From the NCBI RefSeq assembly GCF_964355755.1, contig NC_092674.1, positions 26,462,001-26,526,000 on the forward strand: a stretch of DNA of 64,000 nt, in the 5' to 3' direction. Shown here in pieces: positions 1 through 64,000 of this stretch. The first letter of the stretch is position 1; every line of letters starts with the position of its first letter. The position numbers and the translations under genes were made by a program. The notes beneath the pieces are model-generated. The model made no database searches and was not told where the DNA came from. It was given only the letters and a program-made list of their open reading frames with translations. This DNA comes from Antedon mediterranea (taxonomy: Eukaryota > Echinodermata > Crinoidea > Comatulida > Antedonidae).

Positions 1-185
1 TTCCCACGTGCAAAGCTCAATTGCGCCTTCTACTGTGTGCGCAGTCTTACGAAGTAAGTCCTCTGCGACGACAGTTTGTGCTATTTTGAGAGTTATCAGT
101 GGTAAATATATCAATACCATCTTCGACTAATCCGAAGAAACTACTTAACATAAGCTGTTCATGTTGCCTGGTTACCGAAAGTCTC
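1..185 (-). pseudogene. ASIC/ENaC-type channel, exon 2 relic (copy A)
   Basis: Part of channel exon 2 cut by the left edge of the window. It is the same sequence as 8646-8830. Read on the minus strand it encodes the extracellular stretch containing SSFFGLVEDGIDIFTTD. Relative to the intact gene (20205-19662) one extra base just after that stretch shifts the frame, and the upstream half encoding the first membrane helix is missing. The rest of this copy lies outside the window to the left. Confidence 0.7.
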
Positions 186-270
186 ATCTCATAACATCGA
201 CAGGGGTTCGGGTGTCGAGGCTCACCATGGTTCTGGTAGTAAAACGAGTCTTGTCGGATAAGGAGGTCCA

Positions 271-333
271 GTGTACACATCTGGTTCATGTGTACACATC
301 TGGTTCATGTGTACACATCTGGTTCATGTGTAC
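271..333. repeat. 19 bp minisatellite, three copies
   Basis: Three perfect copies of gtgtacacatctggttcat plus a partial fourth. It lies where the first half of channel exon 2 should be. The identical array occurs at 8916-8978 in unit 2. Confidence 0.9.
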
Positions 334-532
334 GTTAAGAACCTAGTACATCTTTCGAGACAAGTAGGGGTTTACCCTGGTGTACTAGTACATCACAGCC
401 ACTGATCATTACTGGGCCCTCTGGGAGACCAGTTGTTGAGGAGTCGCCCAGTTGAGAGGTCACCCAGTATAAATAAAATATTTAAATTCAATTCGAATTC
501 TAATGAATTAACAAAGCATGTACTGTACTAGG

Positions 533-676
533 CTCTGTATGAAATGCGATTTCTTAGTGAGAATACGATTAACACCATGAAGCGTAGTTTCTGGCATACA
601 AAATCTTCAAAATGTTCTAATTCGCTATTTTTCTCCTCTCTTTCCTTCGATAAATTATCTTTACTCTCGGGATACA
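533..676 (-). pseudogene. channel exon 1 relic (copy 1)
   Basis: Minus-strand homologue of the intact first channel exon at 20461-20609. The end still reads ETTLHGVNRILTKKSHFIQ, including the HG gating motif of the ENaC/ASIC family. A small deletion upstream puts the start codon out of frame with it. The splice donor GT of the intact exon is replaced by CC. Confidence 0.75.
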
Positions 677-989
677 TTCTGTATTATAGTTTATTTTATG
701 TCTTTCAATCGACCTGTAGTGCTGATCAGCTGTAGGGAGCAACTGACCTCATGAAATCCATCCACCGGTCGTGATCAACGACATTCATTTTCATTTGTTA
801 AATTTAAATATTTTTCAACCAATCACTTTCACTCACGCGTGGGAATTACCATGAATCGTTATTTCAGACAAATTAAACATCAATACAATAAGCAAATATA
901 TAAAAACAAAACATAATTATTGTATTCAAAGTATTGTATTTTAGCCTATTCTACAAGGTGTTCGTTAGCCTATCATTTTCGTTGGAAGT

Positions 990-1260
990 AAGTTGATGTA
1001 GAAGCATTAGCAATTAGGATCTTTATTCTTCTGTCGTGGAATTAATACAAAAATTAAGAGAATGATAAAGAATAAGAGATGAACAAGTAATAAAGTCTGA
1101 TAGATGGAAAAATGATACAAAACGAACAAGAAGTTTTGTTTGAAGAAGAATTCTGTCTGTAGTAAAGAGCTAGAATGGCCTGATATTGGGTTACAAGTAT
1201 GTTTAACCTGAAACGGAGATTATAACGATTATTAACCTCTTTCTTGGAACTATAAGTATA
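990..1260 (-). pseudogene. MFSD8 exon 6 / intron 5 fragment
   Basis: Plus-strand bases such as gatctttattcttctgtcgt closely match 25590-25650, the exon 6 and adjacent intron 5 of the intact MFSD8 gene in the same orientation. The intron match continues to about 25840. No reading frame or splice sites remain. Counterpart in unit 2 at 9635-9905. Confidence 0.65.
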
Positions 1261-1529
1261 TTATTAGTATTTAATAGAATTTATATTTCGTTGTTTGTTG
1301 TATTGAATTGATTTTACTCTATTAACGTCTAATTGTACATCAGTACATCTTTCGAGACGAGTAGGGGTTTACCCTGGTGTACTAGTACATCACAGCCACT
1401 GATCATTACTGGGGCCTCTGGGAGACCAGTTGTTGAGGAGTCGCCCAGTTGAGAGGTCACCCAGTATAAATAAAATATTTAAATTCAATTCGAATTCTAA
1501 TGAATTAACAAAGCATGTACTGTACTAGG

Positions 1530-1673
1530 CTCTGTATGAAATGCGATTTCTTAGTGAGAATACGATTAACACCATGAAGCGTAGTTTCTGGCATACAAAA
1601 TCTTCAAAATGTTCTAATTCGCTATTTTTCTCCTCTCTTTCCTTCGATAAATTATCTTTACTCTCGGGATACA
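1530..1673 (-). pseudogene. channel exon 1 relic (copy 2)
   Basis: Duplicate of the 533-676 relic within the 997 bp tandem repeat, with the same frame-breaking deletion and lost donor. Confidence 0.75.
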
Positions 1674-1986
1674 TTCTGTATTATAGTTTATTTTATGTCT
1701 TTCAATCGACCTGTAGTGCTGGTCAGCTGTAGGGAGCAACTGACCTCATGAAATCCATCCACCGGTCGTGATCAACGACATTCATTTTCATTTGTTAAAT
1801 TTAAATATTTTTCAACCAATCACTTTCACTCACTCGTGGGAATTACCATGAATCGTTATTTCAGACAAATTAAACATCAATACAATAAGCAAATATATAA
1901 AAACAAAACAAATTATTGTATTCAAAGTATTGTATTTTAGCCTATTCTACAAGGTGTTCGTTAGCCTATCATTTTCGTTGGAAGTA

Positions 1987-2660
1987 AGTTGATGTAGATG
2001 CATTAGCAATTAGGATCTTTATTCTTCTGTCGTGGAATTAATACAAAAATTAAGAGAATGATAAAGAATAAGAGATGAACAAGTAATAAAGTCTGATAGA
2101 TGGAAAAATGATACAAAACGAACAAAAAGTTTTGTTTGAAGAAGAATTCTGTCTATAGTAAAGAGCTAGAATGGCCTGATATTGGGTTACAAGTATGTTT
2201 AACCTGAAACGGAGATTATAACGATTATTAACCTCTTTCTTGGAACTATAAGTATATTATTAGTATTTAATAGAATTTATATTTCGTTGTTTGTTGTATT
2301 GAATTGATTTTACTCTATTAACGTCTAATTGTACATCATTCATTATTAATATTAGGCTAATTACAATTAATAATTAGTGATTAGCCTAATGAAAATAATT
2401 AAGATTTTGATTACAAGACAAGTCTTTGGAAATGAACAATTTCTTTGAAAATGAAAATATTATTTTTTTATGTAGATTAGATCAACCCAATGGCGCCCAC
2501 CAATTAGAAAATAATGTTAAATAAATCAATGTTAAGTAGGTAATTGTAGAGCCTTACATGAGGACAATTAGATCAAAGGCGGTGTAATGACGTCGTGAAA
2601 ACATCCATCTTTATAAACTGATTAAAGACCATTTACTTTACAGTATATTGTCGCTCAATA
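1987..2660 (-). pseudogene. MFSD8 exon 6 / intron 5 fragment, longer copy
   Basis: Second copy of the MFSD8 fragment, colinear with 25590-26190. After the exon 6 part, the stretch 2430-2660 matches intron 5 around 26020-26190 (shared aaataatgttaaataaatca and atgacgtcgtgaaaaca). Counterpart in unit 2 at 10632-11305. It shows that the repeat unit once included part of the neighbouring MFSD8 locus. Confidence 0.7.
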
Positions 2661-2734
2661 AACTACTTAAATAATCGCCAACACAATGACTGAAAGATTT
2701 ACCTTTATACAATTTGAAAAAAAAATGTTTGCCA

Positions 2735-2805
2735 GTTAAACGCAACGCAGCAACGTAGGCATATTGACGCAAAGTTTGTATTGCGTATCAAACGTGGGAA
2801 TATAT
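2735..2805. repeat. MITE family 1 remnant
   Basis: Internal piece of the TTCCCACTAG element family. The bases gacgcaaagt and tgtattgcgt match the copy at 24576-24758. The termini are eroded. Repeated in unit 2 near 11380-11450. Confidence 0.5.
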
Positions 2806-3117
2806 ATTGATATATAATACTAATACTATTCAGAATTACTATAATATTCTAATTAAAAAAGTTTTTCAATCGACAAAGTACTTTCAGAGACATTTCGTAT
2901 TATGTCTAAAATAAGATAAGAATCAATTAATTTCAATTAATAATTGTTGAAAATTGTTTGTTTCTTTGCTTGTTTATGTTTCTTTTAACATCAGCTTACA
3001 GTACCATCTGCGGAGTGAATAACTACTTAGAATTAGTCAGAGAGCTAAGTATATTGGTCAAATATTTGCCCTACTCTGATGTAATTGTACTACTGTATGT
3101 AATAAGATAGGCTACTT

Positions 3118-3190
3118 TGATGGGGATTCCAACCCGCGACCGCCATATCATTAGCCTGGCGTTCATACCTCTAGATCTAGAGCTTACCTG
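3118..3190 (-). other. tRNA-like relic or SINE head
   Basis: On the minus strand a D-arm-like palindrome (ctctagatctagag), an anticodon-stem-like pair (cgcca/tggcg) and a T-arm-like hairpin (cgggttggaatccc) occur in tRNA order. No matching acceptor stem was found. Most likely a tRNA-derived SINE piece. Repeated at 11763-11835. Confidence 0.3.
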
Positions 3191-3995
3191 ATAGTGATAT
3201 AGTAATCATTACGTCCGAGTATACAAACATCTGACCAGTTCATACGATACAGAGATATTCAACAAAAATAGATCACAACTTTTGTGCTATTTTAAAGCTA
3301 ATTACATTTATTTACAACACATTAAATTAATGTTACATTACAATAATGTTGTAAATGGTGGCGGACGGAAGCAAAACAAAATATAAATACAGAACTCTGA
3401 TCAGAACTACAGATGCATTTTACAGTATAAGTACAATGTGAAAGATTGTTGAAACAAATCAATGGAATTCAGTATGGTATAGCGAATCCTAAAACTGAAA
3501 CCTAAAACTTACAACTAGTAAATCATTCTACAATACATTTTAGAAAGAGGTATCGTTCTACCCATTATTATGATCCCATCTAATCAGAACCACAAAGTTA
3601 GTAAGTTTTACTAAACAATCCACCAATAATGATTAAATTCAATTCAATAAAACTTTAACTTTATTATTCCAAACTGGGAAATTCGTTTTGTCGTCAACGT
3701 GGTAGACATAATATTCATAAAAATACACACACAAAATACAAAAACCACAACAATCATTTTAAAAATCTGAAATATTTTAAAATACCGTACACTACTAAAA
3801 TAGACTTCTGTCACAAATACAGTACTGATAATCAATTAAGTTACAAATAGTCAAAATATGTTACCTAAAATGAACATTGTAACATTAGGCAACCACACTC
3901 CAAATTCATGAACACTGTACGACACAAATGTTACTTGAGAACATAATTAATATTCTCGAAAAATGACATTGGTTTCAAAATAATATTGTATACAC

Positions 3996-4096
3996 AATTT
4001 AACTTTCGATAAACCAATTATCAAGAACTCACAAATATCCGAAACGTAGCAAGTGAGTACTTGATAATTGGTTTATGGAAAGTTAAATTTGTTATA
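3996..4096. repeat. inverted repeat, about 30 bp arms
   Basis: Arms containing aaccaattatcaag and cttgataattggtt with flanking aactttc/gaaagtt are separated by about 40 bases. It could be a worn MITE or a structured 3' region. Repeated at 12641-12741. Confidence 0.7.
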
Positions 4097-4447
4097 CAAT
4101 AATAGAAGTATTTAAAACAAAGCTATATCAGAAGAGTTAAGTAAAAGATATAAGTAAAGCGTCGTCTACATCGCTCTTATTAACAATGACGTCATTTGAT
4201 TGGTTGTGAAAAACTATTATTTTCATCAAAGATAGCATAAAAAATGATCATATATATTTCTAATGGTGAAATCTTATCTAATGTCTTTTGTTTTATAAGC
4301 AAATGCATATTTATTTAGTAACCGTCGTCAATCATTATCGTCCTAGAAATGGGCCTACACATTTTCCAGACGCACAGCAAATATGAAATAATTTTTTTAT
4401 ATAACAATTACATTTACACCTACGGTAGCACGCGTCCGAGTTTATTT

Positions 4448-4545
4448 TATTAGCTTTAATCTTTCCGTACATTTAATTTTTCTTCTTTTTTTTTGTTTAC
4501 GTGATATGGTAACAATCGTGAATACAAAGCAACACATAATACTCC
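4448..4545 (-). pseudogene. MFSD8 last-exon fragment
   Basis: About 95 bases match the 3' end of MFSD8 exon 10 (23073-23167), including tgatatggtaacaatcgtga. It lies just downstream (lower coordinates) of channel exon 8. The order relative to the exon 6 fragment is not that of an intact gene, so at least two rearrangements are implied. Counterpart at 13093-13190. Confidence 0.65.
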
Positions 4546-4879
4546 ACCAGTCTTTTGAGACTTACATGTACTCAAATGCAAGTATTCATTTATTTTTAAT
4601 TTGATTTTCCTCCAGATAAAGAATATTTTCGTCGATTTCCATCAGTATTTTTACTTATGTTACTACGTCTCCAACTTTTTTCCCTTTTGGTAAACATTTA
4701 CCAAATGACATACAGACAAATTCGACAATCTCAATGATTGTCATCACGCTCATTCCACATAGCAATCCCATCAAGCCACCAATGTCACCTTCAAAAAAAG
4801 ACACACAAGATAATTGAACTATACATAAGTTTGACTGCACCAATTACATATACTTTTATTATCACGATGTCAAATGTAT

Positions 4880-5034
4880 GCTGTCTACACTATAAAAGTA
4901 GTTTGAAAAAAAGTGTGATGTGCCCACTCGATGTGCCTAAATATAGTAATGATTTACCTAAATATGGTCATCAAGACCATAAAACGGTACATCACATTTT
5001 GTTTGATAAAGTTTGATAGTGCAGACAGAGCTTA
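4880..5034. repeat. MITE family 2 copy
   Basis: Imperfect terminal inverted repeats ctgtctacactat and atagtgcagacag bound about 155 bases with the internal family words gatgtgccca and gtacatcacat. The family recurs at 28012, 33248, 57693 and 59122. Repeated in unit 2 at 13525-13679. Confidence 0.7.
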
Positions 5035-5249
5035 AGTAATTTGGGAATGTTTGGCGCTACATCATCATACTGATGCATATACCTGGTAGTGCTACCCGGT
5101 AGCATACATTTTTTCCTATGATGTTAAAGCAGAAATCATGAATTATTCATTAGAATAATTATGACACAATATGGGACATTATAGAAAGCGATATATAAGC
5201 ATGGAGAGAGATTAAGTAATATGTGTAAACAGCTTTTGCTAACCGAAAT

Positions 5250-5335
5250 GTTTAGTCTAGTGGTAAAGACTTTTTAAAACTTCTTAGAATGGAGCCATCG
5301 GTTCGAGGTCTATCAAGAACCTGCTTTTTTTTAAT
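5250..5335 (+). other. tRNA-like relic
   Basis: The D-arm hairpin gtct-agtggtaa-agac with A-box tagtctagtgg is followed 40 bases later by a B-box-like ggttcgaggtc and then a T run (pol III terminator-like). The T and acceptor stems do not pair, so a functional tRNA is unlikely. Repeated at 13895-13980. Confidence 0.3.
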
Positions 5336-7620
5336 AGTTGAGAGAGATTATTTAGAGGCTTAGGTTTAGTATATTTAAGAAGTAAATCAGCTATCTTGAA
5401 ATTCTTTAGAATAGAAAATAATTAAGGTAATGAATTATTCATGATTTGAATGCTGAAAAATAATGATACCGGTAGCCACTTTGGTATCTCTGATGGATTT
5501 TGTGTTTGCATATATATTAATATTTACTAGGCCTACTGTATAAAAAAAATTAAATCAATTAAATTACACAAATATAAAATAATAAAATAAAATAATAATA
5601 ATAAAATTAAGATAAACTTACAAAGTAATTTGATTGGTGAATACGCTGGAACTTGTTCCACAAATTCATAACTTATATCTTCGTAATACAGATAAACGTC
5701 AAGATAGTTCTTTCTGTTAAAATATAGAAATAATTTAATTAGCTTTTCTTTTTTCGAAAAAGGCCGCGTTCTTATTCCGATTCCTTCTTCACAATCAAAT
5801 AATAAAATCAATAATAGAAATAATTGCGTAATTTAAAAATGCATATACATTTTTAATTGATGCAGGGTGACCCATATTGTTCATTTCATTTTCTTAGAAT
5901 CATATCATCATCATAGGTATGATTACCCAGTCAGTCTCTGCTGACTGCTGGGTATTGTTTCACAATTGCGCGTGGTGGTGGAAAATTATTTTTGAAGCCA
6001 AATGTTAAAATCGGTAAGGCCTCTAAACGCGGCGTCCGATTGTGTTGTGTGCTGCGCCATCTTGTGCCCCCCCCCCCCCTAACCTGGCAAATTATATCTT
6101 GTTCGTGAGTTTGTTGTCGGAGGTCGGAGAAAGAGGCTAACCTGGTCGATGCTTTTTGCTCTCCTGGGATTTTGTAATCTAGATGACGTCAGCCATGAAC
6201 ATACTCACCTGTCGGTTGTCTAAATGTTCATTCGGCTTAATGCAGCGGTGATGAACGAACGGAACCAAACGATACCAAATGGAAACAAACAAAACTCAGA
6301 ATGTTGCAAAGCCTACCAAACGAGAGTAGATAACTGTTTATTAATTATCAAAACTAATCTTTTCTAGCAGAAATCGTCCGATTGTATGTTAAAAACGATA
6401 TATTTAGCAACCAACATGCTTGGTTCACTGAAACAATGCACAACCATTTATAAATATATTTCAATAATAATATTTTTCCGATAATATAACCTATAATACA
6501 TTTTTGTTGGTTTCGCATATAAAATCTTTTGAACAGACCATACTTTTCCAAAGTCTTAGGTGGTCTGGATTCTCAATCGAGATAAATGGAAATTTGAACC
6601 AGATAAATCAGTAATCTTCCCAATGTCGAGAAAAGTCGACACATTCCTAACTTCCTAGCCCTCTAGGGTTTGGAAAGTAAAACAATGAGGTCAAGGGGTA
6701 AATTATATTTGCTTGCGAAATATGGAAACGCGATTTTTGCTATTTGAAAATACTTCATAAAATCATTTGAAAAAAGTTTATTTTTTTTTAATTTGTTGTA
6801 ATCATGATTGCATAGTAAGTACATAGAACTCACTAATTGATGTGCGAGGAATTTTAGAGGAAAAGCTAGGCCAAGGCATGTAGCGATAGAAATTAATTCG
6901 CCTGCTGGAAACGTTCTTGGCATCATTGAAGAATGGATTGACATTAAGGACTAGGCCTAGACAAACCGTATGGCAGGGGGTAAGAATAGTTTTTTTTTTG
7001 TCTTGTGTGGGTTCGTCCCACTTTTATTATAGTTCTATAAATATAAATAATATATGTATATATGCACATTTATATAATTCTCTTATTTATAAGGTACATT
7101 GTTAAAAAATACATATCTTTTGAACAGTATATACATAAGACTAAGATTATTTTGATGTTAAGAAGTAACCATATTTACATTCATATACATTTTTAAAAAT
7201 ACAATTAATTAAAATATGTCGATGGCAGTAAACTGACGATAAAAATTGATTTTAAAAAAAACGTACTTATGAAAAAGTTATTATTGTTGTTTTATTCTGT
7301 TCGTGTCCATTGTCTGGGTAGAGAGGCTATAAACTCAGGGGAAGAATATAAAGAATCTTCCCTTTTCACCAAGAAAAAATGGATGAGATAAAAACGAAGA
7401 ATGCAAAAGCTTGAAAAAAGGGTGTTTAGAATGGATAGGATAGAATGATATATATAGTGAAAACCGTAAGGTTAGAGTCCATACACAGTGCAGGGGGTAA
7501 GAATAGTTTATAATTTCACATAAGGATATGGTTTTTACAATCATACTTGCTTAGATAAATGCACGTATATGTATTTATAAATGAAAATTTATTATCAAAT
7601 GTTTATATTTTGTGTTTATT

Positions 7621-7855
7621 TACCTCCGCTAAGGGACTCAAGGAGGTATATGTAATCGGTCGCGTGTGTTTGTTTGTTTGTCTGTTTGTTTGTTTGTTAG
7701 CAGGATTACTCAAAAAGTAATTACAAGATCTTTACCAAAATGAATATACAGATAGATATGTGGTCAAGGACCATTCCATGGTCCCAATTCTGGACCACTT
7801 TTAATATACTTTTCAGACCCGCTAGTGTTAAAAGATTTTTCAAAAGCCGGCGATA
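7621..7855. repeat. dispersed repeat with GTTT microsatellite
   Basis: Begins tacctccgctaagggactca, followed by ggaggtata, a tttg/tctg microsatellite, and ttagcaggattactcaaaaa. I recognise this type as a dispersed repeat common in marine invertebrate genomes. A related end, ggcggaggtatgcactc, occurs at 17222. Unit 2 copy at 16271-16505. Confidence 0.55.
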
Positions 7856-7859
7856 TCAT

Positions 7860-7975
7860 CATTTACAGGTGATATGTTTTGGAATGTCAGCTGTTATGTA
7901 ACAATGCTTTCTTTCTGTGCCGGCAGGCGGACACAAGTTCGTTACGTTTGTTTAATGTCGATAATTCAGGGTGGC
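7860..7975. repeat. half of the foldback sequence
   Basis: Identical to the first 116 bases of the left arm of the foldback at 16510. It breaks at gtggc and runs directly into channel exon 4. This is the left side of a deletion junction. Confidence 0.85.
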
Positions 7976-8915
7976 ATGACGACATCCACATTTTACATAT
8001 AGTACATCAGCAATGCATTCTTCTTCGCATATTTATTGGGTATAAACGTCAGAGTACTTTACACCATTATCTACACATTCTGATGGATATGGTTTCTTGA
8101 GTGATTTATACTAAAGTATATTAACAATATGTAAAATTGGCTAACGTATAATTTATATTATTTTTGTTTTTGGTTAAAAATCTAAAATGAGAAACGATCA
8201 TCAATCAATATTATGGTAATTTGTGATATTTGTATATTACTGAAAAAAAGCTAGATAACTCACAAGTGTTTTTCGAAATGCAACCAATGTTTCGTAACCA
8301 GGAGAAAGTGCAAAACCAAAATGTCTAACAAGAGGGCGCTCTCCTTTGCTATGTACTAGCATCTGGAATTGACAAATTAATTGTGTAAAACCTTGTTTAG
8401 AATAGTCATGAAACAAAGTTGTCATAAGAAAAGTGTTATAAAATTACCTTAAATCCTGCAGCAGAATTGGCTCCATGTGTATATTCATTTTGTTCGACAT
8501 TTAATCTCAAGTACAAGCCTCTAGATTTCCCAGACTTCTGCACCGTAAGCCGTCGGCGGTTACTCTTATGATTAAATGTATAACAAACTCCAAAATCCGT
8601 CGTCATAGCGGTTGTAAAATTCAAAGGTCCGCATTTCTCGTACAGTTCCCACGTGCAAAGCTCAATTGCGCCTTCTACTGTGTGCGCAGTCTTACGAAGT
8701 AAGTCCTCTGCGACGACAGTTTGTGCTATTTTGAGAGTTATCAGTGGTAAATATATCAATACCATCTTCGACTAATCCGAAGAAACTACTTAACATAAGC
8801 TGTTCATGTTGCCTGGTTACCGAAAGTCTCATCTCATAACATCGACAGGGGTTCGGGTGTCGAGGCTCACCATGGTTCTGGTAGTAAAACGAGTCTTGTC
8901 GGATAAGGAGGTCCA

Positions 8916-8978
8916 GTGTACACATCTGGTTCATGTGTACACATCTGGTTCATGTGTACACATCTGGTTCATGTGTAC
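8916..8978. repeat. 19 bp minisatellite, unit 2 copy
   Basis: Same three-copy 19 bp array as at 271-333, carried by the large duplication. Confidence 0.9.
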
Positions 8979-9177
8979 GTTAAGAACCTAGTACATCTTT
9001 CGAGACGAGTAGGGGTTTACCCTGGTGTACTAGTACATCACAGCCACTGATCATTACTGGGCCCTCTGGGAGACCAGTTGTTGAGGAGTCGCCCAGTTGA
9101 GAGGTCACCCAGTATAAATAAAATATTTAAATTCAATTCGAATTCTAATGAATTAACAAAGCATGTACTGTACTAGG

Positions 9178-9321
9178 CTCTGTATGAAATGCGATTTCTT
9201 AGTGAGAATACGATTAACACCATGAAGCGTAGTTTCTGGCATACAAAATCTTCAAAATGTTCTAATTCGCTATTTTTCTCCTCTCTTTCCTTCGATAAAT
9301 TATCTTTACTCTCGGGATACA
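9178..9321 (-). pseudogene. channel exon 1 relic (copy 3)
   Basis: Unit 2 counterpart of 533-676. By position it would be the first exon of truncated channel copy B (exons at 8830 and below), but the frame and donor are broken. Confidence 0.75.
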
Positions 9322-10174
9322 TTCTGTATTATAGTTTATTTTATGTCTTTCAATCGACCTGTAGTGCTGATCAGCTGTAGGGAGCAACTGACCTCATGAA
9401 ATCCATCCACCGGTCGTGATCAACGACATTCATTTTCATTTGTTAAATTTAAATATTTTTCAACCAATCACTTTCACTCACGCGTGGGAATTACCATGAA
9501 TCGTTATTTCAGACAAATTAAACATCAATACAATAAGCAAATATATAAAAACAAAACATAATTATTGTATTCAAAGTATTGTATTTTAGCCTATTCTACA
9601 AGGTGTTCGTTAGCCTATCATTTTCGTTGGAAGTAAGTTGATGTAGAAGCATTAGCAATTAGGATCTTTATTCTTCTGTCGTGGAATTAATACAAAAATT
9701 AAGAGAATGATAAAGAATAAGAGATGAACAAGTAATAAAGTCTGATAGATGGAAAAATGATACAAAACGAACAAGAAGTTTTGTTTGAAGAAGAATTCTG
9801 TCTGTAGTAAAGAGCTAGAATGGCCTGATATTGGGTTACAAGTATGTTTAACCTGAAACGGAGATTATAACGATTATTAACCTCTTTCTTGGAACTATAA
9901 GTATATTATTAGTATTTAATAGAATTTATATTTCGTTGTTTGTTGTATTGAATTGATTTTACTCTATTAACGTCTAATTGTACATCAGTACATCTTTCGA
10001 GACGAGTAGGGGTTTACCCTGGTGTACTAGTACATCACAGCCACTGATCATTACTGGGGCCTCTGGGAGACCAGTTGTTGAGGAGTCGCCCAGTTGAGAG
10101 GTCACCCAGTATAAATAAAATATTTAAATTCAATTCGAATTCTAATGAATTAACAAAGCATGTACTGTACTAGG

Positions 10175-10318
10175 CTCTGTATGAAATGCGATTTCTTAGT
10201 GAGAATACGATTAACACCATGAAGCGTAGTTTCTGGCATACAAAATCTTCAAAATGTTCTAATTCGCTATTTTTCTCCTCTCTTTCCTTCGATAAATTAT
10301 CTTTACTCTCGGGATACA
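10175..10318 (-). pseudogene. channel exon 1 relic (copy 4)
   Basis: Unit 2 counterpart of 1530-1673, with the same defects. Confidence 0.75.
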
Positions 10319-13092
10319 TTCTGTATTATAGTTTATTTTATGTCTTTCAATCGACCTGTAGTGCTGGTCAGCTGTAGGGAGCAACTGACCTCATGAAATC
10401 CATCCACCGGTCGTGATCAACGACATTCATTTTCATTTGTTAAATTTAAATATTTTTCAACCAATCACTTTCACTCACTCGTGGGAATTACCATGAATCG
10501 TTATTTCAGACAAATTAAACATCAATACAATAAGCAAATATATAAAAACAAAACAAATTATTGTATTCAAAGTATTGTATTTTAGCCTATTCTACAAGGT
10601 GTTCGTTAGCCTATCATTTTCGTTGGAAGTAAGTTGATGTAGATGCATTAGCAATTAGGATCTTTATTCTTCTGTCGTGGAATTAATACAAAAATTAAGA
10701 GAATGATAAAGAATAAGAGATGAACAAGTAATAAAGTCTGATAGATGGAAAAATGATACAAAACGAACAAAAAGTTTTGTTTGAAGAAGAATTCTGTCTA
10801 TAGTAAAGAGCTAGAATGGCCTGATATTGGGTTACAAGTATGTTTAACCTGAAACGGAGATTATAACGATTATTAACCTCTTTCTTGGAACTATAAGTAT
10901 ATTATTAGTATTTAATAGAATTTATATTTCGTTGTTTGTTGTATTGAATTGATTTTACTCTATTAACGTCTAATTGTACATCATTCATTATTAATATTAG
11001 GCTAATTACAATTAATAATTAGTGATTAGCCTAATGAAAATAATTAAGATTTTGATTACAAGACAAGTCTTTGGAAATGAACAATTTCTTTGAAAATGAA
11101 AATATTATTTTTTTATGTAGATTAGATCAACCCAATGGCGCCCACCAATTAGAAAATAATGTTAAATAAATCAATGTTAAGTAGGTAATTGTAGAGCCTT
11201 ACATGAGGACAATTAGATCAAAGGCGGTGTAATGACGTCGTGAAAACATCCATCTTTATAAACTGATTAAAGACCATTTACTTTACAGTATATTGTCGCT
11301 CAATAAACTACTTAAATAATCGCCAACACAATGACTGAAAGATTTACCTTTATACAATTTGAAAAAAAAATGTTTGCCAGTTAAACGCAACGCAGCAACG
11401 TAGGCATATTGACGCAAAGTTTGTATTGCGTATCAAACGTGGGAATATATATTGATATATAATACTAATACTATTCAGAATTACTATAATATTCTAATTA
11501 AAAAAGTTTTTCAATCGACAAAGTACTTTCAGAGACATTTCGTATTATGTCTAAAATAAGATAAGAATCAATTAATTTCAATTAATAATTGTTGAAAATT
11601 GTTTGTTTCTTTGCTTGTTTATGTTTCTTTTAACATCAGCTTACAGTACCATCTGCGGAGTGAATAACTACTTAGAATTAGTCAGAGAGCTAAGTATATT
11701 GGTCAAATATTTGCCCTACTCTGATGTAATTGTACTACTGTATGTAATAAGATAGGCTACTTTGATGGGGATTCCAACCCGCGACCGCCATATCATTAGC
11801 CTGGCGTTCATACCTCTAGATCTAGAGCTTACCTGATAGTGATATAGTAATCATTACGTCCGAGTATACAAACATCTGACCAGTTCATACGATACAGAGA
11901 TATTCAACAAAAATAGATCACAACTTTTGTGCTATTTTAAAGCTAATTACATTTATTTACAACACATTAAATTAATGTTACATTACAATAATGTTGTAAA
12001 TGGTGGCGGACGGAAGCAAAACAAAATATAAATACAGAACTCTGATCAGAACTACAGATGCATTTTACAGTATAAGTACAATGTGAAAGATTGTTGAAAC
12101 AAATCAATGGAATTCAGTATGGTATAGCGAATCCTAAAACTGAAACCTAAAACTTACAACTAGTAAATCATTCTACAATACATTTTAGAAAGAGGTATCG
12201 TTCTACCCATTATTATGATCCCATCTAATCAGAACCACAAAGTTAGTAAGTTTTACTAAACAATCCACCAATAATGATTAAATTCAATTCAATAAAACTT
12301 TAACTTTATTATTCCAAACTGGGAAATTCGTTTTGTCGTCAACGTGGTAGACATAATATTCATAAAAATACACACACAAAATACAAAAACCACAACAATC
12401 ATTTTAAAAATCTGAAATATTTTAAAATACCGTACACTACTAAAATAGACTTCTGTCACAAATACAGTACTGATAATCAATTAAGTTACAAATAGTCAAA
12501 ATATGTTACCTAAAATGAACATTGTAACATTAGGCAACCACACTCCAAATTCATGAACACTGTACGACACAAATGTTACTTGAGAACATAATTAATATTC
12601 TCGAAAAATGACATTGGTTTCAAAATAATATTGTATACACAATTTAACTTTCGATAAACCAATTATCAAGAACTCACAAATATCCGAAACGTAGCAAGTG
12701 AGTACTTGATAATTGGTTTATGGAAAGTTAAATTTGTTATACAATAATAGAAGTATTTAAAACAAAGCTATATCAGAAGAGTTAAGTAAAAGATATAAGT
12801 AAAGCGTCGTCTACATCGCTCTTATTAACAATGACGTCATTTGATTGGTTGTGAAAAACTATTATTTTCATCAAAGATAGCATAAAAAATGATCATATAT
12901 ATTTCTAATGGTGAAATCTTATCTAATGTCTTTTGTTTTATAAGCAAATGCATATTTATTTAGTAACCGTCGTCAATCATTATCGTCCTAGAAATGGGCC
13001 TACACATTTTCCAGACGCACAGCAAATATGAAATAATTTTTTTATATAACAATTACATTTACACCTACGGTAGCACGCGTCCGAGTTTATTT

Positions 13093-13190
13093 TATTAGCT
13101 TTAATCTTTCCGTACATTTAATTTTTCTTCTTTTTTTTTGTTTACGTGATATGGTAACAATCGTGAATACAAAGCAACACATAATACTCC
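13093..13190 (-). pseudogene. MFSD8 last-exon fragment (unit 2)
   Basis: Unit 2 copy of the 4448-4545 fragment. It sits about 110 bases below the stop codon of the intact channel gene and may be part of that gene's 3' untranslated region. Confidence 0.65.
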
Positions 13191-13299
13191 ACCAGTCTTT
13201 TGAGACTTACATGTACTCAAATGCAAGTATTCATTTATTTTTAATTTGATTTTCCTCCAGATAAAGAATATTTTCGTCGATTTCCATCAGTATTTTTAC

Positions 13300-16200
13300 T
13301 TATGTTACTACGTCTCCAACTTTTTTCCCTTTTGGTAAACATTTACCAAATGACATACAGACAAATTCGACAATCTCAATGATTGTCATCACGCTCATTC
13401 CACATAGCAATCCCATCAAGCCACCAATGTCACCTTCAAAAAAAGACACACAAGATAATTGAACTATACATAAGTTTGACTGCACCAATTACATATACTT
13501 TTATTATCACGATGTCAAATGTATGCTGTCTACACTATAAAAGTAGTTTGAAAAAAAGTGTGATGTGCCCACTCGATGTGCCTAAATATAGTAATGATTT
13601 ACCTAAATATGGTCATCAAGACCATAAAACGGTACATCACATTTTGTTTGATAAAGTTTGATAGTGCAGACAGAGCTTAAGTAATTTGGGAATGTTTGGC
13701 GCTACATCATCATACTGATGCATATACCTGGTAGTGCTACCCGGTAGCATACATTTTTTCCTATGATGTTAAAGCAGAAATCATGAATTATTCATTAGAA
13801 TAATTATGACACAATATGGGACATTATAGAAAGCGATATATAAGCATGGAGAGAGATTAAGTAATATGTGTAAACAGCTTTTGCTAACCGAAATGTTTAG
13901 TCTAGTGGTAAAGACTTTTTAAAACTTCTTAGAATGGAGCCATCGGTTCGAGGTCTATCAAGAACCTGCTTTTTTTTAATAGTTGAGAGAGATTATTTAG
14001 AGGCTTAGGTTTAGTATATTTAAGAAGTAAATCAGCTATCTTGAAATTCTTTAGAATAGAAAATAATTAAGGTAATGAATTATTCATGATTTGAATGCTG
14101 AAAAATAATGATACCGGTAGCCACTTTGGTATCTCTGATGGATTTTGTGTTTGCATATATATTAATATTTACTAGGCCTACTGTATAAAAAAAATTAAAT
14201 CAATTAAATTACACAAATATAAAATAATAAAATAAAATAATAATAATAAAATTAAGATAAACTTACAAAGTAATTTGATTGGTGAATACGCTGGAACTTG
14301 TTCCACAAATTCATAACTTATATCTTCGTAATACAGATAAACGTCAAGATAGTTCTTTCTGTTAAAATATAGAAATAATTTAATTAGCTTTTCTTTTTTC
14401 GAAAAAGGCCGCGTTCTTATTCCGATTCCTTCTTCACAATCAAATAATAAAATCAATAATAGAAATAATTGCGTAATTTAAAAATGCATATACATTTTTA
14501 ATTGATGCAGGGTGACCCATATTGTTCATTTCATTTTCTTAGAATCATATCATCATCATAGGTATGATTACCCAGTCAGTCTCTGCTGACTGCTGGGTAT
14601 TGTTTCACAATTGCGCGTGGTGGTGGAAAATTATTTTTGAAGCCAAATGTTAAAATCGGTAAGGCCTCTAAACGCGGCGTCCGATTGTGTTGTGTGCTGC
14701 GCCATCTTGTGCCCCCCCCCCCCCCCCCCTAACCTGGCAAATTATATCTTGTTCGTGAGTTTGTTGTCGGAGGTCGGAGAAAGAGGCTAACCTGGTCGAT
14801 GCTTTTTGCTCTCCTGGGATTTTGTAATCTAGATGACGTCAGCCATGAACATACTCACCTGTCGGTTGTCTAAATGTTCATTCGGCTTAATGCAGCGGTG
14901 ATGAACGAACGGAACCAAACGATACCAAATGGAAACAAACAAAACTCAGAATGTTGCAAAGCCTACCAAACGAGAGTAGATAACTGTTTATTAATTATCA
15001 AAACTAATCTTTTCTAGCAGAAATCGTCCGATTGTATGTTAAAAACGATATATTTAGCAACCAACATGCTTGGTTCACTGAAACAATGCACAACCATTTA
15101 TAAATATATTTCAATAATAATATTTTTCCGATAATATAACCTATAATACATTTTTGTTGGTTTCGCATATAAAATCTTTTGAACAGACCATACTTTTCCA
15201 AAGTCTTAGGTGGTCTGGATTCTCAATCGAGATAAATGGAAATTTGAACCAGATAAATCAGTAATCTTCCCAATGTCGAGAAAAGTCGACACATTCCTAA
15301 CTTCCTAGCCCTCTAGGGTTTGGAAAGTAAAACAATGAGGTCAAGGGGTAAATTATATTTGCTTGCGAAATATGGAAACGCGATTTTTGCTATTTGAAAA
15401 TACTTCATAAAATCATTTGAAAAAAGTTTATTTTTTTTTAATTTGTTGTAATCATGATTGCATAGTAAGTACATAGAACTCACTAATTGATGTGCGAGGA
15501 ATTTTAGAGGAAAAGCTAGGCCAAGGCATGTAGCGATAGAAATTAATTCGCCTGCTGGAAACGTTCTTGGCATCATTGAAGAATGGATTGACATTAAGGA
15601 CTAGGCCTAGACAAACCGTATGGCAGGGGGTAAGAATAGTTTTTTTTTTGTCTTGTGTGGGTTCGTCCCACTTTTATTATAGTTCTATAAATATAAATAA
15701 TATATGTATATATGCACATTTATATAATTCTCTTATTTATAAGGTACATTGTTAAAAAATACATATCTTTTGAACAGTATATACATAAGACTAAGATTAT
15801 TTTGATGTTAAGAAGTAACCATATTTACATTCATATACATTTTTAAAAATACAATTAATTAAAATATGTCGATGGCAGTAAACTGACGATAAAAATTGAT
15901 TTTAAAAAAAACGTACTTATGAAAAAGTTATTATTGTTGTTTTATTCTGTTCGTGTCCATTGTCTGGGTAGAGAGGCTATAAACTCAGGGGAAGAATATA
16001 AAGAATCTTCCCTTTTCACCAAGAAAAAATGGATGAGATGAAAACGAAGAATGCAAAAGCTTGAAAAAAGGGTGTTTAGAATGGATAGGATAGAATGATA
16101 TATATAGTGAAAACCGTAAGGTTAGAGTCCATACACAGTGCAGGGGGTAAGAATAGTTTATAATTTCACATAAGGATATGGTTTTTACAATCATACTTGC

Positions 16201-19200
16201 TTAGATAAATGCACGTATATGTATTTATAAATGAAAATTTATTATCAAATGTTTATATTTCGTGTTTATTTACCTCCGCTAAGGGACTCAAGGAGGTATA
16301 TGTAATCGGTCGCGTGTGTTTGTTTGTTTGTCTGTTTGTTTGTTTGTTAGCAGGATTACTCAAAAAGTAATTACAAGATCTTTACCAAAATGAATATACA
16401 GATAGATATGTGGTCAAGGACCATTCCATGGTCCCAATTCTGGACCACTTTTAATATACTTTTCAGACCCGCTAGTGTTAAAAGATTTTTCAAAAGCCGG
16501 CGATATCATCATTTACAGGTGATATGTTTTGGAATGTCAGCTGTTATGTAACAATGCTTTCTTTCTGTGCCGGCAGGCGGACACAAGTTCGTTACGTTTG
16601 TTTAATGTCGATAATTCAGGGTGGCGGATGATAAATAATTTCTCTTTGAGGCAGAGGTTGCATTTTTTGTTTGCGCTACTATATGCTTTAGTAGATGTCA
16701 AGATGCGCCATGAGATTGTATAGTCTCATAGGACAATAACACAGACTATACAATCTCATGGCGCATCTTGACATCTACTAAAGCATATAGTAGCGCAAAC
16801 AAAAAATGCAATCTCTGCCTCAAAGAGAAATTATTTATCATCCGCCACCCTGAATTATCGACATTAAACAAACGTAACGAACTTGTGTCCGCCTGCCGGC
16901 ACAGAAAGAAAGCATTGTTACATAACTGCTGACATTCCAAAACATATCACCTGTAAATGCTAATTCTACAAGTAAATGTGCTTATAAGCAGCGTTGTAAT
17001 TGGTTCTTCTCATTATAGTCTCCTGATGAGTGAGTTGCACGACTCACGAAACAAGCCTGTAGAGACCAAACTGTAGTTTTTACTTCTTTTCCAGACTTAA
17101 CGTATATTTTAGCTCTACTTTACCGTATTGAGCACTTTCTAAACGGTTACATTGAACCGAACATTTATATATATATATATATATTTTCCCGGAGAAATTT
17201 TATGTAGAATAATTTTACAGTAGGCGGAGGTATGCACTCGACTCTCGGAACGGCTTTCTAGTTACTAACAAATTTGCTAAGTAGCCTAGCCAAAAACAAA
17301 CTTCTTTAGTACAGTACTTTCATTTACAATTTTCTTATAGATATTTTTAACATGTATATCAAAAGATAGCACATTTATTAAGAAATACTTGCTTTTAGAA
17401 AATGTTTTTCCTAAAACTTGAAAAAAATATGTAAACAGCTACATGAAAGAAACAAAAATCAACCTCTAAAAATGTGAAAATGATCACTATCAAAAAAGAA
17501 TGCGTTTTCATGTGAACTGCGCTTAAAAAAACTCCGGTATGATAGTAGTTTTAATAAATTTAGTAGTAATTGGGAGATAAAAGACATTGAAGCCCACATA
17601 AAAGCTTTGAAATGATGGATCCTCTTAATGAATGGTAGAAACTTCGTTGTTAAAACGCTTCCAAACTGAATGACATTGCAATTATCTTTCAGTACCTCAC
17701 AAAGTTTTTAACATATAAATAAATTAGTGGTTTTTGGCGTTTTTAGTCGCGACTCTACAGCTCATTATGTCTGCAGCTATGTATAGGCCTACTCTGGCCT
17801 TGTTTGGAAAAGAGCTGAAGTTATGAGGTGTCGTATCTGAATTTATTTAGCACGTTTGAAAATATTTTATCTTTCATTTTGTTGAATCGGCGAAATAGCG
17901 ATGTGGAATAACATTCCTTTGAATGAACTTTGATCTTTGCTTGAAATCAACTTATTTATTATTTGTTATTTATACTGGGTGACCTCTTCAAAGTTATAAA
18001 GGGTCCAGTTATGATGAATGACTCTGTGTGACAATGGTTGTATCTTTCTTCTGATTGCGTTACTGAGGTTTGATCTTAACGACCGGTAAATGAAAAATAA
18101 ATCAATGTTACATGCTAACACAAAACCGTTTACGAAAATGCTTTAAGGAATTACATGTATATAAGTTTTAAAAAAACATGAATGTAAACAAATGAGAAAA
18201 AAAACAATGTTAGGAAAAACAAATGTTATCGGATTAATAAAGAAAGTGTGATAAGAATATATTTATATTTATAGTTGAATAAAAGTAAAACTTAAGTAAG
18301 CGGATGAAAATAGTAAGGGTTAATTACTATCCATGTAAAGAATACTACACACTATTGACCACTTTTGTGTTGACAACCATGTCCATGCTTGATGCAACAA
18401 ATAAATAGTAAATAATATCTTACTTTATCGTCTCTGTGGACTTATTCAAATGGTGCTCGAGATGTTCCAAGAAGTGATCCCCCGGCCATAAGGCAGATGA
18501 TACCTTGGTAGAGTATTCCTTATATTGGCATCCAATCCGACATTTACAGTGTGTGTTCGTTTGTACAATTTTTTCTAAGATTAAAACATTGCAACATTTA
18601 GTTAATGGTTTGAACGTGTCATGTCCATGCTGTAAGTTCATGTAAGAATTCAATAGTAGTAAGTAGTAGTAAATTTCACACAAAAGATTTTTTTTTAATA
18701 ATTCAAATAATAAAATTTCTTATTTAAAACATAAATTGAATGAACATTTTAGATTTCACATACCTGCCTCTGGTACTACACATTCGACTGCCTCCTCTAC
18801 AGTACAGTTCTTCTGGTCCGAATATCCTTAAAAAATAAGTTATATAAGAGAATATATCATTCAAAGCGTACCTGCATACGTCATTAAAGCTTACCTGGAT
18901 ACGTCAATAAAGCTTACCTGGATACGTAATTAAGGCTTACCCGGATACTTCATTAAAGTTTACTTGGACACGTCATTACAGCTTACCTGGATACGTCATT
19001 AAAGCTTACCTGGACACGTCATTAAAGTTTACCTGGACACGTCATTAAACTTACCTGGACACGTCATTACAGCGTACCCAGATACGTCATTATAGCTTAC
19101 CTGGACACATCAGAGTGTAGCTTGCGTACCTGGATAAGTCATGTTAGCATACCTGGATAGAATGTGTGCCGACATCCACATTTTTCATATAGTACATCAG

Positions 19201-20609
19201 CAATGCATTCTTCTTCGCATAATGATTGAGTATAAACGTCAGAGTACTTTATACCCTCATCTACACATTCTGATGGATATGGTTTCTTGAGTGATTTATA
19301 CTACAGTAAATTAAACAGATTTTCAAAAAATATAGGCCTACCGTATATAAAATTGCCTTAAGCTAACAAGGTTTGTTTTTGTTTTCAAAGATGTACAATC
19401 TAAAACACGAAACGATTAAAAATCAATAATATGGGGAACAAATTGTGATTGTGATTTAAATACTGTAAATAACTCACAAGTATTTTTCGAAATGCAACCA
19501 ATGTTTCGTAACCAGGACCAAGTGCAAAACCAAACTGGCTAATAAGAGGGCGCTCTCCTTTGGTATGCACCAGCATCTGAAATTAAAAATAAAAATTAAT
19601 TCTGCTTTGTTTAGGAATTGTCATAAACAAAGTTTTTAAACAAAAAGTGTCAAAAAATTACCTTAAATCCTGCAGCAGAATTGGCCCCATGTGTATATTC
19701 ATGTTGTTCGATATTTAACCTCAAGTACAAGCCTCTGGATTTCCCAGACTTCTGCACCATGAGCCGTCTGGGGTTACTTTTATGATTAAAAGTATAACAA
19801 ACTCCAAAATCCGTCATAACCGTTGTAAAATTCAAAGGTCCGCATTCCTCGTACAGTTCCCATGTACACAGCTCAACCGCGCCTTCTACTGTGTGCGCAG
19901 TTTTACGAATTAAGTCCTCTGCAACGATTGTTGTGTTGATTTCCGAGAAATCAGCGGTAAATATATCAATTCCATCCTCGACCAATCCGAAGAAACTGCC
20001 CAACATAGAGAGTTCATTTGGCGTGGTTACCGAAAGTCTCGCGTGGTTGTAGTTACAGAATGTGACTGACGGAAATTCCAGCTCATCTAATTGTTTTATT
20101 GCAATTGTTGTTGACATTGGCCGAGAGAAGAAATAAAGTATATTCTCGAAAGCATAGACTCCGAGAAGACTGATTGCCCCTGCCAAAAATATGAACCACG
20201 CACATCTGAAAGTAGTGTTAAACATATCGCAAATACCTCCAGATTTATTCAGCAAATATAATCAATTAATTGCTAGGACCTTATGAAGAAATTAATTTTA
20301 TATGGCATTGTAATATTATAATCTTTTACATAAGATGAAAGCTCGTGGTTCCCACTGGGATGCAACGCAAGGAGGGAGTAAGCGCAACACAAGTAATTTG
20401 CCCAAATAGAAGTGATGGATTTTTGCAACTGTAGCTAAACAGAAATTTAAAAAAAAATACCTCTGTATGAAATGTGATTTCTTAGTGACGATATGATTAA
20501 CGCCATGAAGTGTGGTTTCTTCACCAAACCGACCTACAACGTCTTTAAAATATTCTGATTTGTCAGTTGTCTCTCCTTCATTCGGTAAATTTCTCTCCAC
20601 GGTATTCAT
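13300..20609 (-). CDS. ASIC/degenerin-type sodium channel, 8 exons
   Basis: Subunit of the trimeric, amiloride-type cation channel family (ASIC/ENaC/degenerin), plasma membrane. Exons, from the 5' end: 20609-20461, 20205-19662, 19576-19478, 19300-19153, 18826-18764, 18574-18424, 14358-14267, 13433-13300. All joins have GT-AG sites and matching phase; total 459 residues, slightly short for ASICs (about 510-530). Seen: HG motif (His35-Gly36 in TLHGVNHI), TM1 about 51-75, FPSVTFCN just after it, a cysteine-rich extracellular domain, the pre-TM2 region DVYLYYEDISYEF, DIGG and the GMS selectivity filter (427-429), TM2 and a short basic tail. Exons 1-6 are diverged from copy B, while exons 7-8 lie in the duplicated unit and are identical to it. 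Intron 6 (4 kb) holds the foldback and ribozyme motif. The ligand cannot be told. Confidence 0.88.
16271..16505. repeat. dispersed repeat with GTTT microsatellite (unit 2)
   Basis: Unit 2 copy of 7621-7855. It lies immediately left of the foldback, inside intron 6 of the intact channel gene. Confidence 0.55.
16510..16959. repeat. 450 bp near-perfect foldback (inverted repeat)
   Basis: Two arms of 217 bases (16510-16726 and 16743-16959) are reverse complements with about two mismatches, around a 16-base loop. I see no clear target-site duplication or transposon end motif. Each arm has an open frame of 64 codons, but it matches no family I know. It lies in channel intron 6, and its left arm overlaps the end of the 8.65 kb duplication. 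Alternatives are a young foldback MITE, a palindromic rearrangement product, or an assembly artefact. Confidence 0.93.
17018..17066 (+). ncRNA. type I hammerhead ribozyme motif
   Basis: All core elements are present in order. Stem I gtctc (17018-17022) is followed by core ctgatga (17023-17029), stem II gtgagt/actcac (17030-17035, 17042-17047) with loop tgcacg, and core gaaa (17048-17051). A very short stem III (ac/gt) has loop aagcct, the cleavage triplet is gta ending at 17061, and gagac (17062-17066) closes stem I. Open stem I and a two-base-pair stem III are the form known from Penelope-like retroelements and metazoan retrozymes. It lies on the strand opposite the channel gene, so it is not made in that pre-mRNA. 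Likely a retroelement remnant; no reverse transcriptase is visible nearby. Confidence 0.85.
17167..17184. repeat. AT dinucleotide repeat
   Basis: Short at microsatellite, about nine units, 100 bases downstream of the hammerhead motif. Confidence 0.8.
18866..19160. repeat. 23 bp minisatellite made of splice-donor-like units
   Basis: About 12 diverged copies of a 23-base unit such as gcttacctggatacgtcatt followed by aaa. On the coding (minus) strand each unit carries TATCCAG|GTAAGC, a consensus 5' splice site. The array abuts exon 4 of the channel gene, whose real donor (CTATCCAG|GTATGC at 19153) looks like the terminal unit. The array occupies most of intron 4. Confidence 0.93.
20337..20400. 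repeat. MITE family 1 fragment
   Basis: Left-end half element, ctcgtggttcccactgggat followed by gcaacgcaagg, in channel intron 1 just below exon 1. The right end is missing. Confidence 0.6.
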
Positions 20610-21029
20610 TGTATGTGATTTTCAATCGGCATGTAGTGCTGATTAGCTGTATAGAGCAACTGGCAGAAGATGAATGAAGAGCATTTCATTTTAAGCGATT
20701 TTAAATGGTTCCACCAGCGACTGTACTTTCACTCGTTATTCACTGGTTATCAATTAGTCGTAACTCGTTATTTCAGATGATATAATCAATACATTACAAA
20801 CATTTATTTATTTAAGTCAAAGACATAATTAATGTAGACAAACATTTGGTTACTTAAGAAACACTAAAACAATATTATATGACCGGTATCATCGATTAAT
20901 ATTCTTACCTTAAGTGATTCTTTCATTAAGTGTTACCCCCTCTTTTTATGTGTGATCGATTGTTTAAAAATGTTGAATGTTGGAGCGGAAACAACTTGAT
21001 AAGGTAAATAACTGCATGTGTTCTACTAA

Positions 21030-21228
21030 AGCGTGGTTCCCACTAGCTAGCACGCAAGGCAACACAGCGACGTATCGACTGTTGTATTGCGTCAATCACT
21101 AATGGAACCGACGACGCGACAGTGCTGCAATCAGGTTTGATTTCACACAGGCGGGGAAAGCACAATTATTGGAAGGGCATTTTCTTACTTTGCGTAGGTT
21201 GCGTTACTTTGGCTAGTAAGAACTAATC
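21030..21228. repeat. MITE family 1 copy
   Basis: Starts agcgtggttcccactag after TAA and ends in a worn inverted copy (gcgttactttggctagtaag). It lies between the channel and MFSD8 genes. Confidence 0.65.
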
Positions 21229-22617
21229 GTATAAAATCAGGGAGATTAAAGATTTCATGTCCCAAAAAACATAAAAAATGAAGATTAATTAAATCAGACT
21301 TTGAATACGTTATTTTGTAGTTTTAATAAACAAAAAAAAACAAATAAAATAATGTGTTCTCATTATAAAATGACAAATAAATGGTCAAATTCAACCAAAC
21401 ATTGGCTGGCAGCCGATTTAACTATTTTTTGCTTTAAATTACATTTTTTTCATGTAAATACATTTTTTTTCGATTCAATTTTTTTTCAAAGTGGATAACT
21501 ATTATGTGACATCAAATGGCATATTCTACAACAACAATTAACAAAAATATTTTTCATCTTTAAACCAAAGAGTACGAACGAATACTTTAAAGTTTCAAAC
21601 AAAATCGAAGAAACAAACACCTTTTACTGTTAGTGCGTCGATCTTCAAGTGAAGATAAACTCAATCTAGAAAGCCATTCCTTTCCAAAAAGGTTTCGAAG
21701 CTGTGACACTAACGATGTCTGTTTAATAATATCCTTTAGATTCGGTGACCATAATAGAAAAATGAATATGTACAGTATTGAAAAAACATGAAAATTAAGA
21801 TTAATTTGTTTGCAGTTTTGATCAAGTTATTCACTTGTGTAGAAAAATAATTAGTTCACTCATAAAAAGACAAATAAATGGTTTATGAAACAAAACAAAA
21901 CATTGTCTGAGAAATCATTTATTACAGCTAAATACATTCTGGAATTTTTTTGTTGCAGGTCTTTCATTGACAGACCCTTGGTAACTGTTCCTTTTTGTTT
22001 TGTTTCATGAAGATCAGTTTCCTAAATTTCAACAATCTTCACGCAATTCAAATCAAAATAACTGATCCTTATTTATCCCAACATAAAAAAGTTACTTGCG
22101 CAAGGATTATTGGGTCATCCTAATCCCTATTAAGTAATGTGCTATTGTATAATTCAATCAATAGAAAATAAAGCTTAAACTGTATGTGACAACAAAAATG
22201 TGACCATAGACACGATGATTTCATATCACTACCATATTTTTGGGTTCAAACTTTTTTACGGCCGATTCATTCGTATTTCTTACAGTAATGAAAAAAAGAA
22301 CCCCTCCTCCTCCTCCTTTATCTCCTCCCTCCCCATCACCTCAGCCACCACTCTAGTCGTAACCAGACAAGACATGACAAACCGTAGAATGTTTGTTATC
22401 TACTATATGCCTATTAGTGGTGTAACCTAAGTATGTACTTATTTTTGCCTAAAACTTGTTTATTAACCTTGGAAATGAATGACATTAAACAGTATATTGA
22501 TTACAAACTCTAATGGATTCGATATTGTACATTATACAATATATTAAAACGAAATCTGATATGATTATATTTTCAATTAAATAATTTCTTATGTTTTTAC
22601 TGTACTTTACACACTAT

Positions 22618-22792
22618 AACTTGGTTCCACTAGGATGCAACACTATAAGAGTAGATGTAATGCAAGCGAGTTGACCAATGACAAACAATAGTTTGAATAA
22701 TACATCGCTTGTAATTGGTCAAATCTTTTGCGTTGCGTTGCTTCTTACTGCGTCAAAGGACTTGCGTTGCGTCTTAGTGGAAGCCAAGCCCA
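22618..22792. repeat. MITE family 1 copy
   Basis: Begins acttggttccactaggatgc and ends gcgtcttagtggaagccaag. It contains the family's internal words ttgaccaatgacaa and atcgcttgtaattggtcaa, which also pair with each other. Confidence 0.7.
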
Positions 22793-22906
22793 AAATGAAA
22801 CCACGGCAGAAATGGTAAAAATAAGGAAACTACTGTGTAATTTTCATTAGGCCTACAATTAATACAATAAAATTCGAAATTGTTAATCTTGCATGAAGAA
22901 ATTGCT

Positions 22907-22955
22907 GTACACCGTGAGGGCGATCAAAGTATATTGATCGAAACGTCGAGAAAGT
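22907..22955 (+). other. degenerate hammerhead-like motif
   Basis: A perfect stem gatcaa/ttgatc followed by gaaacgtc resembles stem II and the 3' core of retroelement hammerheads. The 5' core reads gtgaggg instead of ctgatga. Probably a dead copy, if it is one at all. Confidence 0.25.
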
Positions 22956-23062
22956 CAACAGTTCTTTTCAGAACTAAATATGAGTGATGTACCGCAAACT
23001 TTATATATAAACATCTAGTACTGTATTTCCTACAACACAATTATGAAATGATGAAAAATATA

Positions 23063-26000
23063 TTATTTTATCTTATTTATAAGCTTTAATTCTTCCGTAC
23101 ATTTACTTTTCTTCTTCTTTCTGACATGATATGGTAACAATCGTGAATACAAAGGAACACATAATATCAGTATTGATGTAATGAATATTGAGAGGGAACC
23201 AAACGCCCACCGTACGCCATGCTGTACGTAAACTTCTGTCCCAAACAGTGGACCAATTGTTTTACCCACACTACCAACTCCAGTGAAGAAGCCCATGTAT
23301 AGTCCCTGTTGAGACATGTAAATTGGTATAGTTAGGTTTCCGCACATAATTAACAACAAATGACAGGGTCTAACAAATTAAGCAACATATTCATAATTAT
23401 TTCCGTTTCTATAAATTATACTGAAAAGAATAAGATAAGATACATCTTTGTTGTTATGACCACAACAAGGCTAACATAAAATTTGTTTTTCCTTGATGCT
23501 TAAAATAGACACACAATACAGAAAAACATAATACTTAACAGTAATAAATATCAATACAATATATAAAGAACAAAATTGGAAAAATTACATTGTTACAAGA
23601 AGGATAAAAATCTTAACTCTTTGAAATGTTAAAGATGTATTGTCCCTTGAAACACAAAAAAATGAAGGTCAAAATATTATTTTAAGTCGAAAATTCGAGC
23701 GAAAAACAACAAGTTCACGTAATTAACAGGTAAATTAATTTTTTTACATTTCGTCTGGAAAATTATCATGAGCGAAAGTAAACAAAGATTTTAAACCATG
23801 AGTATGCATTATGCATGATTCTAATTAGGATTGTTTACAACTCGTCACGGTTGAGAAGGTGTTTTCACACAGATCGCGAGGAAGTTTTATGATTATGCAT
23901 ACAGAGTAGCTAATTAAGCACGTTGCATTATGAGATATGTTTTGATCAAAAACTTTGACTGGAAGTCTAAGTTATTTTTTTAACAAAAAAACGTCTGTAT
24001 TTCAGTTAAACGATTTTTTTTTCGACAAATTTTTTGTGAAAGTTAATAACTATTTTGATACTTCAAAATGACCCACTTTTTTCGAAATCCTTTTTTTTTT
24101 TTTTTTGGAATTAGTCAAAGGGACAATACATCTTTAAGTTGGAGACATGTATTGAAAATTATTTCCTACATTGAGTATAGTAAATTGTTTTTTAAAGGAC
24201 GGATTCTACCTGAATTATTAACTTATTATTTAACGGACGTAAGCTATCCTCCATTAATATAAAGAAAAGAGTTATAGAGACTTCTATAAAGATATTTATT
24301 AAGTATTCTCTCACCTGTGGGCGTGGTCCTAGAATCTTACTATACATAGTATAAAGTATAACTTGCGATGTCGAGTAACCAATTGCAAACATACACATGG
24401 CGAGATAGAAGAATGGCAGAACCATATTTGGAGTGTTGCTACACCAATCATAATGCCAGGGGCAACCTCCACCCTCGTCATCAAAAGTGACTACGCAAAA
24501 GAAAAAATAATTGAGTAGTTAATTAATACAATGTAAAAATCAATAGAACTTTCCTATATGTTTCAGACCTTCTAAAGTGTGGTTCCCACTAGAACCCAAC
24601 GCAGCGACGTATCGACGCAAAGTGCTGTATTGCGTAATCACATGGGAACGACGACAAAACAGTGCTGCAAATATCGCAGATTTGATTTCACGCAGGCGGG
24701 GGCAAACATAATTATTGGAAGGGTTGCGTTACGTTGCGTCACTAGTGGGAATCACGCTTTAAAGTGCGTGATACTCATATTATGAGATACCGGTAGTGGT
24801 TTATTTTGTATTTATATATACATTGAAATTACTTACTGTTAGCAGGTCTTTTCAGATGATGTCTTCCAAACGGAATAAAGAAACACACACCTGAACTCAA
24901 AATAAGCATACCCACAACGAACACGATTCTATCACCTAACCTGAAATGAAATGTTACAAGAAAATAGAGAAACACATCAACAAGTTTCATCCATTTAAAT
25001 TTTTGTAAAATACAACTAAAACACATCATTTAATGCAGATAAAATACATAGTTTAAAATACAAAATACTAGCAAGATTGGTGTGTGAGAGGGTATAGCAT
25101 AAAATAATCAACGTTTCCAAGTTTAGTTTAGTAGAGAGTAAATGTAGCTCTGCACATATTGTATCTGAATCAATCATTTTAATTTTAGGAATCTATATTA
25201 TACAAAAAAAAGATTAATTGTGGTACACTTACTTTGAAGAGAGAACTTTTAGTAAAAGTACTGATCCTATTCCTAATATTGCTAATAATGCCATGATAAG
25301 ACTAATATTACGAACGGCTAAGGATCGACTCCAACCAAGTATATGCATTGCGTAAGGAGAAGCTAATCTGAAATTTATAAAAATTATCAGGTTAGAAAAC
25401 TGCATTTATTATTAACAACAAGATGAAAAGAAGAGTAAACTGTTATCCAAAATAATTATCGTAACAATATAAACACAGTAGGCCTGTAAGTAATGTAAAG
25501 TTCAGAAACACTTTTATTGGATATGATGTTAAATTGCTGTCTACTCACGTTTCTGTAAAAGAAAATGTTACCATTATGCCACAGTAAGCTAGGTTAATGT
25601 AGAAGCATGTTACCAATTCAGATCTGTATTCTTCTGTCGTTTCTTCTGTGTAATTAATAACGAATAAAATATTGAAGAATGAGGGGTAAAAGAAAGAGGT
25701 GTGAAATAATGAGAGGAGAAAGCTAAAGTACTGTTACTGTTGGTGCTTGGAACTTTTGGTGAGAAACAGGGTTTTTTTGAATGGCCTAAAATGTTGTTAA
25801 ATATGTTTAAACTGAAGATTCTAACGATTTTTAGAGCAGGGAAATCAACAATTTGAAAATTCTTTGTTTTTTTATCCTGTATTACCTTTGCAAATGTAAT
25901 TTTTTTAAATTAGGTTTTGTACATAATTTACTTTAAGTTTCCTTGTAAATAGGCTTATTATATCTTTTTTCCTTTAACTTTTATTTTACTTACACCACTG

Positions 26001-29000
26001 TTTTAAAAGTGTAGCTTATAAATGACCAATTTCTTTAAAAATTAAAATGTTGTATTTTTATTTAGCGCCGCCCATTAGAAATAATGTTAAATAAATCAAT
26101 GTTAAAAAAGTAATTGTAGACCAAAGGCGATGTTATGACGTCGTGAAAACAACCACCTTTAGGAACGCATTGAAGATTTAATTACAGTGTATATAAAACA
26201 GCTTTAAAAATCATCAATTCAATATGATGAAGTTTGCAACAGTTTTACCTTCATACTCTCCGTCAGGGTCATCCGGGTCATCGGCTATATGAATATCCTG
26301 AAATACATAAATAATAAGTAGGAAATTGACAAGCGCCATCAACGCTATTAGTATTGACGGCATCGTGTACATGTTGATTCGAAGTTTAATAGCATCCCAA
26401 CGGATCCATTCTTCACCCAATGGAACGAATGCAGTTTGTAAAACTATTGAAAAGAGAAATAAATAGTATTTTTAAGTAAAAATTTGGTAGTGTAGACCTG
26501 GTGACAAACTCCAAAAACAGAACAATCTCCAAGTTAGGAAACACAATCGGTGCTAAGTGTGGACTGGTCATCCTGCAGGCCTACTAGCAAACTTTGAAAA
26601 AACTTTCTTGGCAAACTCTCAGAAACAAAAACGTTTGCCAGTGTGGACAAGGCTTAAATTAAAACCAAATCAATAGGCCTAGCCTAGATTTTCGATTCAT
26701 TTTTAACAGTTGACGCACGAGCAATTTCGTTTACAAGGGAATTATTAAACTAGGCAACTGCTTCTTCGGAGCAGAGAAAAAGTTGATAGCAATCTAGTTT
26801 CTTCTTATAACATTCGTGTTTATATATTGAACTTACCTGGGCCTAACAGGAAGCCCATTGTCTGTGATGCCATCAGGTGAACCGTGGCATCTGTTCGTTC
26901 TTCCAGAGTCGTTGCTGCTGAAACAAATGTCCTTGTTATTGCGATACACCCTGTGAATACATAAATGTTTAAAAGTAAGGAAAAAGAGAAAAAGACATTT
27001 TTTAGAGAAATATTTACGGACGTAAACGTGCATGTTACAATACGTATGGTTTAGTTAGGTCATTATTTGACTATGCCAGGTGCATTGCAAAACTGGCTGT
27101 CACAATGGAAGATAGGGAATTATGGAGGAATGTAGTCATAAGTTCGGGTATGTAAAGTAAGTGAAGGTTATTTTAAGCACTTAACTTATTCATCTCATTA
27201 GGGCACAAGAAAAAGTATCTCTTACCTGCCGATGCTCCTTGGATAACTCTCGAAACCAACATATAAATATGATTATTATGCTTAGGTAAGTAAAGGTATG
27301 CATACGTCACACTTGCTACAATACCCAAGAACAGCGTAACAGTGAGTGGGACTTTGCTGCCGTATTTGTTGGCCCACACGCCGCATATTGGGGCGACAAT
27401 TAGTGTTGCTAGGCTGTTAGATGCTATTATCCATCCCAGCATGCTAGTCGTGGCTTCATGGTAGATCTGAATGAAAAGGAAAAGAATCTTATTGTTTTTC
27501 ATCAATGTTTTTATCAGTATGTCTACTCTATTTCACTCCCCGTCCAACCAACTGGATCATTCCAGCTTCTTTCCTTGACATAACGGGATATGTACACGAA
27601 ACGGTAGAAAATTAGCATTATAAGTAATTTATCACACTACAGAATTAGATCTATGCCGTTGACATATATATTCCATATTGGATAAGGAAAATTTAAATCT
27701 AGTTCAGCTTTCGGCATAACTTAAACACTTACTACTTGTATACGGCCAAATAGAAGGCATAACCTTAAATACTTACTACTTGTAAATACGGCCAAATAGA
27801 CGGTATAACCATGGAATATCCAACAGCCTCGAAGAATATAGTAAAATACATAACCCGTATAGACCACCATCTCTTTCTGTATTCATCATCATGTGTTAAT
27901 TCAGTCGAATCAGCCGAACTATCCGGAGAGGTTGATCCATAACTGAAAATGTAAACGATTAATCTGATTAAAATCTGATATACAGTATATTATGTTTTAT
28001 ACCATCTAAAGCTATGTCTACACTATTACACTTTATGCATGGAGAAATAAATTAGGGTTAACTTATTTCTCCATGCTTTATGTGACAAAAAACGTGATGT
28101 GATACTGTATATGGACATGATGATGTCATATCACTACCATATTTGAGCATATCACTGCCATATTTGGGCACACTTTTTTTGTCAAACTAGTGTGAAAGTG
28201 TAGACAGAGCTTAACTCATATTTATAATTATAAATTACTTGTTTTGTTCTGTATTAATGTTTTTTAATATAGATTATTTTTATTACAGTACGATTCTAAA
28301 GTGGGGATATTATGTTACAATAGGGTATATCTATGTCTATATTTAATAGTGTACATTGTTTGAATTTAGTTCTTATTGTATGTGTTCTTGTATATTGTTA
28401 TTGAAATTTATTTTGAACAAATAAATGAATGAATTAGTGAATAAACCTGCTGACCGGATAACAAAGTGTGAATGGGTGCTGTGTTTAAGAACTGTTCACA
28501 CTTTAGTAATATGTACATTTATATCGGATTTTGTACAAAACGTACGCCTACATGTGCAGCGGTGTTTTTTCTCCGGCTTCAGAACCGAATTTAACTCGTG
28601 TGAACGTACAGTAGCTCAGACGTACAGGCTACTATCTGAATATTGGTATACTGTACATGTAGATGCAACACACAACGTTTCGTATCTAGATTTATTCACA
28701 CTTGCTATCAAAACGTGTGTTAAGGCTATAATTCCATTTGTATTTAATGATTAAGCATTACAAAGTAACGGCGGTCCTGGTCGATATTCGCGCGTTGTAT
28801 TGTTTACAATGGGTGGCTGGTCGATTTTGAATGTTAAACCTTAAACGGTGCCTAAAGTAATGATTAGTCGATATGGTATAAAATATATAAAACTTTATTA
28901 ATTCCATTGGTTGTAGGAGTAGAACGAAAAAGTAGAAAAGTCTACTGATAAGATAAAAAACATGTTTCAATAAGTAGACTTTAGTGACTTTGCGTTCCTG

Positions 29001-29266
29001 CGTTTGCCATTTTGATTGAATGACGCAGTTTTAATATCGTTGTGGGGGATATGTTATGTCACCACGTTTGGAGCATGCAATATGGCCATGGATAGTAGGC
29101 CTAGGCCTATGCATGATCTCAAAGCTAACACATTAATGAATAACCCCTGTCATCTCTATACATTTTCTTACCCATTTGTTACGTTCACTTGCCTATTTCT
29201 ATCGTAGTCTGCGTCTTCATACTTTGAGGCTATATCCGGACTTTCCGCGGATGAATATCCATCCAT
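23063..29266 (-). CDS. MFSD8: MFSD8 (CLN7), lysosomal major facilitator protein
   Basis: Orthologue of MFSD8/CLN7, a 12-helix lysosomal membrane protein of the major facilitator superfamily, reported as a chloride channel/transporter and mutated in human neuronal ceroid lipofuscinosis. Exons, 5' to 3': 29266-29172, 27942-27777, 27466-27226, 26950-26837, 26443-26249, 25645-25549, 25367-25233, 24940-24837, 24490-24315, 23305-23063. Phases all agree; total 521 residues against 518 in human. Family stretches seen: WSIRVMYFTIFFEAVGYSMV and IWPYLQ (first helix), LGWIIASNSL, ATTLEERTDATVHLM, GFLLGPV, WDAIKLRINMYTMP, YSKILGPRPQGLYMGFFTG. The acidic N-terminus (DDEYRKRW) resembles the dileucine-bearing tail of the family, but no clear dileucine is visible. 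Introns hold MITEs. Confidence 0.93.
24576..24758. repeat. MITE family 1 copy
   Basis: TAA, then agtgtggttcccactagaac, ending actagtgggaatcacgct. It lies in the MFSD8 intron between exons 8 and 9. Confidence 0.75.
27724..27810. repeat. 44 bp duplication of a splice-donor segment
   Basis: The end of MFSD8 exon 2 with its donor (27768-27810) is repeated once at 27724-27766 in the intron. Both copies carry a usable GTAAGT donor. The first (5') donor at 27776 keeps phase and gives VIYHEATTS; use of the copy would insert extra codons. Confidence 0.75.
28012..28213. repeat. MITE family 2 copy
   Basis: After TAA begins agctatgtctacactatta and ends gtgtagacagagct followed by TAA. It contains gatgatgtcatatcactacc. 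It lies in the first MFSD8 intron. Confidence 0.75.
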
Positions 29267-30295
29267 GTTGTCTTCTTACGATGAAGTTTTACCAAAATCT
29301 ACTACGTACAACACATCGTTAATATTACAAGTATCAGAAGTCCACTACCGAGTTGACGAAAAAGAGTCCAAACAATTCAAAACAAATTATACAAGGGCTT
29401 TATATCAGACATTTCCATAGCAGCATACTATGAAGATCAAAGAACTTCAAACACAGTAACTCCAATTCAGTCTTTTAGCGTTGAGAAAGAAATACGCAAA
29501 GAACAATTTTAGATTGAAGATATCGTCGGGTGGATGAAGTATGGACAGATAGTTTTGTAAAGGCCTCTTCGTATGCAACCAATATGTCCAATATCGATAA
29601 CACTGAGACACCTTGTTGAAACAAACAAATGACCTTGTCCGTTATTTTTGGATTATCGAACCGATCACTGATTCATTTCATAGATGTCACAATATTTGAC
29701 ACGAAAGGGCTTTTCATACTATCGATTTATTAGATCAAGAATCGATTCGAATAATATGCCGAGCAGCCGAGTCGAGTCTCGCCGAGCTGTGACCAAACCT
29801 GGTGATTACTCTCTAAACCAGATCATAACAATGCTTGTTTTCTCATTCTACTGTAACTCAATTTCATTACTAAAGTCTTATTCCATCAACTTGCCAAGTA
29901 CAAAACACTAAATACAACATGACGTAGTATTTATCAATTTATTATTTACTTTTAAATGTTACTGATAATGCATTTAACGTTCTTCGTTCCCCTTAATAAC
30001 ATTTTGCAATTTCTCCTTCTAGCCACATTTTTTACTGAATAAACGTTCGCCTTAGTTTTAAAACGTACAGTATATTTCCCCTCATGCGTTTCATAACAAA
30101 GTGTGCCCTTAATAGAGGTATGTACCCAGACTAGTAACTCTTCTATTATATCTTATTTAGTTTACTTCGCAAGGGTAATTTATTTATTTATAATATTGTG
30201 AATTCTAAAAAACAGTATCAGTAATTCAATAATTTAATTAATTTGTATCAATGTGTTAAAATACATGCAGCATTAGCAGTGTGTATATTTAAGTG
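29267..30295. other. spacer between MFSD8 and the SVEP1-like gene
   Basis: About 1 kb holding the MFSD8 promoter side and the 3' flank of the SVEP1-like gene. Apart from a family 5 repeat at 30055-30130 I see no gene or RNA. Confidence 0.5.
30055..30130. repeat. dispersed repeat family 5 copy
   Basis: Shares atatttcccctcat and caaagtgtgccctt-type words with 33705-33790, 40127-40222 and 58965-59110. Short and worn. Confidence 0.45.
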
Positions 30296-32234
30296 TTATG
30301 GTGTTGGACATTCCGATTTCATGATACACCTGTCCTCGTGCAGCACACGACCTGCTGGGCAGTAGCATCCCGGTTCACACTGTCGGTGGCCACAAGAGGA
30401 GTCCAGCTTCCTAGCAGTGAAGCAAGTCAGTTGGCACTCTGGAGAAGGACCACAATCATCATACAAGAAACCCGGTTCGCACTTTACACCTAGAAAACAA
30501 ACAGGTAAACTTTTAATTATTAGGCATACGTGTTAATTGTATTTCAAACACAGAAAGACCATATTGGCTTCCAAACAAGTATCCACTAGTAAAACCACTA
30601 GTTTACTTTGCACGTGAGAGTATAGAGTATAATATGTTCATGTTTTGCAGTACAAAATGACACATTCCCATAAGTTTGCTACTTCGATAATTAGTCTCCA
30701 GAACCAGACTATTATACATCGGTCCAGACGTTATGATGCATCTGCACCAAATCGCAGGCTGCAAAGGGATCTGCGCATCAAGTTGACCAAGCATACATTG
30801 TATTAGTTATAGTTATATTGTATCTATTGTCTACTTACCGCATTGTGACAATTTTCCATTATAATTCTGAAGATCTACGTTCTGTCTTTGACATTCTGTA
30901 ACATAAGCTGATAGAGATTGACAGAAACACGGTTTGTTAATACCACATACGCACGAGTCTTGCATGCAGAGGTAATAATAGTCATGTGGCTCAACGAACG
31001 AATGGCAAGCAGACAATTGACCAATTACAATGTCTTCACATTGAGTTCGCGCGTAATCAAGAACATACTGCGGTTTCCCGACGCAAGCTGGGAAATATTC
31101 CCTGGTGATGACGTTATCGTTGATGTCTGGATCTTCTTGAACCCTTTCATCTTTACAATGCCTATAACCTTTGACCTTCCAACTGTGTACCAATTCTTCG
31201 ACGCTTTTTGATGGCAGTTTTTGTCGTGTCAATGAATCATCCTTCTTATCTTTATTCATATTCCCACACAGTCCTTCCATCATTCCACTGTATTGACTTG
31301 GTACATAAATAGTTACTTTTCCATCTTCTTTCCAGATGAGTTTTACGCCACGATTAGTTATAACAGACACACCCATTGTACCAAATTCAGATATAAGGAC
31401 ATTTTGCGGATTATCATGCAGATATGGCAGTTGCACTGATTTACCAGAGACTGTCACAGACCCGTTGAAGTCAATATACACCAAGACGCAATCAATATTC
31501 AGATAAATAGCCTTCTCTGTGTAGTTTTGATTATGTTCAAGTTGAATTGAAAAATTGCCTGTGACGTAATCTCTTGCCATTGTATAACGACAATCGCCAT
31601 TGGCCAGAAACGAGTGGTCATCAAACGTCCATACTTTTTTGTTTGGCAAGATTATGCACCTTGCTGGTTCTGAAAAAAGAACATACAAGAATCTTGTTCA
31701 AACGTCTCTGAACATACTAAATTATTAACAATGATGATCTAGGCCTATAATTTACGTTCTCTTACCTGACAGACACGATGGACAACAAGTCCCAGGAAAG
31801 TGAAATGATTGTTCATTCTATAAAACAAGAAAAATATTTTCTATAGTGAATTTTTATCTTTAGAAGTTTGATACAACTGTAACGTATAAATAGATATTGC
31901 ATTTTCCTTTCCTATCCCCAATACTTGTATATAATAATACCTCAGAACATTCTAAATCTGGACACGTTTTTTGAACGCATCTCGGCCGACCGTCGACGCA
32001 ACTACACTCGGAACAATTTTCACCAGACCACCTTTCACCGACCTATACAAACATTAACATTAAAATACAGTATGAATAACAAATATTTAATTCCATACAA
32101 AATTAGTACATTTAATTACAGAAAGGTTTCTTGAAAATATTCGTTCAATACTAGTCAGGAAAAAAAACGTAAGCTACTAAAAAGTTGCTGACTCACCCTG
32201 TACACTACATCTTCGTGTTTACAATAACTGATAT
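30296..32234 (-). other. exons 26-30: VWC, VWD-C8 and TIL domains
   Basis: A VWC domain is split over a 38-base microexon (32234-32197: [13 protein letters not shown]), 32042-31941 ([16 protein letters not shown]) and 31817-31766 (FPGTCCPSC). Exon 31669-30839 holds a complete VWD ([11 protein letters not shown] ... [13 protein letters not shown]) and C8. Exon 30489-30296 holds a TIL module ([11 protein letters not shown] ... [18 protein letters not shown]) and the stop CPTP-TAA. VWC-VWD-C8-TIL is the C-terminal order of BMPER/crossveinless-2. Confidence 0.88.
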
Positions 32235-35200
32235 CTATGGAAACATGTTTTCAAATATAACAATTAAGAATAATACAGTAAGTGAACATTGGTAAAACAC
32301 CCAACAGCAAATAACTTGCCAATTACAGTATATTGAATAAACTTTATCGCGCTTAAACGAAGTCTCATTTGAGGATTGGAAGTGAAGTGGAAAGAATCGT
32401 GAGTTACAAGTTAAACCGTACCTTGGGATTGAAAGGCAACAACCAAGCTACTACTCCACTTGTTGTAGGACTTACCATTACAAGTTCTCCTGTCTGGTTG
32501 TAAAGCAAATCCATCCCTACAGGCACAATGGAATGATCCTGGGTCGTTATAGCACTGATGGTCACAATTCCCATTATCTTTCAGACATTCATTCACATCT
32601 GAGAACAAACAAAATCTTAACGTTTAACATTTTAGAAATTTCACAAGAATTTAATAAAGCATGATGTCACACGCATAATATGAATCTTGTGACGACATAT
32701 ATGACGTGGGCATCGATGTGTCGTCGGTTGTCGTCTGTACCTAGAAACTACCAACACTGTTTCAAGTAGGAGTGAGAAATAGAGCGCCAACTTTCCCGTG
32801 TGCGAACAATGAAGCGAAAGCTCATACTCATAGTATGCCTTTAGAAAATATTACATTATGTCGTATCATGTTTCTGTCTTTCGTTACCGAACATTTAATG
32901 AACAACATAAAAATTACCATATTGACACGTTTTTCCAGATCGACCTGGAAGGCATTCACATACCGCTTTGCCATCCTTTGTTATACAAGTCCCGCCATTT
33001 AAACAGTTCGTCTGCTGAACTGCACACATGTCTGTTTTGTTTGCACATCTTAGACCTAAAAGCAACAATATTCATGTTGGTACAGAAACAAGTGATCGGT
33101 TGATGGAATAAATACATTCTATCACCAACCCAGAAAAGTATTAGAAAAAGAAATCTTAATTCCATTTAAGAAACGTAGAATGATAAATACTCCTAATGCT
33201 TGATGCTATGTTCCATGATGTCGACAGTCAAGTATTTCAGAAACTAAACTAAAAATGTGATGTGCTCATATATGGACACGATGACGTCATATCACTGCCA
33301 TATTTGGGCACATCAAACATTTGTTGTCAAACTAGTTTGAGAGTGTAGACAGGGTTTAAAAATTAGTACTAACCATGGTATCCTGGTTGGCAGATGCAGA
33401 AAAACTCTGAAGTTCCATCCAGACATTGGGCATCATTTTTACAAGATTGTGGGTCGCAGAAGGAACTGATCAGTTCACAGTGGTGACCTTGATAGCCGAT
33501 AGGGCAGTGGCAAATGTAGCCAGTTCTGAAGTTTTCACATGATCCTCCATTTAGACACGGTGAGATGAAACACTGGTCCACATCTAAGGAATAAACATGT
33601 ATGGAACGCTGTGAATGTATTTGATGTTCATAGGCCTACATTCTACATAGCTGCTCATGTCCATATCGTTCCTCCTTCTATGCTGAACCTTTAAGAGACT
33701 CCAACGAGATTTCCCCTTAATTAGGGTGTCCTCTAAAAGGCCATTGCCCCTCCCCCTTTTCCGTTACATTGAAAAGTGTTTCCTTAAGCTTGGTTCCCAC
33801 TAGAACGTAACGCAAGGACGTAAACGCAACGCAAGCGTTTTAACCAATGGCCAGCGAAGTTATAGACAGTTACCAATCACAAGCGAATAAGCCATCGCTT
33901 GTGATTGGTCAATTCACTTGCGTTGCGTTACGTCCTTGCGTTGCGTCGCTAGTGGGAACCACGCTTTAATAGGGGTCTCTCTTTCTCCTATGTCTACGAA
34001 GATCCTTACCATGACATACATATGAATTGTAGGTAGGTAGTAAACCGCCTTGGACTGTGGTTGCAATGAGAGGCCATGCAAGAGCATTTCCGTACATCCC
34101 ACAGCTTGAGGACGATACCAAACGTTTTTCCAAAGATAGCACGTGATCAAATACGTTAACCTAGATAATTAAAGGATATTGTTATTGTCAAATACAAATT
34201 AATAGCACGGTGCTCTCAATGAAAGATATTGTTTTCTTGGTTTCCTGAATGTTGTTGTAAACATGAATCAATAAAGAAAAAAACAGCCGAAAGTTTGCAG
34301 ATAACCAAGCAAAAGAGTCAAGAAAACTAGCTACCACAGTTACAGTTAAGCTAGGTCGCAACGCAAGCGAGTTGACCAATGACAAGCGACAGTTCATAAT
34401 GAATTGGTCAAATCCCTTACGTTGCGTTACGTCGTTGTGTTGCGTCTCTAGTGGGAACCACGCATTAGTGGTGTATTTATTAGGCAAATCAAAATAACTA
34501 ACCTGACTGATTAGTCCAACGTAGCTTTCCGTTTTTACAAATGACCCGCCCAAACTATCTTGCTCTTGTCCAATAACGAACATTCCGCCACCTTTAATGA
34601 AATTACCTATTTGAACATATCCGCTATTGGCCAATACTGCGTCCATGTATATCGCCCAGAAGCCGTCAACACTATCCCATGTTACACAGACGTGATGTCT
34701 AAATCCACTGTGAAAATAACGATTTTAAACAATAAATAATAACATTCAGTACTTTAGATATCGATATATATTCTTCTTTCTTCCAATAGTGGTTCCACAA
34801 ATGCAAATCAAGCACCCACAACATGTCACATTTTGATTTTTCAATAGAATTTCCAACTCACTCATTTGCTTTCACGCCGGTAAAAACGGCCTCTCCATTT
34901 ATATATAGTATAAAACTGTTGTAATTCAATATCGTTATAGCATTATCTATTATGCTTCCATCGGACAAAGTTGTAGCGTAGGAAATCGGCGTTCCATAGT
35001 TATCTGCATCAAATGATTGCATCCAAAATGAGAGGGTGAACGCATAAAGATCTGGTAGGTCTTTGTATATTGCGTATTCAGTTGTATTAGTACTTGAGAA
35101 GTGCAGATCAAAGTTTGAACTCAGCTCTGAGAAAAGGAGAAAAGTATCTTTACATTTTGGGATTGAGTGAAACAGGAACGACATTGTTTGTAACAATTGT

Positions 35201-38200
35201 TAAATTGTTACAGTTGGCCCACAACATCAAGATATAATTACCAAAGGAATTATCAATTCTTAGAACGTACCACAAACCCGATTCGGCTGCTGTCATCTGA
35301 CTATCGCAAGTGTATAACACACCTTAATTATATCTCAATGACTTGCAATAGTCAGTCAAGATATACCTAATGACAGCTGCAGAATCGGGTGAATGTTGTC
35401 ATGTTGTTTCAACTTACTTGCTTGACAAAAAATACCAACGTATCCGAGTGGACAGAGACACCTGAAATCACCCATTAAATCCTCGCATTCGCCACCATTA
35501 TAACAAGTAACATTTTGACACCCATCGACCTTTATGGCGACTTCGCAGTTTAAGCCAGTGGAACCCGGGGCACACAAGCATCGATACGAATTAAAATCGG
35601 CAACACATGTGCCGTTGTTCTGGCATGGTTGCTGTTTGCATTCGTCTACTTCATTGGCACATGTGTGGCCTTCGTATCCTGGTGGGCAGCAGCAGGTGAA
35701 GTTCTGTGGAGTAGTGAAGCATCAAACTAGACAACTCAGTGAGGTTAGCAAGAAGCTTGTTTGAACACTATAATCGATAGTGTTTCGGTTAATAATTGTT
35801 AAAAAATTTTTGACACACATATGGCGTATCATACCTACATTTTTGAGTTGGAATCAATGTCATAGTTATAATTGCTTTTTAAAAAACTCAAACGCCTGAA
35901 GATAATTTAGAATAAAAGAAAGAGAAAAGGAGGAGCTAAGAATAGGCCTACATTGTTACCGTAAAGCGTGGTTCCCACAACGCGAGTTGACCAATGGCAA
36001 GCTGTTCGAATAATCCATCGCTTGTGATTAGTCAAATCACTTACGCTGGGTTACGTCTTCACGTTGCGTCGCTAGTGGGAACCAAGCTTAACTAAGGAAA
36101 ATGAACAAACACACCAGAGCGGTTATAATGGCTTACCTGGACACCGTCAAAGCACGACCCTCCGTTTACACACGGATCATTGATACAATCATCGTAGTTC
36201 ACGTCACATAAACTACCAGTAAATCCTGCTGTGCATTCACACGTGTAGCTGTCGATACCGTCCACACACTTTGAGTTCACACTACACCGATCTGATTAAA
36301 TTAATACTACTAAGGCTTTGTCCCACTAGCGACGCAACACAGGACCGTCTACTCAACGCAAGCCAGTTGACCAATGACAAATGATAGTTTGAATATTATC
36401 CATCGCTTGTGATTGGTCAAATCGTTTCGCTTACGTCTTTGCGTAGCACCATAGTAAAAACCCCGTGTGAAAACCCAACTTTAAAACTTAATAAATTATT
36501 ATTCAATGTAATTGTATAGGCCTACATAATAAACGGTATTTCAATTAAAGGAATAAAAAGTGCAAAAATTGTAACAATTCTAAACTTACTGTTTCGACAG
36601 TCATCAATATTAGTCTGACAAGTTCGACCTTTAAACCCACGTGGACAGACACACCGGAAATGTCCCCTTCTGTCGACACACATTCCATTGTTTTTGCATA
36701 TTCCCGGTGCGCATTCATTCAAGTCGATTTCGCAGTTGTCGCCAGAAAAACCTTTTAGACACACGCATTTATACCCTTCAGCCAAATCATAACACTGGCC
36801 TTTGTTTCGGCACGGTAATGAAAGACATTCGTTGACAACTATCGATAAAAAGATTTATTGATAAATATTAATTTCAGTCGCTGAATTATTGACGATATTC
36901 ATTGCTGATCTTAGGCCTACTGTACCTTGACATAACGCCTCGGTTGAAGCTCCCACTTTCAGTGTGTGCGTTCCTGGAGGGCAGCTAATGCACGTCGACT
37001 GCTTACGTAATGGTTGGTATGTTCCCAATGGACATCGTGTACAAGGGGTCAAAGTGCTGAGGGAATAAGTTCCGGGTTGACACACTCCTACATCGACAGC
37101 AAGAAATTAAGGTAGGAAAATACATATAGATTATAGAATGTTGTTTAAACAAACTTACAGCACAACATTCAACATACCTTGAGTTTTCGACACGTTTCAA
37201 ATGAACTTTATCATTATTAGTTATTGAATTAACATAAATATTTTAAATTAAAAACACAATAAGGAGATGTTAACAACTTTCTTATTTTATGAAATCCATA
37301 CTGTACCATACAGAATACATCTACCTTTGCACGCGGAAAATATTCGGGAAAAGCGTATGTCAATATTCCGCGAGGTGTCGAGCAGCTACTTCCTGCTAAA
37401 AATCGGACCTTGCGGTACATGTTGTATAGTACAATAGCGATCTGCAACATTCAATATTCATGAACAACCCTATGTTACGATGCTATATAATTAAGTATTT
37501 CTTGTGTGTAAAACAATGTAGGCCCACCTTGACAATCATCAAATGAAGTGGCCCCAGGCATTAGCGTCGTTAAGCCACGACATGTGAAACACCTTCTCTG
37601 TCTCCCTCTACTTTGGTAGGTCCCAACTGGACATGCTGAACATCTCTCCATTCCGGTTATGGAATACGTCCCTGGTTTGCAAGGTCCTAGAAAAACACAG
37701 TTTTTAAGAATTTCGAACTTTGAATTGTCGTAAGCATAAATGGTTTCGAATCTGCTAAGGAAAAGTACAGTAATCACAAACATTCTATAGCACATTTAGT
37801 TGCACAAATGGTTTCGAATCTGCTAAGGAAAATAACCACACACATTCTATAGCACATTTAGTTGATCCTACGTACCTTTGCATTCAAACGAAGACTTAGC
37901 ATATTCGTAATCGGTAGTACTTCCTTCTGGGCAAGATTTGCACGTTTTCTGTGCTTCTTGATCTTGGTAAAAACCTTTCTTACACCCGATACATGAACCG
38001 TCACTGTAGAACGTTCCAACAGGGCAGTTTACTGAAAACAATACATAGAGAAAAATCTAATTACAACATCAACTGGAGATCTACTAAAGCCCCACTAAGA
38101 AGACGCAACGCAATGACGCAAGCGAGCTGACCAATGACAAAGCGACGGTTCGAATATTCCATTGCCTACTCGTTTTTGTTTTTTTTTTTGTGTAAAACTT

Positions 38201-41200
38201 AATTTACATTTAGTTCTAAAGCAAATAGAGGAATTTCCTTACCACAAAGTCCGCTTCGACTTATCTGTCCCTGCCTACATGATGTACTGACGTCACTAAA
38301 ATATAGTTCAAGTTTTGATAGATGAAGGTTTATGTAGGTACCAAATTTGTAAGACAATCTACCGGTTCTAACAGCGTTTTCGATATCGTCCACAGTTTTT
38401 TTAACATCTGGATCATCAGCATGTGAGGCCTTGGTTTAGAAAATAGCTTTTGTTGTTTTGAAGTAATCCTTATCATTTAAGAACCTCTTGTAATGGTATC
38501 TAATTAATCTTTATTAATGGTCTTCCTGACCGTTCTAGTCTTGCCAGATAAAATGACCCTCAAAATGACCCTCATCATTATCTAACTTAAAGCTGAAGAA
38601 ATAAGTAGGCCTATAAAGTAATTCTAACCAAAGCCCGAGTCCTAAAATTTTTCCTAAACTAGATGGAATTATTTATTACCTCCGATCCAAGTAAAATTTT
38701 AAACTGCAAGTAGTAGGTCGCATAGGCAGGTCTTGGGTTATATCTAGTAGGTATGTACCTACATGTTGTCTCCGTGGTCTCTATTGAGCAGTTGTAGCAG
38801 ACATCGTGTATAACTGCACTGAACTTATCTTCAAAAGCTTTAAGGTCGGTCTTTGTCTGGTAAGCACCTTGTTTTGGACATGGTCGTGTGTAATATGTTA
38901 GCCCAACGTCTAAAGCCAAACCGCCATTATCTACGGCTATTAAAATCAAAATAATACATTTAAACACATTTATAAACTACTCAAACAACATAGATATTTG
39001 ACAACTACTTTTCTGTGCCTAGCTGGATAAATCAACAATAGCCTCTCCAGAGGGAGGGCTGAGACACGATAAGTTCTTAGTGCACCCCTCTACCATAATG
39101 GACCATTCCGCAACCAGGCTCTCGTTTGTGAAGTTTATTGAGTAACGCAAATAGAGATTTGACTTACCCGAGCAATCTGGCCACGATAGATCAGGCTTGT
39201 TTGATGAAGAATCAACCCAATTGCTGTCTGATAAATGCAATGATAGGAAAACAGTCAATCTTGATTCTGTATTTTTTATTTACATACGTGAAGTTATAAA
39301 GTTAAAACTTAGAATTTGGCTTTGTGTTATGGCTCTGATAGTTTTTATTCATAGAATTCAAGATAAACCTACTTCGACAGTAATACACATCTTCAGTTTC
39401 CCGCCAAAATTGGTAGCCCTGTTTACAGGCGATTCGGTAGACTTGATTTCCTCCTAACAAGGATGTGTGAATAATGTTGCCATTTCTTGGGGCTTCTTGA
39501 AACGAGCACGAAGAAGCTGGAAAGAGATTAAGTTTTTAAATATTTATAGTATTCAAAAGTGCAACTTACAGTTTTAATGTTACTTCAGAACAATGCATTA
39601 CGTTTTGAAGTAATTTCTACATACTTGCAACAGCCACGTAGAAGTCACAAGAAGCCGTGTTTCCAGAAGAGTCTTTTGCCTTGTATGACACCAGAACTCT
39701 TTCGCCTTGCTTCACTTCATAACCAGATTGAACATTAGAAGTAATCTCAAATGGCATCCCAGAGTTATCTTCAAATGTTGGTTCTCTCCACGTTACATTG
39801 AAAGAATCTTGCAAAGTTTTTATCTTGATGTCTTCTTCACAAAACACTACTACTGGGGCATCAGCATCTATATTACAATTATTTACAATTAGTAGAGGGA
39901 ATATTAGGTAAAATACAGATCCATTTACATTGAATAGTACACGTTTAATGACGTTTAATGGGTCTCTTCCAAGTAGAATCTGCTTTTCAGATACCATTTG
40001 TACACAATGTGGTATGAATTTATTAAACCTGTTGCCAAAAGTGGCTTTTAATGTAAGCCTACGGGTATAAAATAACAAGATTTTTGTTGTTAACCCTATT
40101 ATCATTTGCAGACACAGAAACCTTTGGAACCGAATAAAGTTTCCCCTTAATGTGTTGGCCGTAGTGTTAAAACATATATATTGCCCCTCATTTCTTTCAC
40201 GAAAAGTGTCCCCTTAGTGTCCTCGTATGTCTGGTCCCACTATAGATCCAACGCAAGAACGTAACGCGCAACGCAAGTGATTTGACCAACCACGGGCGAT
40301 GAATTATTTGAACTGTCGCTGGTAATATTGGTCAACTCACTTGCGTATCTAGTAGGAACAAGGTTAAATAGGAGTTTAATGGTTTTTTTATTTCTTACCG
40401 ATAACTGTGACGTAGAATGAACAAGTAGCTTGGTTACGTTTTTCATCTCTTGCCTTTATTACGACTTTTGTTCGTCCAATTGGAAATTCATTATTTGTTG
40501 TATATGGTGTTGTGTTCTTTCCATTGCCATCTTTCGTGATTACTTTTACTTTAGACGGGTTTCCCGAATTGTCCACCACATTTAGTTTATCCCAGGTTAC
40601 CTTTGCTGTATTCTTTAATGAGTCTGTATTGACAGTGATATCGAAGGGACAGTTTGTTATTGCAGGTGGCTCATTATCTACAGAAGAAAAAAATAATTTA
40701 ATATCAATGTTAATTACAGAACCATATTGGCACAAAAACAAGTTACCGTTTCGTGGTGATCTAAACGTTCATTACATAGCTTTAAATATAATTTAAGATA
40801 TTTAATGTATGATGTCCATATACACTTAGGTCTGGAGGTTACAGTATATAGAAAAAGAATATAAATTTTGAAAGAAAATAGCCGATATTTAAAGAATAGT
40901 CTCAGAACTCTTCTTTTATTCTAGTACTAAATTCAATAATTCCATTCAATTCTACACATTATCTCAAAGTATTCAGGAGTTTCCGAAAACCATTCCGATC
41001 CATGGTTAATAATGTTAATTTTTTTTAATGTACGTACCTATGCATTTTGTAATATTATTGCTCGACCACATCTTATTTGCTTGGCACATTCTGTTTTCTT
41101 GACCTTTTAAGGCGTATCCTTCTACGCATGCTATCATACACACAGTTTTGTATGGCAGAGATGAGTTCCAGCATTCGGCAGGAGTCACGATCATATTTGC

Positions 41201-44200
41201 GCCACCCTTGTGAAGCTTTATAGGACTGCATTCGACGGCTAGGAAAATACAAGTTACAAGATTAAGTAGAATCATTAAGAAAAAGGTAAACAATATTAAT
41301 AATTTAATTGATTATTATTAACATTATGACGGTAACGTCCTGTAGTCTGTACTTCTCTTGGCCAAAAAGCAGACTACATATTGATATTAATTGAGAAATG
41401 TTCTTTCGAGTTTAACCAAATCAAAATGGGAGAAAACTTAACCGACGTAACGCAACGCAAGTGAATTGATCAATCACAAGCGATGGCTTATTTGCTTGTG
41501 ATTGCTAACTGTCTATAACTTCGCTTGTCATTGGTTAAAACGCTTGCGTTGCGTTTACGTCCTTGCGTTGCGTTCTAGTGGGAACCAAGCTTTATACATC
41601 CGATTCTGTGGCTGTCACGAGACTCTCTGTGGAAGACTGTTACCAGTCTACCAGATACTTATCTGACTGTATTAAATACTTTTAATACACGATATCTCTG
41701 TCATTAGGTTCCTATCTAGAGACAATGTATAACGTTATAAAATGTGTAGATATTTTCAGAGATATCATGTATTAAAAATACTTAATACAGTTAGATCTGT
41801 ATCTGGTAGACTGTTAACAGTCTTCCACAGAGAGTCTCGTGACAGCCACAGAATCGGGTGAATTATAAATAATTTTATTATCACTTTATTAACTAGTACC
41901 GTATACATTGTCGATGTCTCATTCAATTTATTTTTTTTTTATTTCCAATCAGCATCTTAAAGAGTATTTCCATGGAGGGATGTGAGGACCCCAAATTGGC
42001 TTTTCATGCCTTCACAGCTTCTTTCTGGTCTTCCTTCGTCGTTATACTTACGTTTACATTCTAGGCGTCTTCCACTCCAAACACCACTCTCTCCAGATTT
42101 CTCACATCTTCGGACGGCTTCATTCCCACTTAATTCGTACCCTTCTTCACATGTCACGTGACAGTCGGTACCAATTGATAATTTTTGGTTTCTGCAGTTC
42201 AGTATTCCATTCTCCACGTTTGGTGCATCGCAGATTATTTCTAAAGAAGCGCAATATCATTGTTACTATGTAAAGTGTAGCTTGCCCTAAGTCTAAGTTT
42301 ATTGTCTTTTTTAATTAATTTTATTTATTTCAATTTTTTGTCTGAAAACAAGCTCAAATAGTATACGTATGAAACGTCATATATACCAAAATAGACTAGG
42401 TAAAGTGTAACCTTGTATTATTGATGACATAATTTGTTAATATCACTTGACGTCACTTACCAGAGCACTGAAGGTGTTGACCTGACCACGATCCATTCGC
42501 TTGACACACCCTCTCTACGTCACCACCAACCATTTTATAATTGGTCGCACACCCAAACATGCAGACATCGTTAAAAGAATGTCCACAATGTTTCGATATT
42601 TTGTCAACACCTTTGGCAGAGATCATTGCATTACATGTTACAGCTAGAAAACAAAGGGAAAATGTTTGGTTGTTTGGAGTTGTTTATTCATTCATTCATT
42701 CATTCTTTATTTAGCCTTCAAAATCGAAATACATTTAAACATAACAAAAACAAGACAGGCGGAAATCTAAGGAGGCAAGGATAAGCAAAAGCAATTAAAA
42801 TCGCTGTAGCTCGCAGGCTTGCTTATCCATCCTTAGACATCCAGAACATAAAGATAGACATTCACGAGTTGCAGAGAACACTTAGGCCAGGGAAGAGTTC
42901 ACTCATCCCTGGTTAGGCCTACTACGGAGTCATTGGAAAGTAAGTTGGTGATCATTTGAAAAATATGTTTTTTAAAGACAGACAGATTTAATCCTGTTAA
43001 AATGAATGAATATAATAAATTAAAGAAGAGTCGATCTAAGTTTCGAGTATACAGTATTGTCGTTTGAAAAAAACAACTCCTGAACTATGACTTCTTACCT
43101 TGGCAGTTATTACGCGAGTTCTTCTGAAAACCTTCGACACATTGGCAATCGCTTTTACCCGTTGAACCAGGATTCGAAGTGTTTGAGTTTCCTGGACACG
43201 TTAGACAAACGTGGTTACCCCAGATCGATTTAAAAGTACCAATACCACAGGCTGTAAAATAAAACAAAACAAAATTCTTCACAAAACTGGTTTACTATGA
43301 AAGAAATTGAATAAACATAAGCCTAAACCAGCGTAACTTACACTGTCACTAGATACAGCTTAACTGACGACCGCAAGTCAATGATATACAAAAGTCTAGG
43401 TACTTATAACGTGAACGACTTACGTAAGCATTCCGTGTGAACATCAGACCACGTGTAACCTGGCTTACATGCACATTGATAGCTTACACTTTCAAGAGCA
43501 AATGTACAACTTGAATTGTGTGCTTCGCAACAGTTCCCTCCAGTGCAGAGAAAGTCACAATTACTGTCATCTACTAGCTCCCATTCTGTTTGATGTTTGA
43601 TATCTACAGTTTAAAAAAAACAACAAAGAAAGTAATGTTTTCCTTCTCGTCACATGGTTATTTGAGAGCCCATTATCATACATTACAATACCAGCCTACA
43701 CGTGCCAAAACAGTGTTTTTTAACAAGAAATGAAAGAAATTTTTTGTCACATAAAGTTTGATAGTGTGGACAAAGCATTACCTCCACGCATTATATTACA
43801 GATTCCTCTAAGATCCTCAGAATCGTCCAGACGGATGACATTCTCGCCATCACCAGCAACGTCACGAAGCTCTCCATAACTGACATTTGTTTGTAAAGCT
43901 ATTGGAATGATAACGATGCCATCCTTTCTCATCTGCTCAGCGATTCCACGTGGATCTTCCGTTGAATCCGAGAGACCGTTTGTCAACATTACCAACAACC
44001 TGCATGTCAAAATGTTTTAGTATGCATCATGTTGTATGTGTGTAACATTGCCTTCGTTTATAAATGACTGGTAAGTGTTATCTTTTTGATCAAACGGCTG
44101 CTTGTGTTCTTATTATATGGTTTTTTCTTCAGTTTTCCCTTTTTTTATCTAATTAAAATCACGTCAGATGCCTACTTTTCTCTATCCTTTTTCATTTTCA

Positions 44201-45010
44201 GTTTTCCACCGTTTAAGCTTAAGTTTAAGGGACGAGTTAGCGAATAATAGCAGATTAATGCACCCCAACACCTCGAGAGTTTTTTCATGTAAACTCACCC
44301 TTTCCATGTAAACTCACCCTTCCCGTGTAAACTTGCCTTTTCCATGTGAATCGCCTTTCCCATGTAAACTCACCCTTCCCATGTAAACTCGCCTTTCCCA
44401 TGTAAACTCACCTTCCCTGCTAGCACTATATTTTATTAACAGTGGCCTACAGTAATTGTTTCAGCTGATTAGAATAAAATGATGAACAGATTAAATAAAT
44501 AAATGTGTAGGCCTACTGGATACCTGTAGATCCTTACCTGGTTATGTTCTTCAATTCCTCTTCTGGAAAGATATCGTACGACTTTTCTAGGACAGATTTA
44601 TAACTTGACGTAGGCCTACTCTCGGCCTTGTACGTCACATTCTTGATAGCATCTTTTAGACTGCAATCTCCTTGTGAGTTTTGAATATAGTTAATAGGGA
44701 TGTCAATCTTGTCTTTGTCAGCGTAAGTCATAACTGCTAACTGCGTCTGATTCTTTCGAAAGATGTTTGCAGACTGCTCTACGAAGTCTACTTCGAGGTT
44801 AAATAAACTCGAATTCACAGTTCCAGAGCTATCAAGTGCATAAATTAAATACATCGGATCGGTTTTGTATCTCTCAAACAGAGTAAACATGCGTTTACTT
44901 TCTGCAGTGTCGGCGACATTTAGGCCTGCTATTGCATTGAAAGCTATGCATTGTAGAATTATACAACAGGCAAAAAGCATCATTTGATTGTCTGTTTTGT
45001 TGGTGTTCAT
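30296..45010 (-). CDS. SVEP1-like: SVEP1/polydom-like secreted multidomain protein
   Basis: Secreted extracellular-matrix protein of about 2080 residues in 30 exons; all splice phases agree and there is no internal stop. Start chosen at 45010 (MNTNK), 12 codons inside a longer frame from 45046, because a hydrophobic signal sequence ([15 protein letters not shown]) follows. Order: VWA, two Cys-rich exons, sushi x3, HYR x2, sushi, a unique region, three ephrin-receptor-like Cys modules, six EGF, pentraxin, EGF x3, calcium-type EGF, VWC, VWD-C8, TIL, stop. Up to the pentraxin this is the order of SVEP1, a ligand of integrin alpha9beta1 and of Tie1/PEAR1 in vertebrates. SVEP1 continues with some 30 sushi domains, whereas here a BMPER/crossveinless-2-like end follows. 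Function is inferred only as matrix or growth-factor binding. Component exon groups are listed separately. Confidence 0.9.
32476..33583 (-). other. exons 23-25: EGF x3 and calcium-type EGF
   Basis: Exons 33583-33374 (two [19 protein letters not shown] ... CQPGYHG), 33055-32918 (one EGF with CLNGGTC and [12 protein letters not shown]) and 32598-32476 ([16 protein letters not shown] ... [14 protein letters not shown], a calcium-binding EGF). This is where SVEP1 would instead begin its long sushi array. Confidence 0.85.
33248..33360. repeat. MITE family 2 fragment
   Basis: Contains atgtgatgtgctcatatatgg, cgatgacgtcatatcactgc and ends gagagtgtagacagggttta. The left terminus is lost. In an intron of the SVEP1-like gene. 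Confidence 0.65.
33705..33786. repeat. dispersed repeat family 5 copy
   Basis: Words gatttccccttaattagggtgtcc and attgcccctccccc relate to 40127-40222 and 58965-59110. It ends at the left terminus of a family 1 MITE that seems to have inserted into it; further similar sequence (taataggggtctct) follows the MITE. Confidence 0.5.
33787..33965. repeat. MITE family 1 copy with TTA target duplication
   Basis: The most complete copy. TTA, then agcttggttcccactagaac to gctagtgggaaccacgct, then TTA. The arms extend far inward (ttgaccaatg-type words facing each other), so most of the 179 bases can fold. Confidence 0.85.
34010..35126 (-). other. exons 20-22: pentraxin domain
   Basis: Exons 35126-34862, 34707-34503 and 34160-34010. 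Seen: [18 protein letters not shown], the pentraxin signature region with [14 protein letters not shown], then [13 protein letters not shown] and a closing [11 protein letters not shown]. The HxCxxW part of the signature is kept (HVCVTW). Family 1 MITEs lie in the intron before and near both ends. Confidence 0.88.
34349..34464. repeat. MITE family 1 copy with TTA target duplication
   Basis: TTA, agctaggtcgcaacgcaagc through tctagtgggaaccacgca, TTA. The left terminus is deleted in part. In a pentraxin intron of the SVEP1-like gene. Confidence 0.78.
35277..35390. repeat. MITE family 3 copy (short)
   Basis: Termini cccgattcggctgctgtcat and atgacagctgcagaatcggg are inverted repeats, and the interior also pairs (gactatcgcaag / cttgcaatagtc). 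About 114 bases. Confidence 0.78.
35965..36088. repeat. MITE family 1 copy with TAA target duplication
   Basis: TAA, agcgtggttcccacaacgcg through gctagtgggaaccaagct, TAA. In an intron between EGF exons. Confidence 0.82.
36314..36462. repeat. MITE family 1 copy, diverged
   Basis: After TAA starts ggctttgtcccactagcgac and ends with worn tgcgtagcaccatagtaa. Internal ttgaccaatgacaa and gtgattggtcaaatc are kept. Confidence 0.65.
36926..38031 (-). other. exons 14-16: three ephrin-receptor-like Cys modules
   Basis: Exons 38031-37876, 37686-37528 and 37087-36926 each encode one module with the pattern CPxGTYxxxG....C..CP.GTYQ ([40 protein letters not shown]). These are the GCC2/GCC3-type repeats found in SVEP1 and SCUBE proteins. 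Confidence 0.85.
38080..38165. repeat. MITE family 1 left half
   Basis: ctaaagccccactaagaaga, gcaagcgagctgaccaatga and cgacggttcgaatattccat match the left half of the family. The right half is missing. Confidence 0.6.
38243..39516 (-). other. exons 10-13: sushi 4 and a unique region
   Basis: Exons 39516-39373 and 39227-39168 together make a fourth sushi domain split by an intron ([10 protein letters not shown] ... LSWPDC). Exons 38936-38680 and 38429-38243 encode about 145 residues with four to five cysteines ([25 protein letters not shown]) that I cannot assign. SVEP1 has a comparable unassigned stretch here. Confidence 0.78.
40127..40222. repeat. dispersed repeat family 5 copy
   Basis: Words gtttccccttaatgtgttgg and gaaaagtgtccccttagtgt match the 58965-59110 copy in reverse orientation. 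Confidence 0.5.
40231..40366. repeat. MITE family 1 copy, diverged
   Basis: ggtcccactatagatccaac at the left and cttgcgtatctagtaggaac at the right are inverted versions of one another. In the intron after HYR 1. Confidence 0.65.
41443..41592. repeat. MITE family 1 copy
   Basis: The right end ctagtgggaaccaagct is followed by TTA. The left end is shortened (taaccgacgtaacgcaacgc). Interior arms gcaagtgaattgatcaatca and tcattggttaaaacgcttgc pair in part. Confidence 0.72.
41599..41859. repeat. MITE family 3 copy (long palindrome)
   Basis: Termini ccgattctgtggctgtcacg and cgtgacagccacagaatcgg pair, and pairing continues inward over most of the 261 bases (gagactctctgtggaagac / gtcttccacagagagtctc). 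In the intron between sushi 2 and sushi 3. Confidence 0.88.
43099..43603 (-). other. exons 3-4: EGF-like and cysteine-rich modules
   Basis: Exon 3 (43603-43424) encodes a laminin/EGF-like module with paired cysteines ([20 protein letters not shown]). Exon 4 (43251-43099) encodes [15 protein letters not shown] and [13 protein letters not shown], the ephrin-receptor-like pattern found after VWA in SVEP1. Both are symmetrical phase 1 exons. Confidence 0.75.
43743..43780. repeat. MITE family 2 right-end fragment
   Basis: gtcacataaagtttgatagtg, then tggacaaagcatta, matches the right terminus of family 2. It sits one base from the donor of VWA exon 2, so the end of the element touches the 5' splice site region. 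Confidence 0.6.
43782..45010 (-). other. exons 1-2: signal peptide and VWA domain
   Basis: Exon 1 is 45010-44538 and exon 2 is 43999-43782 (phase 2 join). The VWA domain starts at [16 protein letters not shown], which has the MIDAS-type D-x-S-G-T/S pattern, and continues with [16 protein letters not shown] and IVIIPIAL. The fold reads complete through CNIMRGG. The metal site uses Thr where many VWA domains have Ser. Confidence 0.85.
44274..44420. repeat. 20 bp minisatellite in intron 1 of the SVEP1-like gene
   Basis: Seven or so units of the type ttcccatgtaaactcaccc. On the gene's strand the unit contains GGGTGAGTTTAC, a splice-donor-like sequence. Units are imperfect (ctcgcc, cttgcc variants). 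Confidence 0.88.
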
Positions 45011-45046
45011 CTTAGTGCGGCTACTGACCGATTGCTTATGACTCAA

Positions 45047-48000
45047 ATCAAATTGAAGATAGGTTTATCAAACGTTTGTATTTCCTGCTTTTTTGAATTG
45101 ATTTCCGTGATATTGAGGATCAGAGAACTTGGCAGTGAACTGCTACCACTACCACATGATGTAACAAGAAATACTGTGCAATAGTACATTTTAATAGTGA
45201 CTATATTGCATCATATATTTTTAGTTTTATTAGGTCTTATCTTGTTTTCTCCTTTATGCAATAGTACATTTTAATAGTTTAGTGACTATTGCATCATATA
45301 TTTTTAGTTTTATTAGGTCTTATCTTGTTTTGTCCTTTGTGCAATAGTACATTTTAATAGTTTAGTGACTATTGCATCATATATTTTTAGTTTTATTAGG
45401 TCTTATCTTGTTTTCTCCTTTGTGCAATAGTACATTTTAATAGTTTAGTGACTATTGCATAATATATTTGTAGTTCTGTCAGGTCTTATCTTCCTTTGTG
45501 CAATAGTGCATTTTTTTAGGATACTTAAGTGGCTATTGCATTATATTTTGTAGTTCTATTAGGTATTATCTTGTTTTCTCCCTGTTCAATAGTTTGTTTT
45601 TTTTTCTTTGGGATACTTAAGTGGCTATATTGCATACAGGCCTTTTCCTTTTTGGCCATTCTCAAGAAACAATATTAAGTTAATTATACATTAAATGAAG
45701 AGGGAGGGAACTACCATGAACACATAGATGCTGAAATACTAACGTAAAACGGTGCAAACATCTTGCCCTAAAATGAACTCGAAATAAAAGAAATTTCTCC
45801 CCAATATATTAAGGACTAGAACAAAAAATAAATCCATATTTTTATTCTATAAGGCCTACGGAGTTTAAAAGAAAAAAAAATGAATTTTGGCAAATGGTTT
45901 GGTGATTATTGTCACGTAGGTCTATATATTTAAAACTTTATTGTAAGCCTACGTGATATGATCGTTGTTTCCAGATCGTTGTCAAAATCAATCAATCGAA
46001 TAACATGTACAAATCGAACTATAATTCAAACCAACCTACCCAAACCGACGCGTGTATTTACGACCAAACCGGGCTGCAATGCGGATTTTCGATAACACAA
46101 GGAAGTAGACCCAATAATATAATAATATAACAATAAGGAAACCATAAGGTTGAGATTCCAAGGCAAGGCGATTACCGGTATAATTAAAACTCTATTCCTC
46201 GTGTTATACAGTAATTATATTGATAAAGATAACGTATTGGTTACATTGTTTTCCCTACGGAATATAACTTAGTGCTTCCTAAGGGAAAATAGCTCCCAGT
46301 CCCCAATGTCGTTGGAGCGTTCCGGTGTAGGCCTACTTAAAATCGTGCAATCGGCCTAATCACCACATATAAAAATAGATTTATAAAATAAATACATTAA
46401 AGTTATTTTTTATTTATATCACTAGGCCTATTTAGTTTTACAATATTTTAGATTATAGGTGGATTTGCCTCTGCGGCTGTATTGGGATATCTTGTGTATA
46501 GATTATCATTTATAAAGTAGATAATATAAATTGTTGAAGCTGAAGCAAGGAAATTAACTTTTCAAACATACCACTGGTACAGTTAATTGATTGGCAAAAC
46601 TATAGTATGAAGTGAGCCCTCTATAACATCAATTTAACTACGTGTTAGTTCGGTTTCAGAGCCATAATTATACAGGATATATAATATGGCTCTGTTCTGT
46701 TTAATTGTAGTGAGCCCTCTATAGTTCTGTTTCCAAAACTTTTTCTCGAAAATATTGGCGCCCACAATTTACTTTAATTTCCAATCAATTTTACAAACGA
46801 ATTCCGAGCACTTCAAATATAAACCTGACAGTTGTTCCTCATAGCTATTTACAGCACATATAGACTAGGTACTTTCCCAAAATTATTTAATAGCTTATTG
46901 TTCTGTTCGTTAATTTTAATAACCTTCATATAAGTGGTGTAGATAAAAGAAAAGAGTTGCATAACAAGATCGTTTTTGGCAACTGTTACTTTGTTCCAGG
47001 GTATTCGGTATCAAAGTAAGCCTATATTTAGTCTTGAACGTGCATGTATGGTCACCTCGTGTTTCCTCTGATCTTGAGTCCTTAACTGGACCTTATATTT
47101 AGGGCAGGTTAAGAAATGCAGCGTATTTCAAAATTGTTTTACTTTGAATGTATTAATGTTAACGTCCCCCGGATGTTCAGGCTTACATTCTTGGCTTTGC
47201 GTGACCAGAACGTTGAAAACTATGGGTTCTTAGCCTACGTTTTCCCATACCGTTAACGGAAGTGAGTCCGGCAAAAGTACCACATAGTTCCCCATCCAAG
47301 CCACAGTACGTGAATTTGTCCTTCCCGGATTGACATCTCTATGTATTGTTCAACTTTATGTGCTTAGTTGCTTAAGATAATTCCCGAACAATTTTGCCTC
47401 GTTCAAGTCCCATTATATATGGAGGCAACATCGGATATGCATGGGCCGGGTATGAATGATTGAAACATTAAAACAATAACATTTTCTTTAAGCAATCTTC
47501 AGTAAGCTGAAAAGTTTAATATATTGTTAAAGATCCGTTGGTGCAGTTAGGCTATTTGAAATTTTAGCAATTTATAAATTGTAAGGTTTTAGGAACATTC
47601 TAATGGTTTGAATCCTTTTAAAGCTGTTTTAAACTATTCTAATCTCCTGAATCCTATTCAATTTTAATACCTTGTCATTTTTACACCGTGTTTCATAACT
47701 TATATTTTTTTTGTGCAATTATGTGTGTGTACATAATATATTATATTTTATATCTATTTATTATTTTACTAATAATTGTCAATTTTCAAGAAGAATTTCT
47801 GTTGTTATTTTATGATGATGATGGACAAATAAAGCATTTCAGTATTCAGTATTCAGTAAGTTATAAATTAGGAGTAGCAGCCGCGCGCGAATATACGAAT
47901 TTGTCAGAGAGGTCCTGAACAGTGTGTGTACATTGTATAGGCTGCACGCTGTGTGGGCAAGTTCTTGGTGATCCAAAATAACGTCTGAACCGCGTGTACA

Positions 48001-48602
48001 GTATAGGCATGCACACTGTGCAAGGTGTTTAGGTTTATTCTGATGGTTGTTCAAAATGTGCAAAACAATGTACAGATTAAAAAAGAAATTGATATTAAAC
48101 CTTTTTTATGATTTCGAGGAGTAGGGTTTAATGTTTTATACATCCGGCTGCCTTCGTTAGATATCTCAACTTCCATTACCACTTGGCAGGATATTTGTTT
48201 TATGGAAATCCTCTGGATTTCCTGAATGGAAACAGAACTTCCTGTGGGAAGTACAAAATAATCCGTTGGCATTCCATAAACAGCTTTGAGGTTCATTAGT
48301 AGATACCACCTCCATAGAATAAATGTTTGTTTTATTTTTTTTAAATAGGTTTATTATAATGCACTGGTAGGCCTCTAAAAAAGATAAAGGACTTCCAACA
48401 TTTTTTCTATTTTCGATAATAATCTTTTATAGCTATATGATGCTTAGCAAGTTTATTATTATTTAGATAATGTGGCATTATACAGGTATTTTATCAATGT
48501 TATCTTGCACATATTATACACATATTCCTATCTCCATTCCGATACTAGGCCTACCGCACTTGTATTGTAAACTTTTTTAGAAGGCCTACACTGTGTGTGC
48601 TA
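45047..48602. other. spacer upstream of the SVEP1-like gene
   Basis: AT-rich, with a minisatellite at 45177-45640 and no coding region I can support. It probably includes the promoter of the SVEP1-like gene near 45050-45200. A short direct repeat agtgagccctctata occurs near 46611 and 46710. Confidence 0.5.
45177..45640. repeat. about 83 bp minisatellite, five to six units
   Basis: Units begin tgcaatagtacattttaata and contain gtgactattgcatcatatat and attaggtcttatcttgtttt. The first copies are nearly identical and later ones shorten and diverge. Each unit contains a small inverted pair, gcaatagt/actattgc. Confidence 0.9.
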
Positions 48603-49371
48603 TAGCAGGGTTGCTAACTTCCATTTTTTATGAAGATTGTGCATTTTGTGACAAAAGCACCAATTTTGGCACAAACCTTCTTTAGGGTATATCTAACAAT
48701 CCTAGAAGGGGTGCCCAAAAATCGGAACAATTTAACGACGTCATTTGGACCACGCCCTTTTTTGAGTATTACGTAATTAGGTGAAAACTTAAATCTTAGT
48801 ATATACATACCAAGTTTGGTATCAAATTAAAACTCATGACATGTACATTGCAATACACACATAGCAAATATATGATTTCTCTTCAGACGGAATATATAGG
48901 TCAAATAATGTAATTTTCTGTCATATTGAAGGGAATTTCAATCAAAACGCGCCAATATTGGGCTATGTTATGAACATTGTAGTTATAAGAACAACAACAT
49001 TCATTTTTGTAATAGAACTACAGTACTAAAATATATTTATCCTGTATCAGTTACTTTCCTTTAACATAATATTAGGAACCACCGAAAAAAAGTATATAAA
49101 ACATATACTGTATCAAACTTGGCTCAATAATCACTGGACTAAGTAAACAGACAAAAGACCATTTGACTGACAATTATGGCGTTAGCATCCATAACAATAC
49201 ATGGAGGTGATTTTCAACTTTACTTTTATGAAATTATTTATCTGGAAACAAACACTTATAATGGTACAGAGTTGCTAGATGACGAACAAGTTCCACGGCA
49301 TGGGTAACAAAGACCAGTGCAAAAAAGACCTGCTGAACGGCACTTGCAGTTCCCTGAGCAATGCAGGCAAC
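48603..49371. repeat. left terminal inverted repeat of the CXC element
   Basis: Reverse complement of 51303-52045 with scattered differences and an extra 10-odd bases near the tip. On the minus strand it still encodes the CXC-motif end (CSGNCKCRSAG ... CYPCRGTC, 49256-49456), so the gene's last codons are present as an inverted copy at the element's left side. Confidence 0.88.
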
Positions 49372-49374
49372 CAA

Positions 49375-51408
49375 TTCCTCGATAATTGTTCAGAACTTCT
49401 GGTCTTGGATGCTCGAGATTGTGCCAATGAAAGTGCAGTAGTGACAGTTCGTACAATTCAGGATGTAGGTACTACCCAGTACAAACAATATTTCAAGGAA
49501 GTTATTCTCAACAGAAGTGTTGCAATTCAACAAGCCATCAAACAGAATAAGCTGCCGTTGTTCAACACACCATGGTCAAAATCAGTGTCCAAAACAAAGC
49601 AACAAGTTAAGAGTTTAAAAAGTGACTGCAGCCTATTCAGTCGACTGTATATTGCAAGTCAATCTAGTGATGGAGATTTGGAAGACATCTTCATGCATGA
49701 AAACCAGCCATGGCAACCCTCTGGCAGTAAATGGAAAGCTTCGACTACCAACTAAGAAGTCTGAGTTGCTACAGCATTTGGAGACTGAAGGCCAGCCTGA
49801 ACCTCTTACATATTTTGACGTAAAGGTGTTTGACAGAGCTGCTATTGTCCATGCCCTTTCCAGCACCCATGCATTTACATTTGATGACTACGGTGATAAG
49901 GTGAGTACATTTCTTTGCATTCAGGATTGTATCTATTGTTTAACCACCACATAATTGGTCACTTCTATATGCGGATCGTTATTCTTGTATCATTTGTATG
50001 ACAGGTCTTTCTACCGTGGACCAGACAGCAGCTGCAGAATAGTAACAGAATTGATATAGTGGGGGACACTTACAGAACAGATAGTCTTAAGCAGTCTACA
50101 GGAGAAAAAAGAGGAAAAGGGGTCAAGAGGAAAGTTGGGGGACAAACAAAGATTCCAGGGAATTTTCCAGAATTTCTGAAAGATCCAGTAAATAAAGAGG
50201 AGTTATTTAACTTTTTAACTACAAAGGTGTCTACCCATGATTACTCTGACTGCAAAGAAGTTTACATTACATCAGGTAAGTTTTATTATGATACATACTC
50301 ATTTATTTTGTTTGTAACCAAACGATTAAGTTACTTATACAGTTTCATACCAATAATTAATTAAAAAGGCATATTAAATTAGTAAGTAATTCTTGATATA
50401 TGTCCTGTAGGCGAGTCTGTTGTATGTTGACATCTACTCAACCTATGTCAATCTGCGACCATGAAGAGGCCGACTCCAGGATGTGCATTCACATTGATGA
50501 TGCCTTAAAGAAAGGTAGCAGGGTTATTTTGGTGCGTACAGTTGATACTGATGTCGTCGTTATCCTGGTTGGTATTTTCTGCAATCTAATAGCCTGTTAT
50601 CTTGGTACGTGTATCTGGGTCGCATTTGGCATGCGTAAGCACTTCCAATATTTTAATATAAATACCATCTGCCATAACCTAGGAGAGGATAAGTCAAGAG
50701 GGCTGCCAGTTTTTCATGCATTTACTGGGTCCGATACTACATCCCAGTTCTTCGGAAAATCAAAACACTCCGCATGGGAGACGTGGAACTCATTTCCAGC
50801 AGTCACAGAAGCCTTTCTTTTCATGGCACATCACCCTTTCAAATCTCTAGGAGTCAACTCATCTCAATTCCAGTTGCTAGATGAGTTTACATGTCATCTA
50901 TACGACAAGACAAGTACTTTAAGAAGTGTTACTAAGCTAAGACAAGATCTTTTTTCAAGAAAGGCACGGACAATGGACAACATTCCTCCTACACAGGTAA
51001 GGGGAGCTTCCATATAATTGTCAATTGTCGTTTAATAATTTATTATCAGATTCATGTTTTTCTTTCATTAAAAGGTAACACCAATCTTTAAATTGTTTAT
51101 TGCAGGATGCACTTTTACAGCATTCCAACAGATCCATATACCAAGCAAGCATTTGGACCACCAGTCTACAGCCACAGCAGAATGCTCCATCACCAGAAGA
51201 CTTTGGTTGGACTAAAACCGGCAGTACATGGACACCAGTCTGGACAATACTACCTGAAGCATCCAAGGCATGTAGGGAATTGCTAAAGTGTGGCTGCAAA
51301 AAGTTGCCTTTTTGCTCAGGGAACTGCAAGTGTCGTTCAGCAGTGCACTGGTCTTGTTACCCATGCCGTGGAACTTGTTCGTCATCTAGCAACTCTGTAC
51401 CATTATAA
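49375..51408 (+). pseudogene. CXC-motif protein of the mobile element (broken)
   Basis: Exons by splice sites: about 49375-49900, 50005-50275, 50411-50996 and 51105-51408. Family stretches read SDCSLFSRLYIASQ, HENQPWQP, GDTYRTDSLKQST, PGNFPEFLKDP, CDHEEADSRMCIHIDDAL, VRTVDTDVVVILVG, FHAFTGSDTTSQFFGK, DNIPPTQ, then a cysteine-rich CXC (tesmin/TSO1-like) end CGCKK...CSGNCKCRSA. There is a frame change near 49715 and another just after the third exon's acceptor (TGA in the expected frame), so the gene is dead. The acidic HEEAD and VDTDVVV stretches look like conserved active or metal-binding sites, but I do not know the reaction. Confidence 0.72.
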
Positions 51409-52045
51409 GCGTTTGTTTCCAGATAAATAATTTCATAAAAGTAAGGTTGATAATCACCTCCATGTATTGTTATGGTTGCTAACGCCATAATTGTCAGTCA
51501 AATGGTCTTTTGTCGGTTTACTAATAGTCCAGTGGTTATTGAGCCAAGTTTGATACAGTATATGTTTTATATACCTTTTTTCAGTGGTTCCTAATATTAT
51601 GTTAAAGGAAAGTAACTGGTACATGATAAATATACATTAGTACTATTACAAAAATGAATGTTGTTGTTCTTATAACTACAATGCTCATAACATAGCACAA
51701 TATTGGCACGTTTTGATTGAAATACCCTTCAATATGACAGAAAATTACATTATTTGACCTATATATTCCGTCTGAAGAGAAATCATATATTGTTTATGTG
51801 TGTATTGCAATGTACATGTCATGAGTTTTTATTTGATACCAAACTTGGTATGTATATACGAAGATTTAAGTTTTCACCTAATTACGTAATACTAAAAAAA
51901 GGGCGTGGTCCAAATGACGTCGTTAAATTGTTCCGATTTTTGGGCACCCCTTCTAGGATTGTTAGATATACCCTAAAGAAGGTTTGTGCCAAATTTGGTG
52001 CTTTTGTCACAAAGTGCACAAAAAAAGTGCTAAGTTACCCTGCTA
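51303..52045. repeat. right terminal inverted repeat of the CXC element
   Basis: Contains the last 35 codons of the CXC gene and its 3' flank. An incidental open frame at 51845-52095 is present on both arms and is probably a shadow of the repeat. Confidence 0.88.
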
Positions 52046-55000
52046 CTATTTTAAGACCTGAAAATATCAGTCTTATGAATAGCGCCCTCTATTAATATTT
52101 ACGTAAAACTGTGCCGAATCGTTCCGCTGCCGTTCGTACCTTCAAGAAAAATAAAGAGAAAGAGAGAATAATAATTGTGGTTCAACATCCTAACATTTGG
52201 TTTAATTGACTTTAGATTTCAAATTGAAGACAAACATAATAATTCGTTATTACTAAATGGTGTTTTTGACGTATATTCATTGCACGAATGACGTAATCGC
52301 TCTGCCGTTGACTTTTTGATTACGTAATAGATTTTGTTAATTGCAAATAGATGGGTTTAGTATTAATACTTGTTAGTTGTGAGATTATATAGAAAAGTCA
52401 CTCATGTTGTATTATTGTTATCCTAATATCCTTACACGTGCTGAGTTCTGACTTATTGCTAAAACCGGTATTTTTTTTTTCCAAGGCTCCGTGCAGGCAT
52501 CCTACTTTGCGTAAGCTTTTAAAAGCAAAATAAATGTCTTATGAATTGAAAACTGAACGAAAAGTAAATGGGACTTCAATTGATAACTGCTATATTTGAA
52601 TACTTACGTTTTAGTAGACATATTAGTGCGTCGAGTGCTAAGTGTGATCGTAAAAAAACAAGTAGATCTAAAAACGTACAGCCAAAGTATGGAAGATAAG
52701 ATTGTTTTGAAAATCGTCAAGTTATCAATGGTTCTTAAACGTTTGATGGAAACACGGATTTTATTTCAAGATGTTGACGATTTCAAGTATGCTATAAAAG
52801 AATCCATTATCGCGAATATGATATTCCGGCGCAAAAATTATGAATATTGTTCATATTTTGCGATGCTCAAATGTAATTTAGAGAGATAAACTCTCGTCCA
52901 ATCAGAACTGGGAATATTATCCCTCAGGCAGGTTGCTACTCAGCGATGCGTATTGTTACACAAAAATCCCGCTGAGTGAAGAGCACAGTATTTACATTGT
53001 GGTGGCTAACCAAAAGGATTTCATAGAAACTTAGCCTAGATGTTCAGCTTTTATCCGCTGAGTGATTGTAAGAAAACATCATGATGACTATTTCGACGGA
53101 AATGTAGTAATAGATGTGGATGTATTAGCTGCGTTGCTTCTTTTTATTGGATTCATAAACCAGGCCGGACCAGCAGGAGCATTATGTCATCGTTTGTACG
53201 AAGTTTTAGCCTGCGTGAGCGCCGATCCAAGTCGAGCACATGGGACCGGTTAATAAACAGAAACAGAAACAGACGGTTAATAGGTTTGTGCTTTTTATTA
53301 CGTTTTCATAATTCATTTAAAAAAAAAGAATAATAAAATAATAACCACAGATCTTCCAGAAGTTGTAGGTGACAATGGTGTTTATTATTGTTTACTTTGC
53401 GTCCGATTTCTAGACCAATTTAGGGTGACCTATTTTTTAAGGCAAATTAATTGGGTCATCGTCTGATTATACCTCCCTGGTCTGATGTACCCGAGTGACG
53501 TCACTTAGTAGTGTAGGGTATTGGCACAACCAATGTTAAACCTGATTTTGTTTTTTTGAAACTTAATTAAAACATGCTTAAAAGAAAGAATTTTAAAGAT
53601 ACAAACATTTAATTGAAAATACTTAATCGTGTGTATATACTGTATATAATAACTTTATAGGCCTGTAACATTATAGAGAAATGGTTGTACTTTCATTCAG
53701 TTTAGTTTTAAATAAATCTTAATTTATCTCGCATAAGAATTCCAAAACTATAATGCTCTTACCGTAATTGTGACTGTCATTTACACATCAAAACCAAGCC
53801 GATTACCAGTTCCTGTTCTCCTTTCAGTCGCGGCACGTTCAGCTACTCATTGAGGGGTGACTCGCGTCGTGCATCACTCACTATTAATGTTCTGGTTGGA
53901 CATCATTGATCTGTCAATGTTTTAATGTTGTTTTATAAGCTAAAACGAAGTGTTTTAAATTGCGTCAATAACATTTCTTAATCGTTCGTCTTGGGAACAT
54001 GGTTATCTGTACAGACTGTCAATGTAATCAAAACAAAGCTTACTTTAATACAAAATCCTTTTTTTTTATGTAACAGGACTTTCAAATATTATATTCTTAT
54101 TCATTCAAATTCATCTAGTTATATTATTCTCGACAAAAATATCTTCATTAATTAATGCCCCTCCCCAAACCACACTCCTTTCCTCTAAATCACAGTATCC
54201 TCCATCCCCTGGGGTGGTTATAAAATTTAGTTTTTAAACCATTCCCAATACAATTATGCTTAATTTGGTATGCCAGTACAATTCTAGATATGTAACTATC
54301 AACAATTTGTATAACAAATGAACAACCTCTCTCTCTCTGTCTTATAATAAAATATATTACAATAAATTGTATAAAGAAAACATTTTTTAAAGTCTGCCTC
54401 CAATTTTATTTGGTACATTTTTTACGATAAATAATTATTATTGATTATTTGCTGGTATTCAATTTAATGCTAAATAATTATGAATTTCACCTTGTTCATT
54501 AACCTACACTGAAATCTGCAACGCTAGACTTAATCAGTGTTTTAAAGAATAATTTTAATATTTAACACATCTTTTAAAAAGTAGTTGCCTGAAATATAAC
54601 CTTTGACCTTGAATATAATCAGGCTGGCAAGTACTTTATCCTGGATAATATGTTAAGCCATTTCATATACCACTATACCTGGCATACAAGGCTAAATCTG
54701 TGAATAACTAGTGTACAGGTTACCCTCCATTTAAAGACCATGTTTTAGAATTACTCGTGTTTAATCCCTATTTTTAAAAAATATTTCAAAATAAAGAAAA
54801 TTTTCATTTGGAAAAACTAATTATAGTTGAAATGCTAAATGGCAAACCTTGATCATAAAATTATCATTTAAATATAAACTATAAAGGTATATGACAGAGT
54901 TTTTATGATTACAATTCATTATGATATGATTAATAATTATGTTTTTGTCCTGAAATAGCATACAAAATGAAAGAAAACCAACATATTAAATAAGTTTATA

Positions 55001-56918
55001 ATAAAACATTTTCTTAAATAATAGTTAAGTGAATGCATGAATTACATGATTAAAAAAAATAAAAAAATTAATATTGTATCCTTGGATTACTTTGTTTTTA
55101 TTTGGAGTAGTTAATAAAAAAAAACATCATTCTAGTTTTATTTGTTTTGTTCAATTTCCAGGTAAAATAAACAGTACATATTGGGGAAAATATGGGAAAA
55201 ACATAAGAAGTATTTAATTCACAGAACTGTCAAGTTTGTCAAGTGACTTCTCAAACTATAAATAGATATATTTGATCTCTTTTTTAAAACAGAGAAAAAA
55301 AAACCTGAATTTAAATTACCAAATGCATAGTTATTAACATTCTAACAAAAACACAATTTTGAAACAAACATATTATTAGATGCAAATGTTATCATCATAA
55401 ATTCTAGTTCATCTCATTTCATAGTGATTACTTTAGCCATTAATGGCCTATGATAAGATTTGGTATGATCACTAGAGTAGCAAGCTACTGATCTATCACT
55501 TAATCCTTCACTTAATCCATTTCCTAAGCCATCCTTAATCCATTCAACACAGGACAGTCACATAAAGCCAGTAAATGCATGTTGCTGTGTAACTTGGCCA
55601 TAATGCATACAGGCAATGACAATTTCCAACTTACTCTTATCTGGAAAATTTATAATTTTAGTAGAAATAATGTATTTTTTAAACTTAAATTGATTCATGA
55701 AATTGATAGTTTTAGAATATGACAATTTATAGATTCTATAAAAGAATACTTCTTTAAAAAATAAGAATAAAATTGTTATTTTTGGGGTTTTTTCCCCCAA
55801 ACTGAGTGATCAATTTGTTAGGGTTAGGCCAAAAGTATCATTTCAAAATGGCAAATTTTTACCCTTTAATCGGGAAAAGAAAATCATTTTCACAAAACAA
55901 CAAAACATTTGTCTACAAATAATATTAAGCTGGTATTTTGTAAACATCCATACAGCAATTATTCATAAATAAAGCAGAATTTGTCCTCCCTCCAGCAATG
56001 CTGGTGGTATTGAATTGTTCACTGAACGGTGGAGAACCTTCGGTTTGGTTCAATTTTACTATTGATTTTAAGTTCGGCTTGAGTACATGCTTCATAAATT
56101 GAGTATAGATGACATTTGTTCTCTGTGCAGTGGTCCATGTGAATGTTAAAATGTTTCATATTTATGCTATAATGTTTATTTATTAAAAATTTTTTTTTTA
56201 AACCAACTTATTGAACTTTGCATTTAATCTTTTGGTAAATTTTTTGTTTAAATGTTATAAATGTTTCAAAATATTCTTCTTTAAATATCCTTAATACAAA
56301 AAAATATAAATTTTTGTTAAACATAACAGTAATCCTGTATTAAAAGCACCAACATATGTCTCTCCCAATTGTCAGAATTAAAAAACGACTTTGTGGTTGT
56401 ATCATACAGTATAGTAAGTAGGCTACACAGACAATTGTAAAGTGTGTGTAAAACAATGTCATGTAGTCACTTAATATTTGCCGGGTTTCACCAATCTCCA
56501 ACTGCCGTACTGTCGCCCTCGACTTATCGCAAACAATGTACTCTCCTAGATGGTCCTGTTTTACAGCGTTACTTAAAGTATGTACATACAATATTTACAC
56601 AAAAGAAGTTACCCACAGTACTAAACATACTTTAAGCTCATCTTGAGTAAGATTCCAACCCTGGATCTACATACCAAACTTTTCAAAATGATAGTTGAAC
56701 CCCATACTTGAACACTCCCTGCAAAGGTTGGTGCCACAGCATTCAATATTAAACAAACTTTCTAATCAAATTGACCCAGATATTATCAGTAATCGTATTT
56801 ACTTGGGATCGTTACTGTTTATAGGTCAAGCTTAACAGAGACATTTTTTAGTTTGTTCACGTATTTAGCGAATATTTATATACCTGAATTCAATGTATAT
56901 AACTGGTCGGACGTCAGA
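52046..56918. other. AT-rich spacer
   Basis: Nearly 5 kb with no gene, RNA or structured repeat that I can support. Open frames at 52596-52889 and 53062-53253 have no recognisable domains or convincing splice context. A small ctctctct microsatellite lies near 54330. Confidence 0.5.
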
Positions 56919-59900
56919 ATGGCCGAACCGGTAACGCCAGTAGAGTTAAAACGTTTACAAGATTTATTTGAATCTCTGGATATTTTACAAGAAATTGAAG
57001 ACTTGGATTTATTAAATAATTCTCCTAAAACTCTTCAAGCTGATAGCCAACCAGGTTTCAGAATACCAACTCTTTGCTTGTTGAATATTAACGAACGTAA
57101 GTGAGATGGCCTATTCAATCAATGAAGTTTAGCATTTCCATAATTAATAATCAAAATGATTTACTGTATTGAAAATGTTCCTTGTAGTACTGCAAAGTAG
57201 TTTTGGCTTTAATTTAGGGGCTAAGTACTGTACATGTGATGTTCCTTGTGGTACATAGCTTTACCTTTGATAAGGAGCTAATTATAAAGTCCATTCTTTA
57301 CTCTTTAACTATACAGAATATGTATACACGGTAAAAACTTATTAAAACTTTAATTTGTTATGCTTTCTACAGTACTTATTTTGAAAATTGGTATTTCCCA
57401 AAATTTCTAAGATTTTACTTTTCTTTCCTTTTTTGCTGTTAATAATAATATTGATAATTTTTTTTTTCAATTTCTAATGTTTCCTTTTATTGCCTTTCGG
57501 AAAAATATGATTTTTCTTTTCTACGAATAGACTTGAATATCCTTCTAGAAATGGCTGGCAAAAGAAACATTGATTTACCGTGCAATGACGTAATACTGGA
57601 TATATTATTAATGAAATGTATTGGATATCAAATTTCTGATGTACTTATAGTACACTTAAGAAGTTCATGGTCATGTTGTACAAATGATACTAAAGCTTTG
57701 TCTACACTATCAAACTAGTTTGATAAAAAAGCCCAAATATGATAGTGATATGCTCAAATATGTTAGTGATATGACATCATTATGTCCATATATGGGCACA
57801 TCACATTCTTTTGTCACATAAAGTTTGATAGTGTAGACAGAGCTTTAGTCTATGGTATTACATTACATTAGACCTATCACATAAGTGCGCCTATTACATC
57901 ACTGGCTCCATTTAGTCATTTCCATCGGTTTGTTAATTAATATAATTTGATTACCCTTGTTGTTATCTTCACTCTGTAATGCTATTATTATTTTTAACAT
58001 GGGTTCATGTTTTATCCCCTAAAGAGACTTCTCAAGTATCAGTTACTGTCAGTAAGTTTAATTAATTCAGTTTAAAGAATACTGTAGGAATATTCAATGT
58101 CCACCATATTTCGTTTGATTGGGTTGGAGGATTTTTATTTGTATACTGTATCATTTCAAAGATTTAATTGCTTTTCTAAGAACAACTAATAATATTAAGA
58201 AACAGTAGAAGATTTAATTGCTATAAAAGCCACAACCATAGACTTCTTTAGGTTATATTTTAACGAAGGAAGATTGGAAAGACATTTAAATAAAGTGCTT
58301 CAGCTTATAATAAATTACATAATTGATTTTCTTTTCAAATGCTTTTCGGAAAAAATATTTGAATGTTTAAATTTAACATACTTAGTTGTAAAACAGTTGA
58401 TGAGGCATACTGTACACTAGAAAGTGTAGTACAAAAAAAATCTTGTTATGCTTGGTTCCCACTAGGACGCAAAGCACAAAGGAATAAGCACAATGATTTA
58501 ACCAATCATAAGCAATACATTATTCAAACTGCTGCTTGTCATTGGTCTTGTGTCTAAAGGCCAATTTACATAGACGAGCTGTAGGCTAACGGTAATAAGA
58601 ATATAGAATCTATAATATTCCTTATGACCAATTACATACAACGGAGAGCGGACAAGCTACGCGGTATTCCTCTTACCGTTATCGCTCGTCTGTGAAAATC
58701 GGCCTTAAGTCTTTGCATTGCGTTTCTAGTGACAACCACATTGTATTGTATATTCTTTATTTCAACATAAGTTTAAGTAACATATTTTAGTTTATTTTAT
58801 TTATTTAAAGTTTACAAGTGTTTATTGTGCCAATGGCTATTGATGCCAATTTACATCAATAGGTCACATTTTTAACACTCCATGTTTATTTTGAGAGAGT
58901 AATACTGTAAAGGTTTTGATAAAATAGTTATTTATTAAGACAATTAAACTACATTAGAACTGCTCTTTAATGGGACATTTTTGTTCAGGGGACACCCCTA
59001 TTAGGGGAACACTTTTTTATGAAGCAATGAAGTGGCAATACATTAGATGTTTTACCACTATGGCCAAATCCCTATTCAGGGGACATTCCAATTAAGGGGA
59101 CACTTTGTTGGGTGTCCCTGTAGCTCTGTCTACACTATCAAACTTTATGACAACAAAATGTTATGTGCCCATATATGGACATGATGATGTCATATCACTA
59201 CCAAATTTGGGCACATCACACTTTTTTTGTCAAACTAGGTTGATAGTGTAGACAGAGCTTTATATGTGTTCTACTGTATTGTTAGTCATTTATTGTTAGT
59301 TTTAGCCATGTTTTTTGGTCAATTTAGCAACAATTGACCAAATTTAGTCCTTTGTGGTTGAAGCTATATCTCCCATATAAACACTCGGTTAATGTTTAAA
59401 AATTCTAATAAAAAAGATGGTATCTAACTACTGACAAATATTGGCAGCATCTGGCTTCTATCCTATTGGCAGCTAGATAGACATTTTAATGGTGAATCAC
59501 AGTAGACAGTAATATGTTAAATCGTTTATTAAAGCCAAATTTCTCGGAAAGACATTCATTGAAGGATGATAGTGTCGCCAATCACCTTTATAGCAATAGA
59601 AACCATGACTGGAAGTTTGACTAAGTTGTAATAGCTAATTGTTGGACATTGAGTTTATAATTCAGTGAGTGACTGTCTGTCTGTTGGTCCCTTTTGCTAC
59701 AATTTGTGTACATTCAGTGGCTATGAGTGCTCACTGGCTAAACCCAAATGTCACGGAACTTACAGGGACTACTGAGCAGGGCCCAACAGGCATTAAAATA
59801 TATTCGAAAAAGGCTAAAATTGCCCAAGGCCTCCAGCGTTGGAGGGCCACTTTGGTCACTTTGGTCTCCTACAGTAAGTTAAACCACTACGCATATTTCA

Positions 59901-60349
59901 TTATTTATGTACTTTTGAGTAAACAGCAGAAAAAAATCTCCGTAGAAACCTTAGTGGTTTCCTGTAATTACAATTTATATAATATTAATTTTTTAAAACC
60001 CAATTTCCATCTTTATACCTATAACAATATATACTTTATAACAATTTTGATCTTTTTCCGTTGAATTTTCTGAAACAAATAAAAATAATGAAAAGAAAAA
60101 TTGTTATTTAAAATAGCTTTTTATCTCCATTTTAGCTCAAATTATGATAAAAACCGATCTTTTATAATAAAAGTATCTGTGGGCATCTTAGGGAACCCAA
60201 GACTGAAGAGACTTCAAGCATTACTTTGGCGCTCTAACATCCACTGTTTAAACAACAAACAACAAATTTACACAAGTTTGACTCTACAATTTGATACCTG
60301 TTTAAATTCCGGAACAAAAAGGATTATTTTGAAAATGGCAAACACTTAA
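56919..60349 (+). CDS. putative gene, not recognised
   Basis: Candidate multi-exon gene. Exon 1 at 56919-57096 starts MAEPVTPVELKRLQDLFESL and ends at a strong donor (AAC|GTAAGT). A later exon 59718-59873 (HWLNPNVTELTGTTEQ, IKIYSKKAKIAQGLQRWR) has a good acceptor and donor and matching phase. 60192-60349 (NPRLKRLQALLWRSN, ending LKMANT-TAA) also joins in phase. An extra exon from 57531 (NILLEMAGKRNIDLPCNDVI) is possible but I find no good donor. The first exon is acidic and helix-forming; no domain is recognised. The model is weak: only splice-phase agreement supports it. Confidence 0.35.
57693..57846. repeat. MITE family 2 copy
   Basis: aagctttgtctacactatca at the left and tgatagtgtagacagagctt at the right form a good inverted repeat flanked by TA. 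The inside repeats gatagtgatatg. Confidence 0.85.
58448..58745. repeat. MITE family 1 copy interrupted by another element
   Basis: Left part tgcttggttcccactaggac to cattggtcttgtgtc and right part gtctttgcattgcgtttcta to gtgacaaccaca. The two halves are separated by a 148 bp element of another family at 58558-58705. Confidence 0.8.
58558..58705. mobile_element. nested MITE with TAA target duplication (family 4)
   Basis: Termini aggccaatttacatagacga and tcgtctgtgaaaatcggcct form inverted repeats, and further arms (ctaacggtaataagaata / tcttaccgtta) pair inside. The bases TAA occur directly on both sides. The 3 bp TAA duplication is typical of PIF/Harbinger-type elements. Confidence 0.85.
58965..59110. 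repeat. dispersed repeat family 5 copy
   Basis: Starts atgggacatttttgttcagg, has two similar halves (caggggacacccctattagg and caggggacattccaattaag) and ends ggggacactttgttg. It is the fullest copy of the family. Confidence 0.55.
59122..59262. repeat. MITE family 2 copy
   Basis: agctctgtctacactatcaa to ttgatagtgtagacagagct. It contains cccatatatggacatgatga and gtcatatcactacc, shared with other copies. Confidence 0.85.
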
Positions 60350-61419
60350 ACTTTATAAATCGGACAATAGTGCAAAAGCACTGCTGGCCTATAACTGACT
60401 GTAAATAGATTTCCCTTGTTTCCTAAAGGTATTAAATTTAACACTTTACAGTTAACCACAATTGTGAAAGTGTCAGGTGAGGATTAGCTGAGAATTGTTG
60501 CATTTTAGCTCATTTAAATCTATACCTGTTGAAAAGAAATGTGAAAAGAAAGCACACAACAGTGTTTACATTTCTTTAGGACAAATTTAAATATTCGCAC
60601 TTTTTATCCATAACCTCATTTCCAAAGGTTAAGTCGTAGCCTACATAATACAGTATATTTTGTGTTTGTCTATTTCGTGTCTAGCTTACCTGGATAAACC
60701 AACATCAGCCTCTTTTTCCCTGAAGAGAAGAATACTGTACATTCACATATCATACCTCCCTCAGATAATGGTATAGTCCTTTGGATCAGATGTAACTTCA
60801 TTGGTTCTCATGTGTACACTGCTTTTTTTTACAGAACTTTGTCTGCTGTGGGTCTATAGAGAGCCAAAAATCCAAATTTCATCAGATTCCAGTTTACAAT
60901 TAATTTTGCCAACTTTTGTTTGATAATTTTATTGCATAAGCACACCTCTGAGGATTAACATCTGGGTAACAAAGATTAAATAAAACAGATAATAATTTAG
61001 CACCATTTTGGTTACTTTTATTACAAGTGTTCCTAGATTAATATATTGGAAATTGACTGTCAAACACAATTTATACTCTCATCAAAATGGTTATAATTAT
61101 GTTAACTTGTAACAAAGAAAATATGTCAGATTTCATCCTTATGATCTGTTAACATATTTGTATGAGCAGATGGAGTATGAGCTGGTTGATTTACGATATT
61201 ATGGTTAAGTGATCTAGTTTCCGATCAATGCAAATCACAAAGTAGAATTGAGATATTATACCGGAAATTTCTTTGTGTATACATGCTGTTGTTGATCCCT
61301 ATATGAAATAAACTGTGTGTCAGTTATTGTGTAATATTTATATTGTGAGTGATAGTATCCAACCTTCTTCTACCTATTACCCCTAATCACCATTGTTTGG
61401 CCCTATATCGTATGTATGG

Positions 61420-61862
61420 CCATGGATGCAAAGGGAACCTTATACTGTAGATTTTTTTTTTTTTTATCATAATCAATATAATAGAGTTTATGAAGAAAAT
61501 TTTCAGAATATAAAAAAAAGGATGGAAAATGGAGAAAATAAAACCTTTTTTTGTATTCTTATCAGCACATTCAATAAATTATAAAAAATTCATTGTACTT
61601 TCAGGTAATAATCTCGGAAAATCTTTCAAATACATATTTGGACAGGTTAGACCCTGTATCATATACAGTATTTTGCCTTGGATGCAAAGGGAAACTTATT
61701 GATGATTTTTATCATAATCAATAAACAGCATGAGTTTATGGAGAATGTGAACAAAAATGTAAAAAAAACGAAAAAAATAACACTTTTTCTGTTACTTATC
61801 AGCACAATAATAAGTTATAAAAGATTCATTGTACTTTCAAGTAATAACAAAGTTTAGTTTGT
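61420..61862. repeat. imperfect tandem duplication, about 250 bp
   Basis: 61420-61615 (ggatgcaaagggaaccttat ... attcattgtactttcaggta) and 61676-61858 (ggatgcaaagggaaacttat ... attcattgtactttcaagta) are the same block, diverged by substitutions and indels. Non-coding. Confidence 0.8.
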
Positions 61863-62965
61863 TTTGAAATTTATCTCAAATATTTAGTCTTTCAAATAGA
61901 TATTTGAACAAAGAAAAATTATCTGTATTGTTATATAGGTTAGAGCGAATGAACTATCGTTAATCTTGGTGTGGATGCTAGCGTCAAAAGAAACATGGGA
62001 TTTATATTTACTGCTTTTATTTGGACGTACTTTTCTAAAATTTGGGAATTTGTTGCTCTTTGTTCCATCAGAATCGAATAGTAGAGAGATAATTTGCGAT
62101 AAGTGGCTGTCTATAAAGTTGAATAGATTGCAAAATTTCTCTTGTTGATGGCTTATTATGTCTACTAAATTTTAAATTGATGGAACCTTGTATTTCTAAG
62201 TTGCCAATCAAATCTCATTTTAATTTTCATTTTCAATTTAACTTTTTAAATGCGACAGTGATGTGGAAATTGTAAGATAATATAATTTTATCATATTAAA
62301 TACATCTACAGGACAGAATAATAGATTCTACAGATCTGACAACTGATAAATTTTCTACTCAAATTCTAAAATGTACTATAATAATCTTGCACTTTTTATT
62401 GACAATGTGTTAAAAATGACATGTTTTGACAAAGTAATATAGATTCTACAAATTAAGAGACGTATACAACTTCAAAATAAAATTTAAGGACAAAAAAAGA
62501 TTAACATTTTGGAACCATCATTGAACTATTCTCAAGAACAAATGAGTAAAATTGACAACTAAACAAAATACAAAGTACGACAGAAGAAACAATTAGCATA
62601 GATTTTGATGACAATTAAATTTGTGTCTGCCGAAGTATATTTTGTCTTTTATGTGAAATCCAGATAGAGGCATACATATAAAAAATGTTACAATTAGTAT
62701 TGAACCTAACCTCATGTGGCACCATCCCAAAATACTTTTTAGCATTAGACTATAAGTTTAAATCAATCTCATCTTTATAGACACAAAATATCTATGTATT
62801 TTTTTTGCATTGTGCCCTCTAGTGGCCAACTCTGTTTACAGTAAGTACTATTAAGAACAGCCAACCCATTAAAATACCTTGTTAATATTTGTTGATAAAT
62901 CTATAGTAATAAAAATAAATTGTCTATAATATATATTGTTTTTCAAATAATTTTTCTGACTATAG

Positions 62966-63312
62966 GATATAGTAGTAACCGTCATATTAAAAATGACCAT
63001 AAAATTAACAATAGAACTTGGTTCAAATCAAAGCGTGGTAGACAGAATAGTACCTATAGTAAAAGTACAAATAGAACTTGGTTCAAATCAAAGCGTGGTA
63101 GACAGAATAGTACCTATAGTAAAAGTACAAATAGAACTTGGTTCAAATCAAAGCGTGGTAGACAGAATAGTACCTATAGTAAAAGTACAAATAGAACTTG
63201 GTTCAAATCAAAGCGTGGTAGACAGAATAGTACCTATAGTAAAAGTACAAATAGAACTTGGTTCAAATCAAAGCGTGGTAGACAGAATAGTACCTATAGT
63301 AAAAGTGTATAG
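62966..63312 (+). other. open frame with five 20-residue repeats
   Basis: After an acceptor-like tttttctgactatag at 62951-62965 an open frame reads GYSSNRHIKNDHKINN, then five identical copies of RTWFKSKRGRQNSTYSKSTN and a stop. It is strongly basic. It may be a coding exon with an expanding minisatellite, or a non-coding minisatellite that happens to be open in two frames because its unit is a multiple of three. Confidence 0.3.
63011..63306. repeat. 60 bp perfect minisatellite, five copies
   Basis: Unit starts atagaacttggttcaaatca and ends cctatagtaaaagt. The five copies show no substitutions among them until the last four bases. Perfect identity indicates very recent expansion. Confidence 0.97.
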
Positions 63313-64000
63313 AATGTATATATATTATATAATATAAATTCCAACTGAATAATAACTTATACTTTCTACCCAATAAGGAAATGTTATTGTTTTCTTTATA
63401 CTTTCGTTATCAGCATCCGATGTAATAATTTGACCCTAAAGAGAAGAGACCTAATTACATAACTATTTCATAACATTAGTGTTATTGTGAAAACTAGTAT
63501 GACAAACAGTACAGAAACATAGGCTTACTGATGTTACCAATACCAATAAAGAGGTTAGGTGACTCTGTGTATTTTACCTGCTTGAGTTACGCAAGCTATT
63601 CACTCAATGTTTCAATCCTGAATACACACATGCCATATTTGTTGAGAATACCAGTTTCTGTGTTCAGAAATAAGATATGACGAAAGAATGCATTTAACTG
63701 CAAAGTCAACAGTTCTTATTTTGACAGTTGTATTTTCCTTTCATGAATTGTGGCCTACATTTTGCAACAGTAATATTTTATTTGGAATGCAGCCTTTCTT
63801 TGGCTCTCAGAGGGGTCCAACAAATTTAAGTTCAGAGGCTTTAAAAAATGGATGCAAAGTTGAGAGAAAATTTACTAGTGACAGTGCAGATCTAGCATTT
63901 CAAAATGATAGTAGGTCTGGCAAAGTAAACACTTATTCTATGTACCTTTCAACATAATGGAAAATTAATGATTTTATAACATTGTAAAGTTGCTACTGTA

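Follow-up and report, generated by a model that had tools for sequence, protein, structure and literature searches.

A 64,000-nucleotide stretch of the Antedon mediterranea genome, here called the window, contains at positions 48603–52045 a sequence that raises a simple question: is it a mobile element and, if so, what kind of enzyme belongs to it? The first-pass annotation had proposed a DNA transposon with tagcaggg/ccctgcta termini and inverted repeats of about 750 bp. It was thought to carry a gene from a repeated family with HEEAD and VDTDVVV stretches, of unknown enzymology and with no recognisable transposase, and it might therefore stand for a transposon class with an uncharacterised recombinase. 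Our analysis confirms the transposon and leads to another view of its enzyme. We consider it very probable that we are dealing with a non-autonomous deletion derivative from the AcademX lineage of the Academ superfamily, with the full history that we propose below.

Limits and copies of the element

Positions 48603–52045 of the window are a complete mobile element, and together with its flanks it reads CTA-TAGCAGGG...CCCTGCTA-CTA, that is, with a 3-bp target-site duplication on both sides (Table 1). The inverted arms, 769 and 743 bp long, are 93.6% identical over 737 aligned columns. The boundaries are those set by the first-pass annotation, the termini and long inverted repeats that it described are there, and the element is a real transposon.

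Table 1. Features of the element and its gene remnant, in window coordinates
Feature	Position	Strand	Remarks
Target-site duplication, left copy (CTA)	48600..48602	.	3-bp duplications in other paired copies too
Left inverted-repeat arm, L-type terminus TAGCAGGGTTGCTAACTTCC	48603..49371	+	Inner end with inverted copy of the gene's last exon
Exon 1a, linker between transposase and nuclease halves	49348..49731	+	Matches L043 aa 179-309; homology starts at arm/interior junction
Exon 1b, nuclease start, VFD motif	49733..49903	+	Out of frame with 1a
Exon 2, D.Y....SLK.....R motif, XPG-N-like	50005..50280	+	Motif match
Exon 3, HEEAD, VDTD, GSDTTS; XPG-I and helix-hairpin-like motifs	50421..50999	+	Open in the window copy
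Exon 4, C-terminal CXC cysteine-rich tail	51103..51408	+	3' part (from 51303) within right arm; intact relatives match Pfam TCR/CXC weakly
Right inverted-repeat arm, R-type terminus TAGCAGGGTAACTTAGCACTTTT (outside-in reading)	51303..52045	-	Arm alignment
Target-site duplication, right copy (CTA)	52046..52048	.	Flank inspection

The 354-Mb assembly (18 contigs) was searched for further copies. The left-end 20-mer TAGCAGGGTTGCTAACTTCC has 40 exact matches and the right-end 23-mer TAGCAGGGTAACTTAGCACTTTT has 35, and the reversed control of each has none. Thirty-one left ends are paired with a right end, at a spacing of 2.9–4.0 kb in 30 of the 31 pairs and of 3.2–3.8 kb in almost all of them; 29 of the paired copies are 2.9–3.8 kb long, one is 4.0 kb and one 5.3 kb. 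In addition to the window copy with its CTA, 19 paired copies were checked for target-site duplications. A perfect 3-bp duplication flanks 17 of them, while about 0.3 matches are expected by chance among 19 copies; one of the remaining two has a single-base match and the other has none. The duplicated sequences vary (TAA, TAG, CAA, TAC, CTA, CCA, AAC and others). All fetched copies of this group, which we call family 1, have the long arms and the interior in common, and the shortened family amounts to about 40 copies. The protein family is likewise repeated in the genome, as had been supposed (150 matches scored among 406 candidates), and no relatives were found in viral contigs. As the left flank of the window copy occurs only once in the assembly, it offers no paralogous empty site for comparison.

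Several other features lie elsewhere in the window. Positions 1–7975 and 8646–16625 form a tandem duplication of ~8.6 kb with 99.9% identity, including a nested 998-bp duplication (345–1342/1342–2338) that occurs again in the second copy; the large duplication is either very recent or an assembly artefact. A 450-bp palindrome at 16510–16959 (96% self-complementary) is possibly foldback or MITE-like. Tandem repeats are found at 63010–63306 (a perfect 60-bp unit, 4.9 copies at 100%) and 45175–45593 (an 83-bp unit, 5.1 copies). On the minus strand, the ORF at 19650–20261 resembles a degenerin/ENaC-type channel and that at 30831–31697 a von Willebrand factor type D domain, in both cases by eye only.

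The gene remnant and its intact relatives

The interior between the arms holds a broken plus-strand gene in four or five pieces, the HEEAD/VDTDVVV exon included. The break between exons 1a and 1b is caused by a 2-nt deletion private to the window copy. Homology to the full protein starts at residue 179 of the relative L043, past the DDE residues, and a Pfam scan of the read-through window protein gave no match.

The nature of the encoded protein was approached through its relatives. In an alignment of 12 sequences (A1), residues D86, K94, R101, E175, D177, D201, D203 and D264 are invariant, in the order and of the type known from the active site and helix-hairpin of FEN1/EXO1/XPG. The profile-profile score against FEN1/EXO1 is 34.5, whereas 150 column-shuffled controls reach no more than 23.2, and upon realignment with FEN1/EXO1 all acidic motifs are colinear and in register. 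The statistics are modest: hhalign gives an E value of 0.0014 for a single comparison, and among the rows compared the archaeal FEN1 sequences were taken from loci while EXO1, human FEN1 and P. furiosus FEN1 were entered by hand; of these, the one from P. furiosus agrees with PDB 1b43 along its whole length. Genome scans with Pfam XPG_I (PF00867, E up to 10) and XPG_I_2 had no match at the known Academ loci. Because Pfam XPG_I misses the nuclease half, it is motifs and profile comparison that carry the FEN1 assignment. A PDB search with one relative returned nothing useful, and with the profile the best sensible match was Exonuclease 1 at a non-significant E of 0.5. A single-sequence AlphaFold model of window exon 3 alone had a mean pLDDT of 36 and was discarded. 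Likeness to the Rad2 nucleases FEN1, EXO1 and XPG lies in the colinear D, D..K..R, EEAD, D.D and GCD motifs, whereas the Academ half differs from them in falling below the Pfam XPG_I threshold, in its spacing, in its CXC tail and in its location within a transposase gene. We regard it as well supported, at the level of sequence rather than structure, that the C-terminal half is a FEN1/XPG-like nuclease, and we read HEEAD and VDTDVVV as motifs of a nuclease of this type. In place of unknown enzymology, motifs and profile comparison thus point to a FEN1/XPG-like accessory nuclease.

Long open frames related to the remnant occur in the same genome, encoding bipartite proteins of 1547 (L039), 1555 (L040) and 1524 aa (L078); the frames of further relatives, as read, encode 1371 (L080), 1360 (L082) and 1247 aa (L045). 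Alignment of the relatives reveals N-terminal CxxC/HxxC fingers, a middle domain, a nuclease-like domain and, in most of them, a CXC tail. For the middle domain the Pfam match is DUF6589, which exceeds the curated cut-off in L045 (E 9.6e-07) and L080 (E 7.7e-08) and is weaker in the others. Invariant in this half are DNxD at 491/494, the D of vDQ at 658 and DxxxE at 895/899 (L039 numbering), the make-up expected of a DDE transposase, whose catalytic residues would be among them. A single ORF holds both the nuclease and the DUF6589-type half in L039, L040, L045, L078, L080 and L082. A DDD/E-type transposase domain is therefore absent from the window copy and present, as the DUF6589 half, in intact relatives. 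The statement that no transposase can be recognised holds for the window copy taken alone but not for the family, and the apparent lack is a deletion. Since the DDE half is absent, the window copy is filed as a non-autonomous derivative and not as an autonomous member, and the idea of an uncharacterised recombinase finds no support.

Deletion history and alternative explanations

Two sub-types of family 1 were read; both are missing the DDE half and record its loss. Sub-type 1B (e.g. C10:11726958-11730650) is longer by ~360 bp of coding DNA, which corresponds to the end of that half. Sub-type 1A looks like 1B minus this stretch, which may have been lost at a short CAA microhomology; as 1B keeps part of the DDE half, 1A is the deletion product. 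When the DDE half of family 2 (see below) was searched against the genome, family-1 copies were reached mainly via the fragment in 1B, and 1A gave no match. Towards the interior both arms consist of the last exon of the gene, coding in the right arm and inverted in the left; the arms thus represent the right end of the element itself, duplicated in inverted orientation and reaching into the gene. Between 1A and 1B the L- and R-type termini are swapped relative to the gene, which could be explained by recombination between the arms. The window copy and its relatives with the same ends are deletion derivatives. Between exact family-1 ends (TAGCAGGG arms) no full-length element was found in the assembly, a search that may miss diverged ends. 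The only pair longer than 4.1 kb, L066 (C5:23542710-23548055; ~1.9 kb longer), was considered as a full-length partner and rejected, its extra sequence being unrelated. Within that extra sequence lies a 167-aa ORF (L066:5112-5615) that is gag-like by eye.

Family 2 (L067–L069) has ends TAGTGGGG, similar to those of family 1, termini TAGTGGGGTGCC or TAGTAGGGTGCC, and 3-bp duplications TAT and TAA. The copy with both halves (L067 and L084) is ~6 kb long with arms of 607 bp at 99.5% identity. Its deletion derivatives measure 3,756 bp between arm ends (L068) and 4,437 bp (L069), with arms 99.5–99.7% identical. Full-length and deleted copies of family 2 show the same full-length-to-deleted route within one genome.

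According to the history that we propose, the ancestor would have encoded one protein of ~1,550 aa with N-terminal zinc fingers, a DUF6589 DDE domain, a FEN1/XPG-like structure-specific nuclease and a CXC tail. The progenitor of family 1 would have lost the zinc-finger and DDE half. Its left arm may have arisen when the right end, last exon included, was copied in inverted orientation, probably by template switching during gap repair. Amplification to ~40 copies would then be the work, in trans, of a DDE transposase that uses the TAGCAGGG ends and produces 3-bp duplications; it is most likely that family-1 copies moved in trans. In the autonomous relatives, fold and co-conservation suggest that the DDE half would cut and join the ends, and that the flap-type nuclease would trim strand-transfer or excision intermediates.

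Could the structure have arisen without any transposon? The first-pass annotation had pointed out that, if the ends or inverted repeats were unique to this locus, an ordinary gene fragment would simply have been duplicated locally in inverted orientation, and the last exon of the gene is indeed present, inverted, in the left arm. However, copies with the same ends, arms and junction are spread over all eleven large contigs, where they occupy many loci and have different flanking sequences and 3-bp target duplications. Shared ends and target duplications refute a local event, to which we assign practically no probability. Alternatively, a fragment of an AcademX gene might have been captured by a non-autonomous element from a different superfamily such as Kolobok, in line with the failure to find a full-length copy between family-1 arms. 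Against such a capture, family 2, whose AcademX-type coding region has both halves, shares the TAG[CT][AG]GGG termini and the 3-bp duplications. Kolobok makes 4-bp TTAA duplications (PMC9587614), and there are none among the copies examined, where the duplications are 3 bp long and varied in sequence. We find the capture very unlikely.

It is also conceivable that the FEN1/XPG-like protein alone moves the element, with no DDE enzyme involved. In favour of this, exon 3 is open in at least 14 copies and the acidic motif positions are kept in the window copy. The substitutions speak otherwise: 15 copies of exon 3 aligned gap-free have 15 synonymous and 37 non-synonymous changes, where a neutral simulation expects 14 synonymous, in a small test that weak constraint could escape. 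Neutral drift of exon 3 and the private 2-nt deletion fit passengers moved in trans and lend no support to a functional nuclease-only element. Moreover, the DUF6589 half is present in intact relatives wherever the whole gene is readable, and sub-type 1B retains part of it, 1A being the deletion product. A transposon of the nuclease-only kind is thus highly unlikely. That the shortened element is itself competent, i.e. that the nuclease with its CXC DNA-binding tail suffices to excise or copy it and some copies are active, appears extremely unlikely.

Place within the Academ superfamily

Returning to a deletion-derived Academ element moved in trans, we compared it with the known groups. Academ is a recognised DDD/E superfamily (PMC9587614). 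According to PMC10045372, elements of the AcademX lineage (Kojima 2020, cited there) encode a nuclease and leave duplications of 3 or 4 bp, and those of AcademH encode a helicase and leave duplications of 9 or 10 bp. Both families described here have duplications of AcademX length, and motifs, profile comparison and the shared ORF of the relatives argue for an XPG-type nuclease encoded together with the transposase, its acidic active-site residues being in order in A1. The AcademX nuclease is of the XPG type in the Repbase description; among the papers searched for Academ with XPG, none says so. In a comparison of duplication length, gene partner and domain make-up, the nuclease partner, the DDE half and the 3-bp duplications fit the AcademX lineage. 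In intact relatives both halves are joined in one protein, and the full-length relative of ~6 kb is close to the mean length given for Academ elements in bivalves (5,565 bp; PMC10294476). The window family differs from AcademX in the loss of the zinc-finger/DDE half and in its 740–770-bp arms, which contain the 3' end of the gene. It resembles long-TIR, foldback-like non-autonomous derivatives in having arms extended inward by inverted duplication, an internal deletion and many copies, but its interior retains most of the nuclease coding region. Family 1 is a new non-autonomous family within a known superfamily.

AcademH shares the DUF6589 domain and differs by a helicase in place of the nuclease and by its longer duplications. 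At the strongest DUF6589 match in the genome (L141; G000:C5:20780000-20788500), the other strand carries DEAD and Helicase_C ORFs within ~1–3 kb of the DUF6589 ORF; no clear terminal inverted repeats were found there. This is a candidate AcademH-like locus, the helicase being the partner expected for AcademH. Another locus (L040 with L085; G000:C10:12118500-12128500) holds the 1555-aa open AcademX-like ORF between element ends TAGTCTGGGAGCCC, with ~289-bp tandem repeats in the right arm and no obvious target duplication.

A candidate for a new transposon class is removed by these results. What is gained is a traceable history, with intact AcademX-type proteins, a family that has both full-length and deleted copies, and a family known from deletion products only. 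The part played by a flap-type nuclease in Academ transposition is poorly studied, and a genome with several open AcademX-type frames of ~1,500 codons and a putative AcademH-like locus would be useful for testing it.
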